A stretch of 64,000 bases of DNA from contig NZ_JANIGO010000001.1 in the NCBI RefSeq assembly GCF_024518835.1, positions 62,001-126,000 of the forward strand, given 5' to 3'. The notes beneath the pieces were generated by a model. That model saw nothing but the letters and a program-made list of their open reading frames with translations, ran no database searches and was not told the origin of the DNA. This stretch comes from Limnobacter humi (GTDB taxonomy: Bacteria; Pseudomonadota; Gammaproteobacteria; Burkholderiales; Burkholderiaceae_B). Position numbers and translations under genes: made by a program. Shown here in pieces: positions 1 to 64,000 of this stretch (the stretch's first letter is position 1; each line of letters begins with the position of its first letter).

Positions 1-10
1 ACAGGCGCGG

Positions 11-176
11 TGGGCCAAGCTCAAAGAGCTGGCCCAGAGGTCGATCCTGACTCGCTGCTTGGAGGGACGACCTCAGCGGTCGTGCGGCTCAGCGAGGGAA
101 ACACCAATGGACCGTCGCAAAGGGGTGTGACCGTGCAGGGACGTAGCAAGTATCGACCAAGGGTCGGGTTACTACG
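11..176. other. Structured, unassigned segment (possible RNA element)
   Basis: Four hairpins follow one another. The first pairs 11-16 with 31-36 and 18-22 with 26-30 around an AAA loop, with one bulged A. The second pairs 51-57 with 90-96 and has a perfect inner 6-bp stem (67-72 with 78-83). The third pairs 101-105 with 124-128. The fourth pairs 142-146 with 172-176, with inner stem 154-158/162-166. One plus-strand frame is open from the window edge to a TAA at 178-180, but its translation resembles no family I know. The nested pairing suggests a structured RNA, perhaps a ribozyme or intron fragment, or the end of a mobile element. Identity and strand are unknown. Confidence 0.35.
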
Positions 177-183
177 CTAAGCA

Positions 184-1140
184 TCACAAGACCGCCGACC
201 GCTCAACCCCAAACTCGCGCAACAACACTTTCTCCAGAAATTCCGCCACCACACGGGACTTCAACGGTACTTGCCCGGAAGGCCCCGGCGGAAAAACGAT
301 GTAGATCGGCAATCCGCCCTGCTGTGGATCGTCACAATGCCAATCCGACAAAATTTCCACCACCGCCCCGTTGCCCACAGCCTGCCGCACCATCCATGGC
401 GCGCTACGCCCAACCCCCAAGCCTGCAGCAATCGCGTTAACCACCATCATGGGGCTGGAGCAGGTGAGCCAGGAATTGACTTTGTGCTTTTGGCTAACGC
501 CACCCGCTTTCGGCCAGAACTCCCACTCCTTGACATCTCCCCGTTGAGCAAAGGCGATGCATTGATGGCTGATCAAATCCTTGGGCGTTTTGGGGGCGCC
601 ATGCTCAGCCAGATACGCGGGTGAGGCATACAGGCGGCGCCAGATGGTCGACACCCGACGCGCTCTCAGACTGGAATCAGCGAGATGACCAAATCGAAGC
701 GCCAAATCGATGCCCTCCTCTACCATCTGGGCATTCCGGTTGGACAAATCGATTTGCAGATGGACGTCTGGATATTGGTTGTGAAACTCACCCAAGCAAT
801 TGGCCAAAATATGTTCCCCCACAACCACCGGAACGCTCAGTCGAACCAGCCCCTTGGGCGTTCCACTTCGCAATTCCAGCAAGGCATCTCGCACGGTCTG
901 TTGGTGTTCCAGCAATTCCCGGGCGTATCGGAGATAGGTGCTACCTGCTTCGGTGATTCGAAGATTGCGGGTGGTTCGGTTCAGCAGGCGGACCCCCAGA
1001 TGCGACTCCAGTTGGGCGATGGCCCGGCTGACACTGGAGGGGTTCTCGCCCCGCAACTTCGCCGCTGCGGCAAAACTGCCGGTGTTCATGACCTGAACAA
1101 AAGCTTCAGCGGCATGAAGTTCGTTGAAATTATTGCTCAT
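184..1140 (-). CDS. LysR-family transcriptional regulator
   Basis: A 318-residue protein of normal LysR length. Residues 8-65 form the winged helix-turn-helix, including the family signature SSVSRAIAQLE and the stretch RLLNRTTRNLRITEAG. The rest is the two-lobed inducer-binding domain. It belongs to the large LysR group with LNRTTR after the recognition helix, which regulates varied oxidoreductases and efflux genes, so no effector can be named. It is divergent from a small membrane-protein gene that starts 91 bp away, the usual arrangement for a LysR regulator and its target, so that gene may be its target. Confidence 0.9.
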   Translation of the reverse strand: MSNNFNELHAAEAFVQVMNTGSFAAAAKLRGENPSSVSRAIAQLESHLGVRLLNRTTRNLRITEAGSTYLRYARELLEHQQTVRDALLELRSGTPKGLVRLSVPVVVGEHILANCLGEFHNQYPDVHLQIDLSNRNAQMVEEGIDLALRFGHLADSSLRARRVSTIWRRLYASPAYLAEHGAPKTPKDLISHQCIAFAQRGDVKEWEFWPKAGGVSQKHKVNSWLTCSSPMMVVNAIAAGLGVGRSAPWMVRQAVGNGAVVEILSDWHCDDPQQGGLPIYIVFPPGPSGQVPLKSRVVAEFLEKVLLREFGVERSAVL

Positions 1141-1230
1141 CGCGCAAGAGTCTCGTTCGAATCGGCTGGTTTATCAAATGCACTGACATTAATACCATGG
1201 CATCACACCGTCTCACAAGGAGTGTGAATC

Positions 1231-1476
1231 ATGAACGAATGGCCCGAACAATACCCCGGCCTGGACGTACCCCCCCGCCATCTGAAGCGTTGGGAAGACC
1301 ATGCCAAAACCTTGATCATCGTGTGCATTAGCCTCGGCTTTGCGGGACTGCTGCTTGGCCATGGCGACCTTGCCCACGCCAGTAACCAGACAATCGCTGG
1401 CTGGACCAGCCTACAGGGCTGGTTTACCGATGGCTGGAATGGCGCCTACGATGCCGGGGCGAGCGGCGCATTCTGA
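1231..1476 (+). CDS. Small single-pass membrane protein, function unknown
   Basis: An 81-residue protein. An AAGGAG ribosome site at 1216-1221 lies nine bases before the ATG. Residues 1-26 are polar and Trp/Pro-rich, residues about 27-45 form one hydrophobic helix (LIIVCISLGFAGLLLG), and the tail is Trp/Gly/Ala-rich. No motif or family is recognisable. The clean ribosome site and divergent placement against the LysR gene argue that it is real. Confidence 0.6.
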   Translation: MNEWPEQYPGLDVPPRHLKRWEDHAKTLIIVCISLGFAGLLLGHGDLAHASNQTIAGWTSLQGWFTDGWNGAYDAGASGAF

Positions 1477-1577
1477 TCGCATGATCAATTGCATCGCAGG
1501 AATGATTTGTGCCAAGGGACAAGGTACAGTGGCGTCATACTGTTTGACTCCACTGGCCCATCCATCCAAGCAACGGC

Positions 1578-2546
1578 ATGATTCTTGTCCTCATCAATGG
1601 CAAAGCCAAATTTGCCAACCATTACGGTCCTGAGCGGCTCAAACAGGATGTTCAACACATTTTGGGACAACAGGGCACAGCCGCCCTGACCCAAAGCCTG
1701 GAAGAACTCGAGCAGACCTTGCAACAGCATGCCCCGGAGGGAATTTCTGCCATCGTTCCCTTTGGTGGTGACGGAACGGTGTCGGTGGCGCTGACCACCG
1801 CACTGCGAGTGTACGGCGCCGACCAATTGCCCCGGATACTGGCCATCAAGGCCGGCACCATGAATGAAATTGCCACCGAAATTGGCACCTTGAGCCGCAA
1901 CCCACTTCACGACATTGCTGCCATGGCCCGCCTCATCAAATCTGGCGAGCCGATTCCAACCACACACCGTTACCCAATGTCCATCAATGGCGAACGCCTG
2001 GGTTTCGCATTCGGTTTTGGTGCATCGTCACGGTTTCTGGAGCGCTATTACGCTGCAGGCGCTGGTGTCTTGGTGGCGCTGCGCATGGTGGCAGGGTATG
2101 TGGGCTCAGCCCTCATCATGGGCGGCACCATCCGGAACCTGTTCAAACCCGTGGTTGGTCGCTTGGTTCACTCCCAAGGTTCGGCTCCGATTGCCTGGAC
2201 TTTCTGCCTGGCACTGACGGTTCGAAAACTGCCCTTTGGTGTGCTGCTGTCGACCAGTGGTGGTGAGAATGCGAGACCAGTGATGTGCGTGGTGGCCGGT
2301 GCACCCAAATTGATTCGGCTGGCCCTGTGCCTGCCGCTGATCTGGATTGGTCGCCTGCCCAAGTGGATTGGACTGACCCGAGCGGAATACGCCAACATCC
2401 GGGTTGAACTGGAAGAACCCATGGCGTGGCACATTGACGGGGATGTGTGCACGCCCAGTCAGGCGATTGAGATTGTGACAGGGCCCAAGGTGCACTTTGT
2501 TGAACTGAAACGCGCCCTGAAACCCATGGACCTGCATGAACAATAA
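1578..2546 (+). CDS. Diacylglycerol kinase-family lipid kinase (YegS/DagK_cat type)
   Basis: A 322-residue protein. The N-terminal nucleotide-binding domain carries the family signature GGDGT at residues 63-67. The second conserved loop, usually GTGND, reads GTMNEIA at 93-99. The C-terminal half is the beta-sandwich domain of the DAGK/sphingosine kinase superfamily. Members phosphorylate lipid hydroxyls (diacylglycerol, phosphatidylglycerol, sphingoid bases) with ATP at the inner membrane face. The substrate cannot be read here, and the GTMN variant leaves activity uncertain. The gene stands alone and ends at a strong terminator. Confidence 0.8.
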   Translation: MILVLINGKAKFANHYGPERLKQDVQHILGQQGTAALTQSLEELEQTLQQHAPEGISAIVPFGGDGTVSVALTTALRVYGADQLPRILAIKAGTMNEIATEIGTLSRNPLHDIAAMARLIKSGEPIPTTHRYPMSINGERLGFAFGFGASSRFLERYYAAGAGVLVALRMVAGYVGSALIMGGTIRNLFKPVVGRLVHSQGSAPIAWTFCLALTVRKLPFGVLLSTSGGENARPVMCVVAGAPKLIRLALCLPLIWIGRLPKWIGLTRAEYANIRVELEEPMAWHIDGDVCTPSQAIEIVTGPKVHFVELKRALKPMDLHEQ

Positions 2547-2582
2547 AAAAAGCCGCCACACCCACAAGGATGGCGGCTTTTT
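2545..2582. terminator. Bidirectional rho-independent terminator
   Basis: An 8-bp perfect stem, AGCCGCCA (2551-2558) with TGGCGGCT (2571-2578), is flanked by an A run on the left and a T run on the right. It can stop the lipid kinase transcript and the convergent lactate permease transcript. Confidence 0.85.
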
Positions 2583-2630
2583 GAACACCCGGCCTGCACA
2601 AACAAAACCGGGGGCTTCAGTACTGCATGA

Positions 2631-4292
2631 TCAATGAATGACCATGTGCGTGAACGGTGGCACATACGCCTGCAGGGTCACGAAGATACCGACCAAGCTG
2701 GCCAACGCAATCGAATGGAAGAACACGTAGCGCAGAATGTCGCCCTCGTGGTTATACCAACCGGTCGCAGTGGATGCCACGACGATGGACTGGGCGTCGA
2801 TCATCTTGCCCATCACACCACCGGAACTGTTGGCCGCGCCCATGAGGTTGGCTGACAAGCCCAGTTGCTCGGCGGCCACTTTTTGCATGCCACCAAACAA
2901 CACGTTGGAGGCTGTGTCAGAACCGGTCAGCGCCACACCCAGCCAGCCCATCAAGGTGCCGAAGAAGGGATAGAACACACCGGTGGCCGCGAAGGCCAGG
3001 CCCAATGTGGTGTCCAGGCCGGAATAGCGTGTGAGGGTACCCAAGGCCAGCATCAACACGATGGTCAGCAGAGAGTAACGCACCTTCCAGAAAGTTTGTC
3101 CGTAGTTCTTCAGCAGCGAGGGAACACCGTAACCCATCACCAAACCACCCACAATGGCGGACAGCAAAATGCCAGAGCCTGTGGCGGACAGCAGGTTGAA
3201 TGTGTACTCGGCGGCTTCGGCTGTGGGCTTGGGTACAACCGGTGGCATTTTCTCAATCAGTTTGTGCAAGCCTTCAATGGCGAACTTGGGTGCAAACAGA
3301 TCGTTGAAGAATTTTTTGGTGGATGGCAGACCCCAAATAAATACAAACACAGTCAGGATGACCCAGGGAGTCCAGGCCTTCACCACGGTGGCGCGGTCGT
3401 GCTGGGCGGGTGCTGTTGCCGGCTTGGCTTCACCACCATCTTCCACATGGTTTTTCAGGGAAGTTGTTGTCCAGGTTTTGGCAGGCTTCCACACGCGCAG
3501 GAAGAGTACCAAGCAAGTCATGGACACCAGCGCTGCAATCACGTCCACCAACTCAGGACCCATGAAGTTGGACACCAGGAACTGCGGAATGGCGAAGGAC
3601 ACACCGGTCACCAGAATGGCGGGCCAGATTTCCTTCATGCCGCGCCAGCCGGCGAAGGCCCAGATCAACCAGAATGGAACCAGCACCGAGAAGAAAGGCA
3701 GCTGACGGCCCACCATGGCCGACACTTCCGCCAGGTCGTAACCATGCACCTTCGCCAAGGTAATCACTGGGGTACCCAGCGCGCCATAAGCCACTGGGGC
3801 TGTGTTGGCAATCAAGGACAAACCTGAAGCAGCCAATGGCGAAAAGCCCAAGCCAATCAGAATGGCGGCCGTGACGGCCACAGGGGTACCAAAGCCGGCT
3901 GCACCTTCAAAGAATGCGCCAAATGCAAAGGCGATCAACAGCAGTTGCAAACGACGGTCATCGGTAATTCCGGCGATGGAATCCTGCAGCACTTTGAAGC
4001 TGCCGTTTTTCTCGGTCAACTGGTGCAGGAAAATGATGTTCAACACAATCCAGCCGATGGGCAGCAGACCGGTCAAACCGCCCAGGAAAGCAGCCTTGGT
4101 CGCCATTTCAGCAGGCATGCTGTAGACAAAAATTGCAATCACCAACGCGCTCAGCAAACCAGCGCCAGCGGCGATGTGTGCTTTTAGATGCAGGAATCCA
4201 AGACCGACAAGCATGACCACCACGGGCACAGCGGCCAGCAGTGTCGAGATGAGCATGTTGCCGAGCGGATCATATGTTTGTTGCCAGACCAT
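2631..4292 (-). CDS. lldP: L-lactate permease (LctP/LldP family)
   Basis: A 553-residue polytopic membrane protein, close to the 551 residues of E. coli LldP. It takes up lactate (and glycolate) by proton symport. The start MVWQQTYDPLGN is typical of the family and has a GGAG ribosome site eight bases upstream; an upstream in-frame start would add 37 atypical residues. Conserved stretches such as GFGTPVAVTAAILIGLGFSP and the C-terminal STATGWYNHEGDILR are present. No lactate dehydrogenase is adjacent; the closest candidate partner is the FAD/iron-sulfur protein at 22991-26962. Confidence 0.93.
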   Translation of the reverse strand: MVWQQTYDPLGNMLISTLLAAVPVVVMLVGLGFLHLKAHIAAGAGLLSALVIAIFVYSMPAEMATKAAFLGGLTGLLPIGWIVLNIIFLHQLTEKNGSFKVLQDSIAGITDDRRLQLLLIAFAFGAFFEGAAGFGTPVAVTAAILIGLGFSPLAASGLSLIANTAPVAYGALGTPVITLAKVHGYDLAEVSAMVGRQLPFFSVLVPFWLIWAFAGWRGMKEIWPAILVTGVSFAIPQFLVSNFMGPELVDVIAALVSMTCLVLFLRVWKPAKTWTTTSLKNHVEDGGEAKPATAPAQHDRATVVKAWTPWVILTVFVFIWGLPSTKKFFNDLFAPKFAIEGLHKLIEKMPPVVPKPTAEAAEYTFNLLSATGSGILLSAIVGGLVMGYGVPSLLKNYGQTFWKVRYSLLTIVLMLALGTLTRYSGLDTTLGLAFAATGVFYPFFGTLMGWLGVALTGSDTASNVLFGGMQKVAAEQLGLSANLMGAANSSGGVMGKMIDAQSIVVASTATGWYNHEGDILRYVFFHSIALASLVGIFVTLQAYVPPFTHMVIH

Positions 4293-4476
4293 TCGGAATC
4301 TCCGTTGTTGTAATAAGGATGTCGCCCATGCATTCAAAAAACCAACCACGCCGGATTGAATGCACGTGCGTTTTCCGTCAACCCTTGTGACAGATGCCGG
4401 CACTTTAATGAAACAGTGTGGGTAAACCCATTCGGTCTAACCCGCTTGGTACTAACCCGAAGCTCGTTAACCCTGA

Positions 4477-4510
4477 AATAAAAAAAGCCGACCCGAAGGT
4501 CGGCTTTCTC
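4477..4510 (-). terminator. Rho-independent terminator of the acyl-CoA dehydrogenase gene
   Basis: Read on the minus strand, AAAGCCGACC and GGTCGGCTTT pair around a TTCG tetraloop, followed by a run of seven T. It lies 17 bp past the stop of the acyl-CoA dehydrogenase gene. Confidence 0.88.
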
Positions 4511-4526
4511 GTAGCGCACCGGCGAA

Positions 4527-6332
4527 TCAGAAATTGGCCACAGCCATTTCAGTGACCGATGCAAAACCACCCACCACGCTATCGCGCTGACCGGGTACTT
4601 TGGACAGCACATGGTCTGCAAAGAAGCGGGCCGTCAGCACTTTGTCGCTGTAGAAGGAGTCAGTTTCACCCGACTTGATTTTGCCTTCTGCAGCCAACAG
4701 TGCACGGGCCATTTGCCAACCAGCGACCGCAGTACCTGCCAGCATCAGATAGGGCACCGAGCCTGCAAACACCGCATTGGGGTTGGTCTTCATGTTGTTG
4801 ACAACAAAGTCGACGGTGTCGAGGAATGCAGCACGTGCTGCATCCAGGCGTGCAGCCACCGCTTTGGCGTGCACGGAACCGGATTCATTCAATTGACCCA
4901 CGGTGCGAGCCATTTCGGCGGCCAGGGCTTTGGCAACCGCACCACCATCACGGGCGGTTTTACGGCCCACCAAGTCATTGGCCTGAATGGCGGTGGTGCC
5001 TTCATAAATGGTCAGAATTTTGGCATCACGATAGTACTGGGCAGCGCCGGTTTCTTCAATGAAGCCCATACCGCCATGCACCTGAACACCGGTGGAGGCC
5101 ACTTCAATGCTCATCTCGGTGGACCAGCCTTTAACCAGCGGAACCAGGAACTCATACACAGCCTGGTTTTGCTGACGTGCAGCGGCATCGGGGTGGTTGT
5201 GGGCTGCATCGTATGCAGCACCGGCCACGCAGGCCATGGCACGCGCGGCTTCCACCTGCGAACGCATGCTCATCAACATGCGCTTCACATCGGGGTGGTG
5301 GATGATGGCCACAGCCTCGTTGGCAGAGCCATCCACCGGGCGGGACTGCACGCGGTCTTTGGCGTACTGCACAGCCTTTTGGTAGGCCCGTTCGGCAACG
5401 CCGATGCCCTGCACACCCACCTGGAAGCGGGCCGCGTTCATCATCACGAACATGTACTGCAAACCCTTGTTTTCCTCGCCGATGAGATAACCCACTGCAC
5501 CCTCACCCACGTCGCCTTTGTTGTCGCCATACAGCAGCACAGCGGTTGGCGAGGCTTTGATGCCCAGCTTGTGTTCAATGGATGCGCAGAACACGTCGTT
5601 GCGTTTGCCCAGGGAGCCATCGTCATTGACCATGAACTTGGGCACGATGAAGAGACTAATACCCTTCACGCCTTCCGGTGCATCCGGGGTGCGGGCCAGC
5701 ACCAGGTGCACAATGTTCTCGGCCATGTCGTGTTCACCGTAGGTGATATAAATTTTCTGGCCAAAAATTCGGTAAGTGCCATCGCCCTGCGGTACCGCTT
5801 TGGTACGCACCAACGCCAAGTCCGAACCCGCCTGTGGCTCGGTCAGATTCATGGTACCGGTCCATTCGCCAGAAATCATTTTGGGAATGTAGGTTTCTTT
5901 TTGTTCCTGGCTACCAGCCACGAGCAAAGCTTCGATCGCACCATCGGTCAACAGGGGGCACAGCGCAAAGCTGAGGTTGGACCCGTTCACCATTTCCATG
6001 CAGGGTGTGGCCACCACTTTGGGCAGGCCCTGACCGCCGAACTCGGTGGGGTGCTGCAGGCCTTGCCAGCCAGCCTCGGTAAACTGCTTGAATGCGTCTT
6101 TGAACCCTGTGGCGGTTTTCACCACGCCGTTGTTCCAGGTGGCAGCCTCCACGTCGCCGGTCCAGTTCAGTGGTGCAACCACTTCACTGGTGAATTTGGC
6201 GTTTTCATTCAACACTGCCTCGACGGTTTCCTCGGTGGCATCTTCACAACCGGGCAACTGGGACACTTGGTCCAGACCGGCCAATTCTTTCAAGACAAAC
6301 ATCATGTCTTTGACTGGGGCGTTGTATGTCAT
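4527..6332 (-). CDS. Acyl-CoA dehydrogenase (long form, about 600 residues)
   Basis: A 601-residue flavoenzyme. N-terminal, middle and FAD-binding acyl-CoA dehydrogenase domains are followed by a C-terminal extension, as in the DmdC-like branch. The middle-domain motif TEPQAGSDLA lies near residue 164, and the catalytic glutamate is in IYEGTTAIQ near residue 444. It performs the first, FAD-dependent step of beta-oxidation and passes electrons to ETF, whose two genes lie immediately upstream on the same strand. The chain length or thioester used cannot be told from sequence; 3-methylmercaptopropionyl-CoA is one possibility within this branch. Confidence 0.9.
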   Translation of the reverse strand: MTYNAPVKDMMFVLKELAGLDQVSQLPGCEDATEETVEAVLNENAKFTSEVVAPLNWTGDVEAATWNNGVVKTATGFKDAFKQFTEAGWQGLQHPTEFGGQGLPKVVATPCMEMVNGSNLSFALCPLLTDGAIEALLVAGSQEQKETYIPKMISGEWTGTMNLTEPQAGSDLALVRTKAVPQGDGTYRIFGQKIYITYGEHDMAENIVHLVLARTPDAPEGVKGISLFIVPKFMVNDDGSLGKRNDVFCASIEHKLGIKASPTAVLLYGDNKGDVGEGAVGYLIGEENKGLQYMFVMMNAARFQVGVQGIGVAERAYQKAVQYAKDRVQSRPVDGSANEAVAIIHHPDVKRMLMSMRSQVEAARAMACVAGAAYDAAHNHPDAAARQQNQAVYEFLVPLVKGWSTEMSIEVASTGVQVHGGMGFIEETGAAQYYRDAKILTIYEGTTAIQANDLVGRKTARDGGAVAKALAAEMARTVGQLNESGSVHAKAVAARLDAARAAFLDTVDFVVNNMKTNPNAVFAGSVPYLMLAGTAVAGWQMARALLAAEGKIKSGETDSFYSDKVLTARFFADHVLSKVPGQRDSVVGGFASVTEMAVANF

Positions 6333-6366
6333 TTCTCGTCTCCAAAAACTGCCTGTTCTTCATGTG

Positions 6367-6396
6367 AAATCAGGCTCAACACGTGAGCCTGATTTT
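6367..6396 (-). terminator. Intercistronic 12-bp hairpin between etfA and the dehydrogenase gene
   Basis: AAATCAGGCTCA (6367-6378) and TGAGCCTGATTT (6384-6395) pair perfectly around a five-base loop. On the minus strand only three T follow directly, so it is more likely an attenuator or RNA-processing/stability element between etfA and the acyl-CoA dehydrogenase than a full terminator. Confidence 0.55.
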
Positions 6397-6422
6397 GTCT
6401 ACTTCGGTACAACCGCGATGCC

Positions 6423-7352
6423 TTACAGCTTGGCCACAATCTGGGGAACAACCTCAAACAGGTCGCCCACCAAGCCGTAGTCGGCCACGCCAAAAATGGG
6501 GGCTTCCGGGTCTTTGTTCACGGCCACAATCACCTTGCTGTCTTTCATGCCGGCCAAGTGCTGAATGGCACCGGAAATACCCACCGCAACATACAACTGG
6601 GGTGCAACGATTTTGCCGGTTTGGCCAACCTGCCAATCGTTGGGCGCGTAGCCTGCATCCACCGCTGCGCGGGATGCACCAATGGCAGCACCCAGCTTGT
6701 CAGCCAACGGGTTGAGGATGGAAAAGTTTTCGGCGGAGCCAATGCCACGACCGCCCGACACGATGGTGCCAGCAGCGGTCAGTTCGGGACGGTCGCTCTT
6801 GGCCAGCTCACGGCTGACGAATGCGGATTTGCCAGAGTCACCCGCAGCAGCCAGGTTTTCAACAGCGGCAGATCCGCCTGTTGCAGCCACAGGGTCAAAT
6901 GCAGTGGTGCGAACCGTGATCACCTTTACAGCGTCGGACGATTGCACGGTTGCGATCACGTTGCCCGCATAGATGGGGCGCTGGAATGTGTCGGCGCTTT
7001 CTACCCCGATGATATCGGACAACTGCGCAACGTCCAGCTTGGCGGCCACACGGGGCATCACGTTTTTACCCACGCTGGTGGAAGGCGCCAGAATGTGGCT
7101 GTAAGCACCGGCAATGGCCAGAATTTGGGAAGCCAGGTTTTCGGCCAACTGGTCGCCCAGCGCGTCGGAATCGGCCACCAGCACTTTGGCCACGCCAGCT
7201 GCAGCAGCGGCTTGGCTGGCCGCGCCAGAGACGCCCTTGCCAGCCACCAACACATGCACATCACCCCCAATTTTTTGGGCGGCAGCGATGGTGTTCAGCG
7301 TGGCGGGCTTGATGGTTTGATTGTCGTGTTCAGCAATAACGAGTACGGACAT
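6423..7352 (-). CDS. etfA: Electron transfer flavoprotein alpha subunit
   Basis: A 309-residue protein, normal for EtfA. The C-terminal FAD domain carries the conserved series around GRGIGSAENF, GASRAAVDAGY, GQTGKIVAPQLYVAVGISG and QHLAGM, ending VNKDPEAPIFGVADYGLVGD. With EtfB it forms the soluble FAD/AMP heterodimer that accepts electrons from acyl-CoA dehydrogenases and delivers them to ETF-quinone oxidoreductase. It follows etfB by 25 bp. Confidence 0.97.
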   Translation of the reverse strand: MSVLVIAEHDNQTIKPATLNTIAAAQKIGGDVHVLVAGKGVSGAASQAAAAAGVAKVLVADSDALGDQLAENLASQILAIAGAYSHILAPSTSVGKNVMPRVAAKLDVAQLSDIIGVESADTFQRPIYAGNVIATVQSSDAVKVITVRTTAFDPVAATGGSAAVENLAAAGDSGKSAFVSRELAKSDRPELTAAGTIVSGGRGIGSAENFSILNPLADKLGAAIGASRAAVDAGYAPNDWQVGQTGKIVAPQLYVAVGISGAIQHLAGMKDSKVIVAVNKDPEAPIFGVADYGLVGDLFEVVPQIVAKL

Positions 7353-7377
7353 GTTGTTCTCCTGAATCCCTGATGTC

Positions 7378-8127
7378 TTAGATCACTTTGGCTTCGTTCT
7401 TCAGCTTGTCGATCAGTGTGTCGACATCGGGCACGGTAATGCCAGCTGAGCGGGAAGGAGGATCGCTGACTTTCAGCATTTTGATGCGGGGTGACACATC
7501 CACGCCGAGGTCCTCGGGCTTGATGGTGTCGATCGGCTTTTTCTTGGCCTTCATGATGTTGGGCAGTGTGACGTAGCGCGGCTCGTTCAAGCGCAGGTCA
7601 GTTGTGACCACCGCGGGCAGGTTCAGGCTCACGGTTTCCAGGCCACCATCTACCTCACGGGTTACCAATGCTTTGCCACCCTCAACCACCACTTTGGAGG
7701 CGAATGTGCCTTGGGGCATGTCAGCCAAGGCAGCCAGCATCTGGCCAGTCTGGTTGCAATCGTCGTCAATCGCTTGCTTACCCATGATGACCAGGTTGGC
7801 CCCTTCTTTCTCAACCAGGGCCTTCAAAATTTTGGCCACGGCCAAGGGCTGCAGTTCAGCATCGGTTTCCACCAGAATGCCACGGTCGGCACCAATGGCC
7901 AGCGCCGTGCGCAGGGTTTCCTGACACTGGGCTACACCGCAGGACACGGCGATGATTTCGGTTGCAACACCAGCCTCTTTCAGGCGTGTGGCTTCTTCCA
8001 CGGCGATTTCATCAAAGGGGTTCATTGACATTTTTACGTTGGCAATGTCCACACCCGTGCCGTCGCTTTTGCAGCGCACTTTGACGTTGTAATCCACCAC
8101 GCGTTTGACTGGTACCAGGATCTTCAT
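7378..8127 (-). CDS. etfB: Electron transfer flavoprotein beta subunit
   Basis: A 249-residue protein beginning [17 protein letters not shown], the canonical EtfB start. Upstream in-frame starts would add up to 15 atypical residues. AMP-binding and dimer regions are conserved, for example [11 protein letters not shown] near residue 36 and [17 protein letters not shown] near 130. It is the first gene of etfB-etfA-acyl-CoA dehydrogenase, behind a region with two palindromes. Confidence 0.97.
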
Positions 8128-8194
8128 GCAAGCCATCCCTAATTTGATTGGACAATAATGAAATTCAAGCACACGTATCGTACTTTGAAAAAAC

Positions 8195-8208
8195 GCACGA
8201 TCGTTCGA
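8195..8208. promoter_or_regulatory. Operator-like palindrome upstream of etfBA
   Basis: The 14-bp inverted repeat CGnACGATCGTnCG lies 68 bp before the etfB start. ACGATCGT cores with outer CG arms resemble operators of TetR-family regulators of fatty-acid oxidation in proteobacteria. The regulator is not in the window. The pattern is seen; the assignment is inferred. Confidence 0.5.
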
Positions 8209-8218
8209 TTTTCAGTAG

Positions 8219-8230
8219 AGTGTACACTCC
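8219..8230. promoter_or_regulatory. 12-bp perfect palindrome GAGTGTACACTC
   Basis: This fully symmetric 12-mer lies in the 148-bp gap between etfB and the deacetylase-like gene, 11 bp from the CGnACGATCGTnCG repeat. It could be a second operator for etfBA. No family is assignable. Confidence 0.35.
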
Positions 8231-8275
8231 AGACGGGGATCTGTCGAGTCAAAACCAAGTAGAAACCCTGCTTTT

Positions 8276-9196
8276 CTAGGACATCAACGCTTCCAGGTGC
8301 GCATGCACAGAATCGGCCAAAGCCGTCAGTTCATAGCCACCTTCCAGGGTGCTAACCAAGCGGCCGTCACAATATTCCTCAGCCACCCGTTTGAGAAAAT
8401 GGGTCAGCCAACCATAGTCTGCGGTGGTCAATTGCAAGTCGGCCAGTGGGTCGCCTTCGTGGGCATCAAAACCGGCCGACACCAACACCAGCTGGGGCTT
8501 GAAACGATCAATCGCATCCAGCCAGTGGGTTTCAATGGCCGCTTTGACCTCGTCGCGCCCGGCACCGGGCGGCACCGGGCAATTTACCATGTTGGCGGCG
8601 CCATCCAACCCGCCAGTAAACGGGTACAAGGGCGACTGAAATGTGCTGCACATCAACACACCCGGATGGCCAGCAAACACGTTCTCCGTGCCGTTGCCGT
8701 GGTGGACATCAAAGTCAACAATCAACACCCGTTGTAAACGGTAAGCCGCCATGGCGTGCCGAGCCGCAATGGCCACGTTGTTAAACACACAGAAGCCCAT
8801 GGCCTGATCCCGACAGGCATGGTGCCCCGGTGGACGCACGGCACAAAAAGCATTGCCGACCGCATGCGACATCACCAAATCCACCGCATGCACACAGGCA
8901 CCCGCCGCACGTCGGGCTGCGTCCAGGGTGAATTCAGACAACGTGGTGTCTCCATCAATATCCACGGGCCGCCGCAGCGGGAAGCGACTGCGAATGCTTT
9001 CCACATAGGCCTCCGTGTGCACCGCGTTGATGGCTGGCCAATTTGCCATGGGTGCCTCACAGTGCACCAGCCTGGGCCAGAGCTCCGAGGCTTGGAGGCG
9101 TTGCTGAATGGCCTTGAGGCGAGCACCGCTTTCGGGGTGACCCGCACCCGGGTTGTGAAGTACACAATCGTTGTGAGAAATGTAGGCGGTGGTCAT
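8276..9196 (-). CDS. Histone deacetylase-fold hydrolase (acetoin utilization/acetylpolyamine amidohydrolase type)
   Basis: A 306-residue protein of the arginase/deacetylase superfamily. Catalytic tandem histidines are in RPPGHHA (125-126). Zinc ligands are visible as D163 and H165 in [11 protein letters not shown] and D244 in [11 protein letters not shown]. The start used has a GGGAG ribosome site seven bases upstream; a start 16 codons earlier lacks one. Bacterial members hydrolyse acetylated polyamines, acetylated lysines or similar amides. The substrate is unknown here. Confidence 0.9.
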
Positions 9197-9322
9197 CTGT
9201 GCTCCCGGGGCAGTTTGCTGGAGTGCGGTATAGTGGGTGTGCAAGGGTTTGCGCCGTGTACTTCACCCTGGGTGAGCGCAGACCAAACCGAGTGACTAAC
9301 CCCCCCGAATATTCCCCCTGAC

Positions 9323-10450
9323 ATGCCTGCTCCTTCTATTGCCACGTCCCGTTGGGCCAATGTATTGATTGTACTCACCGCGTTCGCCAGTTCTCAAGCC
9401 GCTGTTGCGCAAGCGGTCAATAAGGCCGCTGATAACTCCAACCAAGCCGAGCAAGCCAGTGCTCCGAATGCTGAGGACAAAGCGCGGCAATGGGCTTCGC
9501 AATTGGAAATCAGTCAGGGAATTCCTGCGTCATACACACTGAAAGTGCTCAGTGAAGCCAGGTACCAGCCCAAGGTGGTGGAAGCCGTCAAGCCGCCGAA
9601 AACTCCCACGGTGCGGAATTGGGACACCTATCGAGGCCGCTTTGTAGAGCCCATCCGAATCCGAAAGGGCGTGAAATTCTGGCTGGACCATGAGGAGGCC
9701 CTCAAGCAAGCAGAGACTCAGTACGGTGTACCTCAGGAAGTGATTGTGGCCATCATCGGCGTGGAAACCATCTATGGTGAGCACACCGGTAATTTCCGGG
9801 TGCTGGACGCTTTGAGCACGTTGGGCTTTGCTTACCCCCAAGGTCAAAAAGACCGTTCAGCGTTCTTCCAAGATGAGCTGGGGGCGTTTTTTGTGCTGTG
9901 CCAAAAAATGAAACTGGACCCGCTGGAGGTGAAGGGATCGTATGCGGGCGCCGTAGGCCTGGGACAATTCATGCCAAGCTCATGGCTGAATTTTGCTGTA
10001 GACGGCAATGGCGACGGTGGGATTGACCTGTTTCACAGTCGGCAAGACGCCATCTTCAGCGTGGCCAATTTTTTGAACGTGCATGGCTGGCAGCCAGGCA
10101 AAGCCGGACGCGTGCTGATTGAAACGCCCAAGACGCCCAATCTGACTGAATTGCTGGCACCCGACATCCTCCCGACTTTCACCACAAAAACCCTGACAGA
10201 CAAAGGGCTGATATTAAAAACGCCGACCCAGGCGGATGAGTTGCTGGCCGTGGTGGAACTGGCACGGGGCGACGATCCCCCTGCCTATGTGGTGGGTGGA
10301 CAAAACTTTTACGCGGTTACCCGCTACAACCGCAGCGCGTTTTACGCCAATGCCGTGTTGGAATTGGCCGAGGCGCTGGCCCTGCGCAAAAAACTCACGC
10401 CGGGAATACGCCAGTCGACAGGTAACGATCGCCCCGATCGCACACAATAA
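9323..10450 (+). CDS. mltB: Lytic murein transglycosylase B
   Basis: A 375-residue exported protein. Residues about 11-32 are a signal peptide ending AVAQA; I see no lipobox, so it is probably soluble periplasmic rather than a lipoprotein. The SLT_2 catalytic domain has the catalytic glutamate E148 in IIGVETIYGEHTGNF and the motif AGAVGLGQFMPSSW near residue 210. It cleaves peptidoglycan glycan strands to 1,6-anhydro ends. Its last 56 bases overlap the convergent cysM gene. Confidence 0.92.
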   Translation: MPAPSIATSRWANVLIVLTAFASSQAAVAQAVNKAADNSNQAEQASAPNAEDKARQWASQLEISQGIPASYTLKVLSEARYQPKVVEAVKPPKTPTVRNWDTYRGRFVEPIRIRKGVKFWLDHEEALKQAETQYGVPQEVIVAIIGVETIYGEHTGNFRVLDALSTLGFAYPQGQKDRSAFFQDELGAFFVLCQKMKLDPLEVKGSYAGAVGLGQFMPSSWLNFAVDGNGDGGIDLFHSRQDAIFSVANFLNVHGWQPGKAGRVLIETPKTPNLTELLAPDILPTFTTKTLTDKGLILKTPTQADELLAVVELARGDDPPAYVVGGQNFYAVTRYNRSAFYANAVLELAEALALRKKLTPGIRQSTGNDRPDRTQ

Positions 10451-11297
10451 ATACGATGGTGGCGTTTTCCACCTCCTGTGCGATCTTGAGTGCAATGTGC
10501 GCAGCGCCCGCGGCTGAAATGCCACAAAAAATGCCTTCTTCAGCAGCCAAACGGCGGGCCATGTGCTCGGCCTCGGCCTGGGTAACCTGCACCACCCGGT
10601 CTACACCTTCTGGTTTGAAAATTTTTGGCAGGTATTCCTGGGGCCATTTGCGAATGCCTGGAATTTGAGACCCCTCACTGGGTTCGGCCCCAATGATTTG
10701 AATGGCCGGGTTTTGGGACTTTAGATAGCGCGAAACCCCCATGATGGAGCCTGTGGTGCCCATGGCACTCACAAAATGGGTGACTTGTCCCGCGGTGTCC
10801 CGCCAAATTTCAGGCCCGGTGGTCTCGAAGTGTGCAAGCGGATTGTCCTCATTGGCAAACTGGTCAAGGATGACGCCTTTGCCCTGGTCCCGCATCTGCT
10901 CGGCCAAATCACGGGCGTATTCCATTCCGCCCTGCTGTGGCGTCAAAATAATGTCAGCACCAAAGGCCCGCATGGTTTGTCGGCGCTCAATGCTCAAATG
11001 CTCGGGCATGATGAGCACCATTTTGTAGCCACGCAATGCCGCAGCCATGGCCAACGCAATTCCGGTGTTCCCGGAAGTGGCTTCAATCAGCGTATCACCA
11101 GGTTTGATGTCGCCCCGCGCTTCGGCATGGCGAATCATGGAGATGGCTGGACGGTCTTTCACCGAACCGGCCGGGTTGTTGCCCTCCAGCTTGCCCAGAA
11201 TGATATTGCCCCGGTCTGCGTTGGCCTGACCGGGAATACGCTGTAATTGCACCAAAGGCGTGTTGCCAATGGTGTCTTCGATGGTGAGGTATTTCAA
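10395..11297 (-). CDS. cysM: Cysteine synthase B (O-acetylserine sulfhydrylase)
   Basis: A 300-residue PLP enzyme. K47 in NPAGSVKDRP forms the Schiff base, and TSGNTG holds the cofactor phosphate. The CysM-type ending CDRGDRYLSTGVF is intact, so the 3' end, which overlaps mltB by 56 bp, is genuine. It makes cysteine from O-acetylserine and sulfide, and CysM-type enzymes can also use thiosulfate, which would fit an organism that meets thiosulfate. Confidence 0.95.
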   Translation of the reverse strand: MKYLTIEDTIGNTPLVQLQRIPGQANADRGNIILGKLEGNNPAGSVKDRPAISMIRHAEARGDIKPGDTLIEATSGNTGIALAMAAALRGYKMVLIMPEHLSIERRQTMRAFGADIILTPQQGGMEYARDLAEQMRDQGKGVILDQFANEDNPLAHFETTGPEIWRDTAGQVTHFVSAMGTTGSIMGVSRYLKSQNPAIQIIGAEPSEGSQIPGIRKWPQEYLPKIFKPEGVDRVVQVTQAEAEHMARRLAAEEGIFCGISAAGAAHIALKIAQEVENATIVFIVCDRGDRYLSTGVFPA

Positions 11298-11332
11298 AGC
11301 CGGATCACTTCTTCAACGATGATCTGACCATT

Positions 11333-12778
11333 TTACTTCGGATGGAGCACCCCATCGCGCAACAAAGGGCGATGTGGGATCCATTGCGGCAAGAGCGACG
11401 CCAGGATCATGGTCATGGCGCTGCACACCAACCCCAACAACTGGGGAGGCCAAACATCCGATGGCATGACATGAACGCTGAACTGCCACACGGCAATGCC
11501 CACCACGATGGATGCCACAGCCCCTTGGGTGGTCGCCCTTTTCCAGTACAACCCAAAGGCCAACGGTACGAAAGCCGCCACCAGCGTGACCTGATAAGCC
11601 GCTTCCACCATTTCAAAAATAGAGGACTCGGTATTGAAAGCGAAAGCCAGCACCATGCAGGTAAATACCAGCACCGACACCCGCATCACCTTCAGCAAAT
11701 GCGCATCGTCCAGGTGCGGAAAAATCACCTTGTAGATGTTTTCCGAGAACGACACGGCGGGCGCCAGCAAGGTTGCGCTGGCGGTGCTCATGATGGCGGA
11801 AATCAGCGCGCCAAAAAACACCACCTGCGCAAAAATCGGGGTGTAATTCAGAATGAAGGTGGGCAACACCATCTGCGAGTCTTGTTCAATCAAGGGGCCG
11901 AACACTTCGGGTTTGATGAGCGTGGCACCGTAAGCCAAAAACACGGGGATGAACGCAAAGCAGAAATACAGGCTGCCACCGAGTACTGCACCTCGGGTGG
12001 CTGTTTTCTCATCCTTGGCTGAAGTGATGCGCTGAAACACATCTTGCTGGGGAATAGAACCCAGCATCATGGTGACAAAAGCCCCAATAAACGGTACCCA
12101 CAGGGCGTAGCTGAACTCCTCGGGAAAGAAGCGCAGCTTGCCGGCGGCTTCGGCATGGTTGACCACCACGGCGACACCGCCGGTCATGTCAGCCACCAAC
12201 CAGCCCACATACAACAGCCCACCGCCGATGACGGTCATCTGAATGAAGTCCATCACAGCCACCGACAACATGCCGCCAAACAGGGTGTAGGTCAGCACCA
12301 CCACGGTGCCAATGATCATGCCCCATTGCTGGGTAATGGCACCATCGGAGAGCACTTTGAAAATAAGCCCCAAAGCACTGATTTGGGCGGCCACCCAGCC
12401 CAGGTAGGAAACGATGATGCAGGCACTGCAGAACATTTCAACAAAATGGTTGTAACGCACCCGGTAATAGTCACCGATGGTCATCAACTTGAGGCGATAC
12501 AGCTTGGGGGCAAAAAACAAACCGGCCAAAATCAGGCACAGCGAAGCGCCAAAAGGGTCGGCCACAATGCCGTGCAAGCCTTCTTTCACGAAAGTGGACG
12601 AAATGCCCAACACGGTTTCGGAACCAAACCAGGTGGCAAACACCGTGGCGGTGACCACAGGCAAGGTGAGGTGACGCCCGGCAACCGCGTAGTCTGCCGT
12701 GGTGTTGACGTTGCGGGCCACATACAAGCCCACGATAACGGAAAGCAACAGATAGCCGATAACCGATGCCAGCAACAT
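11333..12778 (-). CDS. Sodium:solute symporter family transporter
   Basis: A 481-residue protein with about 13 membrane segments and the SSS signature regions (FATWFGSETVLGISSTF near residue 50, and GSIPQQDVFQRITSAKDE in the middle). I start at MLLASVIGYLLL because the 46 upstream in-frame residues are polar and unlike a transporter. It imports an organic solute with sodium; the substrate is unknown. It lies 92 bp downstream of ubiB on the same strand, so it may be read through from the ubiquinone operon. Confidence 0.85.
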   Translation of the reverse strand: MLLASVIGYLLLSVIVGLYVARNVNTTADYAVAGRHLTLPVVTATVFATWFGSETVLGISSTFVKEGLHGIVADPFGASLCLILAGLFFAPKLYRLKLMTIGDYYRVRYNHFVEMFCSACIIVSYLGWVAAQISALGLIFKVLSDGAITQQWGMIIGTVVVLTYTLFGGMLSVAVMDFIQMTVIGGGLLYVGWLVADMTGGVAVVVNHAEAAGKLRFFPEEFSYALWVPFIGAFVTMMLGSIPQQDVFQRITSAKDEKTATRGAVLGGSLYFCFAFIPVFLAYGATLIKPEVFGPLIEQDSQMVLPTFILNYTPIFAQVVFFGALISAIMSTASATLLAPAVSFSENIYKVIFPHLDDAHLLKVMRVSVLVFTCMVLAFAFNTESSIFEMVEAAYQVTLVAAFVPLAFGLYWKRATTQGAVASIVVGIAVWQFSVHVMPSDVWPPQLLGLVCSAMTMILASLLPQWIPHRPLLRDGVLHPK

Positions 12779-12870
12779 GAGAACGCCCACCCCAAGACAG
12801 AAATGATTGCGGATTATAGGCAAGAAACATGCGCATGGGCTGCCTTGCCCAGCACATTGGTTGCCCAACT

Positions 12871-14466
12871 CTAAATGCGCCCGATGGGCCCCCAATGGAA
12901 CATCAGCATGGGCCACAACAATTCAAGCGCAACCACCCCAAACAACACCGCCAGACTCAACACCATCCAGAACAATACCTTGTTCAAACGCTTTTGTTGC
13001 TTCACCAACTGTTCAATTTGGTGGTCTACCCGACCGTTGGACTGCGTGAGAGACTGGTGCAACAACCGCGGCAACGCCGGCAAAATCTGCGACCATTGTG
13101 CAGCCTCCCATTGCAATGAGGATTGAAAACCCTTAAAGCCAATCTGCTGATGCATCCAGTTTTCGAGATATGGTTTGGCGGTTTTCCATAGGTCAAGGTC
13201 GGGGTCCAGTTGACGACCCAACCCTTCCACATTCAGCAGTGTTTTTTGTAGCAACACCAGTTGGGGCTGAATTTCCACATTGAAACGGCGCGAAGTCTGG
13301 AACAGGCGCATCAGCACGTTGCCCAGGGAAATTTCTTTCAGGGGTTTGTCAAAGTACGGTTCAATGCAAGCCCGGATGGCTGACTCCAATTCATCAATGC
13401 GTGTGGCCTTGGGCACCCAGCCGGACTGCACGTGCAGCTCCGCCACGCGCTTGTAATCTTGCCGGAAAAAGGCGAGAAAGTTTTGGGCCAGGTATTGCTT
13501 GTCGACATCGTTGAGTGTGCCCACAATGCCGAAGTCCAAGGCGATGTAACGGCCGAAATCGTCACCGGAATCGCCCACATAGATATTGCCCGGGTGCATG
13601 TCCGCGTGAAAAAAACCATCGCGAAACACTTGGGTGAAGAAAATTTCCACGCCATCCCGGGACAACTTTTTCAGGTCAATGCCCCGCTCGCGAAGGCGAT
13701 CAATTTGTGAAATGGGAATTCCCCGCATGCGCTCCATGGTGATCACCGTGCTGCAGCAGTAATCCCAATACATCTCGGGTACCCGCAACAAATGACCACT
13801 GCCCGATGAGGATGAAAAGTTGCGCCGCAACTGTGAGGCGTTGGCCGCTTCTCGCATCAGGTCCAATTCATCATGCAGGTATTTGTCAAACTCCTTCACC
13901 ACTTCCCGCGGCTTCAGGCGTTTTCCGTCTGCCGAAATCCTCTCCAGCACATTGGCTGCCGTTCGCATCAAGGCCAGGTCTTTGTCGATGACCGTCATCA
14001 TGCCAGGCCGCAGCACTTTAACAGCCACTGCCTGGCCAGCCCTGGGGCCTGACTTGATCACAGCAAAATGCACCTGGGCAATCGATGCACTAGCGATCGG
14101 CTGGTCCTGAAATTCGACAAACATGTCCTCGATGCGACGCCCCAGGCTTTGTTCAATAAGCTGGCGTGATTGCTCAAAACCAAAAGGGGGAACCTGATCT
14201 TGCAACTTGGCCAATTCGTCGGCCACATCAGCCGGTAGCAAATCCCGGCGGGTGGACAGCAATTGCCCAAACTTGACAAACAGTGGCCCCAAATCCTCCA
14301 GGGCTCGGCGCATGCGCTCGCCACGTGGTGCATCCATGGCGGTTTTGGAGGAAATCAGGTTCAGAAGGATTTTTGCAAAACGGTTGTTGATTGAATCCGC
14401 CGCCAGCAAAAACAAACCATAACGACGGGCAACCAGCACAATTCGCGCCAGACGACGTAACTTCAT
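12871..14466 (-). CDS. ubiB: Ubiquinone biosynthesis kinase-like protein UbiB
   Basis: A 531-residue ABC1/ADCK-family protein. Its diagnostic features are the KxGQ motif ([11 protein letters not shown], about residue 60), the A-rich loop [11 protein letters not shown] and the catalytic segment FHADMHPGN followed by DFG. Two C-terminal hydrophobic helices (about 495-525) anchor it in the inner membrane. It is needed for efficient ubiquinone synthesis, acting as an unusual ATPase on the lipid intermediates. Its ATG overlaps the ubiJ stop (ATGA), so the two are translationally coupled. Confidence 0.95.
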
Positions 14467-15191
14467 GGCTTGGAATCCGTCGCTGTATCCAGTTTTGAAA
14501 TGCGCTTTTCAAGGCGGGCCAGTTCATCGCGAAGTCGGCTTACGTCGCTGCGGAATGCGTCAAATTCGGAGGGAGTTGGTGCAATCGCTTTCTCGTGCAC
14601 CACGTATTCTTTCAAACTGCTCTTGAAGCGGTTGAATACATCACGGCCATTGGTGCCCAGTGCGGCAAGGCTATTCATGATCCAAACCGCTTGGGCATCA
14701 CCAACCACACGTGCCAGGTCGCGCTCAGGGTCCCAGGACAAATCATTGATCACGCCAGAGACCACTTGTGCAAAATCCATGTCACCGGAAATACTGGCTT
14801 TGCGGGCCATGCCACCAGGATTGCCAACGGAGTTCACCAGATCGGCCCACTGCAAACGAATCTCGGTGTCGAACGGCGCTTGAACACCTTGAGCCGGGGT
14901 GGTGGTTTGAAAGTGGCCTTGATCGTTGATGCGAAACACCAGTTGAACAGGCTGGATTGAAATCATCAAAACCTTGCCCGCTTCACGTTGAAGTTTGGAC
15001 TTGCTGCTGCGTTGTTGTTCCAGCAAATGATTCAGAACCAGCGTGACCGACTTGGCAACGGATGCCGACAACACGACCGACGGCATGCTCGCCAATTGAC
15101 CCAGACCTGGCAACGCAGCCAGCCCCTTCAGGGGCGATGCGGCCAGCAGCCGGTTGGCAAACTGTAGAAATGGCGGAGGTTGCAGGGCCAC
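14463..15191 (-). CDS. ubiJ: Ubiquinone biosynthesis accessory factor UbiJ (SCP2 domain)
   Basis: A 242-residue protein if it begins at GTG 15191; a later ATG at 15086 would give a protein nearer E. coli UbiJ in length, so the start is uncertain. The central SCP2-like lipid-binding fold contains [24 protein letters not shown], shortened here to its core [11 protein letters not shown], and is followed by a C-terminal coiled coil ([16 protein letters not shown]). UbiJ binds ubiquinone intermediates and organises the soluble Ubi complex. The place between ubiE and ubiB matches the classic ubiE-ubiJ-ubiB order, here with one extra gene inserted. Confidence 0.82.
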
Positions 15192-15274
15192 AGGAATTCC
15201 AGACAAGCGGAGGTCGAAAACTGCTTGAGTGTACCCCAGCCGCGAGGCCCTGCCAGAGCCGGGGTGCCGAATTT

Positions 15275-16231
15275 TCAGAGATTGTGGATACCGGCCAACA
15301 ACCAGCCACCGCCAGACATGGGTCGTGTCAGTACCCACACCTCATCGACCTGCTCGGCAGCCGCACCAGCAGACTCCCGAAGCATGGCCGAGTAGGCCAC
15401 CGTGGCAATTTGCTCGTCCACGTCCACTTCAAAGCCAATCAGTTCGGCCTGAAGCGTCACCACATCGGTTTTATTCACCGCGATGCCGCGCTCCTCAACC
15501 TGTGCGCGCAAGTGGTTCATGACGTCGTCGGTGCAATACTCGCGAAGCCCCTGAAGATCGCCCTGATCAAAAAGGCCTTGCATGGTGGTGAAAAACTTCT
15601 TGGCGCTTTGGATGAATGCGGCTTCATCAAAACCAGCCGGCAGCGTTTTGACCAAGCCTTGCTCTGGCGTTGGTAATGCTGCAGGTGCATCGAATGCTGC
15701 GCGCGGGTTGCCAAACTGCCCATCCATGGCCGTGGGCTGTTGAACCGGGGCACGGTAGGTGTTGGTTTGCTGGCCAGCGGACGAATAGGCCGGGCTGGGC
15801 TGCTGGGTGGTTTGGCCACGCATCAGACTGAACAACTTGCGCACCAGAAATACCGCCAACAACACCATGAGCGCCGTGCCAAGGAATTGCGCCATGCCCT
15901 CGCCAAAACCCAGGTGGCTAAACAGCGCAGCCAGACCCAAACCGGCCGCAAACCCCATCAATGGGCCCAAAAACCGGTTGCGCTGAGGTTGTGCAGCCGT
16001 GGGCGCTGTGGGTGCTGGTGCCGGGGCGGCCCGAGTGGGTGCCGTGGGTGAGGCGGTGGGCGAGCCAGCAGGGTTGCTGGGGCTGGCCTGCCGGCTGTAG
16101 GACGGTGCTGTTTTGCCAAAGCTGCTGCCTCCCCCCATACGCTTGGCTTCGGCTTCCATGGGCAGCATGGCCAAGGAAAACAGCATCACGGTTAGCAGGC
16201 TGAGGGCGCGATTCAGAAAGGAAACATTCAT
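15275..16231 (-). CDS. Tim44-like domain protein with Gly/Ser/Pro-rich N-terminus
   Basis: A 318-residue protein. Residues about 5-30 are a signal sequence or first membrane helix, followed by a low-complexity Ser/Pro/Ala/Thr linker and a second hydrophobic stretch near residues 90-125. The C-terminal third is a Tim44/MRPL45-like domain (AAFIQSAKKFFTTMQGLFDQ). Tim44-like proteins occur widely in proteobacteria as membrane-associated proteins of unclear role. A GTG five codons upstream is an alternative start. It sits inside the ubi cluster between ubiE and ubiJ, which is worth noting. Confidence 0.85.
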   Translation of the reverse strand: MNVSFLNRALSLLTVMLFSLAMLPMEAEAKRMGGGSSFGKTAPSYSRQASPSNPAGSPTASPTAPTRAAPAPAPTAPTAAQPQRNRFLGPLMGFAAGLGLAALFSHLGFGEGMAQFLGTALMVLLAVFLVRKLFSLMRGQTTQQPSPAYSSAGQQTNTYRAPVQQPTAMDGQFGNPRAAFDAPAALPTPEQGLVKTLPAGFDEAAFIQSAKKFFTTMQGLFDQGDLQGLREYCTDDVMNHLRAQVEERGIAVNKTDVVTLQAELIGFEVDVDEQIATVAYSAMLRESAGAAAEQVDEVWVLTRPMSGGGWLLAGIHNL

Positions 16232-16290
16232 TACAGTGTGGCTCACAATGTTGGCTCAAGGTCCGTGGGTTAACAAGCCTTCAGACCGAC

Positions 16291-17031
16291 TCAGGCGAAC
16301 TTGGTTCCCAAATGAAGGGCAACAACGCCGAACGTAAAGTTGGTGTATTTGACATGGTCAAAACCACTGTCCAGCATGATTTGCTTGAGCGTTTCCTGAT
16401 CCGGATGCATGCGAATGCTCTCGGCCAGGTATTGGTAACTCTTGCTGTCATTGGCAATCGCTTGCCCCAGGCGCGGCAACACCTGAAATGAGTACAAGTC
16501 GTAAGCAGGCGCCAGGGCAGGATTGACCTTGGAAAACTCCAGCACCATGACCTTGCCACCGGGCTTGACCACGCGGCGCATTTCGGACAATGCCACGTCC
16601 TTGTGGGTCATGTTGCGCAATCCAAATGCCACAGTGACCACATCAAAATAGTTGTCGGGAAACGGCAACTTTTCCGCATCGCACAGTGCCATGCGGGGCA
16701 GATAACCCTGGTCTATCATCCGATCCCGACCCACCCGCAGCATGCTCTCATTGATGTCGGTCAGCCAAACTTCCCCGCGTGGCCCCACCTTGTCCAGAAA
16801 GGCTTTGCTCAAGTCGCCTGTGCCGCCAGCGATATCCAGCACCTTCATGCCGGGGCGCACACCCGCCTCGCGAATGGTACTGGCCTTCCAGAGCCGATGC
16901 ATACCGCCGGACATCAAGTCGTTCATGATGTCGTATTTGGCGGCCACGGAATCAAACACCTCAGCCACTTTGCGGGCTTTGAGGTCTTCGGGTACTTTTT
17001 CGAAACCGAAATCAGTGATTTTGTCGTTCAT
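16291..17031 (-). CDS. ubiE: Ubiquinone/menaquinone biosynthesis C-methyltransferase UbiE
   Basis: A 246-residue SAM methyltransferase. The family signature [17 protein letters not shown] is near residue 33, SAM motif I reads [11 protein letters not shown], and [21 protein letters not shown] is in the C-terminal half. It performs the C-methylation in ubiquinone (and, where present, menaquinone) synthesis. The upstream in-frame extension lies in the DUF971 gene and is not native. The preceding DUF971 gene ends only 4 bp before. Confidence 0.96.
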
Positions 17032-17035
17032 GATC

Positions 17036-17461
17036 TTAGTGGCTGGCGCAAGCCCCGCCTTTTTTCTGCTGAAGCGGAATATTTTCGGGCGCATTCGGGT
17101 CGCGGCTTCCGCCTGCAGCCTTCAGACGTTCCAGGTAGTCATTCCACAGGCCATCCTGGTTTTCGCCCAGCCACAGCAGGTATTCCCACGAGAACAAACC
17201 GGAATCATGGCCATCTGAAAAAATCGGTTTTACAGCGTACATGCCCACAGGCTCTAATGCGCTGATGGTGACTTCGCCCTTTCCAACCTGCAGGGTTTCC
17301 TGACCCGGACCATGTCCGCGCACCTCGGCGGATGGGGAATACACCCGCATTAACTCAAAAGGCAACTTGAACAGGGCACCCGTGTCAAACTCCACCTCCA
17401 AGAGGCGGGATTGCTGATGAACCACAATGCGGGTCGGAATGGGATTGTTGCTGGTTTCCAT
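17036..17461 (-). CDS. DUF971 (GBBH-like N-terminal fold) protein
   Basis: A 141-residue protein with the DUF971 core: R-V-V-H-Q at the start, then [45 protein letters not shown] and a Gly/Lys-rich tail. The fold resembles the N-terminal domain of gamma-butyrobetaine hydroxylase, where it binds zinc or iron, and is often linked to iron-sulfur proteins. It is the first gene of the ubiE-ubiJ-ubiB transcription unit. Function unknown. Confidence 0.85.
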
Positions 17462-17575
17462 GGTCGGGATACTGCAGGTTGGCGTCAAACCGACAGTGTA
17501 ACGCACTCCGCCCTGCTTTCCCCAACGGCTTGGCAGTCGACCTGATCCGGAGTGGATTGATGACGCTTCACCCAA

Positions 17576-17593
17576 GTGTCATATTACTGTCAC
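17576..17593 (+). promoter_or_regulatory. Pho box upstream of phoB
   Basis: GTGTCAT-ATTA-CTGTCAC matches the 18-bp PhoB-binding consensus CTGTCATAwAwCTGTCAy at 16 positions. It ends 54 bp before the phoB ATG. A weak -10-like TACTTT at 17604-17609 is correctly placed for a Pho-dependent promoter. This implies autoregulation of phoBR under phosphate limitation. Confidence 0.85.
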
Positions 17594-17646
17594 GCAAATG
17601 CACTACTTTGTTGGCATTAACACCGACAGAGACTTTGAGGAAAAAC

Positions 17647-18354
17647 ATGACAAGCACAATTTTGGTGGTTGAAGACGAACCAGCCATTGCAGAACTGATC
17701 GCGGTGAACTTGAGTTTTGCCGGCCACAAAGTGCTGCGCGCCACCGATGCCGACCAGGCTCGCACCCTGATCACGGCTGAATTGCCCGACCTGGTCCTGC
17801 TGGACTGGATGTTACCGGGCAAAAGCGGGATCCAGTTTGCTCAGGAACTGCGTGCCGAGGAACGCACTCGACAAGTGCCTGTCATCATGTTGACGGCCCG
17901 CACCGAAGAACAGGACAAAGTTGACGGGCTAGAAGCGGGTGCGGATGATTACATCACCAAGCCATTTTCCCCAAAAGAGCTACTGGCCCGCATCAAGGCA
18001 GTATTGCGACGGCGCGCGCCGCAACTGACCGATGACGTGGTCGAGGTGCAAGGCTTGAAGCTAGACCCAGTGACCCACCGTATTCAGGGACACGACAAGA
18101 TTCTGGACATGGGTCCAACGGAGTTTCGGCTTCTGCACTTCTTCATGACACACCCTGAACGGGTGCACAGCCGGACCCAACTGCTTGACCAGGTGTGGGG
18201 CGACCATGTGTTTGTGGAAGAACGGACGGTGGATGTGCACATTCGACGACTTCGGCAGGCCCTCACCTTGTCCGGCCATGACCGCCTGATTGAAACAGTT
18301 CGAGGTGCCGGGTATCGCTTCACCGTGAACCAGAGTGAGAGCGCGCTGGGCTAG
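17647..18354 (+). CDS. phoB: Phosphate regulon response regulator PhoB
   Basis: A 235-residue OmpR/PhoB-type regulator. The receiver domain (1-120) has the phospho-acceptor D53 in [11 protein letters not shown], and the acidic pocket is E9-D10-E11. The C-terminal winged helix includes [29 protein letters not shown], of which [12 protein letters not shown] and VDVHIRRLR are diagnostic. I start at [11 protein letters not shown], nine bases after GAGG; upstream codons run through the Pho box. phoR follows after 11 bp. Confidence 0.95.
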
Positions 18355-18365
18355 AATATCGGTCT

Positions 18366-19682
18366 ATGACTGCGCTGATCTTTCGCCTTGTGTTTTTCGC
18401 CCTGACCTTGGGGGCAGCCTCTATTGTGGGCCAAATGGCCTATGGGCACCAGGGCGCCGTGTTGTTCGCCATCGGTGCTGCGGTGTTGAATTACGCCGTG
18501 CAGGTGCGATCAGGACGAAAAGTCGCAGCCTGGCTGGACGATTTTACCCCCGAGAACATTCCGCGTGTGTCTGGCTGGTGGGACGACCTTGCTGCCAAAC
18601 TGTTTCGCTACCTGCGCTTGCACCAACGCCAGCAACAGGCCCTGAGCAACGCACTGGTGTCGTTTCGCACCGCAGCGCAAGCGCTACCCGATGGCGTGGT
18701 CACTTTGAATGCACAAGGCCATATTTCGTGGTGCAACGACACCGCCCAAGACCATTTGGGTTTGAAACTCGGCACCGACATCGGCCAACCACTGATCAAC
18801 CTGGTGCGTAACCCGGCTTTTCACCATTACATCAGCAGCCGCAGTTGGGAACAGCCCTTGATGATGAGCGCCCCCAGAAGCCGAAGCAAAATTTTGTCGG
18901 TTCAACTGGTGAGCTATGGCGACAACCAGGTGTTGGTGCTAACCCGCGACGTTACCAAAGTGGAAAAGTTGGAACGCATGCGGCGCGACTTCATTGCCAA
19001 TGTATCCCATGAACTGAAAACCCCGCTGACCGTGCTGAGCGGCTTTCTGGAAACAATCCGCGATCTGCCGCTGAGCCCTGAGCAGCAAAAGGAATACCTG
19101 AACCTGATGTACACCCAGGCCAACCGCATGCAAAACCTGGTGGAAGACCTGTTGGCTTTGTCGGCACTGGAATCCGCCCCCAGTGCCAGCGAACATGGCG
19201 AAACCGTTGACTTAAGCCAGATTGCCCAACGCACCGTGGATGACGCCATTCAGTTGTCGGGTGGCAAACATCAATTGGATGTTCAGATTACCCCCGGGCT
19301 GTTGGCCATGGGCAATAGCGCCGAAGTGCTTAGCGCCTTTTCGAACATCGTGACCAACGCTGTGCGTTACACGCCCGAGAAAGGTGCGATTTCAGTGCGC
19401 CTGACCCGCACTGAAAACGAGTTGGGCCGCGCCTGTGCAGCATTTGTGGTGAAAGACACCGGCATTGGCATTTCGGCCGAGCACATTCCCCGGCTGACCG
19501 AGCGTTTCTACCGGGTGGACCGCAGCCGTTCGCGTGAAAGTGGTGGCACCGGCCTTGGCCTGGCAATCGTAAAGCATGTGGTGCAGCGCCACGATGGTGA
19601 GCTGGACATTCAAAGCAAGCCCAACCAGGGCAGTACGTTCACCTTGATCATGCCCCTGGTTAGATCGGTTGTTACAGATTAA
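18366..19682 (+). CDS. phoR: Phosphate regulon sensor histidine kinase PhoR
   Basis: A 438-residue kinase. Two N-terminal membrane helices (about 5-24 and 29-46) have almost no periplasmic part, then a PAS-like region (95-195), the HisKA domain with H215 in NVSHELKTPL, and a HATPase domain with GGTGLGLAIVKHV near the end. It phosphorylates PhoB, usually under control of the Pst transporter and PhoU; neither is in the window. Its 3' end overlaps the convergent orphan gene by 11 bp. Confidence 0.95.
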   Translation: MTALIFRLVFFALTLGAASIVGQMAYGHQGAVLFAIGAAVLNYAVQVRSGRKVAAWLDDFTPENIPRVSGWWDDLAAKLFRYLRLHQRQQQALSNALVSFRTAAQALPDGVVTLNAQGHISWCNDTAQDHLGLKLGTDIGQPLINLVRNPAFHHYISSRSWEQPLMMSAPRSRSKILSVQLVSYGDNQVLVLTRDVTKVEKLERMRRDFIANVSHELKTPLTVLSGFLETIRDLPLSPEQQKEYLNLMYTQANRMQNLVEDLLALSALESAPSASEHGETVDLSQIAQRTVDDAIQLSGGKHQLDVQITPGLLAMGNSAEVLSAFSNIVTNAVRYTPEKGAISVRLTRTENELGRACAAFVVKDTGIGISAEHIPRLTERFYRVDRSRSRESGGTGLGLAIVKHVVQRHDGELDIQSKPNQGSTFTLIMPLVRSVVTD

Positions 19683-20466
19683 ATGAACCGATGTGGCTTG
19701 GCAGTTTCGAATACGATCTTAATTGGGTCAAATCTGCGCCACCCCAAGTCACGATGTCTTCAGAGTTGGATAGGGGACGATTTTCCTGTCTGAAATCGCT
19801 TCTACCGATGACAACCTTTATTCCGTCAAACAACTGATCACGTTTGAGTTTTATCTTTAAATCGAATCCTGAACCAATCGCCTCCTCAAGATGAGGGCCC
19901 AATAGCAGTTTGGCTCGTTCAATGGCGATCTCCAAAGGCTGTTGATTAGCCAAAGCATCGCGAATACATGCTCGCAGGCTTGCCGAAACCGCTGAGTCAC
20001 TTCCCAATAAGGCTTCAATATCTGCTCGCTGAGAATCGTTAACTGATCCATCAATATTTAATCGAATAGAAAGATTCAAAGGCTCCACAGAATTGCCATC
20101 GCCCTTGGCGATACCATCTGGACCGAATGTACTGTGCTGAATACTGACATCATCAAGATTGAAATGCAGTTTTAGCATTCCACTTTGACCCCGACCCGAT
20201 GACGCTACTGAATCAGAACTGAAAGGGGTTATCAGTTTCATTTTGGCCGACAGAATACCTTGCTGATGAAATTGATCTATCACCATGTTCTGGAATTTTG
20301 AAACGTCAACAGTATCCGAGCTGAGCGTTTTTAGAGCATCGATCAGATGAATGTAATTGAAATAACCAGCCAAAGGCGCATCGTTCGGTTTACGCTCGGT
20401 CACTGGATATTTAGCGACGAACTTTGCTACACCGGTCGAGATGCTAACAGAGTTAAAAGACGTCAT
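19672..20466 (-). CDS. Unknown protein, AT-richer than its surroundings
   Basis: A 264-residue soluble protein with no signal peptide or membrane helix and no family I recognise. It is rich in Ser, Asp and Leu; the first half contains predicted beta strands (MLKLHFNLDDVSIQHSTF) and the second half helices (LRACIRDALANQQPLEIAIER). The DNA is visibly richer in A and T than neighbouring genes and uses more A/T-ending codons. GGGGA six bases before ATG 20466 supports this start over one six codons earlier. Possibly acquired horizontally. Confidence 0.65.
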   Translation of the reverse strand: MTSFNSVSISTGVAKFVAKYPVTERKPNDAPLAGYFNYIHLIDALKTLSSDTVDVSKFQNMVIDQFHQQGILSAKMKLITPFSSDSVASSGRGQSGMLKLHFNLDDVSIQHSTFGPDGIAKGDGNSVEPLNLSIRLNIDGSVNDSQRADIEALLGSDSAVSASLRACIRDALANQQPLEIAIERAKLLLGPHLEEAIGSGFDLKIKLKRDQLFDGIKVVIGRSDFRQENRPLSNSEDIVTWGGADLTQLRSYSKLPSHIGSFNL

Positions 20467-20558
20467 GAGGAATCCCCGAAACATTGAAAACCATGAGTGG
20501 GCAATCAGAGTCTGAAAGTTCAGAACTCACCAGCATGCCGATAACCAGAAACCGTTAA

Positions 20559-22415
20559 TCAGTCCTCTAGACCGTGACGATATGCGATGGAAATTTCAGT
20601 GTGCGAAATCACACCCACCAACACATACCGTTGTTGACGGCTCAACACGGGCAACGCATCAAGGCCGTACTTGACCATGTGCTGCACGGCATGGCGAACG
20701 GTCATGTCATCGAAGACAAATCGAGGGCGCTGCGCAATCAGCGACTCAATACCCTGTGTGCAGGCAACCTGACCGGTTTCAATCGCGGTCAAAATGCGAT
20801 CACGATCAACCACCCCTTTCAACCGCCCCTCGGCATCCACCACGGGGTACACAGCAAAGCGATATGCATGCGGATCGCTTCGCATGGCCGTGACCACGTC
20901 CAAAATCTGTTGACCCGATTGAAACCGCATCACCTGCTGATTGGCCACTTGATGAACCAACACTTGTTCCAGCGGGTCGGCCGAATATTCAGCCGGTGTG
21001 CGAACACCTCGCCGCGCAATTTTTTCGGTCATGATGGTGTTGCGCATCACCAGCGATGACACCAGATAGGCCGCTGCGCAGCCCCCCAACAAGGGCAAGA
21101 GCCCCATGGGCTGCAAGGTGGTCTCAAACGCAAACACGGCAGAGGTCAGCAATGCACGGGACGCGCCCGCAAACAAGGCAGCCATGCCCACCAGGGCGGC
21201 CACCCGCACATCAATGTGCAGCATGGGCAACACACTGGCAGTGACTTTGCCCAACAACAAACCCAAGCCACCACCCAGGGTAAACAATGGGGCGAGGGTA
21301 CCGCCGGAAGTTCCGCTACCCAATGAAATCGACCATGAGAAAAACTTGAACGCGATCAGCACCGCGACAGCTTGCCAAGCAAGACCATCGGACAAAATAT
21401 TGCGGATGTTGTAATAGCCCACCCCCAAGGTGTCTGGCGCGAAATAACCAGCAACACCCACAGCCAACGCACCGAGTGCAGGCCACCACATCCAGTGTAT
21501 GGGTAGTCGCTCAAACGTGTCCTCAATGCCATACACAATGCGGGTTACTCCCGCTGCAGCCAGGCCCATCACAGCGCCCAGCAGCGTGTAGAACACCAAC
21601 GCCCCCAAGCCCGGCGGGCCCAGTTCAGGCATGGCGAAAATTGGCTCCGAGCCTTCCATCACAATGCGCATGCCCGCGGCAGTCACCGCCGCCAAAGCAA
21701 CCGGAATGATGGAGCGAGGTCGGTATTCAAACAACAACAATTCAATGGCAATCAGTACCGCCGACACCGGGCTGCCGAAGATGGCAGACATGCCGGCCGC
21801 CGCACCGGCGGCCAACAGGGTTTTGCGCTCAGCGGTGGAGACTGGAATTTTTTGCCCCACAAAGGAGCCCAGTGCACTGCCCGTGGCGATGATGGGGCCC
21901 TCGGCACCAAATGGACCGCCTGTGCCGATGGAAATGGCGGAAGATATCGGCTTCAAGAACATGACCCGAGCCGGAATGCGGCTTCGATTGGTCAATACCT
22001 GCTCCATGGCCTCCGGGATGCCATGCCCGCGAATGGCTTTGGAACCATAGCGCGCCATGAGACCAATCAGCACTGCGCCCACCACTGGTATGGGCAATAC
22101 CCACCATCCCAGGTGCGCAACAGCATCGGCCGGGCTCACGTCGTGAGCCTGAAAGTGACCATAGAATGCAAGGTTGGTGATGATGGCGATCAGCTTCAAC
22201 ATGAGCCAGGCCACACCACTGGCTGCCAGGCCCAACAAGATGGCCAAGCCCGACATACTGATGGTGCGTTTGTCGAGCAAGCCGGGTTGCTGACTTAGGT
22301 GCTCAGACTCCAGGACCAAGTCCAGCGACGGCGATACAGTGAGACCATCGGTGGTGGCGGCGTGGGAGGATGTGATGGAAGGCGTTGCGCGATGGGTATT
22401 TGCGACAGGTTTCAT
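20559..22415 (-). CDS. ClC-family chloride channel/antiporter with C-terminal CBS pair
   Basis: A 618-residue membrane protein. ClC selectivity motifs are visible: GHGIP at 130-134, GAEGP at 170-174 with the gating glutamate E172, and GTSGGTLAP near 370. About ten membrane helices occupy 55-450. Two CBS domains fill roughly 480-615 and may bind adenine nucleotides. The conserved gating Glu allows either channel or chloride/proton exchange. A perfect 16-bp inverted repeat lies 98 bp upstream. Confidence 0.92.
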   Translation of the reverse strand: MKPVANTHRATPSITSSHAATTDGLTVSPSLDLVLESEHLSQQPGLLDKRTISMSGLAILLGLAASGVAWLMLKLIAIITNLAFYGHFQAHDVSPADAVAHLGWWVLPIPVVGAVLIGLMARYGSKAIRGHGIPEAMEQVLTNRSRIPARVMFLKPISSAISIGTGGPFGAEGPIIATGSALGSFVGQKIPVSTAERKTLLAAGAAAGMSAIFGSPVSAVLIAIELLLFEYRPRSIIPVALAAVTAAGMRIVMEGSEPIFAMPELGPPGLGALVFYTLLGAVMGLAAAGVTRIVYGIEDTFERLPIHWMWWPALGALAVGVAGYFAPDTLGVGYYNIRNILSDGLAWQAVAVLIAFKFFSWSISLGSGTSGGTLAPLFTLGGGLGLLLGKVTASVLPMLHIDVRVAALVGMAALFAGASRALLTSAVFAFETTLQPMGLLPLLGGCAAAYLVSSLVMRNTIMTEKIARRGVRTPAEYSADPLEQVLVHQVANQQVMRFQSGQQILDVVTAMRSDPHAYRFAVYPVVDAEGRLKGVVDRDRILTAIETGQVACTQGIESLIAQRPRFVFDDMTVRHAVQHMVKYGLDALPVLSRQQRYVLVGVISHTEISIAYRHGLED

Positions 22416-22512
22416 GCTCGACAGGTGGACCGTTCTGCGGCATGCAGGCGCACGGCAAGCCAGACGGATGAACTTTCCGTGCAGCCTGCATTGGCCATGG
22501 TTTATTTGTTAA

Positions 22513-22528
22513 AAACTGTGAACAGTTT
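22513..22528. promoter_or_regulatory. Operator-like inverted repeat upstream of the ClC gene
   Basis: AAACTGT-GA-ACAGTTT is a perfect 7+2+7 inverted repeat in the 144-bp gap between the HIT gene and the ClC gene, 98 bp before the ClC start. The size suits a dimeric regulator. No regulator is assigned. Confidence 0.45.
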
Positions 22529-22559
22529 ACACCAAGCGAACTGCCCAAGCGGGTTGGGC

Positions 22560-22991
22560 TTAACCGAACTGGGCCTTCAAGCGTTCGTTCAGTTGTGCAA
22601 ACCAGGTGAACTGGGTGTCCAGAATACGTTGTTGACGTGGGCTGAGGCGCGCTTCAGGCCTGGCCGCTGCCCACACTGGCGCCGGGAAATGGGCATCATC
22701 CGTAAAGCGGGGAATAACATGCCAGTGCAGGTGGGGCACCACGTTGCCCAGCGTGGCCAGGTTTACTTTGTCAGGTTTGAACTGCTGAAGTACAAATTCC
22801 TCCAGCAACACCACCGCGCTCATGCACAGCGTGCGCTGCTCGGGTGGCAATTGAGAAAACTCCTGCACGTGGGTTTTCCACACCAGTCGTAAAAAGCCCG
22901 GATACAAGGCTTCCCGGGCATCAATCACCCGGAACAGTGGATGGCGGTAAATCAATTCACCGCCATCACTGTTGCACAAGGGGCAATCCAT
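22560..22991 (-). CDS. HIT-family (histidine triad) protein
   Basis: A 143-residue protein. The catalytic triad motif is PHLHWHVIPR with H87, H89 and H91. An N-terminal CPLC pair suggests a metal site, as in several HIT subfamilies. HIT proteins hydrolyse or transfer nucleotidyl groups (AMP-lysine, ApnA, dinucleoside phosphates). Its ATG overlaps the stop of the upstream FAD/iron-sulfur gene by one base (TGATG), so both are made together. Confidence 0.9.
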   Translation of the reverse strand: MDCPLCNSDGGELIYRHPLFRVIDAREALYPGFLRLVWKTHVQEFSQLPPEQRTLCMSAVVLLEEFVLQQFKPDKVNLATLGNVVPHLHWHVIPRFTDDAHFPAPVWAAARPEARLSPRQQRILDTQFTWFAQLNERLKAQFG

Positions 22992-25900
22992 CAGACCAGA
23001 ATCCGCTCGATGCCGCCGTCGTTGGCCTGCTTCACATACTCGGGCAACCAGTTGTCGCCCAGCACATGTTTGGCAATTTCAACCACGATGTAATCCGCTT
23101 CAACCGTTGCGTCCTTGCTGTAACGGCTCAAGCCTTGCAAGCAGGATGGGCAGCTGGTGAGGATCTTCACGTCCGCACCCGGTGCCTTGTCGCGCAGGGC
23201 ATCGGCACCCTTGCGCATTTCCTCTTCCTTGCGGAAACGCACTTGGGTGGCCACGTCGGGGCGGGACACCCCGAATGTACCCGACTCGCCACAGCAGCGG
23301 TCGTTCTTGACAATGGTTTGCCCTTGCATGTCGCTGTTCATCAAGGTGTTAATCACTTTGAGCGGATCATAGGTTTTCATGGGGGTGTGACAAGGGTCGT
23401 GGTACATGTACTGCACACCGGTCACCTGGTCCAGCTTCACGCCTTTTTCCATCAGAAATTCATGGATATCGATGATGCGGCAACCCGGGAAAATCTTCTC
23501 AAACTCATAACCCTGCAACTGGTCGTAACAGGTGCCACAGCTGACCACCACAGTCTTGATGTCGAGGTAGTTGAGCGTGTTGGCCACCCGGTGGAACAGC
23601 ACCCGGTTGTCGGTGATGATTTTCTCGGCCTTGTCGGACTGCCCTGCCCCGCGCTGTGGATAACCGCAGCACAGGTAACCCGGTGGCAACACGGTTTGCA
23701 CGCCCACATGCCACAACATGGCTTGGGTGGCCAAACCGACCTGGCTGTACAGGCGCTCAGAGCCACAACCTGGGAAGTAAAACACCGCTTCGGTATCGGC
23801 CTGTGTGCCCTTGGGGTTGCGAATCACCGGCACGTAATCACTGTTTTCAATGTCCAGCAAGGCACGGGCGGTTTTCTTGGGCAACCCACCGGGCATCGGC
23901 TTGTTGATGAAGTGGATGATCTGCTCGCGAATCGGCGCTTTGCCCACGGTCGCTGGCGGTTTGCTGGTCTGGTTGTCGACAAGCCCAATCGCCTTACCGA
24001 CTTTATACGCCAAGCGTTGTGCCTTGAAACCGATGTCGGTGATGCCCACCCGCATGGCTTTGATGGTGGCTGGGTCTTTCGCATTCAGGAAAGCCATGGC
24101 CGCCGCAGTACCTGGGTTGAAGCTCTTCTTGCCCATTTTGCGCAGCAAGGCGCGCATGTTCATGGACACATCGCCAAAGTCGATGTCGACCGGGCATGGC
24201 GTGACGCACTTGTGGCAAACCGTGCAGTGGTCAGCCACGTCTTCAAACTCGGCCCAGTGCTTAATAGAAACACCGCGACGGGTTTGTTCCTCGTACAGGA
24301 AGGCCTCCACCAACAAGGAGGTGGCCAGAATTTTATTACGCGGACTGTACAGCAAGTTGGCACGGGGCACGTGTGTAGAACACACCGGCTTGCACTTGCC
24401 GCAACGCAGGCAGTCCTTCATGGAATTGGCAATCGAACCAATGTCGCTTTGGCTCATGATGAGACTTTCATGCCCCATCAGGTTGAAGCTGGGCGTGTAG
24501 GCGTTGGCCAAGTCACCACCCGGCAACAACTTGCCCTTGTTGAAGCGGCCTTCTGGGTCGATGCGCTGCTTGTAGTCCTGGAACGGCTTCAGCTCGGCTT
24601 CCGACAGGTATTGGTATTTGGTGATGCCAATGCCATGTTCCCCAGAAATCACACCGTCCAGGTCGCGCGCAATTTGCATGATGCGATCCACCGTGTGCTC
24701 CGCTTCGCGCAGCATGTCATAGTCGTCCGAATTCACCGGCAGGTTGGTGTGGACGTTGCCGTCACCGGCGTGCATGTGCAGCGCCACAAACACCCGGCCA
24801 CGCAGCACTTTTTTGTGGATGGCACGGGCTTCGGCCACCACGGGCGCAAACACGCCGCCCACAAAAATGCGGTCCAGGTGAGCGCGGATTTCGGTTTTCC
24901 AACTGACGCGCACGGTGCGGTCCTGGAGCACATCGAATACGCGGGCATCGGGCTGTTGTGCCAGGCGCTTGGTCAGCTCGCCATCCAGGTGACCCATGCC
25001 CAGGCTCAGCAGGACCGGCTTGGCCGCTTCCAGACCCATGTCCATGTTGGACAGCAACCAGCTCCAGCGCTCGTGTACGGTGTCCAGCAGCTCGTTGGCC
25101 CGCAACACACGGTCACCGATGATTTCATCAGGTGACAGTTTGCTGGTGTCTGCGTCGTCGCTTTTGCCCAAGGCCAGCGGCAGCGCGAAGAAACCTCGCA
25201 ATGCCGCGACCAGCTTCAGCTTGTTGCGAATCGACAGCTCAATGTTGATGCGTTCAATCGCGTCGGTGTACTCGCCCATGCGGTGCAAGGGAATGACCAC
25301 GTCTTCGTTGATTTTGAAGGCATTGGTGTGGCGCGCAATGGCCGCCGTGCGGGAACGGTCGAGCCAGAATTTTTTGCGGGCTTCAGGGCTAACCGCCACA
25401 AAGCCTTCGCCAGAGCGACCATTGGACAAGCGAATCACTTCCGAGGCCGCTTTGGCCACGGCGTCTTCGTCATCGCCCACGATGTCGCCAAACAGCACCA
25501 TCTTGGGAAAAGCGCCCCGCTTGGATTTCGGACTGTAACGCACAGCGCGCAAGTAGCGCTCGTCCAAATGTTCCAGGCCCGCCAGAATGGCGCCCATGGC
25601 CTTGCCCTCGCCGTCCAGGTAGTCCTTGATTTCAACAATCGACGGCACGGCATCCCGGGCTTGTCCGTAGAACTCCAGACACACCGTGCGGGTGTGGCTG
25701 GGCATGCGGTGCAGTACCCACTTGGCCGACGTGATCAAGCCATCACAACCCTCTTTCTGAATACCGGGCAGGCCTGCCAGAAATTTGTCAGTGACGTCTT
25801 TGCCCAAGCCGACCTTGCGGAACACTTTGCCTTCGACCACCAGGCGTTCGGTCTTCAAGACCTTGTCACCCGGTTTGCGATTGCCGTCACTCCACACCAG

Positions 25901-26962
25901 CTCGAACTCGGCTTGCGCTGCATCGTGAATTTTGCCGAGGTTGTGGTTGATCCGGGTCACTTCCAGCCAATTGCCTTCCGGGTCCACCATTCTCCACCAG
26001 GCCAGGTTGTCGAGCGCGGTGCCCCACAACACGGCCTTTTTGCCACCCGCGTTCATGGCAATGTTGCCACCAATGCAACTGGCCTCGGCGGAGGTTGGAT
26101 CAACAGCAAACACGCGCCCTGCTTTTTCTGCGGCTTCAGACACACGCTTGGTGACCACACCCGCACCGGAATAGACCGTGGCGTATTCAGTGCTCAGGCC
26201 GGGCAACGTTTCCATCACAACCGGGCCCAGCTCTTCCAGCTTCTCGGTGTTGATGACCGCAGACAGGGCGGTGAGTGGCACCGCACCACCGGTGTAACCG
26301 GTGCCGCCTCCGCGTGGAATGATGGTCAGCCCCAGGCTGATACAGGCTTTCACCAAACCCGGGATTTCGGATTCCCGGTCGGGTGTGAGCACCACCATGG
26401 GGTATTCCACACGCCAGTCGGTGGCGTCTGTGACATGCGATACGCGAGACAGTCCATCGAACTTGATGTTGTCTTTCGCGGTGTGCTCGCCCAGCGCATG
26501 GCGGGCGCGGCTGCGAAAGTCGCGCAGGGTGTCGAACTCTTTCTGGAAAGCCAGCACGGCTTGCTCGGCCGAGGTCAGCAGTTCGCGAACGCGGGCACTG
26601 CGGTCGTCGGCTTCGTGGTTTTCGTTGGACTCCACGCGGCGAACATTGATTTCGCTCAAGCGGTGAAACAGCGCGGAAATGAGGGCTTGCAAACGCTTGG
26701 GGTTGTCCAGCAAATCGTCTTGCAGATAGGGGTTGCGGCGCACCACCCAAATGTCGCCCAACACCTCGAACAGCATGCGGGCCGAGCGACCTGTTTTCCG
26801 CTCCTGACGCAGTTCCTGCAGGATGTCCCAGGCCTTTTGGCCAAGCAGGCGGATCACGATCTCCCGGTCGGAGAACGAGGTGTAGTTGTACGGAATTTCC
26901 CGCAGGCGGGTGGTTTCGCCGGCTGAGGGTTTCAAGGTGTTCAATTCAACGGGTGCGTTCAT
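22991..26962 (-). CDS. Large FAD/iron-sulfur oxidoreductase (DUF3683, D-lactate dehydrogenase-like)
   Basis: A 1323-residue multidomain protein. In order: DUF3683 (about 1-110); FAD-binding PCMH domain (about 170-340, with [13 protein letters not shown]); FAD-oxidase C domain (about 400-790); two 4Fe-4S clusters ([11 protein letters not shown] near 850 and [12 protein letters not shown] near 910); and two CCG heterodisulfide-type repeats ([10 protein letters not shown] near 1057, CCGYPQRG near 1098, HDPCHTP near 1190, [10 protein letters not shown] near 1223). It combines in one chain what GlcD/GlpC-type or LldE/Dld-type systems split over subunits. Oxidation of D-lactate or another 2-hydroxy acid with electrons to quinone is likely but not proven. 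Confidence 0.88.
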
Positions 26963-27045
26963 GCAAAACCTTTTAACTGCTTAGCACCACATGGTACCAA
27001 AGGCAACGCTGGAGCGCCTAGAGCAACGCCCCTGTTTTTATCGCC

Positions 27046-27075
27046 AAAACCCTGATGGCAAAAGGGGCATCAGGG
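27046..27075 (-). terminator. Rho-independent terminator of argS
   Basis: On the minus strand CCCTGATG and CATCAGGG form an 8-bp perfect stem around a ten-base loop, then TTTT. It lies 29 bp past the argS stop. Confidence 0.75.
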
Positions 27076-27103
27076 GTATTGGATGGGTGATTTCATCGTC
27101 GAC

Positions 27104-28843
27104 TTACATGCGTTTGGGCGCCGAAACACCCAGCACGGCCAAGCCGTTGGCCAACACTGTGGCCACCGCCACCAGCAGGGCCAAACGGGCCTTTTTCAGT
27201 TGGACATCATCCACGCGCACACGTTCCGCGTTGTAGAAAGTGTGGAAGGCTCCAGCGAGCTCACGCAGGTAAAACGCAATGTGGTGGGGCGCCAATTCAT
27301 CGGCCGATTTGGCCAACACATCGGCATAACTGGCCAAGGCCCGCAACAAAGCCGCTTCTGACGGGGCCTGCAATAGGTCCAGGTTGGCTTCTTTCAAGCC
27401 GATGACATCCACGCCCTCCTGGTCCAAAATGGAGTGAATACGGGCATGCGCGTATTGCACGTAGTACACCGGGTTTTCGTCGGATTGAGACAGCGCGAGG
27501 TCTACATCGAACACAAACTCGGTGTCGGCTTTGCGCGACACCAGGAAAAACCGCACGGCATCTCGCCCTTTGGTCAGTGCGTCAGGCTGGCTCAACATCG
27601 GCTGACTTTCATCCACACCACCGGACCAGCAGATAAGGTCTCGCACTGTCACGTAGCTGCCCGCACGCTTGGAGATTTTGACCTCTTGCCCACCCTTCAT
27701 GACGGTGACCATTTTGTGCAACACATAGTCAGGGTAGCCCTGCGGAATGCCGACATCGGCCGCTTGCAGACCAGCCCGAACCCGGGCAATGGTGCCATGG
27801 TGGTCGGTGCCCTGAATGTTGATGACTTTGCCAAAACCACGACGGAATTTGCTGATGTGGTAAGCCACATCGGGCACAAAATACGTGTAACCCCCTTCGG
27901 ATTTGCGCATCACGCGGTCTTTGTCGTCACCGAAGTCGGTGGACCGCAGCCACAGCGCACCGTCTTGCTCGTAGGTTTTGCCGGAAGCCACCATTTTCTG
28001 GACGGCCTCTTCCACTTTCCCGTTAGTGTACAAGGAGCTTTCGAGGTAAAAATTGTCGAACTGCACGCCAAAGGCTGTCAAATCCAGGTCTTGCTCAGCG
28101 CGCAAATAGGCCACTGCAAAGGCGCGAATGGACTCGAAATCGTCCACATGGCCACTGCCCTTCACGGGCTCACCGTCGGCGGCCTTCACTTCCTTGCCAG
28201 CCAGAAAATCAGCAGCAATATCGGCAATGTAATCGCCGTTGTAGGCGCTCTCGGGCCAGCCCGCATCGCCCGGCTTCAAGCCCTTGGCGCGACACTGCAC
28301 CGAGGTGGCCAGGGTTTGAATCTGTACGCCGGCATCGTTGTAGTAAAACTCTTTGTACACAGTCCAGCCCTGGGTTTTCATGACCGAGGCCATGGCGTCG
28401 CCCAACGCGGCCTGCCGACCGTGGCCCACATGCAAAGGGCCTGTGGGGTTGGCCGATACAAATTCAATCAACACGGTTTCGCCTGCATGTTCAGACGATT
28501 GCCCAAAAGCAGCCCCCTGCTCCAGCACCGCGGACACCACAGCAGTGCGTGCCTGCGCGCTCAGGCGAATGTTGATGAAACCTGGGCCGGCAATCTCAAT
28601 GGCCTCGACCAGACCAGCACAAATGGGGTTGGCCTTGACATGATCGACCAACGCTTGGGCCAATTCACGCGGGTTTTTTCGGGCTGGCTTGGCCAACTGC
28701 ATGGCCAGGTTGCAAGCCACATCGCCATGGCTGGCATCCTTGGGTTTTTCAAGTGTGACCACCCCTTCAAAAGGCGTGCCCAATGCAGCAGTGGCAGCGT
28801 GTTCAAAAGCGGTGGCAAGTGTTTGGCGGTGTTGTGGCAGCAT
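27104..28843 (-). CDS. argS: Arginyl-tRNA synthetase
   Basis: A 579-residue class I synthetase. The HIGH-type motif is HVGH at 138-141 in [14 protein letters not shown]. The KMSKS-type region reads [11 protein letters not shown]. The N-terminal Add-1 domain and the C-terminal anticodon-binding DALR domain are present, ending LGVSAPKRM. It charges tRNA-Arg. I start at [14 protein letters not shown]; 14 upstream in-frame codons look non-native. Confidence 0.96.
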
Positions 28844-28953
28844 GGTCCAAAGGGGCCCGGGGAGGCGGTGTTGCTCTTGACCCAACGTGGATCTTCGAGC
28901 AATGGGGTGTCGAAACCCTCCATTGTATCAAGGATTTGCTTCGCCCATCGACG

Positions 28954-29241
28954 CTACCGCTGCTTGGCAACCCAGGCAAAGTGGCGTGCCAAGGCGTCAT
29001 CGCCCCGAAGTTGCTCCAGCGTCGGGAACTGCCGAGCCAAGGTCATTTCGTCATAGAGGTCGTGAATGCCATCGTGGCAGGTGCGGCACACATTGATGCC
29101 CTGATTGAGTTGCATCTTGTTGAAATGTCGCTGGAAAAAAGCGCGACGATGCAATTTTTTGGGAATCAGGTGATGGAATGTGAGTAGCGTCGTACGGCCA
29201 CAACAGGCACAAACGCCCTGCTTGATACGAAGTGAGGCCAT
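28954..29241 (-). CDS. Small HNH-type zinc protein
   Basis: A 95-residue protein with one CxxC near the N-terminus (ACCGRTTLLTFHHLIPKK) and a second zinc pair CRTCHDGIH in the middle. This is the HNH nuclease pattern (CxxC...HHLIPK...CxxCH). Stand-alone short HNH proteins of this kind are common and mostly uncharacterised. It lies 110 bp upstream of argS on the same strand. Confidence 0.7.
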   Translation of the reverse strand: MASLRIKQGVCACCGRTTLLTFHHLIPKKLHRRAFFQRHFNKMQLNQGINVCRTCHDGIHDLYDEMTLARQFPTLEQLRGDDALARHFAWVAKQR

Positions 29242-29297
29242 GGCATGTCAACAACGGTTGGGCTACGCCTATTGTGCCCCAACTGGGGAGCAGACTG

Positions 29298-29702
29298 TTA
29301 ACGCGACTTGCCACCCAGCACCAGCCGGCGAACTGGAGACACGCAGACCATGACGATGTTCAACAGCACAAAAGCACTCAAAAACAAATGAGCCTCGTTC
29401 AGCCGAAGGTGTGTGCTGAACACGGTTTGACTGACCCACGCCACCGAATGACGCAACCAGGGCAAAAATGGCCAGACCAATACAAGGCAAGCCGACAGCA
29501 CCGAGAACAGGGCCAAACCGACCAGCACACGCCGAAACAGGCCTGAAGCCGCATGCAAAATAACGAAGAGACCCAAGTTGATGGCCAGCCAGATGGCATC
29601 GCCCATCCAACCCTGGCGGGCCCAGGGAAACACCATGGCCCACGACAGGCAAACTGCGATGGCCAGAATGAGAATGCCGGTGGACTGCAGTGTTTTGTGC
29701 AT
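29298..29702 (-). CDS. Four-helix membrane protein, function unknown
   Basis: A 134-residue hydrophobic protein with membrane segments at about 6-27, 35-54, 58-80 and 104-125 and a basic C-terminus. No family is recognised. It lies 66 bp downstream of the CCA-adding enzyme gene on the same strand, so cotranscription is possible. Confidence 0.6.
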   Translation of the reverse strand: MHKTLQSTGILILAIAVCLSWAMVFPWARQGWMGDAIWLAINLGLFVILHAASGLFRRVLVGLALFSVLSACLVLVWPFLPWLRHSVAWVSQTVFSTHLRLNEAHLFLSAFVLLNIVMVCVSPVRRLVLGGKSR

Positions 29703-29768
29703 GGAAACCTCCCGAAACGAACCGTGTGTTTTTTTTGAAAGAAAGACAACGCGCGATGGCGCAGAAGG

Positions 29769-30992
29769 TTAACGCGTTCGGGATTTGGATCTGGGTTTGG
29801 CCCCGGAAGCCGATTGTGTTTGCTTCAATGTGGACAACCAAGCTTGACGAAAGGCGGCAATCAAACCGGGCATATCGGCTGGGACAGCCTGCGGAAGGCC
29901 TTCCAGATGCTGGCGCAGTGCTGCTTTGTAAGTGCCATCCAATTGCTGCTGCACAGCACAGCCCAACAAGGCGATGGTGTCGGTTTGGCCTCCGCGCTGA
30001 AAAAGCTGCAGGGCTTTGAAGGCCCGCTCTGGCTTACGGTACACGTCGATCTCGGTCAACAGGGCCAGTACATCGGCAATGCCGGGACTGGATCGACCCT
30101 CCAGCGCCTGAATGCTGGCCACCACGCGACAGAGGTCTCGCAATTCATTGGGGAATTTCAAGTGGGCTGCCACTCGGTCCAGGTGCTCACGATCCATGAA
30201 CAGGCCCAAGGCATAGGCCCAACGCAGCTCAACATCGCCCAGATCGAGCAAACCCCGAAACTGCGCCTCTTCAAAATGCGCCAATGCGCAATCCATACCC
30301 GGCAATAGCGCATCCCAAGCATTGAGCTTGCTCAACAGCTTGAACAGGCGCGCTGGCTTTTTTTCTCCCATGCCCCGGTTGAATTCTGCAAACACGCGTT
30401 CGGGGGTTAGGTGCTGCAATTCCCCCGACATCACCAGGCCACGGCACATTTCAAACGTCACCGGGTCAATGCGGAAATCCGTGAAGCGAGCCATGAAACG
30501 CCCCAAGCGCAACACACGAAGCGGGTCTTCGAGAAAGGCTCGACTCACATGTCGAAAGGTTCGATCTTGAATATCGCTCCAACCGTCGTAAGGGTCGATC
30601 ACCCGTCCCTTTGAATCCATGGCCATGGCATTGACTGTGAAGTCACGGCGGCGCAAATCCTCTTCCAGGCTGACAGACGGATCAGCAAAAAAAGTAAAAC
30701 CCTTGTAGCCTTGCCCGCTTTTGCGTTCTGTCCGCGCCAGTGCATATTCTTCATGGGTTTGGGGATGCAAGAAAACCGGGAAATCCGCACCCACGGGTGC
30801 AAAACCGGCAGCAGCCATGTCCTGGGGTGTGGCCCCAACCACCACCCAGTCCCGGTCTTGCGATGGGCTACCCAGCAGCGCATCCCGAACAGCCCCGCCC
30901 ACCACATACACCGCCACCTTGCGTGGTAATTTGGCCACTGTGGCATCGTGCTCAAAACCAGCAAGCAAAGGGAGTTCGGGCGTCAAAGTCAT
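29769..30992 (-). CDS. cca: CCA tRNA nucleotidyltransferase (class II)
   Basis: A 407-residue protein. The polymerase beta head has YVVGGAVRDALLG, the metal-binding DRD of DRDWVVVGAT and RRRDFTVNAMAMD. The RNA/nucleotide-selecting helix is seen in FLEDPLRVLRLGRFMARF. It adds or repairs the 3' CCA of tRNAs. The length matches E. coli CCA (412), but I do not see a clear HD phosphohydrolase motif in the C-terminal part, so the extra phosphatase activities may be missing. An ATG at 30992 is preferred to a TTG six codons earlier. Confidence 0.9.
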   Translation of the reverse strand: MTLTPELPLLAGFEHDATVAKLPRKVAVYVVGGAVRDALLGSPSQDRDWVVVGATPQDMAAAGFAPVGADFPVFLHPQTHEEYALARTERKSGQGYKGFTFFADPSVSLEEDLRRRDFTVNAMAMDSKGRVIDPYDGWSDIQDRTFRHVSRAFLEDPLRVLRLGRFMARFTDFRIDPVTFEMCRGLVMSGELQHLTPERVFAEFNRGMGEKKPARLFKLLSKLNAWDALLPGMDCALAHFEEAQFRGLLDLGDVELRWAYALGLFMDREHLDRVAAHLKFPNELRDLCRVVASIQALEGRSSPGIADVLALLTEIDVYRKPERAFKALQLFQRGGQTDTIALLGCAVQQQLDGTYKAALRQHLEGLPQAVPADMPGLIAAFRQAWLSTLKQTQSASGAKPRSKSRTR

Positions 30993-31057
30993 GGTGTGGG
31001 CGGGTGTCAAAACGCCGTCAGGGTACCACCTTGAGGGTGTTTGCGGTGCAGCGGCTT

Positions 31058-32620
31058 CTAGAGCGACTGCAACTTTTCAAAGGTTCGAGCCACCTGCCCG
31101 CGCAACTCGATGCGCTGGGCCTGCGAGAGCTTCCCGATGTTTTTGGCCATCAAGCCTGTGCGGGGGTTGGCCGCCAGCAAGGCCTCGTGCTTGTCCAGAA
31201 AGCCCCAATACAGGGTGGTGAACGGGCAAGCCTTATCGCCAGTTTTCACGGCAGGATCGTAGCGGCAGCCGCCACAATAATTGCTCATGCGCTTGATGTA
31301 AGCACCGGATGCAACGTAGGGCTTGCTGGTAAAGCGGCCCCCATTGGCAAACAAGGCCATGCCTGCCACATTGGGCAATTCCACCCATTCAACCGCATCC
31401 ACATACACGGCCAAAAACCAGTCTTCCACCTGCTGCGGCACCAGGCCGGCCAGCAGCGCGAAGTTGCCAATCACCATGAGGCGCTGAATGTGGTGGGCAT
31501 AGGCATGTTCCAAGGTTTGGCCAATGGCATCACGCAGGCAAGCCATGTGGGTTTGCCCCGTCCAAAACCAGTCGGGCAGCGGAACATCGGCCTTGAGCGC
31601 GTTGTCCTGGCGCATTTTGGGCATGTCCATCCAGTACACGCCGCGCATGAACTCCCGCCAACCCAGAATTTGCCGAATAAAGCCCTCCACGCCCGGCAAA
31701 TCAGCTCGCCCAGTTTTGTAGGCCGCCTCGGCACGCTGAATCACTTCCAGGGGGTTGAGCAAGTGAAGATTGATGGCAGCCGACAGCAATGAATGCCACC
31801 CAAATGGCGTATCGGTCCACATGGCATCCTGGTAGGGGCCAAACTGCCGAAGGCGATGGTCAATAAACACGTCCAGCGCCTTCAGGGCCTGCTCTCGCGT
31901 CACTGCCCAACCAAACCTTGCGAACGTTCCGGGGTTATCGGGCAAATGTCGCTCTACATCGGCCATCACAGCCAGCGTGAGTTCATCGGGTTCAAAACCG
32001 GCAGGCTCAGGAATTGAGCCTGGGCCTGTTTTGGGGTAAGCACTCCGATTGTCTGCATCGAAATTCCACTGTCCACCCTCTGGCTCGGCACCCGCCATCA
32101 AAATACCCGTGCGCCTGCGCATTTCCCGGTAAAAATATTCCATGCGCAGTTGTTTGTAGCCTGCGGCCCAACGAGCAAAATCGGCGCGCGAGCAAATGAA
32201 GTGTGGGTCGTCGTGAAAACGGATTTCAACGGCACGTTGACGGGCCATGTCCACCAACCCTTGCTCCAAACGCCATTCACCGGGCTCCATCAGGTCTATC
32301 CGGCGAATGCTGTGCTGCAGGCACAGGTCGAACACCATTTCACACAGTGATCGCTGCGCGGTGTCCGTCAACGTGTTGTAAATCACCGTATACCCTGCCT
32401 CGCGAAGCTTTCCGGCAAAATGGCGCATTGCACTCAGAAACAACACGGTTCGTGATTTATGACTCCACACCACGCGTGACTCATCCGCCGACTCGATCAT
32501 GAGCACGCCCACATCGGCAGGCGCACCCAACTGCAATGCCGGGTTATCCAGGGTCAGTTGGTCGCCCAACACCAGCACCCAGTGCTTGGGGATTTGCGTC
32601 AAAGCAGATTTAGTCACCAT
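31058..32620 (-). CDS. Iron-sulfur (6-4) photolyase/cryptochrome B-type (PhrB/CryB)
   Basis: A 520-residue photolyase-related protein (DPRP/FeS-BCP family). The N-terminal Rossmann domain starts at WVLVLGDQLT, and the FAD-binding C-terminal half has AYAHHIQRLMV (373-383). Four cysteines, C361, C449, C452 and C465, have exactly the spacing of the 4Fe-4S ligands in Agrobacterium PhrB (350, 438, 441, 454). Such enzymes repair (6-4) photoproducts with light; CryB relatives also regulate. It overlaps the DUF2256 gene by 11 bp and lies in the LitR transcription unit. Confidence 0.92.
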   Translation of the reverse strand: MVTKSALTQIPKHWVLVLGDQLTLDNPALQLGAPADVGVLMIESADESRVVWSHKSRTVLFLSAMRHFAGKLREAGYTVIYNTLTDTAQRSLCEMVFDLCLQHSIRRIDLMEPGEWRLEQGLVDMARQRAVEIRFHDDPHFICSRADFARWAAGYKQLRMEYFYREMRRRTGILMAGAEPEGGQWNFDADNRSAYPKTGPGSIPEPAGFEPDELTLAVMADVERHLPDNPGTFARFGWAVTREQALKALDVFIDHRLRQFGPYQDAMWTDTPFGWHSLLSAAINLHLLNPLEVIQRAEAAYKTGRADLPGVEGFIRQILGWREFMRGVYWMDMPKMRQDNALKADVPLPDWFWTGQTHMACLRDAIGQTLEHAYAHHIQRLMVIGNFALLAGLVPQQVEDWFLAVYVDAVEWVELPNVAGMALFANGGRFTSKPYVASGAYIKRMSNYCGGCRYDPAVKTGDKACPFTTLYWGFLDKHEALLAANPRTGLMAKNIGKLSQAQRIELRGQVARTFEKLQSL

Positions 32621-32795
32621 GCGCAGCCCCTTTCCGCTGCTTTCGGCAAGCCTCGGAACAGTACTTCACGTCATCCCAGTTTTTGGCCCAGCTTTTGCGC
32701 CAGGTCATGTCGCGCCCGCACACCGTGCAGGGCTTAGACGGCAAAGCGGACTTATTGCCTTTGAAGGTGCTGCGGGTACTGCTCGGTTTGGTCAC
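32610..32795 (-). CDS. DUF2256 small zinc-ribbon protein
   Basis: A 61-residue protein from a GTG start. The DUF2256 core is KPCTVCGRDMTWRKSWAKN, then WDDVKYCSEAC: two CxxC-like pairs plus a Trp-rich centre. DUF2256 genes commonly neighbour, or fuse to, cryptochrome/photolyase genes, and here it overlaps one by 11 bp. Longer frames exist upstream but would run into litR, which ends 11 bp before this start. Role unknown. Confidence 0.8.
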   Translation of the reverse strand: MTKPSSTRSTFKGNKSALPSKPCTVCGRDMTWRKSWAKNWDDVKYCSEACRKQRKGAAHGD

Positions 32796-32806
32796 GGTGT
32801 GGGGTG

Positions 32807-33754
32807 TCAGGCCTTGGGGCCCCGGTGTGGGTTGCGGGCACGCCAATCCGAAATGGCCTCTGCAATCGAATCCAGGGTGTGCAGCAACAAAAACTGCTCG
32901 CTGACTTTTTTGCGCAGGGCTGTGGAGGCACCACCGCACCAGATCTCGGTCTGGGCGGGCAACTTTTCCCGCAATTCAAAAATGGCATCCAGCGTGGATG
33001 GTGAGCCCTGAACCACGGAGAAAGACAGGGCCACGATGTCGATGGTTTGAGCCCGAGCAGCCAGAACAATGTCATAAATGGGGGTTTGTGTACCCAGCGA
33101 TACACATTGCGCCCCCTCCATGGTGAAAATACACTCTGCCATCAGCAGGCCCAAGCCATGCAATTCACCGGGCAGGGTGGTCAGCAGCACACGTGGGCCT
33201 TTGCGGGCTGACGGAATGGTATTGAGCGCATTGCGCAACACCACCTGAATGGTTTCGGTGTAAATGTGTTCTTCGAAAATTTCAAAGTAGCCGCGGGCCC
33301 ACGCATCGCCGACCATGGCATTCATGGGGGCCACCACATCGACCACAAAGCGCCGCAAGCCCATGGTGAGCGCCAGTCGGGACATGGTTTGGCGAAACTC
33401 TTCAGCATCATGGCGCTTGATGAGTTCCATGTAACCGTTCAACTCGTCCAGGCTGTCCGCGGCCACGTTCAGGCGCGCACCGGCACTGCTGACTTCGGAA
33501 ATTCTGACCAGCTCTTCAATACTCAAACCAATGATTTTTCCCGGGCGGTGACCACCGTCCAGCAGGCGCTTGATGACACGGAGCTTTTCCACCTGATCAA
33601 TCGGATACACCCGCTCACCGTAGGCATCACGCTGAGGCTGAGGAAAGCTGTAGCGCTTTTCCCAAACCCGCAGGGTGTCTTTGGGCAAACCAGTGTCACG
33701 CTCAACAGCAGCGATGGAAAATGCGGGTTGATTGAGATCGGCCCGCTCATTCAT
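32807..33754 (-). CDS. LitR/CarH-type MerR regulator with B12-binding domain
   Basis: A 315-residue regulator. The N-terminal MerR helix-turn-helix (11-80, including TLRVWEKRYSFPQPQRDAYGERVY) is followed by a helical B12-cap domain (about 100-180) and a cobalamin-binding Rossmann domain (about 185-305). The light-sensing signature W-x9-EH is intact (W152, E162, H163), as is the cobalt-ligand motif GELHGLG with H199. CarH/LitR proteins bind adenosylcobalamin in the dark as repressing tetramers and let go on illumination. It heads the DUF2256-photolyase unit and faces the folE2/CFA gene set. A start five codons upstream is possible. Confidence 0.9.
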   Translation of the reverse strand: MNERADLNQPAFSIAAVERDTGLPKDTLRVWEKRYSFPQPQRDAYGERVYPIDQVEKLRVIKRLLDGGHRPGKIIGLSIEELVRISEVSSAGARLNVAADSLDELNGYMELIKRHDAEEFRQTMSRLALTMGLRRFVVDVVAPMNAMVGDAWARGYFEIFEEHIYTETIQVVLRNALNTIPSARKGPRVLLTTLPGELHGLGLLMAECIFTMEGAQCVSLGTQTPIYDIVLAARAQTIDIVALSFSVVQGSPSTLDAIFELREKLPAQTEIWCGGASTALRKKVSEQFLLLHTLDSIAEAISDWRARNPHRGPKA

Positions 33755-33800
33755 ACAACAATCGTCCACATACCTGACACTTCCTGCACTGCGCTCAATG

Positions 33801-33817
33801 TTTTGTCCTAGACAAAA
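33801..33817. promoter_or_regulatory. Perfect inverted repeat, likely LitR operator
   Basis: TTTTGTC-CTA-GACAAAA is a perfect 7+3+7 inverted repeat in the litR/glutathione-peroxidase intergenic region, directly abutting the -35 element of the rightward promoter. A third TTGTC half-site lies at 33823-33827. The arrangement fits a MerR/LitR-type repressor acting on both directions. Confidence 0.65.
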
Positions 33818-33846
33818 TTGACTTGTCTGACTGTTCCCATAATAAT
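33818..33846 (+). promoter_or_regulatory. Sigma-70-type promoter for the rightward gene set
   Basis: TTGACT at 33818-33823 and AATAAT at 33841-33846 are separated by 17 bp. The start would be near 33853, about 65 bp before the glutathione peroxidase gene. The -35 box touches the inverted repeat at 33801-33817. Confidence 0.6.
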
Positions 33847-33919
33847 GGAACCACCCAGTTCGATTGACGTCAAATTATCACAAAGTTGAATAAATCACCA
33901 CACATATAGAGACATTCAC

Positions 33920-34552
33920 GTGAATTTGAGTTTAGTTTTCGCTCATCGACCCAACAGACTCTGCCAGTGCTTGGCCACCCTTTTGGTGTGGACAGCACTG
34001 TTTTTCTCAATGAACGGCCAAGCAGCAGAGAAAACACAGGCAACCATGGCCTGCCCGACGATTCTGCAACACACGTTCGCCCGGCTTCAGGATGAAAAGC
34101 CGGTGTCAATGTGCACCTTGAGCGGAAACGTCCTGTTGGTGGTAAACACAGCCAGCTACTGTGGTTACACAGGCCAGTACGAGGAACTGGAAAAGTTGCA
34201 GCAGCAATACAGTGCGCAAGGTTTTTCGGTGGTGGGATTTCCGTCGAATGACTTCGGTGGACAGGAACCCAAATCCAACAAACAAATTGCCGATTTTTGC
34301 GCCAACACCTTCGGCGTGAAGTTTCCCATGTTTGCCAAATCCAGCGTCACTGGGGCACAGGCCAACCCTTTGTACAAACAACTCACATCCTTGACGGGCC
34401 AAGCACCCTCCTGGAATTTTTTCAAGTACCTGATCGACCGCAATGGACAGGTGATTGGCGTTTACCGCAGCGGCATTTCACCCCTGAGCAACGAAATTAC
34501 CACCCCACTTCGCCGTGCTCTCGAAGCACCTCGCAGTACCCTTCAGCAGTAA
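33920..34552 (+). CDS. Exported glutathione peroxidase-family protein
   Basis: A 210-residue protein from GTG. Residues 1-36 form a signal peptide (hydrophobic LATLLVWTALFFS, then NGQAAE). The GPx thioredoxin fold has the peroxidatic C81 in NTASYCGYTGQYEEL, GFPSNDFGGQEP with the catalytic Gln, and the Trp in APSWNFFKYLI. Cysteine replaces selenocysteine. It would reduce hydroperoxides, including lipid hydroperoxides, in the periplasm, probably with thioredoxin-like donors. It is first in the rightward light-cluster operon. Confidence 0.88.
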   Translation: MNLSLVFAHRPNRLCQCLATLLVWTALFFSMNGQAAEKTQATMACPTILQHTFARLQDEKPVSMCTLSGNVLLVVNTASYCGYTGQYEELEKLQQQYSAQGFSVVGFPSNDFGGQEPKSNKQIADFCANTFGVKFPMFAKSSVTGAQANPLYKQLTSLTGQAPSWNFFKYLIDRNGQVIGVYRSGISPLSNEITTPLRRALEAPRSTLQQ

Positions 34553-34579
34553 TGGCCCAACAGCCAAGGAGAGCACACC

Positions 34580-35377
34580 ATGAACGCACCCGACTCCCTC
34601 TTTTTGCCAGATGAACAGTCCCGTGCTGACCTTCGCAACATCGCCATTCAGCGCGTTGGTATCAAATCGGTTCGCCACCCTGTGATTGTGGATACCCGCG
34701 AAGGTCCGCAGCCTTCCGTGGCCAACATCGACATGGCGGTGTTTTTGCCAGCCGATGTGAAGGGCACCCACATGTCTCGGTTTTTGGAAATTCTTCAACA
34801 GCAGGATCAGGCACTGACTGTTCGGGGCATGCGCACCATGATGCGTGAAATGCTGGCTCGCCTGGACTCCAATGCCGGTACCATCACCATGAAGTTTCCT
34901 TACTTTGTTCGCAAAGTGGCGCCTGTGTCTGGCGTGGCCAGTTTGCTGGACTATGAGGTGACGCTGGAAGCCGATAACAACGGCAAGGCGACCGATGTGT
35001 ACATCACCGTGTTGGTGCCCGTCACCAGCCTGTGCCCCTGTTCCAAGAAAATCTCTGAGTACGGTGCGCACAATCAGCGTTCTCATATCACCATTCGCGC
35101 GTTGGTGGGCGAAGGTGTGGATATTGAAGACCTAATTCGCATGGCCGAAGAATCAGCCTCCTGCGAATTGTGGGGCTTGCTGAAGCGGCCAGACGAAAAG
35201 TATGTGACCGAGAAAGCCTACGAGAACCCCAAATTCGTTGAAGATTTGGTGCGAGATGTGGCCATTCGCCTTCGTAAACACCACCAGGTGCTCCAATACC
35301 GGGTGGAAAGCGAGAATTTCGAATCCATCCACAACCACTCCGCAGTGGCCTGGATTGAGGAAGACAAGCGAAGCTGA
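34580..35377 (+). CDS. folE2: GTP cyclohydrolase IB (FolE2)
   Basis: A 265-residue protein of the FolE2/COG1469 family. The metal/catalytic cysteine is in [21 protein letters not shown], and [14 protein letters not shown] is conserved near the N-terminus. It converts GTP to dihydroneopterin triphosphate, first step toward folate and pterins. Photolyases and cryptochromes can use pterin antennas, so its place beside one and under a LitR-type promoter may be meaningful. GGAG at 34568-34571 precedes the ATG. Confidence 0.95.
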
Positions 35378-35386
35378 TCCGGGGTC

Positions 35387-35428
35387 TTGCTGCATCCAAG
35401 CCGGGCTTTTGCGGGTAGGATGCAGCAA
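35387..35428. other. Nested hairpin between folE2 and the flavoprotein gene
   Basis: TTGCTGCATCC (35387-35397) pairs perfectly with GGATGCAGCAA (35418-35428). Inside, AAGCC (35398-35402) pairs with GGCTT (35404-35408). No real T run follows on the plus strand. It may be an attenuator, an mRNA-stability element or a protein-binding site setting the level of downstream genes. Confidence 0.6.
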
Positions 35429-35451
35429 TTCCTTATCGCAATCACAACGCA

Positions 35452-36795
35452 ATGACAGACCAGACAGGCATGAATTTGAAGGTGAATTCCCCCAGACCCA
35501 CCGTGGCGGTTGTTGGCGGCGGCGTGTCCGGCCTGACAGCAGCCTATGCGTTGCGCGAACACGCAGACGTGACGCTGTTTGAAGCCAATTCATACATCGG
35601 TGGACACACCAACACGGTCGACATGGCGCTGCACGGACAGCATTTTCCGGTAGACACGGGGTTTCTGGTGTACAACGAGCGCACTTACCCCAACCTGATT
35701 CGTCTCTTTGATGAGCTGCAGGTGGAAACCGTGATGTCGGATATGTCTTTCTCGGTGTGTCTGCCGGAGTTGAACCTGGAATGGGCTGGCACCAACCTCA
35801 ACACCGTATTTGCCCAGCGCCGCAACCTGTTCAAGCCGCGCTTTTTGCGAATGCTGTTGGATATTCTGAAATTCAACAAAGAAGCCACTGCCTTGGTGGC
35901 CGATGCAGGGCGCGCCAATTTATTTCAAAGCAAAGCCCAGATGGGTTTGGGCGACTACCTGACGCTGGAAGGCTACAGCGCCGAGTTTCGGGATTGGTAT
36001 CTCATTCCCATGGCGGCGGCCATTTGGTCATGCCCCAGCGAGCAGATGCTGGCATTTCCCCTGGCCACGTTTGTGCAGTTTTGTCACAACCATGGCCTGC
36101 TGCAGGTGGAAAACCGGCCGAAGTGGTACACCGTGAAAAATGGCGCACGGAATTATGTCCAAAAATTACTGCCGCACATTCCGGTTGTTCATGCCAACAC
36201 CCCAGTGCTGCAGGTGGTCCCGGGCGTCCAACCTATCGTAAGGACGAACCAAGGCGGGCAGGCATTTGACCATGTTATTTTGGCCTGCCACAGCGACGAG
36301 GCCTTGGCCATGCTGAGCGGCAATGACGCCCAAAAAGACCAGCTGCAACACATTGCTTACCAACCCAATGTGGCTTACCTGCACACCGATGTGCGGTTGA
36401 TGCCCAAAACCCGCAGCACATGGTCGTCGTGGAATTACCTGAGCGATGTACTCAACCCGCAACCCAGCGTGTCAGTGACGTACTGGAGCAACAATCTTCA
36501 GCCCCTGCCCACTTCAACACCAGTGTTTGTGACCTTGAACCCCATACTGCAGCCCCGGGATGAACTGGTCCATCGTGAAATTCAGTACAGCCACCCGGTG
36601 TTTGATGGCGCAGCCGTGAAAGCCCAGGATGCCCTGCGGGCCCTTCAGGGGTTAAACAACATTTACCTGGCTGGGGCATGGATGAAGTACGGCTTTCATG
36701 AAGACGGCCACACATCCGGCCTCCAGGCCGCGGCGGCGCTGATTGAAAACCTGCGCAGCGGGCAAACCAGCGGCACGGCACAACGGGCGGCCTGA
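35452..36795 (+). CDS. FAD-dependent amine oxidase-like flavoprotein
   Basis: A 447-residue protein. The dinucleotide-binding motif VVGGGVSGLTAAYAL is near residue 17, followed by FEANSYIGGHTNTV, and the C-terminal FAD contact is YLAGAWMKYGFHEDG. This group of flavoproteins (COG2907) almost always neighbours DUF1365 and CFA-type methyltransferase genes, as here. I infer a redox step on membrane fatty acyl chains or a related lipid. The stop overlaps the next start by one base (TGATG). Confidence 0.85.
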   Translation: MTDQTGMNLKVNSPRPTVAVVGGGVSGLTAAYALREHADVTLFEANSYIGGHTNTVDMALHGQHFPVDTGFLVYNERTYPNLIRLFDELQVETVMSDMSFSVCLPELNLEWAGTNLNTVFAQRRNLFKPRFLRMLLDILKFNKEATALVADAGRANLFQSKAQMGLGDYLTLEGYSAEFRDWYLIPMAAAIWSCPSEQMLAFPLATFVQFCHNHGLLQVENRPKWYTVKNGARNYVQKLLPHIPVVHANTPVLQVVPGVQPIVRTNQGGQAFDHVILACHSDEALAMLSGNDAQKDQLQHIAYQPNVAYLHTDVRLMPKTRSTWSSWNYLSDVLNPQPSVSVTYWSNNLQPLPTSTPVFVTLNPILQPRDELVHREIQYSHPVFDGAAVKAQDALRALQGLNNIYLAGAWMKYGFHEDGHTSGLQAAAALIENLRSGQTSGTAQRAA

Positions 36796-37616
36796 TGGGC
36801 GCTGGCACCTACCACTGCCACGGTGTAAAAATGGCCTGGGGGCAGGTTCGCCACCGCCGTGAAAAACCGAAAGCAAACGGATTTGCAACCGGGGCCTGTT
36901 TTGTCAAACTGGTGTTCAAGCCTGAGCCCTGTGCCCATACTCTGCCACGTTACCCGGTGATTGACGGTCGCGGCCTGGCATCGGTGAGCGCAAGTCATTA
37001 TGGTTTTGAGCAGCACAACGAACGATTTGACACCTTCATCCCCAGCCTGGTCGCTCGAGTCGAAGGCGAGAGCAGCGAGGCCTTGGGTGGCGAAGTACAC
37101 CTGCACACCTTTCCCAAGACATTTGGTTTTGTCTTCAATCCAGTCAGTTTCTGGTACTTCCACAACACGGCCGGGCAATGCCGCGCCCTGCTGTGCGAGG
37201 TCAACAACACCTTTGGCGAGCGACATTTTTACCTGCTGCACCAAGAAGGCCCATTCAGAGCACCATTGGACAAGGGCCAAGCCATGATCGCCCGGAAGGT
37301 GTTCCATGTGTCGCCTTTTTTTCCGGTGTCTGGCCACTATGAATTCCGGTTTTTCAATCAAGCAGACCGCACGCTGGCCAGCATTCGTTATTTCGACCAA
37401 GGCGAACTGAAACTCAGCACCAGCGTGAGCGGTACCCTGGTGCATCCAAGCACTGCGCTGTGGTGTAGAACATGGATGAAATACGGCTGGTTTACACTGG
37501 CTGTGGTGGTCAAAATTCACTGGCAAGCCGTGAAGCTGCTGTTCAAAGGCGCCAAATTCCACCGAAAACCCGAACCCCCGAGCAATGTGATTTCGCAGAC
37601 CGAGTTGAACGTATGA
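36795..37616 (+). CDS. DUF1365 protein
   Basis: A 273-residue protein. The family start GQVRHRREKPKANGF and the later FVFNPVSFWYFHN, EVNNTFGERHFYLL and KVFHVSPFFPVSGHYEFRF are typical DUF1365. No catalytic chemistry is established. It is coupled on both sides: one-base overlap with the flavoprotein gene and ATGA overlap with the CFA-type gene, which points to one enzyme complex or pathway. Confidence 0.88.
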   Translation: MGAGTYHCHGVKMAWGQVRHRREKPKANGFATGACFVKLVFKPEPCAHTLPRYPVIDGRGLASVSASHYGFEQHNERFDTFIPSLVARVEGESSEALGGEVHLHTFPKTFGFVFNPVSFWYFHNTAGQCRALLCEVNNTFGERHFYLLHQEGPFRAPLDKGQAMIARKVFHVSPFFPVSGHYEFRFFNQADRTLASIRYFDQGELKLSTSVSGTLVHPSTALWCRTWMKYGWFTLAVVVKIHWQAVKLLFKGAKFHRKPEPPSNVISQTELNV

Positions 37617-38836
37617 CCCAAGCCGCAGTAAGCCTTTCGCAATTCCAGTTGCCCAGTCACGCCCCTTCCGCCGCGCAGTGGACCCTGAAGCTGCTCAACA
37701 AGCTCAAAAAGGGCCGCTTGGAAATGATCACGCCAGAAGGTGTTCACCTGCTGTTCGGTGGTGAGGATGATCAGCCCAGCGCGCGCATGACCCTGCATTC
37801 CTGGGCAGTGTGCAGCAGGGCCTTGAAATCTGGCGACATTGGCTTTGCTGAAAGCTACATTGCGGGCGAATGGGAAACAGACAACCTGGCTGAATTGTTG
37901 GGTGTGTTCCTTGAAAACCGCAAAGCGGTTGAGCAGGTGATTTACGGCAGTTTCCTTGGCAGCATTGCTTACAAGCTGAAACACCTGTTGAACCGCAATA
38001 CCAAGGCGCAAGCCCGAAAAAACATTCATGCCCACTATGACTTGGGCAACCCGTTTTACCAGCTGTGGCTAGACCCTTCCATGACCTATTCCAGCGCGCT
38101 GTTTGACGGCAACACCAGCCTGAGCCTGGAAGAGGCGCAGCAGGCCAAATACCAGGCCATGGTGGACTATCTGCGCCCCAAAGCTGGCGAAACCATTCTG
38201 GAAATTGGCTGCGGTTGGGGTGGCTTTGCCCAAAAGGTGTGCAGCCAGGGCGCAGAATTGGTGGGGCTCACCCTGTCTACCGAACAACTGGCCTACGCCA
38301 AGGCACGGCTCGACCGCGCTGGCCTGGGCCAGCATGCGGAATTTCGCCTGCAGGATTACCGGGACTGCAAAGGGCAGTTCGATCACATTGCGTCGATTGA
38401 AATGTTTGAAGCGGTGGGCGAGGAATACTGGTCGGTGTATTTTGAAACCGTCAGCCGCTTGCTGAAAACTGGCGGCAAAGCCGCCATTCAAACCATCACG
38501 ATTGCCGATGAGCTGTTTGAACGCTATCGCAAAGGCACCGATTTCATTCAGCAGTACATTTTCCCGGGCGGCATGCTGCCCAGCCCCAGCAAGTTCCGCG
38601 CAATGGCTGAAAGGCATGGCCTGCGGGTGGTGCGTGAGAAGGCCTTTGGCAAGGACTACGCCGAGACCCTGCGTCGCTGGCGTGTTCAATTCATGAAACA
38701 GCTGGATGCGGTGCGTGCACAGGGCTTTGACCAGCCCTTCATCAACACGTGGGAGTTTTACCTGGCGTATTGTGAAGCCGGCTTCCAGTACGAAAGCACC
38801 GACGTGATCCAGTTCTATCTCGAGAAAGCGGAATAA
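37613..38836 (+). CDS. Cyclopropane-fatty-acid-synthase-type SAM methyltransferase
   Basis: A 407-residue protein of the CFAS family. SAM motif I is ILEIGCGWGGFA near residue 200, and the motif HYDLGNPFYQLWLDPSMTYSSALF is present. True CFA synthases usually read YSCAY/F at the last part; here Ser replaces that Cys. This Ser-type paralog is found in flavoprotein-DUF1365 clusters and in furan fatty acid pathways, where a CFAS-like enzyme adds a methyl branch to an unsaturated acyl chain. Branching rather than cyclopropanation is inferred. Confidence 0.85.
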   Translation: MTQAAVSLSQFQLPSHAPSAAQWTLKLLNKLKKGRLEMITPEGVHLLFGGEDDQPSARMTLHSWAVCSRALKSGDIGFAESYIAGEWETDNLAELLGVFLENRKAVEQVIYGSFLGSIAYKLKHLLNRNTKAQARKNIHAHYDLGNPFYQLWLDPSMTYSSALFDGNTSLSLEEAQQAKYQAMVDYLRPKAGETILEIGCGWGGFAQKVCSQGAELVGLTLSTEQLAYAKARLDRAGLGQHAEFRLQDYRDCKGQFDHIASIEMFEAVGEEYWSVYFETVSRLLKTGGKAAIQTITIADELFERYRKGTDFIQQYIFPGGMLPSPSKFRAMAERHGLRVVREKAFGKDYAETLRRWRVQFMKQLDAVRAQGFDQPFINTWEFYLAYCEAGFQYESTDVIQFYLEKAE

Positions 38837-38853
38837 GTTATACAAGGCCCTGC

Positions 38854-40245
38854 ATGGACAAACCTGTTTCTGTCGGGCCCCGCGCCCTCATTACCTATGG
38901 ATTGCTGGGTTGGGCCATGGGCGCCGTTGTGGTGCCCATCTATATCCAAGTGCCCTACCTGTACAACCGCGTGTACGAGGTTCCCTCTGCATGGGTGGGT
39001 GTCATCCTGCTGCTGTCGCGGTTGATTGATGCGGTGCTGGACCCTGCCATTGGGCTCTGGGTAGACCGACGCAGCAGCAACACCAACCGGTATGTATTCC
39101 CGATTGTGTTGTCCGTGCCTTTTTTGCTGCTGGGCATGGCTGGGGTGTTTTTTCCTGTGGGTAGCACACCAGTTCACCATGCCGCCAGTTTAATGGTCAG
39201 CTTGCTGGTGGTGCATTTGGGTTACAGCCTGGTCAGCATTGCATACCAAAGCTGGGGCGCCGAGCTGGGCAATACCGACAAGGAACGGTCCACATTTGTG
39301 GCGGTGCGCGAAGGCGTGGGCATTTTTGGTGTGATTTTTGCCGTGTCGCTTTCACTGGAAACCCATGGCGTGTTGATCTACACGGTTTTTGTGGCCATGC
39401 TGCTGGCTGGCCTGTATGTGCTGCTCAAGTATTCACTCACGCCCGCCGATTATGCGGGTCAGGCCAGACCAGCCCACCATCAATCCACCCACGGCATCCC
39501 TGTGGGTTCCCTGCGACGGCTTCAACAGGCGATCGCGGATGTGCTGCACCCGCTGTCCCACAGTAACTTCCGTCGCCTAATGGCCGTTTTTTTGTGCAAC
39601 GGACTGGCCGGCGCATTGCCCGCCACCCTGGTGCCCTTCTACATGCGTGACCGCCTTGGCCTGACCGATGCAGACCAGTGGGTGCTGGCGGTTTACTTTT
39701 TGGTCGGCGCCGTATCCACGGTGTTTTGGGTCTGGTTGTCCAGTCGCTTGGGTTTGGCCTGGACCTGGCTGTGCAGCATCGTCATCACCGTGCCCACGTT
39801 TGCCCTGGTGGCCACGCTGGGTGAAGGCGATTTTCAGCCCTACCTGTGGGTGTGCATTGTGACCGGCTTTGCCTTGGGGGCCGATTTGTCCATGCCGGCG
39901 GCCCTGGTGGCCCGCGTGATTGGCGACAATGGTGAACGCGGCAGCAACGAGGGCACCTACTTCGGCCTGTGGAACTGGATGACAAAGCTCAACCTGGCAT
40001 TGGCACCCACCGTGGCCTTGGGTACCCTGCAGTGGTTCAACTATTCGCCAGACATTGCCAAAACCGAGGCCTTTAAAGCCATGGGCTTATTAGACCAATT
40101 GGCCAATGACCCTTTGATCTGGATGTATTCCCTCATTCCCTGTGGCCTGAAAATTCTGGCCATGGTCCTGTTGGTGTTCAGTGGCCTGGGTGGGCGCCCC
40201 CAAGCAGTGCCGGCCAACACCGCCACCCACCGGAGCGCAGCATGA
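38854..40245 (+). CDS. MFS transporter of the GPH/MFS_2 type
   Basis: A 463-residue protein with 12 predicted membrane helices. The first cytoplasmic loop region has LLSRLIDAVLDPAIGLWVDR, the glycoside-pentoside-hexuronide family pattern, and DKERSTFVAVREG lies after helix 4. Within this cluster a lipid or lipid-precursor substrate seems more likely than sugar, since MFS_2 proteins also carry lysolipids, but that is inference. Its stop overlaps the next start (ATGA). Confidence 0.85.
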   Translation: MDKPVSVGPRALITYGLLGWAMGAVVVPIYIQVPYLYNRVYEVPSAWVGVILLLSRLIDAVLDPAIGLWVDRRSSNTNRYVFPIVLSVPFLLLGMAGVFFPVGSTPVHHAASLMVSLLVVHLGYSLVSIAYQSWGAELGNTDKERSTFVAVREGVGIFGVIFAVSLSLETHGVLIYTVFVAMLLAGLYVLLKYSLTPADYAGQARPAHHQSTHGIPVGSLRRLQQAIADVLHPLSHSNFRRLMAVFLCNGLAGALPATLVPFYMRDRLGLTDADQWVLAVYFLVGAVSTVFWVWLSSRLGLAWTWLCSIVITVPTFALVATLGEGDFQPYLWVCIVTGFALGADLSMPAALVARVIGDNGERGSNEGTYFGLWNWMTKLNLALAPTVALGTLQWFNYSPDIAKTEAFKAMGLLDQLANDPLIWMYSLIPCGLKILAMVLLVFSGLGGRPQAVPANTATHRSAA

Positions 40246-40814
40246 TGTTCACAAAAACTGTTGATTGGAACATGGGTCGACCCCTCACCCGTTTGTTGGC
40301 CGCCAGTGCCCTGTGCATGGGCTTGCTGGGGGCCTGTGCATCGCCCCCGGTGGCCAGCGACTATGCCCAGGAAAAACCGGTATTGGACATTGCCCAGTAT
40401 TTCAACGGCACCATTGATGCCTGGGGCATGTTCACGGATCGTTCCGGGCGCGTGGTCAAGCGTTTTACGGTGGTCATGAATTGCCGCTGGGACGGCAATG
40501 TCGGCACCTTGGACGAAGACTTTACTTATTCTGACGGCAGCTCCCAGAAGCGCAGTTGGACCTTGACCAAAACCGGCAATGCCGTGGTGGGCAAAGCAGC
40601 CGATGTGGTGGGTGAAGCAACCGGACTTCAGGCGGGCAACGCCTTCAATATGAAGTACACCTTGCAGGTGCCAGTGGATGGCAAAACCTACGACATGCAG
40701 TTTGACGACTGGATGTATTTGATGGACGAGAAAACCATGTTGAACCGCGCCGTGATGAGCAAGTTTGGCATTGAACTGGGTCAGGTCACCCTGAGCTTTC
40801 GAAAACGCAATTGA
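40242..40814 (+). CDS. DUF3833 lipoprotein
   Basis: A 190-residue protein. The lipoprotein signal peptide ends with lipobox LLGAC near residue 32. The DUF3833 body (YFNGTIDAWGMFTDRSGRVVKRF and FDDWMYLMDEKTMLNRA) is a beta-rich fold known almost only from these lipid/photostress clusters. It is probably anchored to the periplasmic side of a membrane. A second Met follows directly after the first, so the start is uncertain by one codon. Confidence 0.85.
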   Translation: MMFTKTVDWNMGRPLTRLLAASALCMGLLGACASPPVASDYAQEKPVLDIAQYFNGTIDAWGMFTDRSGRVVKRFTVVMNCRWDGNVGTLDEDFTYSDGSSQKRSWTLTKTGNAVVGKAADVVGEATGLQAGNAFNMKYTLQVPVDGKTYDMQFDDWMYLMDEKTMLNRAVMSKFGIELGQVTLSFRKRN

Positions 40815-40834
40815 ACACAAGGTAGTCAACAACC

Positions 40835-41626
40835 ATGGCACTGAACCGACCCATCACGGATTGGAAAGGCAAACGGGTCTGGCTGGTGGGCGCGTCCACC
40901 GGGATTGGCGAGGCGCTGGCACGACAACTCGATGCGCAGGGCTGTCAACAGGTGTTGTCGGCCCGCAGTGCTGACAAACTGGCTGCATTGGCCAAGGACT
41001 TGAACCAGGCCATGGCCGTGCCGGTGGACATTGCAGATGAGCATGCGGTGGAACAGGCTGCGCGCGTGGCCTTGCAGTACTTGGAAGGCATCGATCTGGT
41101 GGTGCTCATGGCCGGAACCTATGCGGAGATGGCCATCGAGAACTTTGATCTGACCGAGGTGAAGCGCCAAGTCAACGTCAACCTGAACGGCACGCTGCAT
41201 GTGCTGGCCCAGGTGCTGCCTGTGGTCATGCAACAAAGGGCGGGGCACATTGCGGTGGTGTCCAGTGTGGCTGGGTACCGCGGCCTACCCAACTCATTGG
41301 CCTATGGCCCCACCAAAGCGGCCCTCATTAACCTGGCCGAAGCGCTGTATGTGGAATTGAAACCACACGGCGTGGGCGTTAGCCTGATCAACCCCGGGTT
41401 TGTCGACACCCCGCTGACCCGCAAAAACACATTTCCCATGCCCTTCATCATTGGCGCGGACAAGGCGGCCAGCGAAATCATCTACGGCCTGGAAGCTGGG
41501 GAATTTGAAACCCATTTCCCGAAAACGTTTACCCGTAGCCTTCGGGCCATGCGACTGATGCCCTACTCCCTGTATTTTTCTGCGGTGAAACGGTTTGCAA
41601 AAACCCAGCCACCAGGAACCGATTGA
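40835..41626 (+). CDS. Short-chain dehydrogenase/reductase
   Basis: A 263-residue classical SDR. The nucleotide-binding motif is VGASTGIGEAL near residue 15. The catalytic Ser is in VVSSVAGYRG, and the Tyr-Lys pair is in YGPTKAA. It reduces or oxidises a carbonyl or hydroxyl with NAD(P)H; the substrate is unknown. It lies 20 bp after the DUF3833 gene in the same operon. Confidence 0.88.
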   Translation: MALNRPITDWKGKRVWLVGASTGIGEALARQLDAQGCQQVLSARSADKLAALAKDLNQAMAVPVDIADEHAVEQAARVALQYLEGIDLVVLMAGTYAEMAIENFDLTEVKRQVNVNLNGTLHVLAQVLPVVMQQRAGHIAVVSSVAGYRGLPNSLAYGPTKAALINLAEALYVELKPHGVGVSLINPGFVDTPLTRKNTFPMPFIIGADKAASEIIYGLEAGEFETHFPKTFTRSLRAMRLMPYSLYFSAVKRFAKTQPPGTD

Positions 41627-41644
41627 ATGCGGATTGATTGAACC

Positions 41645-42121
41645 ATGAGCCCACGCAACCCCGAAACCAGCCTGGCCCCACTGGACCGCCAGCACTTGTC
41701 AGCTCCACTTCGGCGCCTGATTGATTTTTTTGAGCACATGACCCCAGCCAGTGCCGACACGCTGGACCAGCATTACGCGGCGGATGCCTATTTCAAAGAC
41801 CCTTACAACGAGGTCAATGACCTGGCATCCATTCGCCGCATTTTTCTGCACATGTTTGAGCAGGTGAACAACCCGCGCTTTGTGGTTCACACCGCGTTTG
41901 AACAAGGCGAGCAGGTGTTTTTGGGTTGGCACTTCCTGTTTGAAATGAAGCAGTTCAAAAAAGGGCAGCTGCAGTGCTGCCGGGGTTCAACCCATGTGCG
42001 GTTGAACAAACAAGGGCTGGTCCAATTCCACCGGGATTATTGGGACCCAGCCGAAGAGTTGTACGAAAAAATTCCCGTGTTGGGCAATTTAATGCGTTGG
42101 ATCAAAAAGCAGGCAGGTTAA
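41645..42121 (+). CDS. NTF2-like/SnoaL-fold protein
   Basis: A 158-residue protein with the NTF2-like cone fold, suggested by LDQHYAADAYFKDPYNEVNDLASIRRIF and by GSTHVRLNKQGLVQFHRDYWDPAEE. Members act as small isomerases, cyclases or binding proteins. It is the last gene of the rightward set, followed by a 128-bp gap holding an imperfect hairpin (42136-42161). Confidence 0.8.
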   Translation: MSPRNPETSLAPLDRQHLSAPLRRLIDFFEHMTPASADTLDQHYAADAYFKDPYNEVNDLASIRRIFLHMFEQVNNPRFVVHTAFEQGEQVFLGWHFLFEMKQFKKGQLQCCRGSTHVRLNKQGLVQFHRDYWDPAEELYEKIPVLGNLMRWIKKQAG

Positions 42122-42249
42122 CAGCGGATGAATGCTGTTGTGAACATACGTTCACTCAACAAGCAGATGTCACCAAAACTTCATTTGTTTCATGACATGT
42201 CTTGTTAAAATCATACACATTGAAAGTTACAGGTTAGGCGGAGACAAAC

Positions 42250-43116
42250 ATGCTGTACCCCGAATTGTTCAGATCACTGGAGTCCGTTCGCTGGAACATG
42301 GAAACCGATATTCCATGGGATCAGTTCGACGCGAGCAAGTTGAGCGAAGAACAGGCCCAGACCATCAAGATGAATGCCATCACGGAATGGTCTGCCCTGC
42401 CGGCCACGGAAATGTTCCTGCGCGACAACAAGCACGACAGCGACTTCTCCGCCTTCATGTCCATCTGGTTTTTTGAAGAGCAAAAGCACTCGCTGGTGTT
42501 GATGGAGTACCTGCGCCGCTTCCGTCCGGATTTGCTGCCCACGGAAGAGGAGCTGCATGCGGTGCGCTTTGAATTCGATCCGGCACCGCCGCTGGAGACA
42601 CTGATGCTGCATTTTTGCGGTGAAATTCGTTTGAACCATTGGTACCGATGTGCCTCTGACTGGCACACCGAGCCGGTGATCAAACACATTTACAAAACCA
42701 TTTCGCACGATGAAGCACGCCATGGTGGCGCGTACTTGCGCTACATGAAAAAAGCCCTTCAAGATGTGGGTGACAATGCGCGCGCGGCTTTCTCCAAAAT
42801 TGGTGTGCTCATGGCATCGGCCCGCCGCACGCAAAAGCCACTGCACCCCACCAACCTGCATGTGAACAAAGCGCTGTTCCCCAACGACACAGTGCAAAGC
42901 CGCCTGCCCGACCCCGATTGGCTGGAGCGCTGGCTGGACGGCCAGATTCGCTTTGACGCCGATTGGGAAAAGAAAGTGATTGAGCGCATTTTGCACAACA
43001 TGAGCCTGCTGTTTGAGCGCACCTTCGAGAGCGTTCAGGATTTGAACCGTTACCGAAAGGAAGTGATGTCGCGACTGGGTGGTGGAGAAGACACCGCACT
43101 GGGCAACGCTGCCTGA
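42250..43116 (+). CDS. Diiron ferritin-like protein related to acyl-ACP desaturase
   Basis: A 288-residue helical protein. The four-helix diiron ligand set is present in order: E46 (AITEW), E77 and H80 (EEQKH), E125 (CGEIRLNH), and E155 and H158 (DEARH). This is the pattern of soluble stearoyl-ACP desaturases, with somewhat shorter spacing. It could oxidise or desaturate an acyl chain with O2. It sits alone on a new promoter region (GGCGGAG ribosome site) beside the lipid/photostress set, which makes a link plausible. Confidence 0.75.
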   Translation: MLYPELFRSLESVRWNMETDIPWDQFDASKLSEEQAQTIKMNAITEWSALPATEMFLRDNKHDSDFSAFMSIWFFEEQKHSLVLMEYLRRFRPDLLPTEEELHAVRFEFDPAPPLETLMLHFCGEIRLNHWYRCASDWHTEPVIKHIYKTISHDEARHGGAYLRYMKKALQDVGDNARAAFSKIGVLMASARRTQKPLHPTNLHVNKALFPNDTVQSRLPDPDWLERWLDGQIRFDADWEKKVIERILHNMSLLFERTFESVQDLNRYRKEVMSRLGGGEDTALGNAA

Positions 43117-43128
43117 GGCTGCCAACAC

Positions 43129-43623
43129 ATGACAAGCACAGGGAAACCGGCCCGATTCAATGCCAAGGTATGCACACCCAAAGAACTCGCTGACCACGCC
43201 AGAACATTGAAAGGACCAGTGGTGTTTACCAACGGCGTGTTCGATCTGTTGCACCGCGGGCATGTGACCTACCTGGACCAAGCAGCTCAGGAAGGCGCCA
43301 GCCTGATTGTGGCGGTGAATTCCGATGCATCGGTGAAGCGTTTGGGCAAGGGCCCAGACCGCCCCATCAACACCCAGGAAGACCGCATGGCCGTATTGGC
43401 AGCACTGGAGTGCGTGAGCCTGGTCACTTATTTTGAAGAAGACACGCCACTGAACGCCATCTTGGCTGCCAGGCCAGACGTCCTGGTGAAAGGTGGTGAC
43501 TGGCCGGTGGAAAAAATGGTGGGGGCACGGGAAGTACAAGCTTGGGGTGGTCGGGCTGTATCGATTGCCTTTGAACACGAGCGTTCAACCACGGCCACAC
43601 TGGAAAAAATCCGCAAGCTCTAA
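43129..43623 (+). CDS. rfaE2: D-glycero-beta-D-manno-heptose 1-phosphate adenylyltransferase
   Basis: A 164-residue nucleotidyltransferase. The HxGH motif is HRGHVTYL near residue 39, and FTNGVFDLLH precedes it. GGDWPVEKMVGA and ERSTTATLEKI complete the RfaE2 pattern. It makes ADP-heptose for the LPS inner core. It is the stand-alone C-terminal half of HldE, and the kinase half is not in the window. It starts 12 bp after the diiron gene. Confidence 0.92.
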   Translation: MTSTGKPARFNAKVCTPKELADHARTLKGPVVFTNGVFDLLHRGHVTYLDQAAQEGASLIVAVNSDASVKRLGKGPDRPINTQEDRMAVLAALECVSLVTYFEEDTPLNAILAARPDVLVKGGDWPVEKMVGAREVQAWGGRAVSIAFEHERSTTATLEKIRKL

Positions 43624-43697
43624 GTGGGGCTCGGAGCTCGCGGATGGGCCGTCATGTTGCAAACGGCGGAACAACGGAAGACTTCAACAACGAATGA

Positions 43698-44174
43698 TTA
43701 ATTCATGCGGGCTTTGCCGTGCAGTTTTGCATCGCCTTTGGCATGCATTTTGGCCTTGCCACCGGCTTTAACGTCGGCGTCTGCACCCAAGCTTGCACCA
43801 GCACCTGCTTCGGTGGTTTTTCCAACCGCTTTGCCGGCTTCACCTTTGATGCCCGAATGCAAAGTGCCCGCTTCGCTGCGCATGTCGTCACCCTGGCTCT
43901 TGGCACCTTTGACAGCGGCTTCCGATTTGCCACGAACGTCCGCACCGGCGCCACCATTGGCGTTGCCGTTCACATTGCCTTTCACATTGCCTTTACCCTC
44001 GGCTTTCACATCTGCTTTTGCGCCGGTGTCCACGGCCACGCCGGGCAATTCCGCTTTCACGCCAACACCGGTGTTTACGCCAAAGCCCACCGCCATGGCG
44101 CTGGCTGACAAGGCCATGGCCGCGGTTGCGAATGCGATTTTGATGGTTGCAGCAGTTGTGCGATTGATCGTCAT
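43698..44174 (-). CDS. Exported Ala/Gly/Lys-rich low-complexity protein
   Basis: A 158-residue protein. Residues 1-28 are a signal peptide (AMALSASAMA). The mature part is almost only Gly, Ala, Lys, Asp, Asn and Glu in irregular repeats such as GKGNVKGNVNGNANGG and KAGGKAKMHAKGDAKLHGKA. No cysteine or fold is visible; it should be disordered or fibrous. GAGGG seven bases before the ATG supports expression. Function unknown; a cell-surface or matrix role is possible. Confidence 0.65.
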   Translation of the reverse strand: MTINRTTAATIKIAFATAAMALSASAMAVGFGVNTGVGVKAELPGVAVDTGAKADVKAEGKGNVKGNVNGNANGGAGADVRGKSEAAVKGAKSQGDDMRSEAGTLHSGIKGEAGKAVGKTTEAGAGASLGADADVKAGGKAKMHAKGDAKLHGKARMN

Positions 44175-44271
44175 ACAGTTCCCTCAATTGGGTTGTTCAG
44201 GTGTCTCAAGAACGAACCACCCAGAGAACTGGTTGACAAGTTTGCAGGCTGCCTACGCACATGGAGTGAGT

Positions 44272-45189
44272 TTATTGCCCCACTTTTTTCCAAAAGTCGC
44301 TTTTGGCCACCACGGGATCGGGGTCTGGCCAGGACAAGCCCATGCGTTCCAACGTGCCCACCAAAATTTCTGCAGTCAGCATGTTTCGAAACCCCTTGTG
44401 GTCGGCTGGAATAATCCACCACGGTGCATGCTTGGTGCAGGTTTTCTCCAACACCTGCTCATAGGCATTGGCGTACAGGCTGTAATTCTCGCCACAATGC
44501 AGATCTGCCTCCGTCAGCTTCCAGCGCTTCTCCGGGGATTCCCAGCGTTCGATCATGCGGGCGTGCTGCTCTTCGCGAGACACGTTCAAAAAAATTTTCA
44601 GCACGGTGGTGCCAGTTTCCACCAGCAACAACTCAAAATCATTGATTTGGCGACAACGCTCTTCAACCTGCGCGGGCGTTAAACCCTCGGTCACCATGGG
44701 CATGATCACGCCGTCATACTGCGAACGGTTGAATATCACAGACTGCCCAGCGCCTGGCACATGGGGATGAACCCGCCACAGGAAGTCGTGTGATGCCTCC
44801 ACATCATTGGGCACCTTGAACGAGACCATGCGCAATGCCATGGGGTGAACAGCCCGCATGATGCCGCGCGCAGCACCATCCTTGCCGGCGGTGTCCAGGC
44901 CCTGCAGGATCACCAGCAACTTGCGCTGACCCTGGGCATACAGACAGGTGAGCAAGCTGTCCAAACGAGCCGACAGCTGATTGATGCGTTCACTCATGTC
45001 TTCTTTGGAGGGCATGTCGCCATAGCGGGTTGGCCACTGGCGCAAACGCACCGGGCGGCCGTTAACCATGCAGGCTTGCCCCAGGATTTCCCACTGACTT
45101 TCCGGAACCAGCGCATCCGGCAGTACGCGCTCGGAACGCTTGATGTCTCTCTTTTTGGCAGTGGGTTTGGATTCGGTTGGTTTTGTCAT
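44272..45189 (-). CDS. ppk2: Polyphosphate kinase 2 family protein
   Basis: A 305-residue PPK2. Walker A is GLDTAGKDG at 97-105, with the conserved NRSQYDGVIMPMV and lid region ERWESPEKRWKLTEADL further on, then WWIIPADHK. It transfers phosphate between polyphosphate and nucleoside mono- or diphosphates; the class cannot be fixed by eye. It begins 6 bp after the stop of the upstream oxidoreductase gene, so the two are probably cotranscribed. Confidence 0.92.
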   Translation of the reverse strand: MTKPTESKPTAKKRDIKRSERVLPDALVPESQWEILGQACMVNGRPVRLRQWPTRYGDMPSKEDMSERINQLSARLDSLLTCLYAQGQRKLLVILQGLDTAGKDGAARGIMRAVHPMALRMVSFKVPNDVEASHDFLWRVHPHVPGAGQSVIFNRSQYDGVIMPMVTEGLTPAQVEERCRQINDFELLLVETGTTVLKIFLNVSREEQHARMIERWESPEKRWKLTEADLHCGENYSLYANAYEQVLEKTCTKHAPWWIIPADHKGFRNMLTAEILVGTLERMGLSWPDPDPVVAKSDFWKKVGQ

Positions 45190-45195
45190 GAAGAC

Positions 45196-48100
45196 TCAGT
45201 CAGGGAGATTCGGGGCTTTCAGCCGGTTCAGGGCCGCGTCCAACTGCGGTTGCACACGTTCATATGTTTGGCGTCGAACCTGACCATAACCTTTCACCGA
45301 ATCAAACAGGGTGAGAAGATCTTCGATGGCCTTGCTGTTCTGCAGCAACGTGGGGTCATTCTGCAACAGTTCCAGCAGGCTTTCAAATCGCTGACGCAAT
45401 TGCTGTTGATTTTTACAATCCGTGGAGTTTTTAAAGGGATCCAGCCAGCGACCCCGCAGCCATTTCAAGGCGGCCAGGCATTTGAACAGCGGCTGCGCTG
45501 GTTTTACCAAGCGCTTTTTCTCAGGCCGCAATGCCTGCCCGGCAAGCCATTCGGGAGCCAGGTGAAACACCAGTTGGGCGCCCGCCTGAAACCTGTCCAA
45601 TACACTGCGCTGCCAGGCCATGTCGCTGTGCAGCCGGGCCACTTCATATTCATCTTTGAATGCCAGAACACGGAAGTAACTGTCACACAAGTTCAACCAG
45701 AGCCGACCCTGGTGCTTCGCATCAAACGCTGGTTTCAAACGCTCCATGCGCTGCTGAAACTGTTGGCCAAAGCGCGCATTTTGATACGACACCAATTCGC
45801 TGCACAGGCGTCGAAAATGCGCGGAGGGCGTCTCTGGCTGAAGCACGGCATGCTGGGCGTCTGCGCCCCGGTGTGTCGACAATGCGGTGGGGTTTTCTGC
45901 CATCAACCGACCCAGCTCAAACGCAAACTGATTGTTCTCCACCTGCACGGCATTCAACTCAATGGCTTTGCGCAACGCGGCATGGTGTAGGGGCAGCCAG
46001 CCTTTTTGCCAGGCAAAGCCGAGCAACATGGCATTGGAGTAAACGCTGTCACCCAGGAAATCAGCCGCCAGCGCTTGTGCGTGAAGGTTGTCGTACCGCG
46101 CCCCAGATTGGCCCAAGGCACGCCGCAGGTCTTGGTGCAGGGCAGCCACTGGTGCCTGCCAATCCCGCTGGTGAATGAAATCGGCCGTGGGTGAAGCGTC
46201 CACATTGACCACCACGCGGGCATCCTGCGCCAGCAATTCCAGTGTTTTGGGGTGTGCCGAGGTGATGAGGTCCCCACCCAGCATGAGGTTGGCCTCACCC
46301 ACCGGAATTTTGGGCGATGCAAGGTCGTGGTCATGGGCGGCAATTTGAACATGAGAAAACACTGCGCCACCTTTTTGGGCCAAACCCGCCATGTCCAAGG
46401 CCTGTGCACTTCGACCCTGTATATGCGCAGCCATGGTTAGCCAAGCGCCAATGGTGACAACGCCAGTTCCCCCTACCCCATTGACCAGAATCGAATACCG
46501 ACCTGTGAATGCATCCGGATGTGAGTCAAAAGCGGGTTCGGGCAAACGTTCAATCAGGCTCATCCAGTGAGCCCGGTCCAGATTTCTGTCGGGCGTGATT
46601 AATTCTGCCTGTTCAACGGTCACCAAACTTGGACACAGCCCCTCCAGGCAACGCATGTCCTTGTTGCAGGTGGATTGGTTGATGGTGCGCTTCACACCCC
46701 AGGGTGTTGGCAAAGGCTCTATGGACAGGCAGTTTGAGACCGCTGAGCAATCGCCACAACCCTCGCACACCCGGGGGTTGATCACCACCCGACGGGCTGG
46801 ATTGGGATACAACGGTAGACCAGTGCGGGGGTCTGTCCGCTTGCGGCGGCGACGTTTTTCGGAGGCGCAGGTTTGTTCATAAATCAGGACGGTGGTGCCA
46901 GCCACTTCACGCAGGGTGCGCTGCACAGTGTCCAGGTCCCGCCGGTCGAAGACCTGGACGCCAGGCGCCATGGGGTCATCGGGCTGCTGCACCCGGTGGC
47001 GGTCCGGTTGGTCACTCACAATTACAATCCGTTGCACAGCTTCGGCATCCAGCTGACGGGTCAACTGGGGTACGGTCAATGTTCCATCCAGTTTTTGACC
47101 GCCGGTCATGGCCACGGCGTCGTTGTACAGGATTTTGTAGGTGATATTGACGCCGGCCGCCACGCTGGCGCGGATCGCGAGCAAGCCAGAATGGAAATAT
47201 GTACCGTCCCCCAGGTTGGCAAACACATGCGGGGTGCGCGTAAACGGCGCCTGACCGATCCATGGCACACCCTCGCCGCCCATCTGGGTGTAGGTTTGGG
47301 TGTTTCGGTCCATCCACACCGCCATGTAATGGCAGCCAATGCCCGCCATGGCCCGGCTTCCCTCGGGAACCACGGTCGATGTGTTGTGGGGGCAACCAGA
47401 GCAAAAATACGGCTTGCGCTCAACCGTGCTGTGATCGGGCAGGCTGACCTGCTCCCGTTGCTCAATGGTGTGCAGGCGGGCTTGAATAACGCGACGCACC
47501 TCCTCACCCAAAGGCAGGCTCAGTAGGCGGCGGGCAATGGCCCGGGCCACCGTGGCTGGGTCGAGTTCCCCATGGCTGGGCAACAGCCACTGCCCCTGGG
47601 GAATGGACCACTCGCCCCCTTCGCGGCCGTCTTCGGTCAGGCGTTCATCAAACTTGCCATAGACCTTGGGGCGTACATCGGCCCGCCAGGCATACAATTC
47701 CTCTTTGATCTGGTACTCCACCAGTTGCCGCTTCTCTTCCACCACCAATATTTCACGCAGGCCTTGAGCAAATTGCCGAATCCCGATGGCGTCCAGCGGC
47801 CACACCATGCCGACTTTGTGCACGCGAATGCCCAACTCGGCACAACGGTCTGGACTTAAGCCCAAGTCCCGCAGCGCCTGCAGCGTGTCCTGGTAGGCTT
47901 TCCCGGTGGCAACAATGCCAAATCGGGCGTTCGGTGAGTCGATCACGGTACGGTTCAAGCCGTTGGCCCGGCAAAATGCCAGCGCGGCATACAGCTTGTG
48001 GTCCAACAGCCGGGTTTCCTGGTCCAAGGGCGTGTCCGGCCAACGAATGTTCAAACCGCCCGTGGGCATGTTGAAGTCGGTGGGCAACACAATCCGCTGG

Positions 48101-48792
48101 CGTTCTGGATCCACCTCGACCGTGGTGCAACATTCCACCACATCAGCAACGGTTTTGAAGCCCACCCAAACAGCGGCGTAGCGGCTCATGGCATAGCCCA
48201 GCAGACCAAAATCCAGAATCTCCTGCACACTGCTGGGAAACAACACCGGCATGAGCGCCGCTTTGAGCACATGGTCGGACTGGTGTGGCAGTGTGGAGCT
48301 TTTGGCAGCATGGTCGTCCCCCGCCACCAACAACACGCCACCCAGGGGCGAGGTACCCGCTGCGTTGGCATGCTTGAACACATCCAGACTTCGGTCCACG
48401 CCAGGCCCTTTGCCATACCAAAGTCCAAACACCCCGTCCACAGTGGCATCCGGGTACAGGTTGAGCTGCTGGGAACCCCACACCGACGTGGCGGCCAAGT
48501 CTTCATTCAGACCTGGCTGAAAACGGATGTTGTAGGCGTTCAGATGTGGCTTGGCAGCCCAAAATGCCTGGTCGACTCCTCCCAATGGCGAGCCCCGATA
48601 GCCCGACACAAAACCGCCAGTGTTCAGCCCAGCCAGGCGATCCCGCTGGGCCTGAAGCAACGTGAGACGCACCAGGGCTTGGGCACCGGTGAGCAACACA
48701 CGCCCTTTGGTCAGGGTGTATCGGTCATCCAGACGGACATCGTGAAGCAGGGGCTGGGTTTGCAGCTGCTGGGGGGTGGTGGGCGCATTCAT
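45196..48792 (-). CDS. Fused indolepyruvate ferredoxin oxidoreductase (IorA-IorB type)
   Basis: A 1198-residue protein joining all catalytic parts. The N-terminal pyruvate-ferredoxin-oxidoreductase-like domain has GFVSGYRGSPLGGVD; the thiamin-diphosphate domain (about 460-600) has GCPHNTSTVVPEG and GDGTYFHSGLLAI; a cysteine-rich segment (about 690-740, CEGCGDCSAVSNC) holds iron-sulfur ligands; then a gamma domain (VNGVGGTGVVT). It decarboxylates aromatic or branched 2-oxo acids to acyl-CoA with reduced ferredoxin. Fused versions are common in aerobic proteobacteria. An AAGGAGG ribosome site precedes the ATG. Confidence 0.92.
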   Translation of the reverse strand: MNAPTTPQQLQTQPLLHDVRLDDRYTLTKGRVLLTGAQALVRLTLLQAQRDRLAGLNTGGFVSGYRGSPLGGVDQAFWAAKPHLNAYNIRFQPGLNEDLAATSVWGSQQLNLYPDATVDGVFGLWYGKGPGVDRSLDVFKHANAAGTSPLGGVLLVAGDDHAAKSSTLPHQSDHVLKAALMPVLFPSSVQEILDFGLLGYAMSRYAAVWVGFKTVADVVECCTTVEVDPERQRIVLPTDFNMPTGGLNIRWPDTPLDQETRLLDHKLYAALAFCRANGLNRTVIDSPNARFGIVATGKAYQDTLQALRDLGLSPDRCAELGIRVHKVGMVWPLDAIGIRQFAQGLREILVVEEKRQLVEYQIKEELYAWRADVRPKVYGKFDERLTEDGREGGEWSIPQGQWLLPSHGELDPATVARAIARRLLSLPLGEEVRRVIQARLHTIEQREQVSLPDHSTVERKPYFCSGCPHNTSTVVPEGSRAMAGIGCHYMAVWMDRNTQTYTQMGGEGVPWIGQAPFTRTPHVFANLGDGTYFHSGLLAIRASVAAGVNITYKILYNDAVAMTGGQKLDGTLTVPQLTRQLDAEAVQRIVIVSDQPDRHRVQQPDDPMAPGVQVFDRRDLDTVQRTLREVAGTTVLIYEQTCASEKRRRRKRTDPRTGLPLYPNPARRVVINPRVCEGCGDCSAVSNCLSIEPLPTPWGVKRTINQSTCNKDMRCLEGLCPSLVTVEQAELITPDRNLDRAHWMSLIERLPEPAFDSHPDAFTGRYSILVNGVGGTGVVTIGAWLTMAAHIQGRSAQALDMAGLAQKGGAVFSHVQIAAHDHDLASPKIPVGEANLMLGGDLITSAHPKTLELLAQDARVVVNVDASPTADFIHQRDWQAPVAALHQDLRRALGQSGARYDNLHAQALAADFLGDSVYSNAMLLGFAWQKGWLPLHHAALRKAIELNAVQVENNQFAFELGRLMAENPTALSTHRGADAQHAVLQPETPSAHFRRLCSELVSYQNARFGQQFQQRMERLKPAFDAKHQGRLWLNLCDSYFRVLAFKDEYEVARLHSDMAWQRSVLDRFQAGAQLVFHLAPEWLAGQALRPEKKRLVKPAQPLFKCLAALKWLRGRWLDPFKNSTDCKNQQQLRQRFESLLELLQNDPTLLQNSKAIEDLLTLFDSVKGYGQVRRQTYERVQPQLDAALNRLKAPNLPD

Positions 48793-48911
48793 CGCTCAAG
48801 CCTCCTTGGAACGGGTTGTTCCGGAAACGGGATGCGTCAGCAAGACCTTGTGGGCGCTCGCCAATGGATGCAGTCAGTGTTGCACAGCAGGACTGGGGTC
48901 ACAAGCCCCTC

Positions 48912-49628
48912 TTAATCGGGAAGGTCGGGCTCGATATCGCGGGCATTGTCCACGTTGAACATTGCTTCGGCCCGGGGGTAGGCTTTCTTGCTTCGGCGAG
49001 CAGGCAACTTCTCGCCCGAGAACATTTCCACCGCAGTCCTGGCCACCTCTTTGGTGTCCAGGGCCGCATAAGCCGACACCACAGCAGCACCAGCCAGCGG
49101 AACGATGCGGGATGCCGCCCGCTTGGCCACGCGTTGTACCAGGACCTGACCGATCTGTTTGGACACCCGAACCGCCAGATCGCGTCCGCCACTGCGGGTG
49201 AACTGGTCAATCAGGTCCAGCACCGATCGTGCCGTGTTGTCCGGATGTTCGATCGGGATGGAACGCTCGTATTCACGCAGCGCAGTGCCGGCCACGTGCT
49301 GAAACAGGCAATTCATGAGTTCTTGTTGAGTCACCGGCCCCTGATGACCAAATGCCGTGGCAATGTCCACCACCATTTGCGCCTGAATGCGCCACACCAG
49401 CATCAGATCGGGCAGCACGGTCAACATGCCCAAGGGACCAACGGGAATGGCCAGGCTGCCAGACACCGCCGCCGCTTTGGCACAGGCTTTTTGTGTGATT
49501 TCTTTCGAACGTTCGTAAGGGCGTTTGGCCCGACCGGGCTCTTTAGAATCCGGAACACCCCCGGTTACCAGCCCGACGACGGTTTGCAAGGGTGCCATCC
49601 AGGACTGCGGCAGTGATGTTTTTTGCAT
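48912..49628 (-). CDS. EcsC-family protein
   Basis: A 238-residue protein with the EcsC core (amphipathic helices, RLVPLAG-like segment SRIVPLAGAAVVSAYAALDT, GxxG loops near 55-70 in IPVGPLGMLTVLPDLMLVW). EcsC proteins are membrane-associated and of unknown biochemistry. The start MQKTSLPQSW is chosen over an upstream one because GGAA lies just before it. It is transcribed away from the Tad locus. Confidence 0.8.
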   Translation of the reverse strand: MQKTSLPQSWMAPLQTVVGLVTGGVPDSKEPGRAKRPYERSKEITQKACAKAAAVSGSLAIPVGPLGMLTVLPDLMLVWRIQAQMVVDIATAFGHQGPVTQQELMNCLFQHVAGTALREYERSIPIEHPDNTARSVLDLIDQFTRSGGRDLAVRVSKQIGQVLVQRVAKRAASRIVPLAGAAVVSAYAALDTKEVARTAVEMFSGEKLPARRSKKAYPRAEAMFNVDNARDIEPDLPD

Positions 49629-49888
49629 GATTTCCAGGCCGGAGTTGTTTTGTTTCCCGTTGTAACACTTGAAAGTCACAAACTTCGAGTTACTATCCTA
49701 ACCTACAAGGGGTAAATATTTTGGGTGATTCGCACTAGTGCTCGCTCAGCGCCTGACTCAAACCCTTGAATCAAACAGGTGATAAGAGCCCCTTTTAGGG
49801 GCCCTGATCTTGGTTTTGATTGCCTTGTACCCCCCCTACTATGGGGATGTCCCATGGTGGTTAATCATTCAACACAAGGAGTTTGGAG
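49629..49888. other. Intergenic region before the Tad pilus locus
   Basis: A 260-bp gap, AT-richer than its flanks. It must hold the flp promoter. A short hairpin (GCCCC/GGGGC at about 49789-49804) has no T run. Another inverted repeat, ATGGG (49841-49845)/CCCAT (49851-49855), lies about 40 bp before flp. A poor -35/-10 pair (TTGATT 49816-49821, TACTAT 49837-49842) is possible. The flp ribosome site AAGGAG is at 49876-49881. Confidence 0.4.
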
Positions 49889-50074
49889 ATGAAATATCAA
49901 CTGATGGCGAAAACCGCACAACACTTGCGAAAGCAGGACGGTGCCTCCCTGATTGAATATGCCGTGCTGGCCGCCCTCATTGTGGTCGCGGCGGTCGTTG
50001 CAATCAACGCCCTGGGTGGCGGCATTTCAACCGTGTTTACCAACATTCTGAACGCCCTGGATGGCACGCCCTAA
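49889..50074 (+). CDS. flp: Flp-type type IVb pilin
   Basis: A 61-residue prepilin. A short basic leader ends in Gly, with the cleavage site G/ASLIEY near residue 21, followed by the hydrophobic stalk AVLAALIVVAAVVAINAL. It is the major subunit of the Tad adhesive pilus. It needs a prepilin peptidase, which is not encoded in the window. Its last 14 bases overlap the next gene. Confidence 0.93.
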   Translation: MKYQLMAKTAQHLRKQDGASLIEYAVLAALIVVAAVVAINALGGGISTVFTNILNALDGTP

Positions 50075-50528
50075 TCCAGCTTTCAAGCGGCAGCGGGGGG
50101 CACAACTCGTGGAGTTTGCCCTCATCCTGCCGATCCTGCTGACCGTCACGTTTTTGATTGTGGGCTACAGCGCCGTGTTCATGGTGCAACACACCCTGAG
50201 TTCTGCCGTGTCTCAAGGCGCCCGCGCGGTGGCTGTGGCCGGCAGTACAACCAGCCCGGAAGTGGCTGCACGCCAGTTGCTGGCCAGTGCATTGCCCGCG
50301 GCCATTTATCCCAACGGTTTCAGTTTCAGTACCCAAGCATTGGGTGGTGCTGGTGATTGCGGCAATGCCTTCAATGCTGGCAGCAACCCGGCGTTGACCT
50401 GCCTTGAATTCAAGGGCACATTCAGTGTGGCCCAAAATGCATTTCTATCCAGCATTCCGTTTGCAAACGAACTATTCCCAGCCCAATTGACGGCCAGTGC
50501 GGTGGTGCTGTACCAAAACACGAATTGA
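50061..50528 (+). CDS. TadE-like pseudopilin
   Basis: A 155-residue protein of the TadE/TadG-like family. The N-terminal RGAQLVEFALILPILLTVTFLIVG is the TadE signature: processed pseudopilin leader, conserved Glu and one membrane helix. The rest is periplasmic and has two cysteines (GDCGNAF and LTCLEF). It probably primes or anchors pilus assembly. It overlaps flp by 14 bp. Confidence 0.88.
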   Translation: MARPNPAFKRQRGAQLVEFALILPILLTVTFLIVGYSAVFMVQHTLSSAVSQGARAVAVAGSTTSPEVAARQLLASALPAAIYPNGFSFSTQALGGAGDCGNAFNAGSNPALTCLEFKGTFSVAQNAFLSSIPFANELFPAQLTASAVVLYQNTN

Positions 50529-50556
50529 TTTCACTTTGTCGGGGACTGTGCCCACC

Positions 50557-51537
50557 ATGTCAGGAAAAACAAAAATACTCGCACTGCTGCTTCTGGGTCT
50601 CGGCATGATCTTTCTGGTGCTGGCTTTTCTCTCGGGCCAGAATGTGAAAAAAAGTGGCGACACGCTGAAAAACGAACTGGAGCGCTATCCCGTGGTGGTG
50701 AGCGCCAAAGAAATTCCTTTCGGTCAGATCATCACTGGTGATTTGCTCAAGGTCGAAAAGTTCGCCATTGCACCAGCCGGCAGCTACAAAGACATCAACG
50801 ATGTGATTGGTAAAAAGCCGGTGTTCAATATTGGCCCTGGCCTGCCCGTGACCGCACAATACTTTGAGTCGGGTGCCGTGGCTGCCGAGGTGCGCGATGG
50901 GTTTCGCGCTTTTGCGTTGCGGCTGGATGAGAACAATGTCGCAACCGGAAAAATCAAGCCAGGTGACTTTGTGGATGTCTTTTCCATTTTTCGGGCCAAC
51001 AACCAGGATGTTGAGCAAACCGTATCGCGATTGATTTTGCCAAAATTGCGGGTTTTGTCTGTGGGCCAACAGTTGGTCAACGCCCCCGAGACCGCGACCA
51101 AAGATGACAACGACAAAAACGGGCAGCGTCGGCAGAACCAGCGCGCCATGATGGTTGAAGTGGCGGTGCCTGACGTGAACGCGCTGGCCATTGCCCAGTC
51201 ACAAGGCGAATTGTTTGTGGTGCTGCGCGGACCCGATGACGAGGAAATACCCGACCCATCGAAATACCCACTGGCTGAAAACGTGCTCAAGCCCATTCAG
51301 CCCAAGGCCGAAAAAGGCCAACCAGCTCCACCGCCGGTTGAATTGACCAACAGCGACAAAGCCTATGCTGGCTTGTCGTTAAGCAACACGGTATTGCCCG
51401 GCAGCGGCAACGGAAAAAACAATGTCAAGAAGCCGGCTGCAACCAACAATACCGGCACAGCACGCCCCGTTGACGACAGTGGCTCAGCAGTTGAAGTGAT
51501 CCGCGGCGGTGAAACTACCCGGGAAAAGGCACGATGA
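50557..51537 (+). CDS. cpaB: Tad pilus assembly protein CpaB/RcpC
   Basis: A 326-residue protein with one N-terminal membrane helix (about 5-22), an SAF domain (YPVVVSAKEIPFGQIITGDLLK, about 40-105) and a RcpC/CpaB C-terminal domain with GLPVTAQYFESG. The tail from about 270 is Pro/Asn-rich. It spans the periplasm and works with the secretin. ATGA overlap couples it to the secretin gene. Confidence 0.92.
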   Translation: MSGKTKILALLLLGLGMIFLVLAFLSGQNVKKSGDTLKNELERYPVVVSAKEIPFGQIITGDLLKVEKFAIAPAGSYKDINDVIGKKPVFNIGPGLPVTAQYFESGAVAAEVRDGFRAFALRLDENNVATGKIKPGDFVDVFSIFRANNQDVEQTVSRLILPKLRVLSVGQQLVNAPETATKDDNDKNGQRRQNQRAMMVEVAVPDVNALAIAQSQGELFVVLRGPDDEEIPDPSKYPLAENVLKPIQPKAEKGQPAPPPVELTNSDKAYAGLSLSNTVLPGSGNGKNNVKKPAATNNTGTARPVDDSGSAVEVIRGGETTREKAR

Positions 51538-53057
51538 AAACAACAACAGCAATCCGATTCCTTGCGCTGACAGCCGTGGCTGGGTTTTGTGCAAGCCTCA
51601 ACCTGAATGCAGCGGCGCAGCAAATGCCCACCGTTATTCGAGCAACCGGCGGTGTGGTCACCACGTCGGGTGGAAGTACGCCCACAGCGGCCCCCACAGC
51701 GGCCCCCACGACGCAGCAGGCCGCGGCCGTCACCAGCGCGCCGTTTGTCTTGAGCCTGAGCACCGGCTTTCAGAAAGTTCTGAACCTGCCAGCCGTGCCT
51801 GCCCGCGTATCCATTGGTGATCCCAACATCATTTCCGTGAATGTGCTCAAGCCCACCGACAAAGACCGCAAAAGCGCCGGCGTGTTGGTGACTGGACTGA
51901 AAACCGGATCCACCTCACTGCTGATTTGGGACAAAGGGGCCAGCACCCCTCGGGTCATCACCGTGTCCGTCACAGGCAAAGCGGCTGAAACCATCTCCAG
52001 CATCAAGGGCCTGGACCTGAAAACCCAGGGGCAAGTGCTGACCTTGTCGGGCTCAACGCCCGATGTGCGGACCTATCAACAAGCCCGCGAAAGTCTCACC
52101 CGAACCACACAAGGGCAGGCGCCGGCAGAACTGATTGATCAAGCCACCCTACAGACATCTGGCACGGTGCAGGTGGACGTGAAAGTGGTTGAATTCACCC
52201 GCAGTGAACTGCAACGGCTAGGCATCAACATTACTGGTCAAATGCGGGGTGGCGGATTCACCTACGGGATTGCCAGTCCGTCAGCCAGTGGCGCTGGCAA
52301 CGTTTCAAATGCATTTTCACTTGCATTCAATGGGGGCGGATGTATCGGTAATGCAGCGCTCGGTTCAGTATCGACGGCGTTGTTACCTGGATCAAATGTA
52401 CCTGTTGGTCCTCTCACTTGCGATTTGCTGTCTGGACTGAATATTCTTCAATCAGATGGATACGCCAAGGTGTTGGCCGAACCATCCTTGATCGCGCAGT
52501 CGGGTCAGGACGCGTCATTCCTGGCCGGTGGTGAAATCCCCATTCCCGTGCCCTCTGGCAATGGCACCATCGGTATTGAATACAAGAAGTTTGGTATCGG
52601 GCTGACTTTCCGACCCACCATTCTGTCCAACAAAACCATTGCCCTGAATGTGTCGCCTGAAGTCAGCGACCTGGACTTTTCCAGGGGCACGTCCATCCAG
52701 GGCATTTTGGTTCCAGCCATCTTGACACGCCGGGCCAACACCACGGTGGAATTGGGCGAGAACCAAAGTTTTGTGATTGGCGGATTGATTAGCCGAAACA
52801 TCATCGCCAACGCCAGCAAAGTGCCCTGGCTGGCTGAAATTCCCATTCTCGGTGCTTTTTTCAAAGGCAACTCCTACAGCCGCGAAGACAAGGAATTGCT
52901 GATCATTGTCACGCCCCGTTTCGTCAAGCCTCGCGCTGCCGACGCCCCGAAATTGCCTTTGCCCGGCGAGAATGTGGGCATGCGGCCCCGCAGTGTTTGG
53001 TCACAGCTCTTTCTGCCATCGGCAGGTGAGCCAGTGCCCGGCTTCTCGACGAAGTAA
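51534..53057 (+). CDS. rcpA: Tad pilus secretin RcpA/CpaC
   Basis: A 507-residue exported protein. The signal peptide ends near residue 28 (NAAAQ). A Thr/Ala/Pro-rich linker precedes the N0-like domain (ISTGFQKVLNLPAVPARVSIGDPNIISV) and the BON-like/secretin parts. The secretin core has LRPTILSNKTIALNVSPEVSDLD-type sequence and ends in RANTTVELGENQSFVIGGLI and LLIIVTPRFVKP. It forms the outer-membrane pore. A patch at 52290-52460 has unlike codon use. Confidence 0.92.
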   Translation: MKTTTAIRFLALTAVAGFCASLNLNAAAQQMPTVIRATGGVVTTSGGSTPTAAPTAAPTTQQAAAVTSAPFVLSLSTGFQKVLNLPAVPARVSIGDPNIISVNVLKPTDKDRKSAGVLVTGLKTGSTSLLIWDKGASTPRVITVSVTGKAAETISSIKGLDLKTQGQVLTLSGSTPDVRTYQQARESLTRTTQGQAPAELIDQATLQTSGTVQVDVKVVEFTRSELQRLGINITGQMRGGGFTYGIASPSASGAGNVSNAFSLAFNGGGCIGNAALGSVSTALLPGSNVPVGPLTCDLLSGLNILQSDGYAKVLAEPSLIAQSGQDASFLAGGEIPIPVPSGNGTIGIEYKKFGIGLTFRPTILSNKTIALNVSPEVSDLDFSRGTSIQGILVPAILTRRANTTVELGENQSFVIGGLISRNIIANASKVPWLAEIPILGAFFKGNSYSREDKELLIIVTPRFVKPRAADAPKLPLPGENVGMRPRSVWSQLFLPSAGEPVPGFSTK

Positions 53058-53066
53058 GGGGATGGC

Positions 53067-54266
53067 ATGAACAACATTCCCCGAATTCTGTTCATTAGCG
53101 CGTCCGACGCCCACTGGTTGTGGCTGTCCGACGCGGTGGGTGAACGCTTCATGCTGGTGCGCGAAGGCGGCACATTCTCGGAAATCGCCAAACGGGTTGG
53201 CTTGGTGTCGCCCAACTTGGCGGTGGTGGATTATTCACCCCAAGTCGGCCTGGATCCTGGTTTGGTGGTGAAGGAACTTCGTGACATTGCGCCCGACTTG
53301 CCGGTGGTGGCACTGGGTTCCAAGGAATCCACCGATGCGGTGGTCAACGCACTGCGATCGGGCGTTAAAGACTTCCTGGGCCTGGACTCCAGCCCTGGCG
53401 AGGTCCTGAAGATTTTGATGAATGTTGCCGAAACTGCACCCAAAACCGCACAGGATGGCAAGGGTTACGCCATGGTGGTGCTGGGCGGTCGTCAGGGCGT
53501 TGGCGCCACCACACTGGCGGTTAACCTGGCGGTGCAACTGGCCAAACAAAATAAAGACCAAACCTTGCTGCTGGACTTCGGGCTACCGCTGGGCGATGGC
53601 CTGGTGCACTTGCCCTGCGAGGAAAAGCAGGGTGCAATGGACTTTGTGGAATGCGTGCGCAACCTGAAACGGTTTGACGCAACGCTGGCCAAAACAGCAT
53701 TCCGCCGCAACCCGGAAACAGGGGTTGCATTGCTGTCGCTGCCGCGCAATCTGGCAGACTTGCGCGACATCTCTGCTTCCGATGCATTGAAGTTTTTGAA
53801 CCTCATCAAGTCATTTTTCGAAAACATCGTGATTGATTTGTGCGGTTTCTCCAACCTTGAATTTGTATCCAGCCTGCTGCGCAGTGCAGACACCACATTG
53901 ATTGTGACACCCCAATCGGTGCCGGGCATTGTGACGGCAGCCGAGCTGGTCAAAGCACTGAATGACAAAGGCATTGCCACCAAAACATTTGATTTGGTCG
54001 TCAGTCCTCACCACAAGGACGTGGTACTCGACCCGCCGTCGATTGCCAAAAAACTGGGCGTGGAGCGCCATCACACCCTGCCAGACCGTGGCACAGCACT
54101 CATCAACGCGGTGAACAACGGACAAGTGCTGTCCAGCGTGGATGCCCGAGACCCCTATGCCAAAGCGGTGGCCAACATACTCGCTCAAACGCACGGCCTG
54201 CGCAGCGCTGGTGAAGAACGCAGCCTTGCCCTGCCTGATTCATTGAGAAAGTGGTTCAAGAAATGA
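53067..54266 (+). CDS. tadZ: Tad pilus localisation ATPase-like protein TadZ/CpaE
   Basis: A 399-residue protein with an N-terminal receiver-like domain (1-125, no clear phospho-Asp pocket) and a MinD/ParA-like domain. The P-loop reads GGRQGVGATT: the usual lysines of KGGxGKTT are replaced, as in other divergent TadZ proteins. It places the pilus machinery at its cell site. ATGA overlap with tadA. Confidence 0.9.
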   Translation: MNNIPRILFISASDAHWLWLSDAVGERFMLVREGGTFSEIAKRVGLVSPNLAVVDYSPQVGLDPGLVVKELRDIAPDLPVVALGSKESTDAVVNALRSGVKDFLGLDSSPGEVLKILMNVAETAPKTAQDGKGYAMVVLGGRQGVGATTLAVNLAVQLAKQNKDQTLLLDFGLPLGDGLVHLPCEEKQGAMDFVECVRNLKRFDATLAKTAFRRNPETGVALLSLPRNLADLRDISASDALKFLNLIKSFFENIVIDLCGFSNLEFVSSLLRSADTTLIVTPQSVPGIVTAAELVKALNDKGIATKTFDLVVSPHHKDVVLDPPSIAKKLGVERHHTLPDRGTALINAVNNGQVLSSVDARDPYAKAVANILAQTHGLRSAGEERSLALPDSLRKWFKK

Positions 54267-55618
54267 ATGAGATTATTTTTGGTCAGGAGGCAACACCACC
54301 GGAACCACCACCGACGAACAAATCCGACGGGGTGAGTACCCAACCGGTGCAATTTGCCACGGCCAAAGTCAACGACATCGACACCGCAGTCATCAATGAT
54401 GTGAAGGACATGGCCCATGAGCATGTGCTGTCCATCATTGAGAAGAAAGGTGCCACCTTCGCCAAAATGAACAACGGTGAACTGGAAAAGTTCATCCAGG
54501 GCGAAGTGCAAAGCTTGATTTATGGCAAGCAAATACCGTTGAACGACACCGAGGTGGCTTACGTGGCCGACTCGCTGTTCAAGGAAATTGCCGGTTTTGG
54601 TCCGCTGGAGGATTTACTGGCCGATGCCACTGTTGAAGACATCATGATCAACGGTTACAAGGATGTGTACGTGTCCCGCATGGGCGTGATGGAACGGGTT
54701 CAGGCCCGCTTTACCGACAATGCACACCTGCTGCGGATTGTGCGGCGAATCTTGGCTCCATTGGGCCGGCGACTGGACGAATCCAGCCCCATGGTCGATG
54801 CACGCCTGCCAGACGGCAGCCGCATCAACGTGATCATTGCACCACTGGCGCGCGACGGCGTGGTCGTCTCCATCCGGAAATTCCGCAGCACCCCACTGCG
54901 GGCCGAGGACCTGATGGGCTTGGGTACTTTTGATGCCCGGCTGTATGAACTGATGCGGGAAGCGGTTCGCAAGCGCTGCAACCTGGTGGTCAGTGGTGCC
55001 ACCTCCACCGGTAAAACATCCATGCTCAACGTGCTGGCCGAATTCATTCCAGCGGGCGAACGCTTGATCACCATTGAAGACACCGCCGAATTGCAACTGA
55101 ACCACCACCACGTGGTTCGGCTGGAAAGTCGCCCGGGTGGACATGAGGGTGCTGGTGCAATCTCCATTCGTGATTTGGTGAAAAACAGTTTGCGGATGCG
55201 CCCCGACCGCGTGGTGGTGGGTGAGGTTCGCGGTGCGGAAGTGCTCGACATGCTGCAAGCCATGAGCACAGGCCACGATGGCTCAATGGGTACCATCCAC
55301 GCTTCCACGCCCCGGGATTGTTTGCACCGACTGGAAATGCTGTCTGGCTTTGCCGGGTTTACAGGCAATGAAATGAGCCTTCGTCGGCAAATCGCCTCCG
55401 CACTGGATCTGATCGTGCAGATTGTTCGTTTGCCTTCCGGGAAACGCCGTATTTACAGCGTGACCGAGGTGGCGGGCATTGTGGACGACAATATTTTGCT
55501 CCAGGACCTGTATCGGCATGAAAGCCGTTTGGGACCCGACGGACAGGAAATCGACAGTTGGGTACCCGTGGTGCCCTACCCCAAAAACCCGAAAATTGCC
55601 CATGTGCGCCTGACATGA
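54263..55618 (+). CDS. tadA: Tad pilus secretion ATPase TadA/CpaF
   Basis: A 451-residue hexameric ATPase of the type II/IV secretion family. Walker A is GATSTGKTS near residue 248. The Asp box (ITIEDTAELQL) and Walker B/His box (RPDRVVVGEVRG and GHDGSMGTIHA) follow. It powers pilin polymerisation and retraction. Its stop overlaps the tadB start (ATGA). Confidence 0.95.
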   Translation: MNEIIFGQEATPPEPPPTNKSDGVSTQPVQFATAKVNDIDTAVINDVKDMAHEHVLSIIEKKGATFAKMNNGELEKFIQGEVQSLIYGKQIPLNDTEVAYVADSLFKEIAGFGPLEDLLADATVEDIMINGYKDVYVSRMGVMERVQARFTDNAHLLRIVRRILAPLGRRLDESSPMVDARLPDGSRINVIIAPLARDGVVVSIRKFRSTPLRAEDLMGLGTFDARLYELMREAVRKRCNLVVSGATSTGKTSMLNVLAEFIPAGERLITIEDTAELQLNHHHVVRLESRPGGHEGAGAISIRDLVKNSLRMRPDRVVVGEVRGAEVLDMLQAMSTGHDGSMGTIHASTPRDCLHRLEMLSGFAGFTGNEMSLRRQIASALDLIVQIVRLPSGKRRIYSVTEVAGIVDDNILLQDLYRHESRLGPDGQEIDSWVPVVPYPKNPKIAHVRLT

Positions 55619-56523
55619 CTTTTGGACTCGTTGCTGTTGCACTGATTTTTGTGTCGCTGGCCTTGCTGCTGTTGGGCAAGGGCGCGGAACAGGAATCGCG
55701 CGAACGCGCCGAAATTCGTCTGGAGCGCGCGTTGAGCCATTCGCTCAACCCCATGGCCTTGCACAAAGACCCACTGAAAAAAAAATACATTCCGCAGTTC
55801 ATCACCGACAACCTCATCTCAGCCGGACTGATACCCGACAAAGCCCTGGCCTTTAAAACACTGGCACTTTTGCTGGTGCCCACGCTCTTGGCCGTGGGTT
55901 TGCGCGGACCAGCCAGCGCCACAGGTGTACTGGTCCTGTTGCTGCTGGGCGTGGTGGTTTACGTGCTGTACCGGCAACGGAAGCGGCGCCTGCTGATGCT
56001 GAGTCAGTTGCCAGCTTTTCTGGACGGGGTGGTTCGCGTGAGTGCCGTGGGCTACAGCCTGACGGTGTCATTCAACACGGCCCTGGAAAATGCGGACCAA
56101 CCGCTCAAGGATGCATTGGGCATGGCGGTTCAAATGCAGTTTGCCGGTCTTGAACTGGATGAGGCCATGCAACGCCTGGCCCGGGTTTATGGGTTGTCTG
56201 AATTCAAACTGATTGCCTCGGTGGTTGGATTGGCCCTGAACTATGGCGGCAAAAGCGACATTTTGCTCAGTCGCCTTGCGCAATATTTGCGTGACCGGGA
56301 ACAACATCACAAAGAACTGATGGCCATGTCATCCGAGGCACGAACCTCCGCCATTTTCATGTGCTGCCTGACACCAGCACTGGCTGGGCTTATCCTCACC
56401 CTGAACCCAGGATACATCGGCACCATGTGGAATGACGGAACCGGCCGGCTGCTCCTGCTGGCTGCCGGGGGGCTACAGGCCTTCGGTGCAGCCGTTATTT
56501 ATCGCATGGTCAAGAGCATTTGA
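55615..56523 (+). CDS. tadB: Tad pilus inner-membrane protein TadB
   Basis: A 302-residue platform protein with membrane segments near 3-22, 95-125 and 255-300 and the cytoplasmic T2SSF domain between (LPAFLDGVVRVSAVGYSLTVSFNTAL). It forms the base of the Tad machine with TadC. The start MTFGLVAVALIF overlaps the tadA stop by four bases. Confidence 0.92.
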   Translation: MTFGLVAVALIFVSLALLLLGKGAEQESRERAEIRLERALSHSLNPMALHKDPLKKKYIPQFITDNLISAGLIPDKALAFKTLALLLVPTLLAVGLRGPASATGVLVLLLLGVVVYVLYRQRKRRLLMLSQLPAFLDGVVRVSAVGYSLTVSFNTALENADQPLKDALGMAVQMQFAGLELDEAMQRLARVYGLSEFKLIASVVGLALNYGGKSDILLSRLAQYLRDREQHHKELMAMSSEARTSAIFMCCLTPALAGLILTLNPGYIGTMWNDGTGRLLLLAAGGLQAFGAAVIYRMVKSI

Positions 56524-56533
56524 GGAGCAACAC

Positions 56534-57487
56534 ATGACAATGTCCCCGATGCTGGCCCTGGGTATTCTGATGGTGGGTTTGGGCTTGATGGGTTTGGCCT
56601 GGGCGCTGCTGCGTCAGGCTGCCAAGAAGGACAAGGCGCTGCAACGCATTGATGAATTTCTCGACCAGCGACGCCGGGTGCAAAGCTACGTCGGGGCGAG
56701 AAATCAAGTGCCCACCGCCGCCTTGAGTAACCGGATCGACCGGATTGGTGCTGCATTTTCAAAAACCAAAGCATTCTCCTCGTTTGTGGATGAAGAGGAT
56801 CGCAAACTGCTCGGCAAGGCCGGCTTCGGTACGGACGAAGACCTCAACCGGTTTGTACTCATTCGGGTCATTCTGGCCATGGCGGGTCTGCTGGCCGCCA
56901 CTTATTTCAATGTGCTGTCCCAAAGTGGTTCAGTCGAATTGGTTCGCATGGTCGCCATGATTGGACTGGGATTCATGCTGCCCAAATGGGTACTCAAGGC
57001 GATTGCAGAATCCCGCGAGCAGGCGTTTGAACGGGAATTGGTGGCCATCGTCGATGTGATGCGTCTGTTGCAAGGTGTGGGCTTGAGTGTTGACCAATCC
57101 ATCGAAATCATGGCCACCCAGCTGCGCGACCTGGTGCCCATCACCGGCCGTCTGCTCAATAAAGCGCACATTCAAGCCAAGTCCGGTGTGCCGTGGAATG
57201 TCATCCTCCGAAAAATCGGCAACATGTACAGCAGCGACGAGTTCCGTTCATTTGTTCAGGTGCTGGGACAGATTGAAAAATTTGGTGGTGCTGTTCAGGA
57301 ACCCCTTCGACAATTCTCCGATCGCCTGGTGGAAAAGGAACGCTCGTCCGCCAAGGAAATCATGGGCAAGCTGACCGTCAAGCTGACGGGCGTGATGGTA
57401 ATCACAATGTTGCCAGCCTTGCTGATTGTGGCAGGTGGTCCGGGTATCATCTCTATCATGAACGCTTTCCAGCGTGTTGGAGGATGA
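56534..57487 (+). CDS. tadC: Tad pilus inner-membrane protein TadC
   Basis: A 317-residue T2SSF platform protein, paralog of TadB. Membrane segments lie near 8-25, 105-150 and 285-310. The conserved cytoplasmic helix region holds VDVMRLLQGVGLSVDQSIEIM and FGGAVQEPLRQFSDRL. GGAG seven bases before ATG 56534 fixes the start. tadD begins one base after the stop. Confidence 0.92.
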   Translation: MTMSPMLALGILMVGLGLMGLAWALLRQAAKKDKALQRIDEFLDQRRRVQSYVGARNQVPTAALSNRIDRIGAAFSKTKAFSSFVDEEDRKLLGKAGFGTDEDLNRFVLIRVILAMAGLLAATYFNVLSQSGSVELVRMVAMIGLGFMLPKWVLKAIAESREQAFERELVAIVDVMRLLQGVGLSVDQSIEIMATQLRDLVPITGRLLNKAHIQAKSGVPWNVILRKIGNMYSSDEFRSFVQVLGQIEKFGGAVQEPLRQFSDRLVEKERSSAKEIMGKLTVKLTGVMVITMLPALLIVAGGPGIISIMNAFQRVGG

Positions 57488-57488
57488 T

Positions 57489-58301
57489 GTGAATTTGAAG
57501 GTTCAAGCCCTTCCTGTTGCGCTGGCTGTGGCCATGCTGGCTGCTTGTGCGCCCATGCCGCAACGGGAGGTTGTGATTGCAGGTCAAAGCAGCAGGCCAG
57601 CCCCCACGCCCAACGCTGCCGTGGTCACGCCCACACAAGAAGCGGTGATTCGCGCAGAACAAGCTGACAAGCAGAGCGAGCTCAAGCAACGCGACCGGCA
57701 ACTGGATGCGCAACGCGAAAAGGATCTGCATTTGAAATTGGTGCAACAGATGATGGAACAGAACAATGCATTTGCAGCATTGGCCCATCTGGATGCATAC
57801 GACCAAAAATGGGGCGCCAGCCGGCAAAGCCGTTTGCTCAGGGCCGATGCTTATCGCAAAACCAGTCAGTGGGACAAAGCCGAGTCGGCCTACCAAACAT
57901 TGCTGGGCAACTCCACCAGCGCACAGAGTGGCCCGGTCTGGTATGGCTTGGGAAAAGTCTCCATCGAAAAGGGTGATCTGAAAAGTGCCAACACCCGACT
58001 GGAAAAAGCAGTTCAGATCGACCCTCTCAATGTCAGTGCTTACACTGACCTGGGCCTGGTGTATCTGCTGGAAGGTCTCAAAGACCCGGCTTACAACGCC
58101 TTGATGAAGGCCAGCCAATTGTCGGGCGGCGACACCACGGTGAAAGCCAACCTGGCGTTGTGGGCCTTGGTGTTTGACGAATTTGGTCTGGCCAAAGACA
58201 TGGCCGACCAACTGAACTGGTCGGAAGTCACTCGCAACAAGGTGTTGGCCCAGGCCAATGTGATTAAAAAGCGCATCGACTCCAAAGGAGGCGCCCGATG
58301 A
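57489..58301 (+). CDS. tadD: Tad pilus lipoprotein TadD (TPR)
   Basis: A 270-residue protein from GTG, with GGAGG six bases upstream. The lipobox LAAC ends the signal peptide near residue 19, so it is an outer-membrane lipoprotein. Tetratricopeptide repeats occupy about 90-240 (VWYGLGKVSIEKGDLKSAN, NVSAYTDLGLVYLLEG). TadD acts as the pilotin-like factor for the secretin. It overlaps the next gene by four bases (ATGA). Confidence 0.9.
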   Translation: MNLKVQALPVALAVAMLAACAPMPQREVVIAGQSSRPAPTPNAAVVTPTQEAVIRAEQADKQSELKQRDRQLDAQREKDLHLKLVQQMMEQNNAFAALAHLDAYDQKWGASRQSRLLRADAYRKTSQWDKAESAYQTLLGNSTSAQSGPVWYGLGKVSIEKGDLKSANTRLEKAVQIDPLNVSAYTDLGLVYLLEGLKDPAYNALMKASQLSGGDTTVKANLALWALVFDEFGLAKDMADQLNWSEVTRNKVLAQANVIKKRIDSKGGAR

Positions 58302-58597
58302 AACCCACATTTCAATGCACACTGGCCACGCTGTGTTTGGTCTTGCTGTCAACCGCCCATGCACAAGAAACCACCGAAGGAAATCCGGCCCGCTCATTGC
58401 GAGGCCAGACCGATGCGAAAACCGGACTGGAGGCCCGCCAATGGCTTCATGAACAAGCCAACGGGATTCACCGTGGCGACGTGGAGGCTTATCGGGCGGA
58501 GTCTGCTGGCAAAGCGTATCGCGCTTACATGGATTCCATCGGTTCGAAAGAACAGAAAGCGCCGACCTCTCAGGTTCAAACCATCAAGACCAATTAA
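58298..58597 (+). CDS. DUF3613 exported protein of Tad loci
   Basis: A 99-residue protein. Residues 1-23 are a signal peptide (LATLCLVLLSTAHA). The mature part matches DUF3613 (TGLEARQWLHEQANG, then AYMDSIG), a small domain found in Tad loci of Burkholderiales. No function is established. Its ATG overlaps the tadD stop, so it belongs to the pilus operon. Confidence 0.85.
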   Translation: MKPTFQCTLATLCLVLLSTAHAQETTEGNPARSLRGQTDAKTGLEARQWLHEQANGIHRGDVEAYRAESAGKAYRAYMDSIGSKEQKAPTSQVQTIKTN

Positions 58598-58609
58598 TCC
58601 CACAGCACT

Positions 58610-59611
58610 GTGCTTCAATTCGTGTTAAGCCTGTTGTCCGCATTGACCGGCAGACGCTGGATACATCCGGACGAAACCGACAAACTGTTGCGCCAATTGT
58701 CCGAAACACGGCAGAAGCTCGACAACACCGAGCTGTTGAATCAAAACCTTCGGACGCAATTGCAAGGCTTGGGCAACGCACACGCCGAACACCTTCAGGC
58801 GGTTGAACGTGCGCACCAACAGTCGCTGGATGAAGCCCATCGCTCACTGCAGGCTTTGCAGGGTTTGCACGAACAACTCACCCAAAGCCTGGACCTCGAA
58901 ACCCTGCGACACCTGAAGGAAAACGAAGCACTGCTGCAGCAGCTCAACTGGCTGTCAGGCACCATCGCCCACGACTTTCGCGCACCATTGCGAGCCATCG
59001 ATGCCTATTCGTTTTTTTTGGCCGATGACCTGGGCAGCAATGTCCCACCGGAAGCCACGAAATCGCTGGATGAGATTCGACGCAATGGCCAACGCATGGG
59101 TGTGCTGCTGGATGGATTGATTGAATACCTGCGGATGAGCGTTTGCCCACTCAACCTCCAGATGCACGACTTGGCCGAGACTGTGGAGCAGGTCATCAAC
59201 GAGCACCTGGAATTTTCTGCGGTGCCCATTTCCATCGATGTGCGGGGGTTGATGAAATTCGATAAACCCTTGGTCATGCGGCTGTTCAAAGAACTGATCG
59301 ACAACGCCGTGAAATTTTCAAAGGGAACGCCCGGGGCACAAATCTGGATTCGACAACAAGGCATGGAACTCATTGAAATCGTGGACAGTGGCGTGGGGTT
59401 TGACACCGCATTCAACCGCCAGAAATTTCAATTGTTCCACCGCATGCACGGCAATGATGAATTTCCGGGTGAAGGGATCGGTCTGGCCATGGCAGAGCGC
59501 ATCGCAGCCCGGCACCACTGGCAACTCAGCTTAAGCCGTTTGGGCGAGCGCACCGTCGCACAGGTTCGATGGTCAAACCACCCGGCCGAGCAAGTCCAGC
59601 AACCCCGGTAG
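58610..59611 (+). CDS. Sensorless histidine kinase linked to the Tad locus
   Basis: A 333-residue kinase from GTG, 12 bp after the DUF3613 gene. Residues about 20-115 form a long coiled coil (ETRQKLDNTELLNQN, AHQQSLDEAHRSLQALQ). The H box has H121 in GTIAHDFRAPL, the N box is ELIDNAVKFSKG, and G boxes are DSGVGF and GEGIGLAMA. I see no membrane helix or sensor domain, so it is probably cytoplasmic. Its last 39 bases overlap the convergent HD-GYP-like gene. Confidence 0.88.
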   Translation: MLQFVLSLLSALTGRRWIHPDETDKLLRQLSETRQKLDNTELLNQNLRTQLQGLGNAHAEHLQAVERAHQQSLDEAHRSLQALQGLHEQLTQSLDLETLRHLKENEALLQQLNWLSGTIAHDFRAPLRAIDAYSFFLADDLGSNVPPEATKSLDEIRRNGQRMGVLLDGLIEYLRMSVCPLNLQMHDLAETVEQVINEHLEFSAVPISIDVRGLMKFDKPLVMRLFKELIDNAVKFSKGTPGAQIWIRQQGMELIEIVDSGVGFDTAFNRQKFQLFHRMHGNDEFPGEGIGLAMAERIAARHHWQLSLSRLGERTVAQVRWSNHPAEQVQQPR

Positions 59612-60658
59612 CTGACCCAAATCGCGCCGGGGCAAAGCACACCGCACCTTGTGCTGTTCCAGTGCCGTGTCCAGCAATGCCGGTGCAGGCAGGCTACTGG
59701 GCAAATTCTTGAATACCAGCACGGTGGGCGTGGTTGCTGTTTCACCACGAATTAAGCTACAGCCGATCTGGTTGCCCACCAATTGAACCAAACTGCCGGC
59801 CGGATAGATCCCCAACTCCTCCAGGATGATGGCTGTGAAATCGCTGGACAAAGGGCTGCCATGGGAGAACAGGTCTTTGACCGCCTGCTCTGCGGTGAAG
59901 TTGGCACGGTATTCCCGTTGAGCCATTCGGGCATTGAATGAATCGCACACACCCAAGAGCACCGAGCCTGGATGCGCATTGTGGATTTGTGCAGGGTATC
60001 CAGAGCCGTCGGGCAGTTCATGGTGAAGCCGCACCGTTTCCAGCCACAGCTCGTCCACCACGCCCAACAAGCTTAACTTACTGGCACTCTGTTCCGGATG
60101 CCGTCGAATCACCTCCCGCTGCTCCCGACTCAGCGCCTCCGTCTGCCCGCGCAATCGCGCTTGAAGCGCAAGCATGCTGATGTTCATGGTCAATGCAGCC
60201 TTCATCAACGACGCCAAGGCACCGTCATCAAACTGCCCGCTGCGCTGGGCGACCCGGGTCAGGGTCAGGGCAACCAGCAGCGGGTGCATCACCGGGTAAT
60301 CATCGGACGTGTGCCAGGACAAGTAAGCGTAGGCCAAATCAAACTGCCGCTCCGACACCATTTTGAGGCGTCGGGCCAACTCATCAATCACCGGCACAAA
60401 GGTGACAGGGTCCTCATCCATGAGCACCTTGGACAACACCCGGTAGGCGCAATGCAGTTCATCAAACAACTCCCGGGCCTGAAAATACAGCAAGGTAGCC
60501 CGACCAAGCTCAGACTCCAGCGCCAGCAAACCGTCTGCCGGCAGTCGTTTGGCTTGGTCCAGTCGTTGGCCCCGAATGTTGTAAAGGTGTTCACACGCGA
60601 TCGACTTGCGTTGTAGCAATGGTTGTACAACGGCCGGGTCTGGAATGGTGATTAGCAT
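59573..60658 (-). CDS. Degenerate HD-GYP-domain protein
   Basis: A 361-residue protein. The GYP motif survives as LHHELPDGSGYP (211-222) and the downstream segment as LLGVCDSFNARMAQREYR. The catalytic HD pair is gone: the place of HDIGK reads ALTMNISMLAL. It therefore should not hydrolyse cyclic di-GMP, but may bind it or interact with GGDEF proteins. AGGAG seven bases before ATG 60658 supports the start. It lies convergent to the Tad histidine kinase. Confidence 0.82.
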   Translation of the reverse strand: MLITIPDPAVVQPLLQRKSIACEHLYNIRGQRLDQAKRLPADGLLALESELGRATLLYFQARELFDELHCAYRVLSKVLMDEDPVTFVPVIDELARRLKMVSERQFDLAYAYLSWHTSDDYPVMHPLLVALTLTRVAQRSGQFDDGALASLMKAALTMNISMLALQARLRGQTEALSREQREVIRRHPEQSASKLSLLGVVDELWLETVRLHHELPDGSGYPAQIHNAHPGSVLLGVCDSFNARMAQREYRANFTAEQAVKDLFSHGSPLSSDFTAIILEELGIYPAGSLVQLVGNQIGCSLIRGETATTPTVLVFKNLPSSLPAPALLDTALEQHKVRCALPRRDLGQLPGLLDLLGRVV

Positions 60659-60842
60659 GGACGTACTCCTGTATACCTTTGGCATATCGGCATGCGGTCC
60701 GCGCTGGCTCATCGCCCGGTTGGTGGAGACGCCCGGAGGAATGTTCCGAACTGAACCCGAAAAACCAGTTTATTCCGTCACTGAATACGCCAACAAACAT
60801 GCGATTTTTAGAGCGTGTACCAACAACCCTAAGACATGCGCC

Positions 60843-61121
60843 ATGCAAGCCATTCATCTTTATGCAACACCGGTCTTGAACAACCCTTTGTTACAGGCCG
60901 TCAAGCTGGAAACGCCCACAGCCAGCCTGCACACAGGTCCCGACTTGGACGATGCGTTGGCCGTGGTGTTGCAAGCGGTTCGGGAAAGCCAACAACCAGG
61001 GGCGCTTGAAGCACTGGGGCAAATGCTGGCTTACATGGAGCAGTTGGAAAAAACCAGCACACCCGACAGCGTGAGCGATGCGTGGGTGATGTTGAAAGCC
61101 CCGGTTACACTGACTGTTTGA
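60843..61121 (+). CDS. Small protein of unknown function
   Basis: A 92-residue soluble, helical, acidic protein (DLDDALAVVLQAVRESQQPG, EALGQMLAYMEQLEK). No family is recognised. The start is uncertain because no good ribosome site precedes the ATG; an upstream in-frame ATG at 60741 has GGAGGA right against it, too close. It is divergent from the HD-GYP-like gene and overlaps the dsbB 3' end by 17 bp. Confidence 0.5.
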   Translation: MQAIHLYATPVLNNPLLQAVKLETPTASLHTGPDLDDALAVVLQAVRESQQPGALEALGQMLAYMEQLEKTSTPDSVSDAWVMLKAPVTLTV

Positions 61122-61593
61122 GCGAACACCGCAACGCCTGCAGTGCCAAAGCAAACTGACCCAGAAAACCCAGGCCACTCCAAGCGGGTAGCGACAACCC
61201 CAACAGGGGTGGATACACATCCGAGCATAAACCGTCGGATGTGAACAGCGCAGGCCACACAGACACCCAAGGCAAAGCATTGAGTTTAAGCTGCAGCGGA
61301 TCGATACCGCAGGTTTGCAAGGGATGGGCCAACACCCACACGTGATAAAAGGCCGATGCCCCACCTGCCAGGGCCAGCAGCAGGGTCAACAAGGTTATCC
61401 CGACCTGGCCAGGCCGAATCAGCATCAACAGAAAACACACAGCAGTTAACAAGTAGGCGTACCGCTGCAAAATGCACAGCGGGCAAGGAAACCATTGCAG
61501 CACTTGCTGGGTGTACAACGCGCCGCCCAGTGCGCACACGCTGAGCAACAGGCCAACGGCAGCGTGCATTCGACGATTGGTGGAAACAAACAT
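61105..61593 (-). CDS. dsbB: Disulfide bond formation protein B
   Basis: A 162-residue inner-membrane protein with four helices. The first cysteine pair is C37-x-x-C40 (PCPLC), the second C95 and C123 in the second periplasmic loop. It reoxidises DsbA and passes electrons to quinone. It lies 18 bp downstream of the Hpt gene. Confidence 0.93.
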   Translation of the reverse strand: MFVSTNRRMHAAVGLLLSVCALGGALYTQQVLQWFPCPLCILQRYAYLLTAVCFLLMLIRPGQVGITLLTLLLALAGGASAFYHVWVLAHPLQTCGIDPLQLKLNALPWVSVWPALFTSDGLCSDVYPPLLGLSLPAWSGLGFLGQFALALQALRCSLKQSV

Positions 61594-61611
61594 GGCGAAG
61601 CGAAACCGGTT

Positions 61612-61977
61612 TCAGTGTTGGCTGGCGACCCAGCGTTCCGTGTCTTCAAGCACCATCCGCATGTGCTGCATGTAGCGCTGAGTGGGATCCCCGATCGGGT
61701 TGTGCTCCATGCACAGAAATACAAAACGCAAACGCATGAAGCCAATGGTGCCAGCAGCACCCGCACTGCGGTGTGCCAACGACTGGAACGCTTTCTCTGG
61801 CATGCTGTGCGGGTCGACCTGTTGGTCAACCCACTGCTCGCGAGTCTCTTCAAAAAATTCAGTGGCAAATTCCAGCAAGGTGTCCAGGCCCAGTTCGCGG
61901 CTCAAACGCCCCCACTGGTCCAGATCAATCAAGTCTTGCAGGTCGAGGTTGGCCTCGTTGTATTGATGTTCAGCCAT
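61612..61977 (-). CDS. Histidine phosphotransfer (Hpt) domain protein
   Basis: A 121-residue single-domain protein. The phospho-acceptor is probably H69 in AHRSAGAAGTIGFMRL, which matches the Hpt pattern AHxxKGxAxxxG, although Lys/Gly is Ala/Gly here. The N-terminal half is acidic and helical (LLEFATEFFEETREQW). It could relay phosphate from the nearby sensorless kinase. The start may also be an ATG two codons upstream. Confidence 0.75.
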   Translation of the reverse strand: MAEHQYNEANLDLQDLIDLDQWGRLSRELGLDTLLEFATEFFEETREQWVDQQVDPHSMPEKAFQSLAHRSAGAAGTIGFMRLRFVFLCMEHNPIGDPTQRYMQHMRMVLEDTERWVASQH

Positions 61978-62107
61978 GGGCATAAAAACGAATCGACAAA
62001 TCTAGTACAGGATACTCGCCTAAAACCCAAACAAATGCCAGTTCCGCCTATACTGGACCAGTTTTGTGGAGCGTGTGCCACACCTTGACTGCACCTGAAA
62101 ACCTGCC

Positions 62108-63058
62108 ATGACCAACACCCTTGAACAACTGAAAACAGTCACCACGGTGGTTGCCGACACCGGTGATTTCCAAGCCATTGGCGCTTACCAGCCCCAAGAT
62201 GCCACCACCAACCCGTCGCTTATTCTGAAAGCGGTTCAGAAGGCAGACTACGCGCACTTACTGAACACGGTTCAGACCCGTCACGGCGGTGAATCGCTGG
62301 ATCTGCAGACCGACCGGTTGCTGGTGGACTTCGGACTGAAAATTCTCGGCATCATTCCCGGGCGTGTGTCCACCGAAGTGGATGCAAGGCTGTCGTTTGA
62401 TGTGCAAGCCACGGTGGAGCGGGCGCGCCGAATCGTCCAGCTGTACCGGGCCCATGGTGTCGACACCGAGAAACGTCTGTTGATCAAAATTGCATCCACC
62501 TGGGAGGGCATTCAAGCCGCCCGAGTGCTGGAACAGGAAGGCATTCACTGCAACCTCACCTTGCTGTTTTCACCCATGCAAGCCCATGCGTGTGCCAAGG
62601 CTGGTGTTCGTCTGATTTCACCGTTTGTGGGTCGCATCTACGACTGGTACAAAAAGTCTGCGGGCACCCAATGGAACGAGCAAGCCCATGCGGGCGAACA
62701 TGACCCCGGGGTGCAGTCCGTGCGCCGCATCTATGCCTATTTCAAACAACAAGGTATTTCAACGGAAGTGATGGGTGCCAGCTTTCGAAACGCAGGACAA
62801 ATCAAGGCACTGGCGGGTTGCGATTTGTTGACGATCAGCCCCGAGCTGTTGGCCGAATTGCAACAATCAACCGAGACGCTGAAGGTCGACCTCAGCCCAA
62901 GCTGGGCTTTACAACAACCGAAAGAGCATTTTGGCGACACCGAGGCCGAGTTCCGCTATGCCGTGAATGCCGACGCCATGGCCACCGAAAAACTGGCGGA
63001 GGGCATTCGCGCGTTTGTCAAAGACTCAATCACGCTGGATGGTTTGTTGAAGGGTTAA
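62108..63058 (+). CDS. tal: Transaldolase (TalB type)
   Basis: A 316-residue enzyme. The Schiff-base lysine is K127 in [12 protein letters not shown]. Family motifs [29 protein letters not shown] and [11 protein letters not shown] are intact. It transfers a dihydroxyacetone unit in the non-oxidative pentose phosphate pathway. It is monocistronic and convergent with the CoA-transferase gene, 25 bp away. Confidence 0.96.
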
Positions 63059-63083
63059 ACAGACCGGCCTGCCCTGGCTGGTT

Positions 63084-64000
63084 TTAAACCACCCCACCCC
63101 GCCTCAACGCGGCAATCTCATCCTCGCCATACCCCAAACCACGCAACACCGAATCGGTGTGCTCCCCAAGGGCGGGGCCAAGCCACCGGGTGCCACCAGG
63201 CGTGTCGCTCAGCTTGGGCACCACGCCGGGTACCTTCAGGGTTTTACCATCCGCAAACGGGTGCTCTTCAATCATGCCGCGTGCAGCAAACTGCGGGTCC
63301 TGCACAATGTCAGCGATGCTATAAATTTTACTGACAGGTACATCTGCCGCTTCCAGCACAGCCAGGGCCTCATCAATGGGGCGTTGTGCGCACCACTGCG
63401 CAATCGTGTGGTCAATCAGGGCGGTGTGCTTCACGCGGCCATCGTTGGTGGCCATGTCGGGGCTGTCGGCGAAATCGGCACGGCCAATGGCCATCATCAA
63501 ACGTTTGAAGATGGCATCGCCGTTGCCACCAATCACGATGTAACCACCATCACTGCAGGTGTAGGTGTTGGACGGCACGATGCCCGGCAAACTGGCACCG
63601 GAGCGTTGCCGCACCACACCCGCAAAATCATATTCAGGCAGCAGGCTTTCCATCATGTTAAACACCGACTCATACAGCGCCACATCCACCACTTGCCCCT
63701 GACCGGTTTTGTGGCGTTGCTGCAAAGCCAGCAACGCACCAATGACCGCATGAAGGCCAGCCAGGGAATCACCAATCGAAATGCCCACCCGCACCGGTGG
63801 TTTGTCCACCTCACCACTCAGAAAACGCATGCCCCCGATGGATTCGGCGATGGCACCAAAACCAGGGCGATCCTTGTAGGGGCCGGTTTGACCGTAACCA
63901 CTGAGGCGCACCACGATCAAACCCGGGTTCAAGGCTTTCAAGGCCTCCGGGCTCAGGCCCCACTTCTCCAACTGCCCCGGTCGAAAGTTCTCCACCAAAA
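63084..64000 (-). CDS. CaiB/BaiF (type III) CoA-transferase, N-terminus outside the window
   Basis: About 305 C-terminal residues are seen and the gene continues beyond the right edge. Family stretches are VENFRPGQLEKWGL, IVVRLSGYGQTGPYKDRPGFG, GISIGDSLAGLHAV and GQVVDVALYESVFNMME. The catalytic Asp is expected in the last of these. It moves CoA between acids such as succinate and formate or carnitine-type acceptors; substrates are unknown. Confidence 0.9.
   Translation of the reverse strand, partial: LVENFRPGQLEKWGLSPEALKALNPGLIVVRLSGYGQTGPYKDRPGFGAIAESIGGMRFLSGEVDKPPVRVGISIGDSLAGLHAVIGALLALQQRHKTGQGQVVDVALYESVFNMMESLLPEYDFAGVVRQRSGASLPGIVPSNTYTCSDGGYIVIGGNGDAIFKRLMMAIGRADFADSPDMATNDGRVKHTALIDHTIAQWCAQRPIDEALAVLEAADVPVSKIYSIADIVQDPQFAARGMIEEHPFADGKTLKVPGVVPKLSDTPGGTRWLGPALGEHTDSVLRGLGYGEDEIAALRRGGVV

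Follow-up and report, generated by a model that had tools for sequence, protein, structure and literature searches.

A predicted B12-dependent LitR light regulator and its putative palindromic operator at a probable photo-oxidative protection locus of Limnobacter humi

Judging from its sequence, region 31058-42121 of the window (here the whole stretch of 64,000 nucleotides analysed) is probably a light-controlled photo-oxidative protection locus governed by a LitR/CarH-type regulator, a reading to which we assign a probability of about 0.75 and for which there are published precedents (PMC7380195, PMC9758184, PMC8156234). The gene set is largely known already from other bacteria; novelty appears to lie in the DNA switch, a palindrome, and in one additional target gene. 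New here are the litR-linked palindrome TTTGTC-YWR-GACAAA, a predicted genus regulon of three operons (this locus, an SDR-photolyase operon and the gene of a 137-aa receiver-like protein) and a modelled calycin-like fold for the DUF3833 lipoprotein.

Gene content of the locus

A Pfam HMM search of ORFs in and around this region recovered, at the claimed places, all the genes named in the initial annotation: litR, DUF2256 and a photolyase on one side and nine plus-strand genes on the other (Table 1). A ferritin-like gene (42250-43116; no match in PADLOC) was rejected as a further operon member, because coaD was also matched in 21 of the 23 litR loci with this gene and because its side relative to litR varies. 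The locus lacks the rpoE-chrR pair expected of a sigmaE-ChrR regulon: none was detected in a scan of 19 ORFs from 27434 to 45189. As a separate observation, Cupin_7 matches occur elsewhere in the genome (C1:700412-701032 and C23:95217-95840).

Table 1. Predicted features of the litR locus (window coordinates)
Feature	Position	Strand	Evidence or remark
FeS-BCP (CryPro/PhrB-type) photolyase, 520 aa	31058..32620	-	DPRP, E 3.4e-74
DUF2256 small protein, ~61 aa	32610..32795	-	Pfam E 8e-20 in ORF 32610-32939; GTG start inferred
LitR/CarH-type B12 regulator	32807..33754	-	MerR_1, B12-binding, B12-binding_2
Predicted LitR operator	33802..33816	.	TTTGTCCTAGACAAA; core TTGTCCTAGACAA at 33803-33815
Predicted sigma70 promoter of the gpx...ntf2 operon	33818..33846	+	TTGACT-17-AATAAT; adjoins operator
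Exported glutathione peroxidase-like protein, 210 aa	33920..34552	+	GSHPx, E 7e-33
FolE2, GTP cyclohydrolase	34580..35377	+	GCHY-1, E 2.2e-90
FAD-dependent UfaD-like enzyme	35452..36795	+	Amino_oxidase, E 9.6e-19
DUF1365 protein, UfaO-like	36795..37616	+	DUF1365, E 1.7e-56
CFAS-family methyltransferase, UfaM-like	37613..38836	+	CMAS, E 1.9e-83 for ORF from 37472
MFS transporter, GPH-like, 463 aa	38854..40245	+	MFS_2, E 1.8e-50
DUF3833 lipoprotein, predicted calycin-like beta-barrel, 190 aa	40242..40814	+	DUF3833, E 4e-66
SDR, 263 aa	40835..41626	+	adh_short, E 2.8e-44
SnoaL/NTF2-like protein, taken as the operon's last gene	41645..42121	+	SnoaL_2, E 3.4e-12

The assignment of the photolyase to the FeS-BCP class follows from its DPRP domain, from its nearest solved structures, which belong to this class (best match 9hnk, E 2.8e-147; also the (6-4) photolyase 5kcm, PhrB 4dja and CryB 3zxs), and from four Cys residues in MACLRD, SNYCGGCRY and KACPF that align by eye with those of 9hnk and that we take to be the Fe-S cysteines. 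The DUF2256 gene overlaps the photolyase start. On the other side of litR, the N-terminus of the GPx-like protein is hydrophobic by eye, the FAD enzyme has further, weak matches to the carotenoid desaturase family (below cut-off) and the MFS transporter matches gph with E 7.3e-17, also below cut-off. The lipobox Cys32 of the DUF3833 protein is invariant (48/48), and its AF2 model (pLDDT 94.1) returned BFA1 as the best Foldseek match (E 1.1e-5), with nitrophorins, nitrobindin and lipocalins ranking lower, which suggests a calycin-like fold.

The genes of the FAD enzyme, the DUF1365 protein and the CFAS-type methyltransferase lie together and appear to correspond to ufaD, ufaO and ufaM, an assignment based on family, order and neighbours; these are the three enzyme families of furan fatty acid synthesis, and UfaO itself contains DUF1365 (PMC7380195). 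We infer that the CFAS gene starts at the ATG at 37613 rather than at 37472, its start overlapping the DUF1365 stop as ATGA; its position after DUF1365 is conserved among litR loci. It is unlikely that these genes yield a related product instead (cyclopropane, methyl-branched or methylated diene chains), with the FAD and DUF1365 proteins acting on something else. In NCBIfam the CFAS protein does match models of cyclopropane fatty acid synthase best, though with scores under the cut-offs, and the evidence found for furans comes from two alphaproteobacteria (PMC7380195). However, the FAD-DUF1365-CFAS order is kept in Beta- and Gammaproteobacteria (an alphaproteobacterium has it without CFAS beside ChrR), and in Rhodobacter sphaeroides UfaM, UfaD and UfaO are each required, and the DUF1365 homologue of R. 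palustris reportedly carries out this same step (PMC7380195). Furan fatty acids were unaffected when RSP1087, 1088 and 1089 were deleted one at a time (PMC7380195), which we count against the main explanation as far as the accompanying genes are concerned.

The regulator

LitR combines a MerR HTH with both B12-binding subdomains, the composition of class I LitR/CarH proteins; its B12-binding match (E 2.2e-6) lies below the Pfam cut-off and that to B12-binding_2 above its own. The best PDB chains were 3whp from Thermus thermophilus (E 5.3e-27) and CarH 5c8d (E 6.6e-27), and the ATG at 33754 is the more likely start than the GTG at 33769. The Wx9EH motif is present as WARGYFEIFEEH. The second published CarH motif (ExHx2Gx41SxV/Tx22-27GG) appears as ExHx2G-x41-SxS-x27-GG, with S instead of V/T at one position. 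Its strict form was found in 0/33 LitRs of a first set and in 17/80 of a second, and a form allowing V/T/S/A in 28/33 and 73/80, respectively; the peptide patterns used to fetch the second set contain portions of the two motifs and so bias it towards them. The genome encodes a PduO-type adenosyltransferase; a genome search for the BtuR type gave no match. LitR is predicted to bind AdoCbl and to be released from DNA by light. Because LitR is expected to sense light directly, the label "singlet-oxygen response" of the initial annotation fits the products and not the sensor, and the role of singlet oxygen as an inducer is not supported.

It is quite unlikely that LitR lacks B12 light sensing of its own and, like class II LitR, depends for its signal on a different photoreceptor or on the redox state. 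This would agree with the deviating motif position and with P. mendocina, in which LitR partners a LOV protein (PMC9758184), but both B12 subdomains were detected, Wx9EH and [ED]xHxxG occur jointly in 30/33 LitRs of the whole-protein search set, and the MerR partners of the same module in Salinivibrio and Aeromonas lack those motifs.

Operator, promoter and conservation

LitR would act on the palindrome TTTGTC-YWR-GACAAA between litR and gpx, whose halves are invariant, and whose centre fits YWR, in 14/14 aligned genus promoters. Sites scoring at least 13/15 were found upstream of 70 of the 80 litR genes, as against 1 of 1464 random control windows, and 20 permuted consensuses matched, on average, 0.1 of 79 loci. 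The window contains one exact site; its four other matches have two mismatches, lie at least 9.9 kb away and are at chance level. Allowing one mismatch across the own genome gave 30 matches, fewer than with the reversed pattern as control (49), and credence was therefore restricted to sites that are exact or conserved. Exact matches to TTGTCNNNGACAA occur at 4 places vs 6 in the control, and the two of them that lack the YWR core (L099, L100) were dropped. None of the literature matches listed, including those to exact operator strings, whose titles were unrelated, was a paper on this operator, and "undescribed" holds within that search.

The predicted promoter is the only plus-strand site in the scan of 30900-43200, which gave 2 sites in total vs 5.2 expected in shuffles, so its weight rests on its place beside the operator and on conservation. 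In 37/79 litR loci two copies of the palindrome lie 62-64 bp apart, and in 25 of these 37 pairs a TTG[AG]C box directed away from litR follows 17-19 bp after the start of the first copy. No second copy was recognised in the operator scan of the window, and the two-copy layout therefore fails for this genome as it stands.

The neighbourhood proved non-random in the conservation check that the initial annotation had proposed, with shared gene order and the palindrome at litR loci. The order folE2-fad-DUF1365-cfa-mfs-DUF3833-sdr-ntf2 divergent from litR was found in all 13 other genus loci that are long enough (a further one, L044, is truncated). Of the 33 litR loci read, 25 have fad-DUF1365-cfa in divergent orientation to litR; of the others, 3 are truncated at contig ends, 1 is rearranged and 4 lack it. 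The arrangement is not due to chance. All 13 other genus loci also carry a Chalcone_3-like (chalcone-isomerase-like) gene between cfa and mfs, which is missing from the window (17 bp at that spot; best match in the 64 kb, E 0.51). In 6 of the 13, GPx is a remnant or without a match. The order fad-DUF1365-cfa-mfs-DUF3833-sdr is kept beyond the genus, also with a TetR regulator in front or, for part of the order, with ECF/RskA and ChrR regulators. Synteny extends across families and to an Azoarcus plasmid (pAZKH) that carries the palindrome twice (4 plasmid records read, from 25 matches listed of 93 plasmid records matching DUF1365). In LitR-free relatives with the module, the 1.3 kb preceding fad lack the palindrome, with best scores of 9-12 out of 15 at 20/20 loci (20 of 22 genomes, G177 and G179 left out).

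These data bear on a further explanation, that the genes are a loose stress-gene neighbourhood in which litR controls only itself and the photolyase. GPx and folE2 are variable (35/80 and 23/80 litR loci, many cut by contig ends), and 11 Duganella-type loci have litR with none of the window's genes nearby. Against this stand the region's only plus-strand promoter-like site, which adjoins the operator, the outward-directed boxes after the first site, and the palindrome in 53 of the 58 litR loci with fad, which make such a neighbourhood very improbable.

Further predicted targets in the genus

Across 16 genus genomes, 37 exact palindromes were found (reversed-pattern control: 12), of which 31 precede litR (14), the gene of the 137-aa protein (15) or the SDR-photolyase operon (2). 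The other six have no assigned target (G015 L127 and L128, G011 L132, G010 L133, G012 C1:624739, G009 C88:9826); neighbourhoods were read for the first four. The 137-aa protein, encoded outside the window, was seen in this genus only and has no match in PADLOC. Its AF2 model (pLDDT 87.5) points to a receiver fold, with many REC chains among its structural matches (TM 0.5-0.7, E ~1e-3), the first-ranked match being a dehydroquinase-like protein. In receivers the phospho-acceptor Asp sits at the end of strand 3; it is absent here, the strand 52-60 ending with an invariant Arg60.

Comparison with known systems

The initial annotation had seen no described joint function in this gene mix. It is not a mystery mix, because the FAD/DUF1365/CFAS genes match the Ufa families and because GPx, photolyase and folE2 are under ChrR or LitR elsewhere. 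LitR control of folE2, ufaM and phrB in P. putida had already been listed (PMC8508746), and in Shewanella related gene sets, including a periplasmic GPx, belong to the RpoE2-ChrR regulon (PMC4336711). In V. cholerae the blue-light response requires ChrR and a MerR (PMC5241685).

As predicted for the window, a LitR-family repressor (PplR/PmlR) of P. putida and P. mendocina controls phrB, an SDR, an FAD oxidoreductase, ufaM and folE, together with hypothetical genes and a two-gene cryB operon, from a sigma70 promoter that has repressor sites both at the -35 box and downstream, one at each place (PMC9758184). In contrast to the window's LitR with its B12 motifs, that class II LitR is thought unable to bind B12 and to be signalled via a LOV protein, and its operator is TGTACA-N12-TGTACA (PMC9758184). 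T. thermophilus CarH likewise combines MerR and B12 domains, and its operator overlaps the promoter, but consists of three 11-bp direct repeats nAnnTnnACAn (PMC8156234), whereas the predicted operator here is an inverted repeat, which many relatives carry twice at a spacing of 62-64 bp. In R. sphaeroides RSP1091-1087, the genes after ufaD-ufaO encode 402, 186 and 245 aa (PMC7380195), compared with MFS (463), DUF3833 (190) and SDR (263) after ufaD-ufaO-ufaM in the window. There the regulator is an ECF sigma factor (sigmaE) with the anti-sigma factor ChrR instead of LitR, and ufaM lies elsewhere in the genome and not within the run. We assume that RSP1089-1087 bear the labels MFS, DUF3833 and SDR. 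The operons DUF1722-MerR-phrB-NTF2-SDR-FAD-DUF1365-CFAS-..-DUF3833 of Salinivibrio and Aeromonas contain almost the same set contiguously, in another order, with TTGTACAA- or TTGTATAA-like repeats upstream.

Proposed mechanism and implications

The initial annotation's picture of a B12-type regulator divergent from a photo-oxidative protection set is supported, with a predicted operator beside the region's only plus-strand sigma70-like site. In the dark, AdoCbl-loaded LitR would sit on the operator beside the -35 box and repress the divergent region; in the light, AdoCbl would be cleaved, LitR released and both transcripts raised. Leftward this would supply litR itself, DUF2256 and the photolyase for DNA repair, and rightward a periplasmic GPx-like peroxidase and FolE2 for pterin supply. 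The UfaD/UfaO/UfaM-type enzymes would turn unsaturated phospholipid chains into furan fatty acids by methylation, desaturation and oxygenation, with the MFS transporter, the calycin-like DUF3833 lipoprotein, the SDR and the NTF2-like protein as conserved companions. Furan fatty acids quench singlet oxygen. The same repressor is predicted to control the genus's SDR-photolyase-like pair and the gene of the 137-aa protein.

A bolder extension, which we offer tentatively and regard as rather doubtful, is that in betaproteobacteria a sigma70 promoter is enclosed by a pair of inverted-repeat operators, separated by about six turns of the helix and bridged by one AdoCbl tetramer of B12-LitR, the repression loop being opened by light, and that in Limnobacter the switch controls in addition a receiver-like protein, private to the genus and non-phosphorylatable, as a light-made adaptor. 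No description of such a two-operator layout for CarH was found within the literature searched. The layout is open to direct footprinting, and the 137-aa target is a concrete knock-out candidate; if the proposal is true, the adaptor would connect light sensing by B12 with a further signalling pathway.

The preferred reading, a light-controlled protection locus, ties together B12 light sensing, membrane protection by furan fatty acids and DNA repair by photolyase in ordinary betaproteobacteria, among them many lake metagenome bins, and would make a light regulon predictable from sequence via a conserved palindrome. Regulators of the LitR, TetR, ECF/RskA and ChrR types all occur in front of this one effector module, which clearly exemplifies the exchange of regulators.

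The cluster and its predicted function

Pfam searches bore out the genes that the initial annotation had named at this locus. The finding is real and the cluster coherent; the starts of litR, the DUF2256 gene and the CFAS-type gene need correcting. The statement in that annotation that the exact gene mix has no described joint function is not supported: systems of this kind have been described before, with precedents for the ufa (furan-fatty-acid synthesis) families, GPx, folE2 and phrB. All functional statements on the cluster are predictions.

The FAD enzyme, DUF1365 and CFAS-type proteins of the window belong to the same families as UfaD, UfaO and UfaM. According to the published account, UfaM methylates cis-vaccenyl chains, UfaD carries out a desaturation step and UfaO is required for inserting oxygen from O2, and three further genes of the R. 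sphaeroides ufa operon were each deleted singly without effect (PMC7380195). In other reports, the RpoE2-ChrR regulon of Shewanella includes a periplasmic GPx (PgpD) and an operon with phrB and cfa (PMC4336711); the LitR-controlled list of P. putida includes folE2, ufaM and phrB (PMC8508746); and P. mendocina has a two-gene cryB operon and a nine-gene light operon that includes an SDR, a FAD enzyme and ufaM (PMC9758184). Together, these families and precedents suggest that the joint function of the cluster is photo-oxidative protection.

Features of the window and their positions
Feature	Position	Remark
Light-response cluster	31058-42121	minus strand: litR, DUF2256, photolyase; plus strand: gpx, folE2, fad, DUF1365, cfa, mfs, DUF3833, sdr, ntf2
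Palindrome core (predicted LitR site)	33803-33815	two bases before TTGACT of a sigma70-like site
Approximate place of the second operator in other genera	33863-33875	ATTGACGTCAAAT; perhaps the remnant of a second copy, left out of all counts
Ferritin-like protein gene	42250-43116	288 aa, unnamed, well conserved

The DUF3833 protein has a lipobox with a cysteine, Cys32, that all 48 proteins of the alignment share, and its model is a ten-strand barrel (mean pLDDT 94.1). The best Foldseek match was BFA1 (E 1.1e-5, TM 0.61), with nitrophorins, nitrobindin and lipocalins ranking below it. We read this protein as a putative ligand-binding, lipocalin-like lipoprotein.

LitR and its predicted operator

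LitR is a MerR-B12 protein with T. thermophilus CarH chains as its best solved relatives. The window protein contains the motifs Wx9EH and ExHx2G-x41-SxS-x27-GG, with S at a position where the published motif wants V/T (PMC8156234). Wx9EH and [ED]xHxxG occur together in 30 of the 33 LitRs found by whole-protein search (first set) and in all of 80 titled loci (second set), a count that says little because the peptide patterns used to fetch the latter include parts of the same motifs. Among these titled loci, the closest relative of the window LitR is from Limnobacter sp. P1 (86% identity). The 3.24 Mb genome holding the window (contig C1, 62001-126000) encodes a PduO-type adenosyltransferase, and no match to the BtuR type was found in it.

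The litR promoters have in common the palindrome TTTGTC-YWR-GACAAA, both halves of which are invariant in 14/14 aligned promoters of the genus. The adjoining sigma70-like site is the sole plus-strand one in 12.3 kb, in a scan that gave fewer sites than its shuffles. For the second set, the highest-scoring match upstream of litR had at least 13/15 matching bases in 70 of the 80 loci, 12 in 8 and 10 in 2; among 1464 random 350-bp control windows from the same loci (those within 600 bp of litR excluded) one scored 13 and none higher, and 20 permuted consensuses gave a mean of 0.1 per 79 loci. The test is not fully independent, since the consensus was derived from the first set, some loci of which recur in the second. 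Two copies (at least 12/15) lie 62-64 bp apart in 37 of the 79 loci with enough upstream DNA, a spacing that accounts for 37 of all 49 neighbouring pairs, and 25 of these 37 two-copy promoters have a TTG[AG]C whose first base lies 17-19 bp beyond the point where the first copy begins. In the window one copy was recognisable and no second.

Predicted regulon in the genus

Across 16 genus genomes we counted 37 exact matches to TTGTCYWRGACAA, against 12 for a reversed-pattern control: 14 sites precede litR, 15 a gene for a 137-aa protein and 2 an SDR-photolyase-like operon, and 6 have no assigned target. The SDR gene of that operon is found at 63% identity or more in 13/16 genomes, the window's own included (there with one operator mismatch), and all 13 have a 13-15/15 site 47-49 bp before its FVMGA motif, a score matched 0 or 1 time in 300 mononucleotide shuffles. 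The following gene encodes a FAD-binding photolyase domain in both copies scanned (L115, L118). A three-operon regulon is predicted from these sites: the cluster, the SDR-photolyase-like operon and the 137-aa gene. One genome (G015) carries extra exact palindromes, one before a response-regulator-like ORF and one behind a trpC-like ORF (loci L127 and L128, labelled by eye).

The 137-aa protein matched no Pfam family. A search of 300 genomes from the order gave it in 2, which both belong to this genus; within the genus, the operator-preceded gene occurs in 15/16 genomes. Its model is receiver-like (pLDDT 87.5); structure matches include REC domains and KaiA chains, with a dehydroquinase-like protein ranked top. 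Receivers carry a phosphorylated Asp at the end of strand 3, and here that place is taken by an invariant Arg60, so phosphorylation of the conventional kind is not expected for this protein.

Conserved neighbourhood and regulator exchange

Of the 15 other genus genomes, 14 were found to have litR. Among the 33 loci of the first set (L031-L063), fad-DUF1365-cfa is divergent from litR in 25, in another orientation in one (L059) and absent from four (L058, L060, L062, L063); contig ends cut three (L044, L045, L054). In the second set, which comprises the 80 top-ranking loci among at least 555 with titles and has many short contigs and some genomes in common with the first, we counted fad 58 times, DUF1365 56, cfa 55, mfs 46, sdr 46 (some may be other SDRs), DUF3833 42, gpx 35, ntf2 34, folE2 23, DUF2256 15 and a photolyase of the window's type 14. 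GPx is dispensable at the locus, as in 13 other loci of the genus gpx is near full length in 7, a remnant in 2 and without a match in 4. In 13/13 other loci of the genus cfa and mfs are separated by a Chalcone_3-like gene, which is absent from the window.

The ferritin-like protein matches FA_desaturase_2/AurF weakly, and the PDB search gave no persuasive match for it (lowest E 0.024); its gene occurs in 23/33 litR loci at 72-97% identity, with coaD in 21 of those 23. Eleven Duganella/Pseudoduganella litR loci (L239, L245, L247, L252, L261, L275-L277, L280, L281, L284) have the palindromes, nine with the 62-bp pair, and none of the window's genes near litR. L215, L232 and L279 carry this locus type in metagenome bins titled Bordetella parapertussis, titles that look misassigned.

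Of 121 genomes in the family, 37 carry DUF1365. Fifteen of these have full-length LitR, within 5 kb of DUF1365 in 13, farther in genome G050 and on a separate contig in G065. In the loci fetched from 20 of the 22 genomes without full-length LitR, 15 have a TetR gene (identified by Pfam for two proteins, by tblastn for the others) upstream of fad, with its centre no more than 1.2 kb away, and these 15 keep DUF3833 and sdr after cfa. An ECF sigma/RskA pair lies within 4 kb in three (L198, L199, L201); L186 combines a weak ECF match, 3.8 kb downstream, with a Cupin_7 (ChrR-type) domain at 2.4 kb from DUF1365, and L202 has a Cupin_7 domain alone, 5 kb away. All five have fad-DUF1365-cfa and lack DUF3833. 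The TetR loci (L187-L197, L200, L203-L205) have the same lipid module, from which the TetR gene diverges; a chalcone-isomerase-like gene often leads the module, and four of the loci have a classical photolyase beside the TetR gene.

On plasmids, a Rhodobacterales example has sigma-ChrR divergent from FAD-DUF1365-MFS, and those of Salinivibrio and Aeromonas encode a MerR protein that lacks the B12 motifs, with TTGTACAA- or TTGTATAA-like repeats. Plasmid pAZKH of Azoarcus sp. KH32C (L289), typed as mobilizable, carries the same module; the LitR encoded there has the B12 motifs, and two palindromes lie 74 bp apart.

To the described kind of system our analysis adds the palindrome and its layout, the prediction of a regulon of three operons, one of them for a receiver-like protein private to the genus, a calycin-like model of DUF3833 and a map of regulator exchange.
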